A DNA stretch of 32,299 nt from a candidate division FCPU426 bacterium (GTDB taxonomy: Bacteria > Oederibacteriota > JAAXVQ01 > JAUVAV01): NCBI GenBank assembly GCA_030591525.1, contig JAUVAV010000032.1, positions 1 through 32,299 on the forward strand. Reading direction: 5' to 3'. The notes under the pieces are model-generated. The model was given only the letters and a program-made list of their open reading frames with translations, searched no databases and was not told the origin of the DNA. The position numbers and the translations under genes were made by a program. Positions 1 through 32,299 of this stretch are shown here, one piece after another. Position 1 is the stretch's first letter. Each line of letters starts with the position of its first letter.

Positions 1-127
1 ACCGTCACATTATCGCCCGGCATCACCATCTCCACCCCTTCCGGCAGCTTCACTGCTCCGGTAACATCCGTGGTCCGGAAATAAAACTGCGGCCGGTAGT
101 TATTGAAAAACGGCGTATGCCGTCCGC
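1..127. repeat. Terminal direct repeat, left copy (inside tuf)
   Basis: The first 127 bases are identical to the last 127 bases of the window (32173-32299). Both copies lie within tuf coding sequence, in the same reading frame and strand. The length of exactly 127 matches a common maximum k-mer in short-read assembly, so this is most likely an assembly-graph overlap at a collapsed tuf repeat and not a biological terminal repeat. Confidence 0.95.
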
Positions 128-1094
128 CTTCTTCTTTCTTTAATACGTACACCTCGCCTTTAAACTTCCGGTGCGGCGTAATGCTTCCCGGTTTGGCCAC
201 TACCTGACCCCGCTCCACTGCTTCCTTATCTATGCCCCGCAGTAACACACCGATATTATCTCCGGCCTGCGCCTCATCCATCAGCTTCCGGAACATCTCC
301 ACACCGGTTACCACGCTTTTTTTAGTATCCGTAATGCCCACGATCTCCACTGCGTCACTTACCTTCACCTTGCCCCGCTCCACGCGACCAGTGGCTACCG
401 TACCGCGACCGGTGATGGAAAATACGTCTTCCACTGCCATCAGAAACGGCTTGTCCACGTCACGCACCGGCGTCGGGATGAATTCATCCACCGCATCCAG
501 CAATTCCTGCACGGATTTCCACTCTTCGCCCTCAAAATTTCCCGCCACGCCTTTTTCCATGGCCTTTAACGCGCTCCCGCGGATGATCGGCGTCTCCTCT
601 CCGGGAAACTCGTACTTGCTCAACAAATCCCGGATCTCCATCTCCACCAGATCCAGCAGCTCCGGGTCATCCACCTGGTCCACTTTATTCATATATACCA
701 CGATCTTCGGCACTCCCACCTGGCGCGCCAGCAATATATGCTCCCGCGTCTGCGGCATGGGTCCGTCCGAGGCCGATACCAGCAAAATAGCCCCGTCCAT
801 TTGCGCCGCACCGGTTATCATGTTCTTGATGTAATCCGCATGACCCGGGCAGTCCACGTGCGCATAATGACGCTTCTCGGTCTCATACTCCACGTGCGCC
901 GTATTGATCGTTATGCCCCGCGCCTTTTCTTCCGGCGCGTTGTCAATCTCCTCATATTTCTTCACCGAGGCAAAGCCCTTCTGCGCCTGGTACATGGTTA
1001 TGGCAGCGGTCAAGGTCGTTTTGCCGTGGTCCACGTGTCCTATGGTTCCTATGTTGACGTGCGGCTTGGTTCTCTCAAATTTCTGCTTTGCCAT
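1..1094 (-). CDS. tuf: Elongation factor Tu, N-terminal 364 residues (partial, runs off the left edge)
   Basis: EF-Tu is the GTPase that carries aminoacyl-tRNA to the ribosomal A site. The reading frame starts at an ATG at 1094 with a GGAGGAA ribosome site about 7 bases upstream. Visible motifs are the P-loop GHVDHGKT (residues 19-26), switch I with GITINT (60-65), DCPGH (81-85), NKVD (136-139) and SALK of the G5 loop, followed by domain 2 with [13 protein letters not shown]. The stop lies outside the window. Joined through the 127-base terminal repeat to the fragment at 32064-32299 it gives a normal 400-residue EF-Tu. It sits 90 bases downstream of tRNA-Thr(GGT), the usual place of the tufB-type copy. 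Identification is certain; whether this is a different copy from the right-end fragment cannot be seen here. Confidence 0.98.
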
Positions 1095-1184
1095 ATTTGC
1101 TTCCTCCCTCTGCAATCTTGAGAGCTTAGACGAAAACGCCAAGCATCTGCTTCATCCGGCCATATTCAAACGGCATTTTCTCGC

Positions 1185-1260
1185 TGGAGCCCAAGACCGG
1201 GATTGAACCGGTGACCCCGTCCTTACCAAGGACGTGCTCTACCGACTGAGCTACCTGGGC
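1185..1260 (-). tRNA. tRNA-Thr (anticodon GGT)
   Basis: This 76-base cloverleaf has CCA encoded. The acceptor GCCCAGG pairs with CTTGGGC (one G-T), the D-arm is GCTC/GAGC, the anticodon stem CGTCC/GGACG encloses loop TTGGTAA with anticodon GGT, and the T-arm is ACCGG-TTCAATC-CCGGT. It lies directly upstream of tuf on the same strand, as thrT does before tufB in Escherichia coli, so the two are probably co-transcribed. It is separated from its usual partner tRNA-Gly by about 8.7 kb. Confidence 0.97.
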
Positions 1261-1569
1261 AAAAATGCTACAATAACATTTCTGTCTAAATTAATCTGGA
1301 TCCCGGCTTTCGCCGGGAGTACAAGCTAAGGCAAGTGATAAAAACTTGAAACTATTTTAATTTAAAAGGTTATGAAGTCAATAACCAGGATAGGAATCAA
1401 TACGGACTAATAAAAATATCAAAAGGAAAGAATATTGTCAATATTTTTTCTTGGCTTTTCTTGGTTTTTTTGTTTTTTATTCCTGTAGCGTAAGGCAGGG
1501 ACGCGCCCGCTTTAGCTGGGGCAGTGTCTTGCAACCGACTGCTTGAGCAACAGCTTGCTTGGCACTCAC
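1261..1569. other. 309-base intergenic region with a hairpin repeat
   Basis: No convincing gene is seen. At 1301-1318 a hairpin with 7-bp arms (TCCCGGC/GCCGGGA, four-base loop) sits in a sequence starting CTGGATCCC, resembling the dispersed repeat also seen at 19458-19529. The middle is AT-rich with T-runs (about 1440-1480) and the distal part is of mixed composition. The promoter for tRNA-Thr(GGT) must lie here or further upstream, but no well-spaced -35/-10 pair could be picked out. Confidence 0.6.
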
Positions 1570-3033
1570 TCACCTAACCACCACTAACTTGCCGCGGGCG
1601 GTTTGTCCTTCGGCCTCAAAATATACCAAATAGGTTCCGGACCCGGCATACGCTCCGTCCCAAAGAATTTCATGGGATCCGGCTGAAAGCGAGCCATCCC
1701 AGAGCGTGGCAACTCTTCGTCCAACGAGGTCGTAAATTTGCAGCCGGACTTGGCAGGACCGGGAAAGGTTGACCAGCATTTTGGCGCTCTCGCCGCGAGA
1801 AACCATGACCAAGGCATGGGCAATTTTGAATAAAGGCGCGACCTCCGGAGATGGGGTGGGCGTAACTATGCTGGTAGGGGTGGCCGTTGGCATAAACGCA
1901 ACATAATGTTTGACATAGATTTGATTCGCAGTGCCATTGGATTCATGCCAGCTCGCATAGGGAGTGCCATTGGAAATATCCAAACTAGGTGAATACGCAC
2001 TTTGGAACACATTAATATTCAGACTCCCGCCAGCTTGTTCCCAGCTGCTCCCATTATAGTGTTTGACATAGATTTGAAACGCAGCGTCGATTTGTTCCCG
2101 CCAAGCTACATACGGCGGGCTGTTGGAAGCGGCAATATAAGGATAATAGGCATATTGGTTCGTATTTATATTCAAACTCCCGCCAGCCTGCTTCCAGTCA
2201 CTCCCGTTATAATGCTTGACATAGATTTGATCTGCCAAGCCGTTGTCTTCCTTCCAGGTCACATACGGTGTGCCATTGGAAATAGCAATATCTGAGTAAC
2301 GCGCGTTTTGGTTAACATTGACATTCAGACCCCCTCCGTCTTGAACCCAGCTCACCCCATTGTAATGCTTGACATAGATTTGAACGCCTCCGCTGAATTC
2401 CCACCAAGTTACATAGGGCGTGCCATGGGAAATATCCATTTTGGGACCTGACGCCGTTTGGCCGGTATTTACGTTCAGGCTCCCGTTGTCTGATATCCAG
2501 GCGCTCCCATTATAATGTTTGACATAGATCTGATTCGCAGTGCCATTGGATTCTTGCCAGCACACATACGGTGTGCCATTGAAGACCGCTATATCACAAA
2601 CATATGCGCTCTGGGCCGCATTCATATTCAGACTCCCGCCGTCCTGCACCCAGCTGTTCCCATTATAATGTTTGACATAGATTTTGCTTATCACCTCATC
2701 GGATTCCGACCAGGTTACATAGGGCATGTCATTGTAAATACTTATAAAAGGGAAATTTGCATTTTCGCCCGTATTGATATTCAAACTTCCGCCATCCTGC
2801 ACCCAGCTGTTCCCATCATAATGTTTGACATAGACTTGATTTGTAATGCCATTGAATTCCGACCAAGTCACATAGGGTGTAGCATTATAGCTGCTAATAA
2901 CAGCGAACTTTGCGTTTTGGTCCGGATTCACATTCAGGCTGCCGCCGTCCTGGATCCAATCGCTCCCAGCTGCTGGAATTTGACTAAGCCAGCATAAAAC
3001 AAGTCCCATTAAAATTACTGCGGTTTTTTTCAT
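1570..3033 (-). CDS. Secreted seven-repeat (putative beta-propeller) protein with C-terminal sorting-like domain
   Basis: This 487-residue protein is of unknown function. The ATG at 3033 is chosen because it begins a clear signal peptide (MKKTAVILMGLVLCW...) and has AAAGGA just upstream; an in-frame ATG at 3084 would add 17 non-signal residues. After cleavage come seven tandem repeats of about 51 residues. Each runs W-x-QDGGSLNxN..., then NGTPYVTWxE, then QIYVKHYNG. Seven beta-rich units suggest a seven-bladed propeller or similar lectin-like fold (inference). A Thr/Pro linker (TPTATPTSIVTPTPSP) leads to a ~90-residue module containing LQIYDLVGRRVATLWDG and SGTYLVYFEAEG, typical of FlgD-Ig/type IX-like C-terminal sorting domains. 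The protein is therefore probably exported across the outer membrane or surface-anchored. It is the last gene of the inserted block, downstream of the PorV-like gene, which fits a type IX-like route. Confidence 0.75.
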   Translation of the reverse strand: MKKTAVILMGLVLCWLSQIPAAGSDWIQDGGSLNVNPDQNAKFAVISSYNATPYVTWSEFNGITNQVYVKHYDGNSWVQDGGSLNINTGENANFPFISIYNDMPYVTWSESDEVISKIYVKHYNGNSWVQDGGSLNMNAAQSAYVCDIAVFNGTPYVCWQESNGTANQIYVKHYNGSAWISDNGSLNVNTGQTASGPKMDISHGTPYVTWWEFSGGVQIYVKHYNGVSWVQDGGGLNVNVNQNARYSDIAISNGTPYVTWKEDNGLADQIYVKHYNGSDWKQAGGSLNINTNQYAYYPYIAASNSPPYVAWREQIDAAFQIYVKHYNGSSWEQAGGSLNINVFQSAYSPSLDISNGTPYASWHESNGTANQIYVKHYVAFMPTATPTSIVTPTPSPEVAPLFKIAHALVMVSRGESAKMLVNLSRSCQVRLQIYDLVGRRVATLWDGSLSAGSHEILWDGAYAGSGTYLVYFEAEGQTARGKLVVVR

Positions 3034-3171
3034 GATTTTCCTTTGTGTCTTCGGTAAAGGGGCACCTGCCATGCGCGCCGGCATTTCTAAAGGAGAGGGT
3101 TAGTATAGGGTCAAGTCAGGGCAGGTCGAGCTTCTACATATAATAAAGAAACGATGAGATTATGAATTATT

Positions 3172-3189
3172 CGCAGGCTAAAGCCTGCG
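3172..3189. repeat. Small hairpin repeat (CGCAGGCT/AGCCTGCG)
   Basis: Perfect 8-bp arms surround a two-base AA loop, 28 bases beyond the stop of the PorV-OmpA gene on the minus strand. There is no following T-run, so it is not a classical intrinsic terminator. It looks like a short dispersed intergenic palindrome and might stabilise the upstream mRNA end. Confidence 0.6.
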
Positions 3190-3216
3190 GCTGCCGGAAT
3201 GAATATAAAAATCTTT

Positions 3217-5025
3217 TCAGCGACTTCGATGCTGCTGATTGAACATTTCTTCAACTTCGGCCGGGTTCATCTGCATTTCATATACTTTTAGTTTTTCTCT
3301 CAGTTTATCTATTTCCTCATAGGAGGTTATTTCTTCCTGCCGGATTTGCGCTTTTTTTGATTGCTCGGCCTCCACCTGGTTTGGCCGGCTGGCAGCCCTC
3401 CCGGCGGATTCCATTCCGGCCGGGATTAAAACTTTTATTTCCACGCGCCGGTTGGCCAGCCGGCCGGCCGGTTTTTTATTATCCCCTATAGGCCGGGTTT
3501 CACCGTATCCTACGGGTATCAAATTGGCTGCGTTCAACTCGAAAATGCTAACCAGGTATTTTTTAACTGCTTCCACCCGTTTTTGTGAGAGACGCTGGTT
3601 GGCCTGGGTCTCTCCGTCGGAATCCGTGTGCCCCTCAATTCTAACTTTTACCTGAGACTGTTTTTCGAGAATTTCCCCAATCTTGTCCAGGGTCTGAAAT
3701 GATTTCCGCTGCAGAATAGCCTTCCCGGTCTGAAACCGGATAGGCGGCAATATTCCCCGCTTGATTAACTTATTTACCCGGTCCAAGCTGCGGCGGACCA
3801 GTTCGATTTTCTTTCTGATATCGTTCATCATGACCTTCAGCTTGGCTTCATCGCGGGCCCGCTCCTGTGCCAGTTCCTTATCACGCTTGGTTGCCAGGTT
3901 TTCCTCCTGTTCCTGACCAGGCAATAAGGAAGGCGCTAAAGAGCCGGTCGGCGAATATCTCAGGTCCGTGGGCAGAGATATTTTCGAGCCCGGCAGCACG
4001 GGCGAGGAAGGCAAAAAAGTTAAGGTTAAGGCTACGCGATGAGTGGATCCCAGTTCGCCGTAAGGCACAAAAGCATAGTCCAGTTGGTATTTTAAAACAC
4101 CGGATTGAATGGCAAAACCCGCGCCAACAGTCAATCCTGCCAAAGCATCCAGGTCCTTGATTTCAGGACCTACTTTGTATCCCATACGAATCGCGGATTC
4201 GGTATGCTCGCTGATATGGGCGTATTCCGCGCCCAGGGTAAATTTAACATCATTATCAACCGGTATCAGGATATCCAAACCTGCAGTTCCGCGTCCCAAG
4301 GGTGTGAAAAGATTCTGCTCAACATAACCCGCCCCCAGACGGAAGTTTATAGGCATAAGCTTATCCGTTGAAACTCCCAGGTTCTGGGCCGTCAATCCCA
4401 AGCGCCACCCCTGGTCCCTGACGGCCGGTTTATCCGCCGAATCCTTAAACTCTTCGGTTTGGCGCCAAATTGCGCCGATATCCAGGGCTCCGCCAAAAAC
4501 ATTCACTTCATCCAGGCTTTCGGTCACCAGTCGCAAACTGGCGCCTAGCAAAACATTTTTAAGCCAAGGATCTTTAATCGGCATTAATCGGGATAATTTT
4601 TGCGCGTAAGTCCCCACCAAGGCAAAACTTAAGGACGTAATTTCATCGCCCGTTCCGCGGTAGTTCCCATACTCATCTTCCAGGGTTTCTACTATTGTCC
4701 CGGCGTGCATAACCGTAAGCCCGCCAGCCACAGCCCCTAATGGTCCCAGCGGTGTGCCGTACGCCAGATACTCAGTTCCGATATCCTGGAACCAAAAATT
4801 ATGCATAAAACTGGCCTGGGGTGAAGTCATTTGCACCAGACCCGCTGGGTTCCAGTAAAGCGTATCTAATCCATCACCCAAGGCGATATAGGTCTCGCCC
4901 ATGGCAATCGGACGAACTCCTTGTCCGGCCTTAAGAAAGTTGGCGCTGGTGCTTCCCGGCCCCCCGGCTACAGCCGCACCGTGAAATATAAGCAATGCCA
5001 TCAAGGAGATCACGATCGGCCGCAT
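3217..5025 (-). CDS. PorV/PorQ-family outer-membrane protein fused to an OmpA-like peptidoglycan-binding domain
   Basis: This 602-residue protein begins with a signal peptide (residues 1-20, ending AAVA). Residues 22-338 resemble the PorV/PorQ (UPF0164) barrel family: SANFLKAGQGVRPIAMGETY, then LYWNPAGL, then repeated amphipathic strands ending in THRVALTLTF. A charged, Lys/Glu/Arg-rich helix (about 371-425) links to an OmpA C-terminal domain (428-536) with GHTDSDG at 465-471 and NRRVEIKV at 525-532, the residues expected to hold diaminopimelate. A short coiled-coil tail ends the protein. PorV proteins are outer-membrane partners of the type IX secretion system, while OmpA domains bind peptidoglycan. 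The fusion would tie such a barrel to the cell wall (inference). Its neighbour downstream carries a sorting-like C-terminus. Confidence 0.85.
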   Translation of the reverse strand: MRPIVISLMALLIFHGAAVAGGPGSTSANFLKAGQGVRPIAMGETYIALGDGLDTLYWNPAGLVQMTSPQASFMHNFWFQDIGTEYLAYGTPLGPLGAVAGGLTVMHAGTIVETLEDEYGNYRGTGDEITSLSFALVGTYAQKLSRLMPIKDPWLKNVLLGASLRLVTESLDEVNVFGGALDIGAIWRQTEEFKDSADKPAVRDQGWRLGLTAQNLGVSTDKLMPINFRLGAGYVEQNLFTPLGRGTAGLDILIPVDNDVKFTLGAEYAHISEHTESAIRMGYKVGPEIKDLDALAGLTVGAGFAIQSGVLKYQLDYAFVPYGELGSTHRVALTLTFLPSSPVLPGSKISLPTDLRYSPTGSLAPSLLPGQEQEENLATKRDKELAQERARDEAKLKVMMNDIRKKIELVRRSLDRVNKLIKRGILPPIRFQTGKAILQRKSFQTLDKIGEILEKQSQVKVRIEGHTDSDGETQANQRLSQKRVEAVKKYLVSIFELNAANLIPVGYGETRPIGDNKKPAGRLANRRVEIKVLIPAGMESAGRAASRPNQVEAEQSKKAQIRQEEITSYEEIDKLREKLKVYEMQMNPAEVEEMFNQQHRSR

Positions 5026-5165
5026 GCTGCATCACACCCTTTTCCATGATTTATGCCTATGTACCGGTTATCTCTTCCCAAACATTTCTAATGTTTTTAC
5101 TGGTACTCCTTTATATAGTGTCGTCAAACTAATTGTATCCCTTTAGAGGTTTTTTGTAAATATTT

Positions 5166-6050
5166 TTACTTCCGCCAGGCACGCCAACGCCGGTGTCCCC
5201 AAAACCACTGAGTTGGATACTCACGGACCCGTGCCCCCACTAGTTTGTTCATAGCAGCCACCGCCTGCTTAGCGACAATTTCCGGGGTTCCTTCACGCCG
5301 GATTGCAAATTCAGGTCCAATATATAGCTTAAGCGATTGGTCTGGCAGGCGTATACAAAAGGCCGGTAGCAACGGGGCCCGGCCCTTCAATGCCAAGTTG
5401 GCCGCCCCTAAGGTGGAACCGGCCGGATGTCCCATAAAATCAACATAAACCCCGCCGGTTTCTACTTGATCAATGAGTATGCCCAAAACACCTCCGGCCT
5501 TTAGGTGGGAATAGGCATGATAAGCACACAGGTGGCGGGGATTGTCCGCGATTACTTTTACACCCAGACGTTCACGGAACCAGGCATAGAGGCGGGATAC
5601 TTTTTGATCCGAAGATTCGCGGAAAATAAATTTCAAATTGCATAATTGCGCCAGCCCGGCGGTCAGAAGCACAAAATTTCCCAGATGCGCGGAAAAAACC
5701 ACCACGCCTTTCCCTTGGGCTATCGCTTTAGTGAGATGCTCCTGGCCTTCAATTTGTAAAAATTTTCCGAGTGCATGCGGACGTCCGGCAGCATGTATGG
5801 CCTCGAGCAATACTTCTCCCAAATGAGCAAAATTCTTCCCAGCCATCCGCTGCCTATCATATGGGTTGATGCGCTCCCCATATACGAGTTGAAGATTATC
5901 CCGCGCTATGCCTGCCCGTTCAGGCATTAAGGCATAGGCCAGCCTTCCCAGACACGCGCCGATTTTCAGGCATAACCAGCGCGGGGTCCAGCCGAGCAAA
6001 TAAATCAATCCCCGGATTAGAGTTTGGAAAACAGTAGCTAGAATTTGCAC
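5166..6050 (-). CDS. LpxL/HtrB-family lysophospholipid acyltransferase with altered HX4E motif
   Basis: This 294-residue inner-membrane acyltransferase starts at GTG (6050), with a loosely spaced AAGGT upstream. Family members move an acyl chain from acyl-ACP to lipid A precursors or other lipids. An N-terminal hydrophobic anchor (about 5-40) is followed by SAHLGNFV. In relatives this motif reads HxGNWE, the catalytic His-X4-Glu; here His122 is kept but the Glu position is Val127 (GTG codon). Other family blocks are present: FRESSDQ, GGVLGILIDQ, YVDFMGHPAGSTLGAANLALKG, and a C-terminal PTQWFWGHRRW. It lies downstream of an ACP-KS-KS-like set, as in aryl-polyene-type clusters where an LpxL-like enzyme transfers the product. 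It could be active with a different base, have changed specificity, or be inactive. Confidence 0.85.
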   Translation of the reverse strand: MQILATVFQTLIRGLIYLLGWTPRWLCLKIGACLGRLAYALMPERAGIARDNLQLVYGERINPYDRQRMAGKNFAHLGEVLLEAIHAAGRPHALGKFLQIEGQEHLTKAIAQGKGVVVFSAHLGNFVLLTAGLAQLCNLKFIFRESSDQKVSRLYAWFRERLGVKVIADNPRHLCAYHAYSHLKAGGVLGILIDQVETGGVYVDFMGHPAGSTLGAANLALKGRAPLLPAFCIRLPDQSLKLYIGPEFAIRREGTPEIVAKQAVAAMNKLVGARVREYPTQWFWGHRRWRAWRK

Positions 6051-6129
6051 AAGAATTTATTTACCTTCTTATATTAATGCAACGGAACTTTTTCAGCACT
6101 CTTAACCTATTTAAATCGATAGGTCTTGT

Positions 6130-7185
6130 TTAATAATAAATATAAAGTGTATAATTAATTCTCCCACCTACACTGCACGCAAAATGAATAGCGTGTTGCC
6201 CTACAGTCCAATTAGTAATTGGTGTAATATCTGTAAACCCGGTGCCACTAATAACAAATGGGTGAGTCCCTGTTCCGTCTCCAAATTTACTCCATCCAAG
6301 TTTTGCAAGTAAATCAGCGGTCTTATCAACTCCATCAAGTAAAAATCGCATATTATTTAAATATTCATAAAATGTCCCAGTATGCAAAGAAAGACCAACT
6401 GGCATTAAGCCGGCATTATCCGTATCCCCAGGCGAGTTGGCTTGAGAAGTTTTTGTTCCCAAATCTCTGGATACTATCATACCGTTATAATTATCAACAT
6501 AATTTGGGGTATCGGAATTAGTACTTAAATAACTACCGCAACAGTTATGCTTAAAGGCATGATCATGACTTCCTAATACAATATCATGAGTGTGCGTTCC
6601 GGAATGGGTATGTTTATGTTGTCCAACCTCAGTGTAAAACAACGGATTAATCTTTTCACCTTTTAAAAACAAAGCAACTTTTCTTGGAACAACATCAAGG
6701 TGAAAATATATACTACCTCCTTCAGGCGCCGAAATATCTATAGAATCATGGAAAACTAATGGTGTCTGGACATGATTCGCATATTCCGCCCTCATGGCAT
6801 AAGGCACGCTTATTATTTTCTGTCGGTGAAAATCATTCCATATACCGTCCTTATAAAAGGTCAGGGCGAGGTAGTAATTCTTATCAAATATTGGCAGGGA
6901 ATTAATCCCGCCTAACCAGACATTGAAGCCTCCACCCCTGACCGGCACTCCATGACTTTGAATGATAAGATGTTGTTCTTCCCAAATTTTATTAACCTCT
7001 GCTGTGCTGGTCTCATGATCCCATAATACAAATTTCATATCATAATCACCATCTGGCACCAGATTCCCCTGCTTATCCGTCAATTTACCGGAATAGGTGA
7101 TCAATTTGGGCACCTCGGCCGCGATACTTGCCGCAATCAAACCGGTTAAAATGATCACACTAATGAAAATGCGGATATTTTTCAT
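6130..7185 (-). CDS. Secreted protein of unknown function with a His-rich cluster
   Basis: This 351-residue protein is not recognised as a known family. A signal peptide (about residues 1-23, ending SIAA) is followed by VPKLITYSGKLTDKQGN and a beta-rich region ending in KIISVPYAMRAEYAN. That last motif recalls modules seen before fibre-like domains in exported bacterial proteins. A mid-protein segment packs many histidines in alternation (GQHKHTHSGTHTHD, then GSHDHAFKHNCC), as in metal-binding turns of phage tail collar and fibre proteins. The C-terminal half is Gly/Asn/Thr rich. The start has a GGGAGAT ribosome site. AT content appears higher than its neighbours. A trimeric, metal-stabilised surface fibre is possible but unproven. 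Confidence 0.6.
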   Translation of the reverse strand: MKNIRIFISVIILTGLIAASIAAEVPKLITYSGKLTDKQGNLVPDGDYDMKFVLWDHETSTAEVNKIWEEQHLIIQSHGVPVRGGGFNVWLGGINSLPIFDKNYYLALTFYKDGIWNDFHRQKIISVPYAMRAEYANHVQTPLVFHDSIDISAPEGGSIYFHLDVVPRKVALFLKGEKINPLFYTEVGQHKHTHSGTHTHDIVLGSHDHAFKHNCCGSYLSTNSDTPNYVDNYNGMIVSRDLGTKTSQANSPGDTDNAGLMPVGLSLHTGTFYEYLNNMRFLLDGVDKTADLLAKLGWSKFGDGTGTHPFVISGTGFTDITPITNWTVGQHAIHFACSVGGRINYTLYIYY

Positions 7186-7297
7186 TGCTTATCTCCCTCG
7201 CTATGTGATTTTTACTTCGCTTCGTTAATTTAGACAACCCGCATGAAAAATCCTTTCACCCGGATTGCGATTTTTTCCCGGCGCAGACCGCAAAGTT

Positions 7298-8461
7298 TCA
7301 ATTATTTTTTTCAAATAGATATGCATAATTGAGACCCGTACGGTCGGTAATGCTTAATAATACGCTCTGGCCGTTGAAAGCGGAAGCTTGGGTAGCAATA
7401 TTGAGTTTTGGCAGACTAGGATCAGGAACAAACCAGGGAGAAGCCGGCCATTGGCCTGTGGATAAAGCTAAACTCGCGCAGAGCGCGCCAAAAGCTTCGG
7501 CCGCGCCATCTAAACGCCCTAAAGCGCCGGCCATGGCAAAAACCGGGATCTCACCTAATCGCCGTCCGAAAACCGACTCCAGGGCCCGCATTTCCCGCGC
7601 ATCTTCTGCCGGACTCCCTTCAGCCGAAACTATGATTCCACCAATGCTCTCAGCCGGAATTCCCGCCCGCTCGAGCGCCTGTCTGACAGCCCGGGCTAAT
7701 TGCCCGCCTTCGGGATCATTATTATTTAATCCAACGGCGTCAAAAGTACCGGCATAGCCGGCATACCAGGCATAAACTCCGGCTTCTTGATGAACAATGC
7801 TTGGATTTTCTTTTTCAATCCGGAGTGCGGCTGCGCCTTCTCCCAGCCAGGCTCCGTCCCGGTGCAAAGATAATGGCTGCGGGCGTGTCCGGGAAATTTC
7901 CAACGCGCCCTGCTGCCGCGGCCGGGATGCTTCTTCCATGCCTGCTGCTAAAATTGCCGGGTTCCGCTTGAGCGCCAGAACGTCCCAGGCTTCGGCCAGG
8001 GCGCCGCTGCCGGAAAGTGTATTATTATAACCTTTCAAGCCGGTTTCTATGCTGGCATAGCCCGTACCGGCGTTCAGTGCCGTATTGGGATATTCCATGG
8101 GATTGGCGCGCTGAGGCCCACGGGAAATATTCCGGGCCGTAAACCGGACTATGGTATCCAGGCTGCCCAGATTAGTACTCACACACATGCCAATATGTTC
8201 AGGCTGAATTTGCGCAGACGATTTCCTCTTGTCATTTACCGCGCTTTTTACCGCCATGGCGAGTATTTGGGAGGCCCGGTCCATACGGCGTATGTTATCT
8301 TCGGATAATAAGGTCTCAGGAGTAAATTCCTTTAGAGAGATAACGCCCTCCTGATCAGCGGCTGGGGCACGGCCTTCACATAAAGCTTGCCAAAACATTT
8401 GAGGGCTGCTACCGTGTTGATGAAGAACACCCAATCCGGTAACCGCAAATTTCTGCTTCAT
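7298..8461 (-). CDS. Ketosynthase-like protein lacking catalytic residues (KS-beta/chain-length-factor-like)
   Basis: This 387-residue thiolase-fold protein aligns along its length with the preceding ketosynthase but has lost the active site. The catalytic Cys position is Leu149 (in NNTLSGSGAL), the first His is Glu281 (SAEGSPAED for NAHGTGTP), the conserved Lys is Ala311, and the second His is Arg316 (GALGRLDGAA). Type II polyketide and aryl-polyene systems pair an active KS with such a partner (KS-beta or chain length factor), which shapes chain length in a heterodimer. Its ATG overlaps the stop of the KS gene by four bases (ATGA), so the two are translationally coupled, as expected for heterodimer subunits. 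It lacks the Gln many actinobacterial chain length factors have in place of Cys, so the assignment rests on pairing and substitutions. Confidence 0.8.
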   Translation of the reverse strand: MKQKFAVTGLGVLHQHGSSPQMFWQALCEGRAPAADQEGVISLKEFTPETLLSEDNIRRMDRASQILAMAVKSAVNDKRKSSAQIQPEHIGMCVSTNLGSLDTIVRFTARNISRGPQRANPMEYPNTALNAGTGYASIETGLKGYNNTLSGSGALAEAWDVLALKRNPAILAAGMEEASRPRQQGALEISRTRPQPLSLHRDGAWLGEGAAALRIEKENPSIVHQEAGVYAWYAGYAGTFDAVGLNNNDPEGGQLARAVRQALERAGIPAESIGGIIVSAEGSPAEDAREMRALESVFGRRLGEIPVFAMAGALGRLDGAAEAFGALCASLALSTGQWPASPWFVPDPSLPKLNIATQASAFNGQSVLLSITDRTGLNYAYLFEKNN

Positions 8462-9675
8462 GCCTGTACCGTATCCGCATCGTCCCTGGCTGAACTAAAA
8501 ATCAGGCTGGCATTGTTCCCGCCGAATCCAAAGGAATTGGAAAGGACATTTCTGACCTTGGCCGGCCGGGCCAGGTCGGGAATATAATCCAGAGTACAAT
8601 CAGGCGCACCGGGCAGATAATTCAAGGTCGGAGGCAGAGTTCCATTTAATATAGTCAATACCGAGGCCACGGCTTCCACCGCACCGGCCGCGCCCATGCA
8701 ATGCCCCACTGCGGCCTTGATCGAGGAAATCGGAGGGCCGGAAACTCTCTCCCCAAAAACTTTCTTAAACGCGCGGCTCTCCATGCTGTCATTCTGCGGA
8801 GTCCCGGTGCCGTGAGCATTTACGTAATCAATATCCGTTGGCTCTAGACCTGCATCCGCCAGAGCCGCCTGCATGGCGCGGGCCGCACCGCTGCCCTCGG
8901 GTTCGGGCGCGGTAATATGGTACGCATCTTCAGCCAAACCGGCTCCTATCGCATATGCCAGGGGAACCGCGCCCCGCTGCCGGGCGGATTCCAGCGCCTC
9001 CAGAATTAAAATCCCGGCGCCTTCGCCGATTACCAGTCCTTCATGATTAATTGAAAATGGAGCACACTGTTTCGGAGCCGCGGAACGCAGGGCATTAAAA
9101 CCGGAGAAGGCCAGTTGGCAAAAGGCATCCGCGCCGCCGGTTACTACGGCATCGGCATGCCCCAACCGAATTAGATCCATCGCACGGCTAATGGCTGCGC
9201 CGGAAGCAGCGCAAGCAATCACCGGGACTCCCATGGGACCATGAAAACCAAACACTGATCCTAGGTAACGCGAAATACCGGAGAGCATATACACCGGCAA
9301 GCTTGGCCCGGGATTAATCTCCTGCTGATTCTCAATCTGGCGGGCTAACTCGTCTTCCAAGCTCCTCATTCCACCCTGCAGAGTTCCGATAACTACTGCG
9401 GTACGTTCGGGCGGAAGTTGTCCTCCTGCCTGGTTTATCGCTTCCCGGGCGGCTGATACTGCGAGATCATAAACCCGGTCAGGATGACCGGTTTCCGGAA
9501 GGAACTCCTTAATTTCACAACCAACATGCGTACGCCAGGCAGCACTATCAAAACTCTCGACTGTGCCGAGCCCGGACTTGCCGGCAATCAACCTCTCCCA
9601 AAAGTCACGGCAATTCGTGCCCAGGCTATTAACCGTACCCATCCCGGTAACTGCCACCCTGCGCGCTGAAGTCAT
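8458..9675 (-). CDS. Beta-ketoacyl-ACP synthase II-like ketosynthase (KS-alpha)
   Basis: This 405-residue FabF-type condensing enzyme has a complete active site: Cys155 in VIACAASGAA, His288 in NAHGTGTP, Lys320 and His325 in SSIKAAVGHCMGAAG, plus the C-terminal NSFGFGGNNASLIF loop. It performs decarboxylative Claisen condensation between an acyl chain and malonyl-ACP. The gene starts three bases after the ACP stop and overlaps the KS-like partner by four bases, making an ACP-KS-KS-beta cassette. Such pairing is not typical of a primary fabF, which usually stands next to acpP and fabG without an inactive paralogue. It could still be the housekeeping FabF if no other copy exists in the genome. 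Confidence 0.85.
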   Translation of the reverse strand: MTSARRVAVTGMGTVNSLGTNCRDFWERLIAGKSGLGTVESFDSAAWRTHVGCEIKEFLPETGHPDRVYDLAVSAAREAINQAGGQLPPERTAVVIGTLQGGMRSLEDELARQIENQQEINPGPSLPVYMLSGISRYLGSVFGFHGPMGVPVIACAASGAAISRAMDLIRLGHADAVVTGGADAFCQLAFSGFNALRSAAPKQCAPFSINHEGLVIGEGAGILILEALESARQRGAVPLAYAIGAGLAEDAYHITAPEPEGSGAARAMQAALADAGLEPTDIDYVNAHGTGTPQNDSMESRAFKKVFGERVSGPPISSIKAAVGHCMGAAGAVEAVASVLTILNGTLPPTLNYLPGAPDCTLDYIPDLARPAKVRNVLSNSFGFGGNNASLIFSSARDDADTVQA

Positions 9676-9678
9676 AAA

Positions 9679-9933
9679 CTAAACTTTTGATTTGCCTTTT
9701 ATAAATTGCGCGATTTCTTCGATGCTATTTAATTTTTCCACTTCATCATCCGATATTTCCAGGTTGAATCGTTCTTCCAGCACGGTTACCAACGTCAAAA
9801 CATCCACTGAATCCAGGTATAATCCGCCTCCAAAAAGCTTTTCCTGGTCCGGGATGCTTTCCGGCTCGCGCTTTAGCTTCAAGCCATCCACGATAACCTT
9901 TTTTATTTCAGGCTTTAAATCCTGTTCGGACAT
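9679..9933 (-). CDS. Acyl carrier protein
   Basis: This 84-residue acidic four-helix carrier protein has the phosphopantetheine site LDSVDVLTLV (Ser in LDSVD) and the usual EERFNLEISDDEVEKLNSIEE helix. The ATG at 9933 is preferred over one at 9957 because it follows a perfect AGGAGG at nine-base spacing. It differs from textbook AcpP (DSLDTVE), with a Gly-rich LFGGGLYLDSVD loop, so it may be dedicated to the downstream KS pair. It begins only 36 bases after tRNA-Gly and may be read from the tRNA promoter; no separate promoter was found. Confidence 0.92.
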   Translation of the reverse strand: MSEQDLKPEIKKVIVDGLKLKREPESIPDQEKLFGGGLYLDSVDVLTLVTVLEERFNLEISDDEVEKLNSIEEIAQFIKGKSKV

Positions 9934-9969
9934 ATCGCAATCCCTCCTGGAAATCATGCTTTCAGACTT

Positions 9970-10044
9970 TGGAGCGGGGGACGGGGGTCGAACCCGCGAC
10001 GTTCAGCTTGGAAGGCTGACATTCTACCACTGAATTACCCCCGC
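9970..10044 (-). tRNA. tRNA-Gly (anticodon TCC)
   Basis: This 75-base cloverleaf has encoded CCA. The acceptor GCGGGGG pairs with CCCCCGC, the anticodon stem TCAGC/GCTGA encloses CTTCCAA with anticodon TCC, and the T-arm is GCGGG-TTCGACC-CCCGT. It is third in the Thr-Tyr-Gly order found before thrT-tufB in other bacteria; here the fourth member is displaced by the lipid and surface gene block. Confidence 0.97.
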
Positions 10045-10049
10045 TGAAA

Positions 10050-10134
10050 GAGACTGTGTCATAACGGTTATTATTAAGCTGGATCCCCGAGAAGATCATT
10101 CGGGCATGACAAAAACGAATTATGACACAGTCTC
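10050..10134. repeat. 85-bp MITE-like element with 15-bp perfect terminal inverted repeats
   Basis: The ends GAGACTGTGTCATAA and TTATGACACAGTCTC are perfect inverted copies (10050-10064 and 10120-10134). The interior holds an imperfect GGATCCCCGA...TCATTCGGGCATGACA palindrome of the dispersed type seen elsewhere in the window. It has no coding capacity. It lies exactly between tRNA-Gly and tRNA-Tyr and would be transcribed as a long hairpin within the tRNA precursor. No clear target duplication is visible. A non-autonomous miniature transposon or a processing hairpin are both possible. Confidence 0.7.
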
Positions 10135-10139
10135 AAACC

Positions 10140-10226
10140 TGGTGGACAGGGAAGGATTTGAACCTACGTAGGGCTGCGCCCGACAGATTTACAGTCTGTT
10201 GCCATTGACCGCTCGGCCACCTGTCC
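10140..10226 (-). tRNA. tRNA-Tyr (anticodon GTA)
   Basis: This 87-base class II tRNA has the long variable arm typical of bacterial tRNA-Tyr (GGGCGCAGCCC type). The acceptor GGACAGG pairs with CCTGTCC and is followed by encoded ACCA. The anticodon stem CAGA/TCTG encloses the GTA anticodon. It is second in the minus-strand tRNA array. Confidence 0.97.
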
Positions 10227-10294
10227 AAAAAAGAATTAGTAGTTTATCTGATGTTTTACGGGCTGTAAAGAGATTTTTGTTTACTCCAGACCTA

Positions 10295-10323
10295 ATCTGG
10301 AGCCACCGGTCGGATTTGAACCA
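10295..10323 (-). pseudogene. Truncated 3' end of a tRNA-Thr (T-arm, acceptor and CCA only)
   Basis: These 29 bases repeat 10479-10507, the 3' end of the intact tRNA-Thr(TGT), with a single mismatch and an offset of 184 bases in the same orientation. They cover the T-loop, one acceptor strand and CCA. The upstream bases do not form a D-arm or anticodon arm, so no functional tRNA results. The T-stem carries one extra mispair compared with the intact gene. Such 3' copies arise when an element integrates at a tRNA 3' end, or by partial duplication. Confidence 0.85.
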
Positions 10324-10478
10324 TCTCCCTCGCTTCGCTCTCAAGCGGGGGGTTACCCCCCTCTTGCGCTCGCTTTCGCTCGCTAACTCCCCTTATGTTC
10401 GGGGGATTCTCCCCCGATCCCCCTGGTCGTTGGGGCTTGCTGATTAAATTTTCCCTTGGTTCTTTAGAAGGCAATATT
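10324..10478. repeat. Hairpin-rich spacer between tRNA-Thr(TGT) and its 3' copy
   Basis: This 155-base segment is packed with short palindromes: GGGGGGTTACCCCCC (10347-10361), GCTCGCTTTCGCTCGC around 10368-10384, and GGGGGATTCTCCCCC (10401-10415). It has no convincing reading frame and its composition is unlike the adjacent tRNAs. Bounded by the two 29-base tRNA copies, it looks like a small inserted or duplicated unit. Its origin is unknown. Confidence 0.6.
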
Positions 10479-10481
10479 ATC

Positions 10482-10557
10482 TGGAGCCACCGGTCGGAGT
10501 TGAACCAACGACCTGCCGCTTACAAGGCGGATGCTCTACCAACTGAGCTACGGTGGC
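10482..10557 (-). tRNA. tRNA-Thr (anticodon TGT)
   Basis: This 76-base cloverleaf has encoded CCA. The acceptor GCCACCG pairs with CGGTGGC, the anticodon stem CCGCC/GGCGG encloses loop TTGTAAG-type bases with anticodon TGT, and the T-arm is GTTGG-TTCAACT-CCGAC. It is the first gene of the minus-strand tRNA array, equivalent in place and anticodon to thrU. Confidence 0.97.
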
Positions 10558-10580
10558 TTTTAGAAATTCACCGTAATTTT

Positions 10581-10609
10581 ATCATACCCGGCGATTTTTA
10601 AAACCATAA
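10581..10609 (-). promoter_or_regulatory. Possible sigma70-type promoter of the tRNA array
   Basis: On the minus strand a TATGAT -10 box (10581-10586, five of six consensus bases) lies 17 bases from a weak TTATGG -35 box (10604-10609). This would start transcription roughly 10-20 bases before tRNA-Thr(TGT). The position in the 60-base gap between the GH13 stop and the first tRNA is right, but the -35 match is poor. Confidence 0.4.
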
Positions 10610-10617
10610 AAATATTT

Positions 10618-13029
10618 TCATCCTTCTTTCTGCAAAACCACGAAACCATTGGCCGGAATTACGACGTTTATCCGGCCTCCCTCCGAAGGAATAATTGCGC
10701 CAAGATTGCCGGCATTGGCGCCCCCGTAACCGGCCGCGTCGCTGTTAAATACTTCCTTCCAGCTTCCTTCGTCCAGCAGGCTATGCTCAATATTGTATCC
10801 CGATAAAAAGGGCCGGTTGTTCAGGCTGGCTGCGATTAAAAATGCCTGGTCATGGTTCCAACGCCGGAAAGCAATTACCCGGTTGGCATTATGTACATGC
10901 AGAATATCAATATCCCGCGAGCGCAAACCCGGGCAGCTGAGCCGGAGCCGGATAAGTTCCCGGTAAAAAGCGAATAATTGCCGGCCCTCTCCCTGCCGTC
11001 CGGCCTGGAGGTCCTCCCGGTTATCCATAAAATCATTATAACGGTAATCCTTTTGAGCGCCGACCTCTTCGCCCATCAGGAAGAGCGGCGTGCCGGGCGA
11101 GAGCAGGGACATGCCAAAAGTCAGGCGGCAGCGGGCTTCCGCGCTGCGCCTCGTCTCGCCCACCAAGGGCGCGGAATTCACCGCTGTTACTATGGTCCGC
11201 TTCGAGCCGCGGGAATTTCCCGCCTCATCGTGCGATTCGTGATATATGACTTTGTTCCGGCCGGACCACGACAAGGCGCCGGAGAAGTAATCCATCATTA
11301 GGGACTGATCCTGGCCGTAGCCGGCAATTTTGATGAGCTTGGCCGCTTTCGGCCGCGCCCCGCTGTCCCCGCAAAGCTGGTGATAGAAATCCGCATACCA
11401 GGCCGCATCAAAACCCAGGCCGCCGGCTTCTGAAGATTCGGTTACCATTGGCCAGTCGGAATGATCCTCGGCCATCAGTATTACTTCCGGCTTGATCATT
11501 TTCAAGGTGCGCGTCAATTCCCGCAGAAATTTAGCCCCGAACGCATTAACATGGCCCAAGGCCCGGCCGTCGGCGTGAAGCACATTATAGAGATGCATGG
11601 AAGTAGTCTGATCAACCCGAAAGCCGTCCACGTGAAAATGCTCGACAAACGCCGCCGCGCTGCTGATAAACATTTTTCTGACCATTTCTAAATAATATCG
11701 CGGAGCATAGCCGGTGGACATATTATCCACATAACCGCCGTGACCCGGCGGATTGGCCTGAGCATAATCGCCCGTTCTTCCCTCGTACCAGTAATAAATA
11801 TTATGCTCCGGAGAATCCGAGTCATAAGCCCATTGGGCCCGTTCGGCATTATGATGATAATGGTTGTAAACTACATCCATGATTACGGCTATCCCGCGTC
11901 TATGGCACGCCCGGACAAAATGTTTGAATTGGTCCCGCCCGCCCGCGCTATTCTCCGGCGCAAAATAATGGGAAGTCCCATACCCCCATTGGGCCCAACC
12001 CGCGAATTCGGCAATCGGCAGCAGTTCAATAGCATTGATTCCAAGGTCCTCCAGATAATCCAGGAGGTCCATGGCATCCTGGAAATTGCCGGGCCGGTTT
12101 TTTCCAAAACCCAGAGCCCCCACATGCAGCTCATATATAACCAGGTCTTCCACTCTTTTAGGCAAAGGCTTGGTGGGAGAAAATTCTTCTCGCCAGAATT
12201 CTTCCTCGGTAATCATGCCTGATCCGGCCCCGGCTCTGAATTCCTTTGCCACTTTTTCCGGATCAATTACCACTGAGCAGCTCTTGGTCCCGTCAAGCTC
12301 AGCCGGATATCCGCTGAAATGAGAGCCTTGGGGATTAAAACGGCCTTGGCCGATTTGGGAGCGGGAGTATAAATCCGTTCGAAATATTACCCGCCCGGCC
12401 TCGTTGGTAATTCTGAACATGTAGAGTTTATCTTGATACTTGGAAAAATCCGTAAGCATCCCGGTCTGCCAGATTCCATCCGCCTGGCAGGACATAGGAA
12501 GTGGTGAAAATCCCGGATCCTGTTCCATACCATAACCGTCATTCGCAATATATCCACTGGGGCCGGCAAATACTACCTCTACCTTTTTCGCATTCGGCGC
12601 CCAGACCACAAAACGGATTCCAGGCTCAGAGACACCGGCAAGGTTGTTTTTATTGGCGCCTAGTCTGCATAAATGCGTCAGATAATATTTTTCTTCCTGA
12701 ATATCCGAGCCGCCGGAATTCCGGAGCACGAATGTCCGGTACCGCTCGCTTGACTCCTGATCATTGATCTCGGTTGGTATTGCCCAAACACGGCCGCCGC
12801 TTATATCCACCAGAAACACACTCCACTCAAAAGTCCTGCCTGGCTGGGAGCCGTCTAATTCAAGCGTGGCTGTGAAATACTCTGAGCCGTCCTCGCATTT
12901 CGCTGCTTCCATGGGCCGGGAACTCCAGTTGTCGGAATATTGCCCGCTTTCATCCCAACTTCCCACCAGCAGCGCACCGCGGAATATTTTTCTTCTCAAT
13001 CCTGTTGAGTAACGGAATCTGACTTGCAT
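10618..13029 (-). CDS. GH13 alpha-glucan branching-type enzyme with N-terminal carbohydrate-binding region
   Basis: This 803-residue glycoside hydrolase of the alpha-amylase family most resembles 1,4-alpha-glucan branching enzymes, which create alpha-1,6 branches in glycogen. An N-terminal ~105-residue beta-rich segment (LVGSWDESG...) looks like an extra binding module. It is followed by a CBM48-like domain (about 137-240, VVWAPNAKKVEVV) and the barrel. Catalytic regions are visible: DVVYNH (385-390), GFRVDQ with nucleophile Asp473, LMAED with acid/base Glu521, and YHESHDE with Asp601. A C-terminal beta domain ends the protein. GWAQWGYGTSHYFAPEN fits branching enzymes better than isoamylases. 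No glycogen synthase or phosphorylase gene is adjacent, so substrate and role stay tentative. It is convergently placed with nothing: all neighbours share its strand. Confidence 0.8.
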   Translation of the reverse strand: MQVRFRYSTGLRRKIFRGALLVGSWDESGQYSDNWSSRPMEAAKCEDGSEYFTATLELDGSQPGRTFEWSVFLVDISGGRVWAIPTEINDQESSERYRTFVLRNSGGSDIQEEKYYLTHLCRLGANKNNLAGVSEPGIRFVVWAPNAKKVEVVFAGPSGYIANDGYGMEQDPGFSPLPMSCQADGIWQTGMLTDFSKYQDKLYMFRITNEAGRVIFRTDLYSRSQIGQGRFNPQGSHFSGYPAELDGTKSCSVVIDPEKVAKEFRAGAGSGMITEEEFWREEFSPTKPLPKRVEDLVIYELHVGALGFGKNRPGNFQDAMDLLDYLEDLGINAIELLPIAEFAGWAQWGYGTSHYFAPENSAGGRDQFKHFVRACHRRGIAVIMDVVYNHYHHNAERAQWAYDSDSPEHNIYYWYEGRTGDYAQANPPGHGGYVDNMSTGYAPRYYLEMVRKMFISSAAAFVEHFHVDGFRVDQTTSMHLYNVLHADGRALGHVNAFGAKFLRELTRTLKMIKPEVILMAEDHSDWPMVTESSEAGGLGFDAAWYADFYHQLCGDSGARPKAAKLIKIAGYGQDQSLMMDYFSGALSWSGRNKVIYHESHDEAGNSRGSKRTIVTAVNSAPLVGETRRSAEARCRLTFGMSLLSPGTPLFLMGEEVGAQKDYRYNDFMDNREDLQAGRQGEGRQLFAFYRELIRLRLSCPGLRSRDIDILHVHNANRVIAFRRWNHDQAFLIAASLNNRPFLSGYNIEHSLLDEGSWKEVFNSDAAGYGGANAGNLGAIIPSEGGRINVVIPANGFVVLQKEG

Positions 13030-13072
13030 GTTGGTAATCTCTCGTTTTTTTACTCAGGATGCCAAGTTTGTT

Positions 13073-13100
13073 GTAGGGGCGACGCATGCGTCGCCCCTAC
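13073..13100. repeat. 28-bp perfect palindrome (GTAGGGGCGACGCA and complement)
   Basis: The two 14-base halves are exact inverse complements with no loop, in the gap between the branching enzyme and rlmB. The GTAGGGGCG...CGCCCCTAC form is a familiar dispersed intergenic palindrome in many uncultivated bacteria. A diverged relative lies at 31987-32008. There is no coding role, and it may end or protect transcripts. Confidence 0.85.
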
Positions 13101-13119
13101 GTCTCGTGGGTGGCATATA

Positions 13120-13857
13120 TTAGCCCTGTTGTCTGCGGATTTCAAACAAGGCGATCCCCGCGGCCACGGCCGCATTCAGGGAGTTTAGTTTCCCCTGCAT
13201 GGGAATACGCAGCAGGAGGTCGCACGATTCCCTGGTCAAACGCCTCAGCCCCTTGCCCTCACCGCCGATCACCAGGGCCAGGGGACGATTAAGGTCCGCT
13301 TTCCAGATATCCTGTCCGGCCGAGCTTTCCAGACCCGCGACCCAGATGCCGGCGTCTTTCATCTCCCGCAAGGTATTGACCAGATTCACTACCCTGACAA
13401 TCGGCAGATGTTCAACCGCTCCACCGGAAGCTTTGGAAGCCGCTTCCGTGATCTCGGCGCTCCGGTGAGTGGTTAGCACCATTCCCAGGGCTCCCGCTCC
13501 TTCAGCGCAACGCGCAATAGCGCCCAGATTGCGGGGATCTTCTATCTCATCGGCTACTACGATAAGGGTTCCGGTTGGCTGGGCTTTTGCCTGGTCAAGC
13601 ATGACGTTCCAGTCAGCATACTCCCGGCTTTTTAGCATGGCGATCACTCCCTGGTGCGCCACCCGCCCGGCTAATTTCTCCAAGCGTCGCCGGTCCTGTA
13701 CCTCAATAACCAGGCCGCGGGTCTCGGCCAGGTCCTGGATTTCCCGCAGGATGGCACCATGGGTTCCCCGGGCCAGCATTATTTTCTCCACTTGCGTCTG
13801 GGAAGATCGCAGAGCTTCAATTACGGCTCGGCGGCCGAATATTTTTTTAAAGCCCAT
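13120..13857 (-). CDS. rlmB: 23S rRNA (guanosine-2'-O-)-methyltransferase RlmB, SpoU/TrmH family
   Basis: This 245-residue enzyme is predicted to methylate the ribose of a guanosine in the peptidyl-transferase P loop of 23S rRNA. An N-terminal substrate-binding domain (FGRRAVIEALRSS...) is joined to a trefoil-knot SPOUT domain. The three SpoU motifs are present: EDPRNLGAIARCAEGAGA, LVIGGEGKGLRR, and IPMQGKLNSLNAAVAAGIALFE. Length is normal. It follows cysS, a common gene pair (cysS-rlmB) in many bacteria, with the ~153-base nested palindrome in between. RlmB is the best call; another SpoU 2'-O-methyltransferase is less likely. Confidence 0.9.
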   Translation of the reverse strand: MGFKKIFGRRAVIEALRSSQTQVEKIMLARGTHGAILREIQDLAETRGLVIEVQDRRRLEKLAGRVAHQGVIAMLKSREYADWNVMLDQAKAQPTGTLIVVADEIEDPRNLGAIARCAEGAGALGMVLTTHRSAEITEAASKASGGAVEHLPIVRVVNLVNTLREMKDAGIWVAGLESSAGQDIWKADLNRPLALVIGGEGKGLRRLTRESCDLLLRIPMQGKLNSLNAAVAAGIALFEIRRQQG

Positions 13858-13880
13858 GGTTATGACTCCTATCTAGCATC

Positions 13881-14033
13881 TGTTGTGGAAACGTGTTTTC
13901 TTAAGTTTGTCATTCCGAACGTAGTGAGGGATCTCCACGGAAACGCCTGAAATATCAAGTCTCTGGGAGATTCTTCGCCTTCGGCTCAGAATGACAAACA
14001 CGGGAAGTCCACTAAAAATGGCTTTCCACAACA
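13881..14033. repeat. Nested palindromic element, copy A (about 153 bp)
   Basis: An outer perfect 11-bp inverted repeat (TGTTGTGGAAA / TTTCCACAACA) encloses an inner perfect 10-bp one (TTTGTCATTC / GAATGACAAA). The inner arms continue imperfectly through a GAACGTAGTGAGGGATCTC-type sequence. Copy B at 17611-17764 has the same plan and shares the 3' arm wording (ACACGGGAAGT, then CTAAAA, then GGCTT). There is no reading frame. It fills the cysS-rlmB gap. Confidence 0.8.
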
Positions 14034-14037
14034 AATA

Positions 14038-15546
14038 CTAGCTGTCTTCCTTCTTCTCTTTTAAGTCAGAAGGAAGGTAGTTATCAGGTATCACATGACT
14101 CTTTCCGGAAGATAGCGGACGGCTAACAGCGCTTACTAGAGAAATCCCCCTAATGTCATCTAAATTCCATCCCTTTGAACCTATTTGACACCGTTTCTCA
14201 TCTGCTTCTTGCCAGCGTTTATTTTTCCGGTCCTCTTCGCGTGCCATTCTCTTTTCATGTATATCTTCTGGCACTTCCGGTAATTCAGGTTTGAAGCCCA
14301 AGACATCGGCCATTTCGAGCATACTCTCCTTGATCCTTTCCAGTACCGTGGTCTTTTTCAGGAAATGCCCGGCTATAAATTGGCGCACAGTATTGGCCAA
14401 GGCTAATAGATGCCCCATAGCGGCCGCAGTATTTAAATCATCATCCAGTGCCCGGTCAAAACCGGCTAATGCCTCCTTACGCTCGCTCTCCAGCTTTCCC
14501 GCTTCTTCGTCCGGGACTTCCTCATAACTTATATCTTTTCTTGACAGCAGGTCTTTCAAATTCCACAAGGTATGTTCAAACTCCTCAAAACCATTTTTAG
14601 CGGCTTCGAGATTCTCGGGATTAAAATCCAAGGGACTACGGTAATGCGCGGACAACATAAAGAAACGGAGCACCTGGTAATTATTTCGGAAAGCTATGTT
14701 TTTCAGCACATCCCGGGTAAGCCAAAAATTACCCAAAGACTTGGACATCTTCTCGCCCTCGATTTTCAGATACCCGTTGTGCAGCCAGTACCGGGCCAGG
14801 GGTTTTCCGGTCAGGCTCTCGCTCTGTGCGTTCTCGTTCTCATGGTGCGGAAAAACCAGGTCCACCCCGCCGCCATGAATATCAAAACTCTCTCCCAGAT
14901 ACTTCATGGACATGGCCGAGCACTCGATATGCCAGCCCGGACGTCCCGGCCCCCAGGGCGAATCCCAGGCCGGTTCGCCGGGCTTGACAGATTTCCAGAG
15001 CGCGAAATCCAGAGGATTCTGCTTGCGTTCATCAATCTCCACCCGCGCTCCGCTCTCCAATTCATTAATCTTCTTCCCGGACAGTTTCCCGTAATCCGGA
15101 AAACTGTTCACCGAAAAAAACACGTTTCCGTCCGCCTGGTAGGCATGATGGCCCTCCAGCAGTCGTGAGACCAGGCCGATAATCTCAGCCATATGTTCCG
15201 TGGCCCGGGGAGTAATGTCCGCTCTCCGGCAGCCCAGGGCTTCTAAATCCTGAAAAAAAGCGGTGGTGAATTCCTCGGCCAGTTCCCGGGGATCCCGGCC
15301 TTCGTCCCGGGCCCGGTTGATTATCTTATCATCCACATCCGTGATGTTCTGAACATAAGTAACCTCAAAACCTCTGCGCTCCAGCACGCGGCGCAGGATA
15401 TCGAACACTATAAAAGCCCGCGCATTGCCTACGTGAAAATAATCATAAACCGTGGGCCCGCAGACGTACATTTTAACTTTACCGGGACTCGCCGGCCGGA
15501 ATTCTTCCTTGCGCCGCGTAGCGGTATTGAATAAACAAATCGGCAT
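14038..15546 (-). CDS. cysS: Cysteinyl-tRNA synthetase
   Basis: This 502-residue class I synthetase charges tRNA-Cys. Residue Cys29 in CGPTVYD, the HIGH-type motif HVGN (38-41), Cys209 in WHIECSAM, His234 and Glu238 in VFPHHENE (zinc site), and KMSKS (266-270) are all present. The start ATG at 15546 is followed by the canonical [13 protein letters not shown] beginning. The C-terminal ~70 residues depart from the usual short ending: after the [15 protein letters not shown] helix they continue into a GWNLDDIRG segment and a charged tail. It lies downstream of the rplQ terminator and upstream of rlmB. Confidence 0.97.
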
Positions 15547-15561
15547 ACTTGCTCCTTCAAT

Positions 15562-15585
15562 TTCCCCGCTCTGAAGAGCGGGGAA
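15562..15585. repeat. Hairpin repeat upstream of cysS
   Basis: Eleven-base arms (TTCCCCGCTCT / AGAGCGGGGAA) with a two-base loop lie 16 bases before the cysS start codon. The hairpin overlaps the region where the ribosome site would be, so it could affect cysS translation, or it could simply be a dispersed palindrome. Confidence 0.7.
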
Positions 15586-15646
15586 TTGGATATGATCTGT
15601 AGATTATATAAATGTATATCCCGCATTTTGCTTTTTCAGCGAAATG

Positions 15647-15719
15647 TCCCCGGCTTGCCTGTCCTGCCTGTCCTGGATGGTTTGGTCCAGGGATAATTTT
15701 TATCAGGGAAGGCCGGGGA
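15647..15719. repeat. Imperfect palindrome with a 9-bp tandem repeat
   Basis: TCCCCGGC and GCCGGGGA form the outer arms. Inside the left half the 9-base unit GCCTGTCCT occurs twice in tandem (15657-15674). No coding content. It lies between the rplQ terminator and cysS. Confidence 0.55.
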
Positions 15720-15741
15720 ATTCGCGGTTAACATATTAAAT

Positions 15742-15773
15742 AAAAAAGGGCAGGCCCGGGGGCCTGCCCTTTT
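15742..15773 (-). terminator. Intrinsic terminator after rplQ
   Basis: On the minus strand AAAAGGGCAGGCCC pairs perfectly with GGGCCTGCCCTTTT across a two-base loop, and six T residues follow. It begins 15 bases after the rplQ stop and is the clear end of the ribosomal super-operon. Confidence 0.92.
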
Positions 15774-15787
15774 GCCAATAATCTTAC

Positions 15788-16558
15788 CTATTTCTTTTTA
15801 CTCGGTTTGCTGGTTTTCGGCTTAACTTTCTTGACTTTAGCAACCTTGACTTTAGCTTTACCGGCTTTTTTTGCAGCCGGTTTAGGCACTTCGCCCTTGC
15901 GCTTGGTTTTTTGCTCCGTCTTTTCCTGCTTAACTTTCTCGCGAACCACAGCCCGTTCCTTTTTTACTTTTTCTTTTTCAGCCTTACGTTCCGAGATTTT
16001 CTTCTCTTTTTCCGGCGCCTTAGCCTCGGTTTTTTTGGCCGCCTTCTTCAAACTCAGCTTGCTCTTAGCCGCCGGCTTCTTCTTTTCCTTAGGTTTTGCT
16101 TTTTCTTTTTCCGGTTTGTCTTTGCCCCCCGCTTTACCGGTTTTTTCCTCTTCCGTAACTTTGATCACCTTGGTATGCTGACCCGGCAACTTCGCGCCCG
16201 GAATCCAATCCACTAACTCCAAAAAAACCATGGGAGCAGCATCGCCCATCCGGGGTCCAATTTTAATAATACGGGTATACCCTCCCGGACGGTCTTTATA
16301 CCATTCCACTAAGTTGTCAAATATCCGGTTAACTACATCTTTACGCGAAATCATGCTCATGGCACGCCGGCGATGATGCAGTGATCCCCGTTTAGCCCAG
16401 GTAATTACTTTTTCGGCGATCGGACGGGTGGCTTTGGCCCGGATTAAAGTCGTCTGGATACGGCCGTGTAAAAAAAGCGCTTCCACTAATTGCTTCAGCA
16501 TAGCTTTTCTTCTATTAGAGGGAACGCCCAGCCTCTTTCCGCTTTTCCTGTGTCTCAT
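15788..16558 (-). CDS. rplQ: Ribosomal protein bL17 with a long lysine-rich C-terminal tail
   Basis: This 256-residue protein has residues 1-118 as a standard bL17 (MRHRKSGKRLGVPSNRRKAM, then LVEALFLHGRIQTT, ending MVFLELVDW). bL17 sits near the polypeptide exit of the 50S subunit. The remaining ~130 residues are almost entirely Lys, Ala, Glu and Pro, with stretches such as KEKAKPKEKKKPAAKSK, so the protein is about double the usual length. The tail is in frame with no stop or frameshift and ends just before the operon terminator. It is last in the alpha operon, 17 bases after rpoA. Confidence 0.97.
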   Translation of the reverse strand: MRHRKSGKRLGVPSNRRKAMLKQLVEALFLHGRIQTTLIRAKATRPIAEKVITWAKRGSLHHRRRAMSMISRKDVVNRIFDNLVEWYKDRPGGYTRIIKIGPRMGDAAPMVFLELVDWIPGAKLPGQHTKVIKVTEEEKTGKAGGKDKPEKEKAKPKEKKKPAAKSKLSLKKAAKKTEAKAPEKEKKISERKAEKEKVKKERAVVREKVKQEKTEQKTKRKGEVPKPAAKKAGKAKVKVAKVKKVKPKTSKPSKKK

Positions 16559-16575
16559 CGCCTCTTCCTTCCTGG

Positions 16576-17571
16576 TTATTTCTTCTTTTCAGCAACATCC
16601 GGGTTCTGCACAGAACTTAAATCCATGCCCAAATTCAGTCCCATTTCAGACAAAATCTCCTTGATTTCGTTCAATGACTTGCGTCCAAAATTTCGGTACC
16701 GGAGCATCTCGCTCTCGGTTTTGCTGACCAGATCACCTATCATCTTGATATTAGCCGTCTTCAGGCAGTTGCTGGAACGAACCGAAAGCTCCATTTCCTC
16801 CATGCTCCGGTTTAACAGCTCCCTGGTTTTTTCCTTCTCTTCATCCACTTCCTCAACCTCTTCTTCCGGTTCCTCCTCAAAGTTGATAAAGACCGGCATA
16901 TAATCCTTAAGGATTTTGGCGGCATGGGCCAAGGCATCTTCCGGTTTGATTCGGCCGTCAGTCCAGATTTCCACAATTAACCGGTCATAGTCGGTAGTCT
17001 GGCCCACACGGGCGTTTTCCGATCCCACATTAACTTTTAAGACCGGAGAAAATATGGAATCTACGGGAATCGTCCCCAGGGAATGCTCTTCCTGCCGGTT
17101 TCTGGCGGCATCCACATAACCACGGCCGGAATTAATTTCAATTTCCATCTCCAGGTCGGCGTCACGGTCGTTCAGGGTGACGATATGCATTTCCGGATTG
17201 AAAATTTCCACGGCATTAGTGGACTGAATATCCGCAGCCGTTACTTCCCGTTCTCCCTTAACCTGCACGAGCACGGTTCTCGGCCCCTCTTCAAGCAGTT
17301 TGACCTTCAACTGCTTGAGATTTAAAATAATATCCGTAGTGTCCTCAACTACTCCGGGAATGGCGGCGTATTCATGCTCGATTCCCCTGATTTTAACCGC
17401 CGTTACGGCCGCCGCCTGAATGGAAGACAGCAGAATCCGGCGCAATGAATTGCCAATGGTCCCTGCAAATCCCCTTTCAAATGGCTCCGCAATAAATTTC
17501 CCGTACTTGTCGTTCAAGGTTTCCCGTTCGCTTTCCAACCGCTCGGGCTTTACTAAGCTTTTCCATTTCAT
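16576..17571 (-). CDS. rpoA: DNA-directed RNA polymerase subunit alpha
   Basis: This 331-residue alpha subunit starts at ATG 17571, the conventional start (MKWKSLVKPERLE), preceded by AAAGGGG; an in-frame ATG 54 bases further upstream is rejected. The N-terminal dimerisation domain shows EPFERGFAGTIGNSLRRILL and the C-terminal domain shows ELSVRSSNCLKTANIKMIGDL and GRKSLNEIKEILSEMGL, which contact DNA and activators. The linker is strongly acidic (EEEPEEEVEEVDEEKEKT). It is separated from rpsD by 197 bases that contain palindromic copy B. Confidence 0.98.
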   Translation of the reverse strand: MKWKSLVKPERLESERETLNDKYGKFIAEPFERGFAGTIGNSLRRILLSSIQAAAVTAVKIRGIEHEYAAIPGVVEDTTDIILNLKQLKVKLLEEGPRTVLVQVKGEREVTAADIQSTNAVEIFNPEMHIVTLNDRDADLEMEIEINSGRGYVDAARNRQEEHSLGTIPVDSIFSPVLKVNVGSENARVGQTTDYDRLIVEIWTDGRIKPEDALAHAAKILKDYMPVFINFEEEPEEEVEEVDEEKEKTRELLNRSMEEMELSVRSSNCLKTANIKMIGDLVSKTESEMLRYRNFGRKSLNEIKEILSEMGLNLGMDLSSVQNPDVAEKKK

Positions 17572-17610
17572 CAGGCTGCACCCCTTTGGTGTTTCAGAAT
17601 TATATGGTAT

Positions 17611-17764
17611 CTGTTGCGTAAACACCCTTTTTTATAGTTGTCATTTCGAAGTGTAGCCGAGAAATCTCAAAAAATCCTTTAAACTCTGGATTTTCTCAAA
17701 GAATTCTTGCTATGCTCGAAATGACAAAACACGGGAAGTTTGCTAAAACCGGCTTCCCGCCACA
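17611..17764. repeat. Nested palindromic element, copy B (about 154 bp)
   Basis: It has the same architecture as copy A at 13881-14033: outer arms starting CTGTTGCG and ending CCGCCACAG (imperfect), and inner perfect 10-bp arms GTCATTTCGA / TCGAAATGAC (17640-17649 and 17716-17725). The right arm shares ACACGGGAAGT and CTAAAA with copy A. It fills the rpsD-rpoA gap inside the alpha operon, so it must be transcribed through. Confidence 0.8.
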
Positions 17765-17768
17765 GAAA

Positions 17769-18398
17769 CTATTTAGAATAAAGTTCTACCACCAACTGCT
17801 CCTGGATCGGCATGCCAATTTCTTCCCGGTTGGGTATCTGCTTAAAAGTCCCGGTTAGAGTTTCATGGTCGACCTCCAGCCATACCGGCACTCCACCTCT
17901 GCGGGCGATAGAGTCAACCGCCTCCCGGATACATTTAAGTTTTTTACTTTTCTCCCGCACTTCAATGCGGTCGCCCACCCGGACCTGGTAAGATGGGATA
18001 TCGGTTTTCCGTCCGTTAACAATCAAATGACCATGATTGATTAAATGCCGTGAAGCTATACGGTTAACGCCATATCCCATGCGAAACGCCACATTATCCA
18101 GGCGTCTTTCCAGTAATTGCAGCATGATCTCGCCGGTCACTCCCTGCTTGCGGCTGGCGACCTCGTAATAGTTCCGGAACTGTTTTTCCAGCAACCCGTA
18201 AATTCGACGAAGCTTCTGCTTCTCGCGAAGTTGCTTTCCATAATCGGAAATCTTGGCACGTCTCTCCTTGTGTTGTCCGGGCGGATAACTCCGGCGTTCC
18301 AAAGCACATTTATCCGTCAAACACTTGTTGCCCTTCAGGAAAAGTTTACTTCCTTCACGGCGGCACAGTTTGCATTCCGGGCCGATATATCTGGCCAT
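17769..18398 (-). CDS. rpsD: Ribosomal protein uS4 (zinc-type)
   Basis: This 209-residue 30S assembly protein binds 16S rRNA early. Four N-terminal cysteines (9, 12, 26, 31) in CKLCRREG...CLTDKC form the zinc-binding C+ version. The S4 RNA-binding domain ([15 protein letters not shown]...[22 protein letters not shown]) follows. The start has AAGGAGGT upstream. In many bacteria S4 represses its own operon, but no such RNA site is identified here. Confidence 0.98.
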
Positions 18399-18416
18399 TA
18401 AGTCAGTACCTCCTTT

Positions 18417-18809
18417 CTATACCCGGCGCCGTTTGGGCGCCCGACACCCATTATGGGGTATCGGTGTTACATCTTTAATCACGGTAATAATTAAACCTAT
18501 AGCTTGCAGACTTCGGATGGCAGCTTCCCGTCCTGCCCCCGGCCCTTTAACATACACCTCGACTTCCTGCATTCCCGCCTCCATAGCCCTCCGGCCGGCG
18601 GCCTCGGCTGTCATTTGCGCCGCAAAGGGTGTGCTTTTACGCGATCCCTTGAAACCCGTCTGGCCGGCCGAAGACCATGCAATGACTGCCCCGGTTTTAT
18701 CGGTAATGGATACAATGGTATTATTAAAGGTGGACTGGATATGCGCCCTTCCCTCACGGGGAGCTTTTTTTATTTTTTTCTTGGTTCGGCCTGAGACTTT
18801 TTTTGCCAC
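18417..18809 (-). CDS. rpsK: Ribosomal protein uS11
   Basis: This 130-residue platform protein of the 30S subunit reads [27 protein letters not shown] and ends in [20 protein letters not shown], both diagnostic. The start codon is GTG at 18809, nine bases after AAGGAGG; no ATG is available nearby. It lies between rpsM and rpsD in the standard alpha-operon order. Confidence 0.98.
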
Positions 18810-18849
18810 GCTTGCTGCCTCCTTCTTCCGCTAAAATTCTATATCTTTA

Positions 18850-19230
18850 TTACTTTTTATCCGGGGTCTTCTTGCCGCCCACGGTTTTTCTTGGCCCCTT
18901 ACGGGTTCTGGCATTGGTTCGCGTACGTTGTCCGCGCACCGGAAGTCTGCGCCGGTGGCGCAATCCCCGGTAGGAACCGATATCAATAAGCCGCTTAATA
19001 TTCTGGGCGATTTCGCGCCTTAGATCCCCTTCAATTTTGTAACTTTGATTAATTATGGTCTGAAGACGATGGATTTCATCTTCGGTTAAATTTTTAACCC
19101 GGATCTCAGGTGATACCCCCGCTTCTGCCGCAATGCGTTTGGCAAAAACCGGACCCAACCCGTAAATATAGGTCAAAGCCGTCTCAATGCGTTTATCTTT
19201 CGGCAAATCTACGCCGCTGATGCGAGCCAT
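18850..19230 (-). CDS. rpsM: Ribosomal protein uS13
   Basis: This 126-residue 30S head protein contacts the P-site tRNA and the 50S subunit. It starts [24 protein letters not shown] and ends with the basic [25 protein letters not shown] tail. AGGAGG precedes the ATG. It follows rpmJ by 59 bases. Confidence 0.98.
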
Positions 19231-19289
19231 AACTTCCTCCTAGGACTTTTTCTCTTTCCTTGGCGTCCTGAGCGCCGATCGGCGGATTT

Positions 19290-19403
19290 TTAGCCCTGCC
19301 GTTGTTTATGTTTAGGATTGACGCAAATTATTCTAATCACGCCTTTTCGTTTAATCACCTTGCATTTTTCACACATGGGTTTAACCGATGCCCGAACTTT
19401 CAT
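19290..19403 (-). CDS. rpmJ: Ribosomal protein bL36
   Basis: This 37-residue protein starts [20 protein letters not shown]. Cys11, Cys14, Cys27 and His32 form the zinc ribbon of the C+ form. The stop TAA is at 19290-19292. It stands in its usual place between infA and rpsM. Unusually, 136 bases with a long palindrome separate it from infA. Confidence 0.97.
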
Positions 19404-19457
19404 GTTAATCCATCCTCACTCTGCTAAATTAATATTTCAACCTACTTGGATTAATAC

Positions 19458-19529
19458 GTCATTCCGGCATGGTTTTAGCCGGAATCCAGTTATTTAAATC
19501 TCCTGGACCCCGGCTTTCGCCGGGGTGAC
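19458..19529. repeat. Two-part palindromic repeat between infA and rpmJ
   Basis: The outer arms GTCATTCCGGC and GCCGGGGTGAC pair imperfectly, and the inner arms CCGGAATCCAG and CTGGACCCCGG also pair. Each half also forms its own hairpin (CCGGCATGGTTTTAGCCGG and CCCCGGCTTTCGCCGGGG). It resembles the widespread GTCATTCC...GGAATCCAG / CTGGATCCCCG...GGGGATGAC dispersed repeat. It lies inside the super-operon. Confidence 0.8.
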
Positions 19530-19539
19530 AGCATATTGG

Positions 19540-19842
19540 TTACTTAAACCGATAAGTAATCCGTCCGCGCGACAAGTCGTAAGGCGACATCTCTACGGTA
19601 ACTCTGTCCCCGGGAAGAATCCGAATAAAATGCATCCGCATTTTTCCGGAAATGTGTCCCAGCACGACATGATCATTCTCTAATTTCACCCGAAACATGG
19701 CATTGGGAAGCGCTTCCAACACCTGGCCTTCCAATTGGATGGAATCTTCTTTGGCAACGGCCGGCGCAGCACTCTGGTTTGGAACCTTCTTGCGGGCGCT
19801 TTTATACTGGCGGCGGCTTCCATATTTTTTACGGGGACTCAT
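19540..19842 (-). CDS. infA: Translation initiation factor IF-1 with a 28-residue basic N-terminal extension
   Basis: IF-1 occupies the A site during initiation. Residues 30-100 are a complete IF-1 ([21 protein letters not shown] through [37 protein letters not shown]). The usual first Met position is Val29, encoded GTT, which cannot start translation. The ATG at 19842 therefore appears genuine, with GAGGT upstream and a four-base ATGA overlap with map. The extension ([19 protein letters not shown]...) is strongly basic and probably disordered. Confidence 0.95.
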
Positions 19843-20582
19843 ATAGTTATTACCTCTGCCTCCCTGTCTAATAAAGCCACAGTATATTCAAAATGGGATG
19901 AGAGCGAACCATCCTGGGTCACTACCGTCCATTTATCATCTAATACCCGGACCGCATATTGCCCGGCGTTCACCATCGGCTCAATCGCCAATACCATCCC
20001 TTTCTTCAAGCGCACGCCGCAATGCGGTTCCCCATAGTTGGGAATCTGCGGCGCCTCGTGCAATTCCCGCCCTATACCGTGACCTACAAAGTCCCGTACT
20101 ACTGAAAACCCGGCCGCTTCCACATGGGTCTGAACCGCATGTCCGATATCCGAAATCCGGTTGTTCGGCCGGGCTTGCGCTACGCCTAATTCCAGCGCTT
20201 CCCGCGTGACCCGCATGAGCCGTTCGGCTTCCGGATTAACTTGTCCTACGGCGTAAGTCCGGGCGGCATCCCCATACCATCCGTCGAGCCGGACCCCAAC
20301 ATCCACGCTGATAATCTCTCCGGCTTTAAGTATTCGCGGCCCTGGCATCCCATGCACTACCTGCTCATTCACCGAAGTGCACAAAGTCGCCGGGAATCCA
20401 CGGTAGCCTTTAAAACCCGGTTTAGCCCCCCGGGATCGAATTAACTTCTCCGCCCAGACATCCAGTTCTTGCGTAGTTATACCCGGCCGAATCATATCTT
20501 CCAAGCTGTTTAAAACCTCGCCCACAATTCGTCCCGCACGTCGCAGAAGATCAATTTCAGCCGGGGTTTTAATGGAAATCAA
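19839..20582 (-). CDS. map: Methionine aminopeptidase type I
   Basis: This 247-residue enzyme removes the N-terminal Met from nascent proteins. Metal ligands are visible at Asp94, Asp105, His168 ([11 protein letters not shown]), Glu201 (IEPM) and Glu232 (SSHFEYT), with His78 in the substrate pocket. The start is TTG at 20582 ([16 protein letters not shown] follows, matching the family start); no ATG fits. It begins four bases after adk and overlaps infA by four bases. Confidence 0.96.
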
Positions 20583-20586
20583 AACC

Positions 20587-21237
20587 TTAATTCCCTTTCA
20601 CAGCTGCGCGAATCGCGTTCAGAATCTCCGGAACCTCACCGATCGCAGTAATGGACCGCAATAATCCGTCCTGCCGGTAGAAATCTATTAAGGGCGCGGT
20701 TTGTTCGGCATAAACCGCCAACCGTTGAGTAATCGTTTCTTCATTATCGTCCGAGCGCGTAATTAACCCGGCTCCGCACCGGTCACATACATTCTCCACC
20801 CGGGGACGCAACGAGGTATTGACATTATAATTGGCATGGCATTGGGGACAAGCCCGCCGCCCGGTCAATCGTTGAATAATCACCTCACGGGAGACTTCAA
20901 TATTAACTACCGCATTCAACCCGTGATTTTGCTCCGCCAGAATCTTATCCAACGCCTCGGCCTGCTGGATAGTCCGGGGATATCCGTCCAAAATAAAACC
21001 CCGGACCGCGTCCGGTTCGGACAAGCGTTCGGCCATCATACCGGTCACAACCTCATCCGGCACCAAAGCCCCGCGCTCCATGTAGGTTTTAGCCTGCCGG
21101 CCGAGCTCCGTATTCTGCTTCACGTTCTCACGAAGAATATCTCCGGTTGAAATCGTAGGTATTTTCCATTCCCGGCTCAAGGGGCCGGCATAAGTTCCTT
21201 TTCCCGCTCCGGGTGCGCCTAAAAATATAAATCTCAT
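20587..21237 (-). CDS. adk: Adenylate kinase (zinc-lid, long form)
   Basis: This 216-residue enzyme interconverts ATP, ADP and AMP. The Walker A loop GAPGAGKGT (7-15), PTISTGDILRENV, and FILDGYPRTIQQAE are present. The LID carries a four-Cys zinc site (Cys130, 133, 151, 154), as in the long Gram-positive-type and many other adenylate kinases. It starts two bases after the secY stop, in the common secY-adk-map order. Confidence 0.97.
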   Translation of the reverse strand: MRFIFLGAPGAGKGTYAGPLSREWKIPTISTGDILRENVKQNTELGRQAKTYMERGALVPDEVVTGMMAERLSEPDAVRGFILDGYPRTIQQAEALDKILAEQNHGLNAVVNIEVSREVIIQRLTGRRACPQCHANYNVNTSLRPRVENVCDRCGAGLITRSDDNEETITQRLAVYAEQTAPLIDFYRQDGLLRSITAIGEVPEILNAIRAAVKGN

Positions 21238-21239
21238 CC

Positions 21240-22577
21240 TTAAAAAGAACTTCTTCCTTTTAGTTTTCCCTGCTTCATAAATCCTTCATAATGCCGCATC
21301 AGCATATGGGACTCGATCTGCTTCATGGTATCCAATGCGACTCCCACCACGATCAGCAGTGTGGTCCCTCCAAAATACCAGCCAATGGACATCTTCATGG
21401 CCAGAAAGTCGGGCACAATCGCAATGATAACCACGGCCAGGGCGCCGCCCAAGGTAATCCGGGAAAGGGTCTGGTCAATAAACTCTGCCGTGGATTTGCC
21501 CGGACGCAGCCCGGGAATAAAACCCCCGTATTTTTTCATGTTCTCCGCCACATCCGTAGGGTTGAAAGTAATGGCGGTGTAAAAATAACAAAAGAAGATT
21601 ATCAAAGCGCCGTATAACAGCGTATAAACAATATGACCGGGAGATAAATACTGAATAAAGGTTTGGATTATGGTCTGGCCTAAGCCCATGGAATTCGGAT
21701 TTTCAAAATACTTGGCCAGCGTAGTCGGAGTAATTAAAACCGAACTGGCGAAAATAACCGCAATCACTCCCGAATAATCCACTTTCAGCGGCAACTGGGT
21801 GGATTGCCCGCGATAAACCTTGCGCCCTACAATCCGCTGGGCGTATTGTACCGGGATCTTGCGATACGATTGCTGCACGATCACGCACAAACCCACCAGA
21901 ATCGCCATCACTATAAGAAAAAATAATACCTGTATCAGATTAATCGAGCCGGCCTGAAACAGCGCCCACATGGAACCTATTTCCATGGGTAGGCGCGCCA
22001 CAATCCCGGCGAAAATGATGATCGACATGCCATTGCCTATGCCTCGCTCGGAAATTTGCTCCCCCAGCCACATAATAAAAATCGTCCCGCAGGTCAGAGT
22101 CAAAACCGTGGTAATCTGAAAGAGTATGCCCCAGTTAATTACGATCGATTGCCCTTCGGCCGGCGAGATATTATGCAGCATGTAGGTCATGCCCAAAGAC
22201 TGAATAATACAGAGCAAAACGGTTCCATAGCGGGTATACTGAGTGATTTTCTTGCGTCCTTGTTCCCCTTCTTTGGACAAGCGTTCCAGATAGGGAACCA
22301 CGGCGGTTAAAAGTTGAAGGATAATCGAGGTGGAAATATACGGCATTATGCCCAGGGCAAAAACTGAAAACTGGCTCAGCGCTCCGCCGGTAAACAGGTT
22401 CATAAAACCGAGTACTCCCCCGGCCTGGCTCTGCATCATGGCCTGCATGGCAGCAGCGTTAATGCCCGGAGTGGGCACATGTGATCCGATCCGGAAGATA
22501 AAAATCAGCCCCAGGGTAAATAAAATACGCCGTTTTAATTCAGGAATGGAGACAGCGTTCTGAAACGCCCCGATCAT
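21240..22577 (-). CDS. secY: Protein translocase channel subunit SecY
   Basis: This 445-residue inner-membrane channel forms the protein-conducting pore with SecE and SecG. About ten hydrophobic segments are evident, with family motifs such as FALGIMPYISTSIILQLL, ISERGIGNGMSIIIF, NPTDVAENMKKYGGFIPG and the cytosolic loop PGKSTAEF. Its ATG overlaps the rplO stop by four bases. Confidence 0.98.
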   Translation of the reverse strand: MIGAFQNAVSIPELKRRILFTLGLIFIFRIGSHVPTPGINAAAMQAMMQSQAGGVLGFMNLFTGGALSQFSVFALGIMPYISTSIILQLLTAVVPYLERLSKEGEQGRKKITQYTRYGTVLLCIIQSLGMTYMLHNISPAEGQSIVINWGILFQITTVLTLTCGTIFIMWLGEQISERGIGNGMSIIIFAGIVARLPMEIGSMWALFQAGSINLIQVLFFLIVMAILVGLCVIVQQSYRKIPVQYAQRIVGRKVYRGQSTQLPLKVDYSGVIAVIFASSVLITPTTLAKYFENPNSMGLGQTIIQTFIQYLSPGHIVYTLLYGALIIFFCYFYTAITFNPTDVAENMKKYGGFIPGLRPGKSTAEFIDQTLSRITLGGALAVVIIAIVPDFLAMKMSIGWYFGGTTLLIVVGVALDTMKQIESHMLMRHYEGFMKQGKLKGRSSF

Positions 22578-23014
22578 CCGAGCACCTCGGTTTGGCCCCC
22601 TGCGGCCGTTATCTTTGCCACCGCGCTCCGGGAAAATTTATGAGCAGAGACCTTCAACTGCTTCCCCACCTCACCGTTGCCTAAAATCTTCACCTTGGCT
22701 TTTTTATTAACCAGTCTCCGTTCCTGGAGTATGGCCGGCCCGATTTGCAACCCGGCTTCAAATTGGTTAAGATCCTGCACATTAACTATGTCATAGGATT
22801 CTTTAAAGCGGTTGAAAAAACCGCGTTTAGGCATTTTCTGGGTAATCGGCATTTGTCCGCCTTCAAACCCGACTCCTTTTGATCCGCCGCTGCGGGCATT
22901 TTGACCATTCGAGCCCCGGCTCGATGTCTTGCCGCATCCGGATCCAATACCCCGCCCTACCCGGCGGCCGGATTTGCGGGCTCCCGGGGCTGGCGCCAGA
23001 CTATCGATTTTCAT
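22574..23014 (-). CDS. rplO: Ribosomal protein uL15
   Basis: This 146-residue late-assembly protein of the 50S subunit starts MKIDSLAPAPGARKSGRRVGRG at ATG 23014, ten bases after AAAGGAG. An upstream in-frame ATG at 23053 lies inside rpmD and lacks support. The Gly-rich extension GIGSGCGKTSSRGSNGQNAR is typical. It overlaps rpmD by 14 bases and secY by four. Confidence 0.97.
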   Translation of the reverse strand: MKIDSLAPAPGARKSGRRVGRGIGSGCGKTSSRGSNGQNARSGGSKGVGFEGGQMPITQKMPKRGFFNRFKESYDIVNVQDLNQFEAGLQIGPAILQERRLVNKKAKVKILGNGEVGKQLKVSAHKFSRSAVAKITAAGGQTEVLG

Positions 23015-23222
23015 GCTGCGACAACTCCTTTCGTTGAGAATGGAGTTCCTCAACCTTGACCATGTGCTGCACTACCCGGAGCATCCCCCTGATTTCGGGA
23101 CCATCCGGAAGTACGTGTGAACTTCCCCGTTTATGTAAACCCAAAGCGCTGACCGTTCCCCGCTGACGCTGCGTAGTTCCATTCACGCTGCTTTCTAATG
23201 TCACCTTCAATTGCTTCTCCAT
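23001..23222 (-). CDS. rpmD: Ribosomal protein uL30
   Basis: This 73-residue protein carries the uL30 core: LKVTLESSVNGTTQRQRGTVSALGLHKRGS, then VQHMVKVEE. The usual bacterial length is about 60; the extra C-terminal residues (LHSQRKELSQHENR) come from sequence overlapping the start of rplO. It follows rpsE after a 182-base gap containing a palindromic repeat. Confidence 0.96.
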   Translation of the reverse strand: MEKQLKVTLESSVNGTTQRQRGTVSALGLHKRGSSHVLPDGPEIRGMLRVVQHMVKVEELHSQRKELSQHENR

Positions 23223-23269
23223 ATCCCTGATACCGCCCGCTTCTTTAAAATTTCTTGCTTAATAAGTTA

Positions 23270-23386
23270 CTGTTGCGGAAAACCAAAATAAATTCCTCCC
23301 CCTTGAAGGGGGAGGTTAGGTGGGGGTGTTTTTAAAGGCTTTTTCACCCTCCCCTTTATCCCCTCCCATCAAGGGAGGGGAATTTT
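23270..23386. repeat. Hairpin repeat of CCTCCCCCTT type between rpsE and rpmD
   Basis: Two hairpins (CCTCCCCCTTGAAGGGGGAGG near 23296-23315 and CCCCTCCCATCAAGGGAGGGG near 23360-23380) also pair with each other imperfectly. The left edge CTGTTGCGGAAA matches the left edge of copies A and B, but no matching right edge is seen. There is no reading frame. It interrupts the spc operon. Confidence 0.75.
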
Positions 23387-23404
23387 CTCTTTCCTCAAAA
23401 GAAA

Positions 23405-23938
23405 CTAATTGTTTTTTCCATTCTCTTTTTCCCGGGAGGACGAAACCCCGCCCGGCAATTTCCCGCGCAAATAGATGACTTTCTCTTCACTTAGCAGGGA
23501 CTGCAAACCCTGAAAAGTCGCGTGCAGAACATTATGGTGATTGTTGGTCCCGATCACCTTGGTCAAAATATCATGGACTCCGGCCACATCCATTACCGCC
23601 CGTACTGCTCCGCCTGCAATCACCCCAGTCCCGGGGGAAGCCGGCTTCATCATAACCTTAGCCGCCCCAAACATTCCCATCACGGCGTGAGGAATAGTCG
23701 ATCTCTTCATGGGAATAGTTATCATATTTTTTTTAGCTTCCTCCACGGCCTTGGCAATAGACTGCGGCACTTCATTGGCTTTGCCCAATCCGTATCCTAC
23801 CCGGCCCCGGCCGTCACCCACCACTACCAAAGTAGAAAATTTAAACCGGCGTCCGCCCTTGACTACTTTGGCCACCCGGTTAATTTTAACTACCCGGTCC
23901 TTTAATTCCTGGTTACTGTTATCCGCTTTCTTATTCAA
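23405..23938 (-). CDS. rpsE: Ribosomal protein uS5
   Basis: This 177-residue 30S protein is involved in decoding fidelity. The start is taken as TTG at 23938, eight bases after AGGAGGG; a longer frame reaching 24049 would run into rplR and has no family support. The S5 N-terminal domain ([45 protein letters not shown]) and the C-terminal domain ([25 protein letters not shown]) are clear. Confidence 0.95.
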
Positions 23939-23969
23939 AAGAAATCCCTCCTGGGCGCGCCGCGGGTCC

Positions 23970-24338
23970 CTAAAATTCCAGACCGGATGCTCGCGCTGTA
24001 TCGGCCAACACTTTGACCGCACCGTGGTATTTACTTCCTCCCCGGTCAAAAACCACCCGTTTAATCCCCTGGGCTGCGCCTCGCCCGGCCACCAGCGCAG
24101 CTATGGCTTTTGCCGCTGCTATGTTTCCCCGGGCGGAAAGCGACCCTCTCAACTCAGATTCCAGAGTGCTCGCCGAGGCCAGGGTTTTTCCTCCGACATC
24201 GTCAATCAACTGCACAAAGATGTTTTTATGGCTTTTAAAAACGGTAAGCCGGGGACGCTCCACCGTACCGGTTATTTTCCGGCGTATCCGTCTATGCCGG
24301 ATATCCCGTTCCTCCCCGCGATTGCGTTTGTTCAACAT
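23970..24338 (-). CDS. rplR: Ribosomal protein uL18
   Basis: This 122-residue 5S rRNA-binding protein has [24 protein letters not shown] and ends [26 protein letters not shown], as expected. It lies 19 bases after rplF and 31 bases before rpsE, whose ribosome site falls in that gap. Confidence 0.97.
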
Positions 24339-24357
24339 AAACCCGGCCTCCCTAGCC

Positions 24358-24909
24358 TTACTTCTTAGCGCCCGCTCCGGCTTTGCCGGCTTTCAGGCGA
24401 ATAATTTCACCTGTCAAGCGCAAACCTTTGCCTTTATATGGTTCCGGTTTGCGGATACGCCGCAATTCCGCCGTTACCGCTCCCACCATTTCCTTATTTA
24501 TTCCCCGCACCTTGATCTGGGTAGGTTTAGGTACCTCCAGCGTAATACCTTCCGGCGGCTGGTATTCCACGGGATGCGAATAACCCACCAGCAGGGTCAA
24601 TTTATTATTATCCACTTGAACACGGTAACCAACACCCTGAACCTCTAATTGCTTCTCAAAACCTTCGGTTACTCCCTGAACCATATTATAAACCAAGGTC
24701 CGCGTCAGCCCGTACAACCCGCGGTATAAACAGTCACGGCTTTGCGGTGGACGAACGGTGATTTGATCCTTACCGATCTCAAGCTCCATGCCAGGATATA
24801 AATCCCGCTCAAGTTTCCCCTTGGGGCCGGTTACACTTATGTGGCTATTTTTCCATTCCACCGACACTCCCGAAGGGACAGGTATCGGTAACTTACCCAC
24901 GCGCGACAT
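24358..24909 (-). CDS. rplF: Ribosomal protein uL6
   Basis: This 183-residue protein sits near the GTPase-associated centre of the 50S. It starts MSRVGKLPIPVPSGV and has the signature KPEPYKGKGLRLTGE near the C-terminus, with two duplicated alpha/beta domains. It begins 12 bases after rpsH. Confidence 0.98.
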   Translation of the reverse strand: MSRVGKLPIPVPSGVSVEWKNSHISVTGPKGKLERDLYPGMELEIGKDQITVRPPQSRDCLYRGLYGLTRTLVYNMVQGVTEGFEKQLEVQGVGYRVQVDNNKLTLLVGYSHPVEYQPPEGITLEVPKPTQIKVRGINKEMVGAVTAELRRIRKPEPYKGKGLRLTGEIIRLKAGKAGAGAKK

Positions 24910-24921
24910 GAGCGGTCCTCC

Positions 24922-25320
24922 TTACCATATGTAGCAAATCACTTCACCGCCGAGGCGGGAGCGGCGGGCCTGACGGTCGGTCATAATTCCCTGGGAAGTG
25001 GAAAGTATGGCCACCCCCAACCCGCCTAAAACTTTCGGAATACTATCCGCAGAAGTATAAATCCGGCGGCCCGGCTTGGAAATCCGTTTCAGATCCTTGA
25101 TTACCCGCTCCCGGTTAGGTCCGTATTTCATAAAGACCCGCAAGGTTCCTTGCGGACGGCCCTCGAGCATCCGGTAATTCCGAATAAACCCTTCTTCCTT
25201 GATTAATCGGACGATTTCCTGCTTCATCTTTGAAAAAGGTATATCTACCTTTTCGTGGCTGGCCCGATTGGCATTACGCACACGGGTTAATAAATCTGCA
25301 ATGGGATCAGACACTAACAT
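24922..25320 (-). CDS. rpsH: Ribosomal protein uS8
   Basis: This 132-residue 16S central-domain binder starts [17 protein letters not shown] at ATG 25320, after GAGGGTG; a GTG four codons upstream is possible but less usual. The signature [26 protein letters not shown] ends the protein. In E. coli S8 regulates the spc operon; here 126 bases separate it from rpsN, the largest gap in this part of the operon apart from repeat insertions. Confidence 0.97.
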
Positions 25321-25446
25321 AATATATTTCACCCTCTCTTACCTGGCGGTTATAAAGCCGTGAAAAACGCTGGACCGTCCCGGCTTTCCGCCATGAAAAA
25401 ATCCGGTTATTCTCTCTCCGCACGGTCGGCGGGAGATTATTCCCGA

Positions 25447-25632
25447 TCACCAGCTGGCCTTGACCACGCCTGGAATTTGACCCTGACTTGCCAAAGTACG
25501 GAAACAAATACGGCAAATCCCGAATTTGCGAAGATACGCTCGCGGCCGCCCACAAAGCTGACAGCGATTGTATTTCCGAACCTTGAACTTCGGTACTTTC
25601 TTTTGCTTATTGATCAAACAAATTTTTGCCAT
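25447..25632 (-). CDS. rpsN: Ribosomal protein uS14, zinc-binding (type Z) form
   Basis: At 61 residues this is the short zinc form: Cys24, Cys27, Cys40 and Cys43 in [27 protein letters not shown]. It binds the 30S head. It begins 14 bases after rplE. Confidence 0.98.
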
Positions 25633-25646
25633 GCCTTCCTCCCGGC

Positions 25647-26189
25647 TTAGCGCTTGGAAAATGGTGCCCCGAACCGTCGGAGGAGATCTTCCGCTTCCTG
25701 GTCGGTTTTTGCAGTGGTTACAATGGTTATATTCATACCATGGGTTCCCATAATTTTATCGTAATTGATCTCCGGAAAAACAATCTGTTCCTTCAAACCC
25801 AGGTTATAATTTCCCCGGCCGTCAAATCCGCGCATCGATATCCCGCGGAAGTCCTTGATACGGGGCAAAACCAGGTTGAGAAAACGATCCAAAAATTCGT
25901 ACATCCGCCGGCCCCGCAGGGTTACGCAAACTCCGATGGGATTGTTGGCGCGAAGCTTAAAATTCGATATGGCTTTCCGCGCCCGGGTAATCACCGGCCG
26001 CTGCCCCGTAATCTGGGCCAATTCCTCGGCCGCGGTTTCCAATAGTTTTATATTTTCCGTAGCCTGCCCCATCCCTATATTCAATACAATCTTCTCGAGT
26101 TTTGGCACCTCAAAACGATTCCGATAGGTTTCTTTTTCCATTAAGGCCGGAGTTATTTCCTTAAGATATTTATCTTTTAATCGCGCCAT
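25647..26189 (-). CDS. rplE: Ribosomal protein uL5
   Basis: This 180-residue 5S rRNA-binding protein forms a bridge to the 30S. The ATG at 26189 ([19 protein letters not shown]) follows a GGAGGAG site; an earlier ATG at 26213 would overlap that site. Family blocks [41 protein letters not shown] and [16 protein letters not shown] are clear. Confidence 0.97.
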
Positions 26190-26220
26190 ACTAAAATCTC
26201 CTCCACCTTCCAAATCCCGG

Positions 26221-26550
26221 CTAATCCAGCATCTCCCGGCACTTCTTGCAAATCCGAACGTATTTACTTTTGTCGTCCGGCCGACTAAATTTAACTGTGG
26301 TCAGTTCATTACACTTATTGCAGATTAATTTCAACTTGGCCAAGTACAACGGCGCTTCCTTTTCCAAAATTCCGCCTTGCGGCATTTTCTGGGTCGGCCG
26401 GGTGTGCCGTTTGATAAAATTAATCTTTTCGACTATGGCCGTTCCGCTGCGGGGCAGCATTTTAAGAATCTTTCCGCTCTTGCCGCGGTCTTTCCCCGCG
26501 ATCACGGTAACAATATCGTTTTTATGAAGTTTCGGTTTAAGCGCACCCAT
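26221..26550 (-). CDS. rplX: Ribosomal protein uL24
   Basis: This 109-residue assembly initiator near the exit tunnel has the KOW motif ([22 protein letters not shown]). The C-terminal half keeps two CxxC pairs (CNKC and CKKC). The ATG directly follows the rplN stop with no gap, so translation is probably coupled. Confidence 0.97.
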
Positions 26551-26919
26551 TTATAGTACCTCCGGCGCCAGGGAAACAATTTTTGTAAAATTTCGTTCCC
26601 GCAGCTCGCGGGCTACCGGACCGAAGATACGCGTTCCTCGGGGATTCATTTGTTCATTGATCACTACCACGGCATTCTGATCAAAACGGATATAGGATCC
26701 ATCAGCCCGGCGATGATTTTTCACTACGCGCACAATCACGCAGCGGACTTTTTCGTGTTTTTTAACCTGGGTCCCCGGGATAGCTTCCTTGACTGCTCCG
26801 ACGATAATATCTCCCAAACCGGCGTAACGGCGCCGGGTTCCACCTAAAACTTTAATACATTGAATGCGTTTGGCTCCGGAGTTATCGGCCGCCTTGAGCA
26901 TGGTTTGAACTTGAATCAT
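26551..26919 (-). CDS. rplN: Ribosomal protein uL14
   Basis: This 122-residue intersubunit-face protein starts [24 protein letters not shown]. The L14 signature ([29 protein letters not shown]) and the [12 protein letters not shown] ending are intact. It is first of the spc set, 23 bases after rpsQ. Confidence 0.98.
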
Positions 26920-26942
26920 TCCCGCTTATCCCCCTTATGGCC

Positions 26943-27212
26943 CTAGCCTTCGATTACTTTCGCCCGTTCCACAATCTCCACCAAGGTGTGATATTTGTCC
27001 TTTGACAGCGGACGCGCTTCACGAATACAAACCATATCCCCCACACCGGCGGCATTTTTTTCATCATGCACCTTGTATCTTTTCGACCGCTTGATAACGC
27101 GCCGGTAACGCGGGTGCCTCACTAAACGATCAATGCGCACTACAACGGTCTTATCCATCCGGTTGCTTAAGACAACCCCAACCTTATCTTTGCTGGTGGC
27201 TAACCGAGGCAT
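26943..27212 (-). CDS. rpsQ: Ribosomal protein uS17
   Basis: This 89-residue OB-fold protein of the 30S body has VGVVLSNRMDKTVVVRIDRLVRHPRY and GDMVCIREARPLSKDKYHTLVEIVE. It lies ten bases after rpmC at the end of the classical S10 gene set. Confidence 0.98.
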   Translation of the reverse strand: MPRLATSKDKVGVVLSNRMDKTVVVRIDRLVRHPRYRRVIKRSKRYKVHDEKNAAGVGDMVCIREARPLSKDKYHTLVEIVERAKVIEG

Positions 27213-27222
27213 AGCTCCTCCT

Positions 27223-27453
27223 CTATCGCTTCCGCTCTTCAGCCGCTGCGGTGGTCTTTATGCCCGCGAGCCGCATTTCTTTCAGCAGGGTCATGATCCG
27301 GGCTATATCCCGGCGGTTGGCCGAAAGCTGAGCGGTATTTTCAACCTGTTTGGTCTGTACTTTAATCTTAAGCTTAAATAAATTATCCTGTAATTCCTGC
27401 ATTTTATGTTCCAGCTCTGTCTGATTCATTTCCCGGAATTTTTCAATTCTCAT
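27223..27453 (-). CDS. rpmC: Ribosomal protein uL29
   Basis: This 76-residue two-helix protein lies at the tunnel exit, where signal recognition particle and trigger factor dock. It shows KFREMNQTELEHKMQELQDNLFKLKIK and the ANRRDIARIMTLLKE signature. It is two bases from the rplP stop. Confidence 0.97.
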   Translation of the reverse strand: MRIEKFREMNQTELEHKMQELQDNLFKLKIKVQTKQVENTAQLSANRRDIARIMTLLKEMRLAGIKTTAAAEERKR

Positions 27454-27455
27454 GC

Positions 27456-27875
27456 TTATCCACCTGTTTCTTCCCGGAGCACGAAACGGGTTGGCAAGGG
27501 CAAGCGATGGGAGGCCAAAACAAAAGCTTCCCGCGCCACTTTTTCAGCTACCCCGTCCAACTCAAATATAATCCGGCCGGGTTTCACTACCGCCACCCAG
27601 GCTTCCGGCGAACCTTTTCCTTTACCCATCCGGGTCTCGGCCGGCTTTTTAGTAATCGGTTTGTCCGGAAAAATCCTGATCCACAATTTCCCGCCGCGTT
27701 TAAGGTGCCGGTTAATTACAATTCGGCAGGCCTCAATCTGGGCGCTGGTCAACCAGCAAGCTGACATGGCTTTTAATCCAAAACCACCGAAACTGACTTT
27801 AGCTCCTCGGTGAGCCATACCCCTCATTTTGCCCCGCTGTTGCTTGCGGTGTTTTACCCTTTTAGGCAGCAACAT
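27456..27875 (-). CDS. rplP: Ribosomal protein uL16
   Basis: This 139-residue protein helps position A-site tRNA. It starts [19 protein letters not shown] and carries the signatures [20 protein letters not shown] and [20 protein letters not shown]. Its start overlaps the end of rpsC by 14 bases. Confidence 0.98.
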
Positions 27876-28524
27876 TCCGCTTTACTCCTTGTTTTTTAGC
27901 GCTTTTGGGTTGGTCGTCAAAAATCCAGACCTTGACTCCAATCGCTCCGTAAGTTGTTCTCGCCGTGGCTACGCCGAATTGGATATCCGCCCTTAAAGTA
28001 TGCAGGGGAATCTGGCCTTCCCGATACCATTCGCGCCGCGCAATCTCCGCTCCGGCCAAACGTCCGGCACAGGCAATCCTTACGCCTTTGGCACCCATAT
28101 CCATGGTAGAACTTACCGCCCGCTTCATAGCTCTTCGAAAAGCCACCCGGCGTTCCAACTGCCGGGCCACATTTTCCGCCACCAGCACGGCATCCAGTTC
28201 CGCCGGTTTGATTTCCTGAATATCTATATAAACCTGTTTCCCGGTGAGTTCCTGCAATTCTTTTCGCAGAACCTCGATTTCACTCCCTTTTTTTCCAATA
28301 ATAATCCCTGGTTTGGCGGCAAAAATAGTTACCGTGGCACGCTGCGAGGCACGTTCGATCCCAATCTTGGAAATTCCGGCATGACCCATGCGCTGCTTGA
28401 TGAAAGCACGGATTTTAATATCCTCCAGCAGAAGCTTGGCATAGTTCTTTTTTGCAAACCATTGAGAATCCCAGGTCCGCGTGATTCCCAACCGCAGTCC
28501 GATCGGGTTAACTTTTTGACCCAC
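27862..28524 (-). CDS. rpsC: Ribosomal protein uS3
   Basis: This 220-residue mRNA-entry protein starts [23 protein letters not shown]. The KH domain loop ([17 protein letters not shown]) and the C-terminal domain ([33 protein letters not shown]) are complete. It lies 11 bases after rplV. Confidence 0.98.
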
Positions 28525-28535
28525 GCTAAGCCTCC

Positions 28536-28907
28536 TTATGCTTCCGCTGTAATCCCGGCTGATGGTTTGCCGTCTGAAACTATCAGCGTCAGGTGTGTAG
28601 TTCGAACATGAATCTTGCTGGCCCGGCCCATAGCCCGGGGAATAAAACGCTTGGCATTACGTACCAAGGGCCCGGAATCGGCGCGCAATTCCTTGACAAA
28701 CAAGGCCGCCGGATCAGTTCCCGGACGCCTTTCGGCAGCAGCCACTGCCGACTTAAGCAGTTTACTTAAAACCGGAGAGGCCGCCTTGGTTACAAAGCGC
28801 AGAATATTCATAGCCTCATCTACTTTCTTTTTGCGTATCAGTCCGGCTACAATATTTATTTTACGGGGCCCCATGCGAACATACCGGGCCTTGACCTTTT
28901 GCTCCAT
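28536..28907 (-). CDS. rplV: Ribosomal protein uL22
   Basis: This 123-residue exit-tunnel protein carries the long hairpin. [26 protein letters not shown] and the signature [21 protein letters not shown] are diagnostic. The start codon follows AGGAGG at good spacing. Confidence 0.98.
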
Positions 28908-28944
28908 TAACTTCCTCCTGCTGAGGGTACAGCCAGCAATTCTG

Positions 28945-29232
28945 CTACTTTTTTACGGCGGTTGTTTTTTCGGTCTTACCGCCGTGTCCTTTAAATATAC
29001 GCGTCGGCGCAAATTCCCCCAATTTATGACCCACCATATTTTCCGTTAAATAAATGGGCAAAAATTTCTTTCCGTTATGTATTGCCAAGGTATAACCTAC
29101 CATTTCCGGCGTTACCGTACTCCTGCGCGACCAGGTCTTGATAACTTTTTTGGCATTGGCTTGATCCAACGCCTCGATTTTTTTTAGCAGCTTAGGTTCC
29201 ACATAGGGACCCTTTTTCAATGATCGCGGCAC
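28945..29232 (-). CDS. rpsS: Ribosomal protein uS19
   Basis: This 95-residue 30S head protein has [66 protein letters not shown]-type blocks (each seen in full) and a basic end. It starts 16 bases after rplB. Confidence 0.98.
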
Positions 29233-29248
29233 TATCCAGCCTCCTTCT

Positions 29249-30073
29249 TTATTTCCGCCGCCGGATTATCATGCGGCTGCTGGTTTTATTTTTCCGGCGG
29301 GTCTTGAATCCCTTGGTGGGCACTCCCCAAGGCGTCACCGGATGGCGTCCCCCCGATGATTTACCCTCGCCTCCGCCATGCGGATGGTCGACCGGATTCT
29401 TTGCCACACCCCGGCTGCGGGGTTTAAAACCCAACCAGCGATGACGGCCGGCCTTTCCGATCGTAATATTTTCATGCTGTTTGTTGCCAACCTGTCCAAT
29501 CGTAGCCTTGCAGTCTAGATGAATAAGCCGGACTTCCCCCGAGGGCAAACGAACTTGGGCGTAATCGCCTTCCTTGGCCAGCAACTGAGCCGAACTTCCG
29601 GCGGAACGGGCCAAACGGGCCTTTTGTCCCTGTTTCATCTCCAGATTATGAATTGAGACGCCGGTGGGTATCTTCCTCAAAGGTATCGTATTGCCGGTCT
29701 GGATATCCGCTTCCGGACCGGAAATCAATATCAAGCCGACCTGGATACCCTCCGGCGCTATAATATAACGCTTCTCGCCATCGGCGTAGCTTAAAAGCGC
29801 TATACGAGCTGTCCGGTTGGGATCATACTCAATGGATAGCACCTTGGCCGGAATCCCATACTTCTCCCGCCGGAAATCAATTAAACGGTAACGTCGTTTA
29901 TGTCCGCCGGATTTACGGCGGGCAGTATAGCGTCCATATATATTATGTCCCCCGCTTTTAGTCTGCTTGCGGAGCAGGGATTTTTCCGGTTTCGTACGGG
30001 TCAATTCGCTAAAATCATAGCCGGTCATCTGGCGGCGGCCCGGACTGGTGGGACGGTAAATTTTTAAAGGCAT
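29249..30073 (-). CDS. rplB: Ribosomal protein uL2
   Basis: This 274-residue core protein near the peptidyl-transferase centre starts [21 protein letters not shown]. The conserved [20 protein letters not shown] segment, with the functionally important His in the HPHGGGEG loop, is intact. GGAGAAG precedes the ATG. Confidence 0.98.
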
Positions 30074-30114
30074 GGTACTTCTCCTGAAATCATTATACTA
30101 TCTTAAATAGTAAC

Positions 30115-30402
30115 TCAAACTCCCTCGTATATCTCAATCCGGCTGCCTTTTTTCAAGGTAGCCACCGCTTTTTTCCAGGGTTGCATGGGAGTGGTATGCA
30201 TGCCAAAACGCCGGCTTTTACCCGGTAATATGACAGTATTTATCTGGAGAACTTTAACTTTAAAAATTTCTTCTATGGCCTGCTTGATCTGAATTTTGTT
30301 GGCACGCCGATCAACCTCAAAAACATAGGCATTTTTGCTTTCCTTGCTTTTGCTGGTTTTTTCCGTAATCAATGGACGCTTAATAATGGTATAAGCCTTC
30401 AT
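30115..30402 (-). CDS. rplW: Ribosomal protein uL23
   Basis: This 95-residue exit-tunnel protein is a docking site for trigger factor and SRP. The start is ATG 30402 (MKAYTIIKRPLITEKTS), after GAGGAG and overlapping the rplD stop by four bases; a longer frame to 30462 lies inside rplD and is rejected. KIQIKQAIEEIFKVKVLQINT is typical. Confidence 0.97.
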   Translation of the reverse strand: MKAYTIIKRPLITEKTSKSKESKNAYVFEVDRRANKIQIKQAIEEIFKVKVLQINTVILPGKSRRFGMHTTPMQPWKKAVATLKKGSRIEIYEGV

Positions 30403-31025
30403 TGGCCTAAGCTCTCCTCGATTTGTTTCACCGCCGCGCTGGTCATCAGCAAACAATCGCAATCCAGCAAACCATGAGTAGAAATATTCTGCGGATTGAG
30501 AATATGCAGGGATTTTATATTTCTTCCGGACAGACGCAATTTATCATCCGGCCCTCCGGGAACCAGGGTTATCCTGCCGTTCAATTTGAGATTTTTCAGA
30601 ACTTGAATTATTTTCTTGGTTTTTATCTCCTCCACGGCCAGTTCATCCAAAATCACTATTTCCTGGTCCGCCAACTTGGCAGATAGAGCCGTACACATGG
30701 CCAAACGCCGCATTTTTTTCGGCAATTCCCAAGTGTAATCTCTCGGTTTAGGCCCGAACGTGACACCGCCCTTGCGCCAAAGAGGTGACCGATTGCTTCC
30801 GGCGCGCGCGCGTCCAGTGCCCTTTTGCCGCCAGGGTTTCGCCCCGCCGCCGGAAACTTCAGCCCGGGTCTTAGTGCAAGCCGAACCTCTGCGCTGGGAG
30901 GCTTGATAGCTCTGAACCGCTTCCCAAAGCAAGTGCCGGTTTATCTTCCTGCCAAATACCTTCTCGGAAAGGGAAATTTCCCCGGCCGGCTGATTCTCGT
31001 AATTTACCATCTGAACCACGGGCAT
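30399..31025 (-). CDS. rplD: Ribosomal protein uL4
   Basis: This 208-residue tunnel-lining protein has the loop KTRAEVSGGGAKPWRQKGTGRARAGSNRSPLWRKGG (seen within the frame) and the ARREGS-type C-terminal domain. In E. coli uL4 represses the S10 operon; no leader is recognisable here. It overlaps rplC by one base (TAATG). Confidence 0.97.
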   Translation of the reverse strand: MPVVQMVNYENQPAGEISLSEKVFGRKINRHLLWEAVQSYQASQRRGSACTKTRAEVSGGGAKPWRQKGTGRARAGSNRSPLWRKGGVTFGPKPRDYTWELPKKMRRLAMCTALSAKLADQEIVILDELAVEEIKTKKIIQVLKNLKLNGRITLVPGGPDDKLRLSGRNIKSLHILNPQNISTHGLLDCDCLLMTSAAVKQIEESLGQ

Positions 31026-31663
31026 TAGTTCTTACCTCCCCGGTTGCTGGCCCGAACCCATACCAAACCGCGTACCGCTCCCGGCACTGCTCCGCGAATC
31101 AGCAAAAGGTTCTTTTTGAGGTCCACCTTGATCAGCCTGAGCTTGATGGCGGTCACGCGCTCATTCCCCATCTGACCGGGCATTTTCAACCCTTTAAAAA
31201 CCCGCGAAGGATCCGATGATTGTCCGATAGAGCCGGGTGCCCGATGGTGCATGGAACCATGCGTATTGGGACCACCTTTGGCATGGTATCTTTTCACTAC
31301 GCCCTGGAAGCCTTTTCCCTTGGAAACACCGGTAACATCCACCCATTTAACACCTTCTAATACCTGGGCGCTCAGGGTTTGACCGCTCTCGCAGGCATCC
31401 CCGTCGGTTAGCCGGATCTCTCTGAGAATTCGGTTAGGTTTTAAGTTGCGCTTGGTATATTGTCCCAGCACCGGTTTGGAGAGCCGCTGCGGCTTCTGCT
31501 CCTCAAATCCCAGCTTAACGGCCGCATAACCATCACGTTCAGTAGTTTTGACTTGAACCACGGTACACGGCCCGGCTGAGACCACAGTCACGGGAATAAC
31601 CTTTCCGGCTTCATCAAAAATATGGGTCATTCCGACTTTTCTCCCCAGAATGGTCTTAATCAT
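31025..31663 (-). CDS. rplC: Ribosomal protein uL3
   Basis: This 212-residue protein reaches the peptidyl-transferase centre. [20 protein letters not shown] and the signature loop [33 protein letters not shown] are conserved (seen across the frame). GGAGA precedes the start and the gene overlaps rpsJ by four bases. Confidence 0.98.
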
Positions 31664-31968
31664 AATTTTATCTCCACATCCACTCCGGCCGGCAAATCCA
31701 TCTTCATCAAAGCATCAATCGTCTTGGCCGTAGGTTCAACAATATCCAATAAGCGTTTATGGGTTCTCACCTCAAACTGTTCGCGCGACTTTTTATCCAC
31801 ATGCGGACTGCGTAAAACTGTTATGCGGTTAATCCGCGTAGGCAATGGTACCGGCCCAAAAACCCGTGCGCCGGTCCGTTTGGCGGTTTCAATAACATCC
31901 TTGGCCGAACAGTCCAACAGCTTGTGATCGTAGGCCTTCATTCTGATCCTTATTTTTTGCTGCTCCAT
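31660..31968 (-). CDS. rpsJ: Ribosomal protein uS10
   Basis: This 102-residue 30S head protein (also NusE in antitermination) has [40 protein letters not shown]-type blocks and the ending [18 protein letters not shown] precedes the ATG. It is first in the S10 operon, 95 bases after tuf, a common fusA-tuf-rpsJ arrangement; fusA is outside the window. Confidence 0.98.
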
Positions 31969-31986
31969 CCTGCCCTCCGGTACACT

Positions 31987-32008
31987 GGGCGCCCACAGGG
32001 AGGCGCCC
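31987..32008. repeat. Hairpin repeat between tuf and rpsJ
   Basis: Seven-base arms GGGCGCC/GGCGCCC with an eight-base loop are followed by CCTAC, a diverged version of the GTAGGGGCGNC palindrome at 13073-13100. It lies in the 95-base tuf-rpsJ spacer and would be transcribed in the operon mRNA. No clear promoter was picked out here. Confidence 0.65.
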
Positions 32009-32063
32009 CTACTATTAATGCTCTAACCAACGGCTAATATATTACGTTTTATTACGGGGTACT

Positions 32064-32299
32064 TTATTCCACAATTTCCGCGATAACGCCGGCCCCTACG
32101 GTATGACCACCCTCCCGGATCGCGAACCGCAATTCCTTCTCCATGGCGATCGGCGTGATCAATTCCGCCTCAACCGTCACATTATCGCCCGGCATCACCA
32201 TCTCCACCCCTTCCGGCAGCTTCACTGCTCCGGTAACATCCGTGGTCCGGAAATAAAACTGCGGCCGGTAGTTATTGAAAAACGGCGTATGCCGTCCGC
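32064..32299 (-). CDS. tuf: Elongation factor Tu, C-terminal 78 residues (partial, enters at the right edge)
   Basis: The frame gives the end of EF-Tu domain 3: [20 protein letters not shown], then [22 protein letters not shown], then TAA at 32064-32066. The last 127 bases are identical to the start of the window and in the same frame, so this fragment and the one at 1-1094 combine into one 400-residue EF-Tu. It lies directly upstream of rpsJ, the usual position of tufA after fusA. Confidence 0.98.
32173..32299. repeat. Terminal direct repeat, right copy (inside tuf)
   Basis: Identical to positions 1-127 by direct reading, 127 of 127 bases. If the two ends are merged the unique length would be 32,172 bases. 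Confidence 0.95.

Follow-up and report, generated by a model that had tools for sequence, protein, structure and literature searches.

The window analysed here, a stretch of 32,299 nucleotides from a candidate division FCPU426 bacterium (contig JAUVAV010000032.1), carries on its minus strand a gene for an acyltransferase of the lipid A type, preceded by genes for an acyl carrier protein (ACP), a ketosynthase (KS) and a KS-related protein (KSbeta). The features considered below are:

3217..5025, minus strand: outer-membrane-type protein with a C-terminal OmpA domain, the downstream neighbour, found by inspection also in genomes G002 and G003
5166..6050, minus strand: LpxL-type (PF03279) acyltransferase of 294 residues with an HX4V motif lacking the acid, from the open reading frame and PF03279 match, with LpxM and PatA as nearest folds
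5469..5471, minus strand: Asp194, aligned with LpxM D192 and PatA E200
5574..5576, minus strand: Arg159, aligned with the LpxM Arg159 that pairs with Glu127
5670..5672, minus strand: Val127 codon GTG at the HX4 acid position (plus-strand letters cac)
5673-5675, minus strand: Phe126 codon, adjoining that of Val127
5685..5687, minus strand: His122, the presumed catalytic base
6130..7185, minus strand: 351-residue open reading frame of a multicopy family, lying in about 1.25 kb inserted between the genes for KSbeta and the acyltransferase
7298..8461, minus strand: KSbeta, a chain-length-factor-like protein, from family match and alignment
8458..9675, minus strand: KS, a FabF-like ketosynthase, from family match
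9679..9957, minus strand: ACP (PP-binding, LDS motif), from Pfam

The acyltransferase frame runs from 6050 down to 5166 and starts with GTG, and the plus-strand reading of the same interval holds many stops. Its only Pfam match at E <= 0.001 is to PF03279 (Lip_A_acyltrans; 133.7 bits against a cut-off of 22.3, residues 10-290). The protein falls far below the NCBIfam cut-offs for LpxL and LpxM, with 108.3 bits for the LpxL/LpxP model TIGR02207 (curated cut-off 297.8), and it likewise stays under the curated cut-off of 209 for the PatA model PRK07920, at 58.7 bits. An AlphaFold model (pLDDT 87.2) finds LpxM (5knk/5kn7) as its top Foldseek match and the mycobacterial PIM acyltransferase PatA as the second nearest fold. 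When aligned to the PDB chain of Acinetobacter baumannii LpxM, whose numbering is offset by six in the alignment, residues H122, V127, R159 and D194 of the window protein correspond to H122, E127, R159 and D192.

The motif SAHLGNFVLL begins at residue 120, which places the conserved His at 122 and Val127, rather than the Glu or Asp of LpxL and LpxM, at the HX4 position; the coordinates and the GTG codon agree with the initial annotation, which had described this Val as one transversion away from GAG. That is true of the codon, though it is not the sole departure from the canonical motif, since the Trp of HxGNWE is also replaced, by Phe126, and the change therefore exceeds one base. The view that the other family blocks are intact holds in part: both the block-2 Arg159 and the block-3 Asp194 are kept, whereas the loop at residues 167-172 is longer than in acid-bearing relatives.

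What such a loss might mean depends on what the acid does in related enzymes. According to one review (PMC6286764), H122 and D192 of LpxM are hydrogen-bonded at 2.6 A, while E127 and R159 form an ion pair 7.6 A from the His. In PatA (PMC4792965), H126 bonds E200; replacing either residue by Ala (H126A, E200A) abolishes activity, and D131A retains 37% of it. The HX4 acid had been taken initially as the partner that the His needs, yet in both structures the His bonds the block-3 acid, which the window protein keeps as D194. The role of the Glu-Arg pair, as a second dyad, in acyl binding or in structure, has been debated from LpxM, LpxL and PatA.

One account of the Val, a sequencing or assembly error or the early decay of the gene, can be judged from close relatives. 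A search with the window protein gave matches in 54 of 59 genomes. A congener with 88% identity, from a separate assembly, has the same GTG codon at 127; the frame is intact and dN/dS between the two genes is 0.22 (NG86) or 0.31 (YN00), so the gene is under purifying selection. Orthologues in G001-G006 are 47-88% identical to the window protein, and residue 127 in G000-G006 is V, V, M, V, Y, Y and L respectively, with an acid in none of the seven, G002-G006 belonging to the same family and order as the window and its congener (G001); no orthologue was found in G007, a fragmented genome of the same order. Glu in close relatives, which the initial annotation had named as the sign of an error, was thus absent from every orthologue found, and its judgement that the gene is not simply decaying is borne out. 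Error or decay is ruled out by the congener and the orthologues, and we consider it extremely improbable. Residues H122, N125, F126, D194 and Q195 are kept in all seven orthologues, while Arg159 is lost in four and retained by both the window protein and the congener. E197 is also invariant in the seven, as is D169, which is shared in addition by two f4 proteins of A2. A plasmid search gave no close relative: of its 98 records, the 20 listed reach at best 32% identity and are mostly annotated as LpxL/LpxP-type.

A second possibility, that Val evolved in this lineage for a polyketide-like acyl chain, builds on the link to the ACP-KS-KSbeta genes raised at the outset. By alignment, KSbeta does not keep the Cys or either of the catalytic His motifs of the adjacent KS, and is therefore chain-length-factor-like. 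The window and G002 share the order ACP-KS-KSbeta-acyltransferase, with KSbeta and acyltransferase adjacent in G002 and an ACP frame upstream of its KS. A similar arrangement is found in the congener G001, where the contig starts inside KS and continues with KSbeta and the acyltransferase, the last two overlapping by 4 nt. Further favouring a link, the aryl polyene cluster joins KS, chain-length factor and ACPs with the acyltransferase ApeD, as described in PMC8253772, and the same four kinds of gene stand together here. The likeness to ApeD comes from gene content rather than sequence, however, and no aryl polyene-type reductase, dehydratase, aryl-ACP ligase or transport (Lol/RND) genes were recognised among those neighbouring open reading frames that were read. 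By this analogy, the KS, chain-length factor, ACP and acyltransferase may have been recruited to an aryl-polyene-like role.

Against a causal link, G004, G005 and G006 have acid-less acyltransferases, and their KSbeta matches are only weak and FabF-like, with no KSbeta orthologue detected; the loss of the acid is therefore independent of the trio, and KSbeta as its driver is rejected on the strength of these genomes. Many acid-less relatives, moreover, lie in LPS operons. The trio as the cause of the change is thus not supported, and we regard a lineage-specific adaptation to its product as quite improbable.

Several other features of the neighbourhood were seen. The insertion (window 6045-7300) is absent from the congener, where 14 bases separate the matching blocks. 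Beside the acyltransferase at L044 (G003:C62, about 2889-3047) there is a weak match to the C-terminus of KSbeta with a TAG stop, which may be the remnant of a lost KSbeta gene. Window positions 13120-32299 hold an RlmB-like methylase (Pfam) followed by what by eye are cysS and a ribosomal protein operon, with nothing unusual seen; in G004, as in the window, rlmB, cysS and the ribosomal operon share a contig with the acyltransferase gene.

To place the protein in its family, 384 genomes were screened with a profile made from nine acid-less proteins, and 274 of them gave a match at E <= 1e-20. About 100 regions fetched from the best-scoring part of this search, together with earlier loci, gave 153 distinct PF03279 proteins after removal of L002 (a duplicate of the window gene), rows with fewer than 200 aligned residues and identical copies; rows obtained later, among them two fragments and the exceptional L233, do not enter this count. 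His122 and Asp194 are present in all 153. Position 127 is Glu or Asp in 122 and lacks an acid in 31, a proportion that overstates the frequency of acid-less proteins as the query profile was built from them. The residues found instead are M (9), P (8), V (5), T (4), L (2), Y (2) and A (1). Other positions differ along the same line: Trp126 occurs in 112 of the 122 acid rows and in none of the 31 acid-less rows, and column 169, as displayed, holds residues in 28 of the 31 acid-less rows and a gap in 118 of the 122 others. Arg159 is present in 118/122 and 10/31 respectively (Fisher p about 1e-14, the rows not being independent). A scan of all alignment columns found no new acidic column common to the acid-less rows, D169 reaching 39%, which rules out a universal replacement acid among them.

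In a tree built without the active-site columns compared above, the query sits with 31 other rows in a group supported at SH-aLRT 98; 29 of these 32 rows are acid-less, and the acid label needs only 6 changes on the tree against a mean of 28.4 when shuffled. Two acid-less rows, L047 and L201, lie outside this group. For Arg159 the minimum number of changes is 3 in the acid rows and 5 in the acid-less rows, which are much less numerous; a coupling of Glu and Arg is not significant under phylogenetic control, where there are only 6 label changes and 2 starred independent pairs. Judged from the alignment and tree, the missing Glu is a normal trait common to an old subfamily of lipid A-type acyltransferases. 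Two rows deserve separate mention. L125 (G110) bears Glu inside the acid-less cluster; it also has the longer loop, Phe126 and a Trp at position 159, and is possibly an intermediate. L233 (G357), a distantly related PF03279 protein, has Arg at H+5 and lacks an aligned acid in block 3; this may reflect a misalignment or genuine divergence.

It could still be that the window protein is a paralogue without catalytic activity that serves a structural or regulatory function. PF03279 is represented twice in the host genome (2.70 Mb in 91 contigs, 96% complete), and the second protein, on contig 68, is a canonical one of the kind that the initial annotation had proposed to look for. Its motif is HLGNWEIL and its gene neighbours are of the SIS-CBS, HAD-hydrolase, LptC and LptA types; it is therefore likely the housekeeping late acyltransferase, so lipid A acylation does not need the window protein. 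Elsewhere the picture differs. In a PF03279 search of 17 genomes with acid-less copies, with residues read for matches with loci, six have only acid-less copies (one each in G251, G381, G296 and G305, two each in G130 and G226), these six being 85-96% complete, such that a canonical copy may be missing. LpxC is present in all 17 and in G000 (18/18).

The acid-less genes are also found in lipopolysaccharide settings. They adjoin WaaA, LpxK, DUF374 and heptosyltransferase genes at L107; WaaA, LpxK and heptosyltransferase genes at L108; WaaA at L111; an ABC exporter and heptosyltransferase genes at L104; and FabZ and LpxA at L109. These settings and the sole-type genomes are hard to square with a dead protein. 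At L107 (G137:C14) four acid-less acyltransferases stand in tandem within the LPS operon (LpxK, WaaA, DUF374 and ABC exporter identified), and at L105 (G275:C15) three do so; PF03279 matches number 8 in the 1.4 Mb G137 and 6 in G275. With His122 and Asp194 invariant over the deep cluster, purifying selection on the gene, and genomes whose sole PF03279 copies are acid-less, the non-catalytic role that had been offered as one option is disfavoured, and we consider it improbable.

Active enzymes lacking the acid are known. A literature survey for acid-less LpxL-type enzymes, in which most subscription papers lay outside coverage, yielded VexE and LpxJ and, among the reports listed, no description of this PF03279 subfamily. 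The Vi antigen acyltransferase VexE (PMC9597891) is active with Tyr at the acid position and needs its His and block-3 Asp: H466A has no detectable activity and that of D532A is substantially reduced. The likeness is drawn from this description rather than from sequence, and VexE has a large TPR domain, whereas the window protein, at 294 residues, has no Pfam domain beyond PF03279. LpxJ (PMC6148475) is active with neither the acid of block 1 nor the positive residue of block 2, and an H61-D132 dyad was proposed for it in that study; it belongs to another Pfam family, DUF374 (PF04028), to which the window protein has no match at E <= 0.001. PatA shares the His and block-3 acid but keeps HX4D, while LpxL and LpxM (HtrB/MsbB) share family, length, His122, Arg159 and Asp194 and differ in the Glu, Trp126 and the loop.

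Taken together, we think it probable, on comparative sequence grounds, that the window protein is a competent LpxL-type acyltransferase from an old subfamily that lacks the HX4 Glu and works with a His122-Asp194 dyad. As members of the subfamily retain the His together with another acidic residue needed for catalysis, this is probably a working enzyme and not a broken one. This is supported by the subfamily-wide loss of the acid, the invariant His and Asp, the drift of Arg159, purifying selection and the six genomes with no other PF03279 type. The strongest counterpoint comes from E. coli LpxL, the nearest well-studied enzyme, where activity losses given in the review (PMC6286764) are about 3000-fold for E137A against 15-fold for D200A (about 1000-fold for H132A and 170-fold for R169A); harmless loss of the Glu can therefore not be assumed. 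Also against it, the window protein and the congener both retain Arg159, which there has no partner.

In the proposed mechanism His122 would act as the general base and Asp194 as its charge-relay partner, as in PatA, VexE and LpxM, while the second pair of LpxM, Glu127-Arg159, would have been dismantled and the Glu position become hydrophobic or small. The enzyme would take an acyl chain from ACP and pass it to a lipid or glycolipid of the envelope, and in this lineage the neighbouring ACP-KS-KSbeta system may supply that chain. The active site does differ from that of LpxL, as the suggestion of an altered mechanism had it, and the specificity may be altered as well. More speculatively, there may be a deep, multi-phylum PF03279 subfamily with a single His-Asp dyad and the Glu-Arg pair lost, which serves as the sole late lipid A acyltransferase type in several lineages and in this phylum has been co-opted next to the trio of KS, chain-length factor and ACP for the attachment of an unusual acyl chain to a lipid of the envelope; we put this forward as a tentative picture.

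For the family as a whole, the acid-less proteins are naturally occurring cases in which the His-Asp dyad can be viewed apart from the Glu-Arg pair. A missing Glu in HX4E is thus an unsafe sign of a dead LpxL homologue, and acid-less copies should be retained when lipid A genes are annotated.
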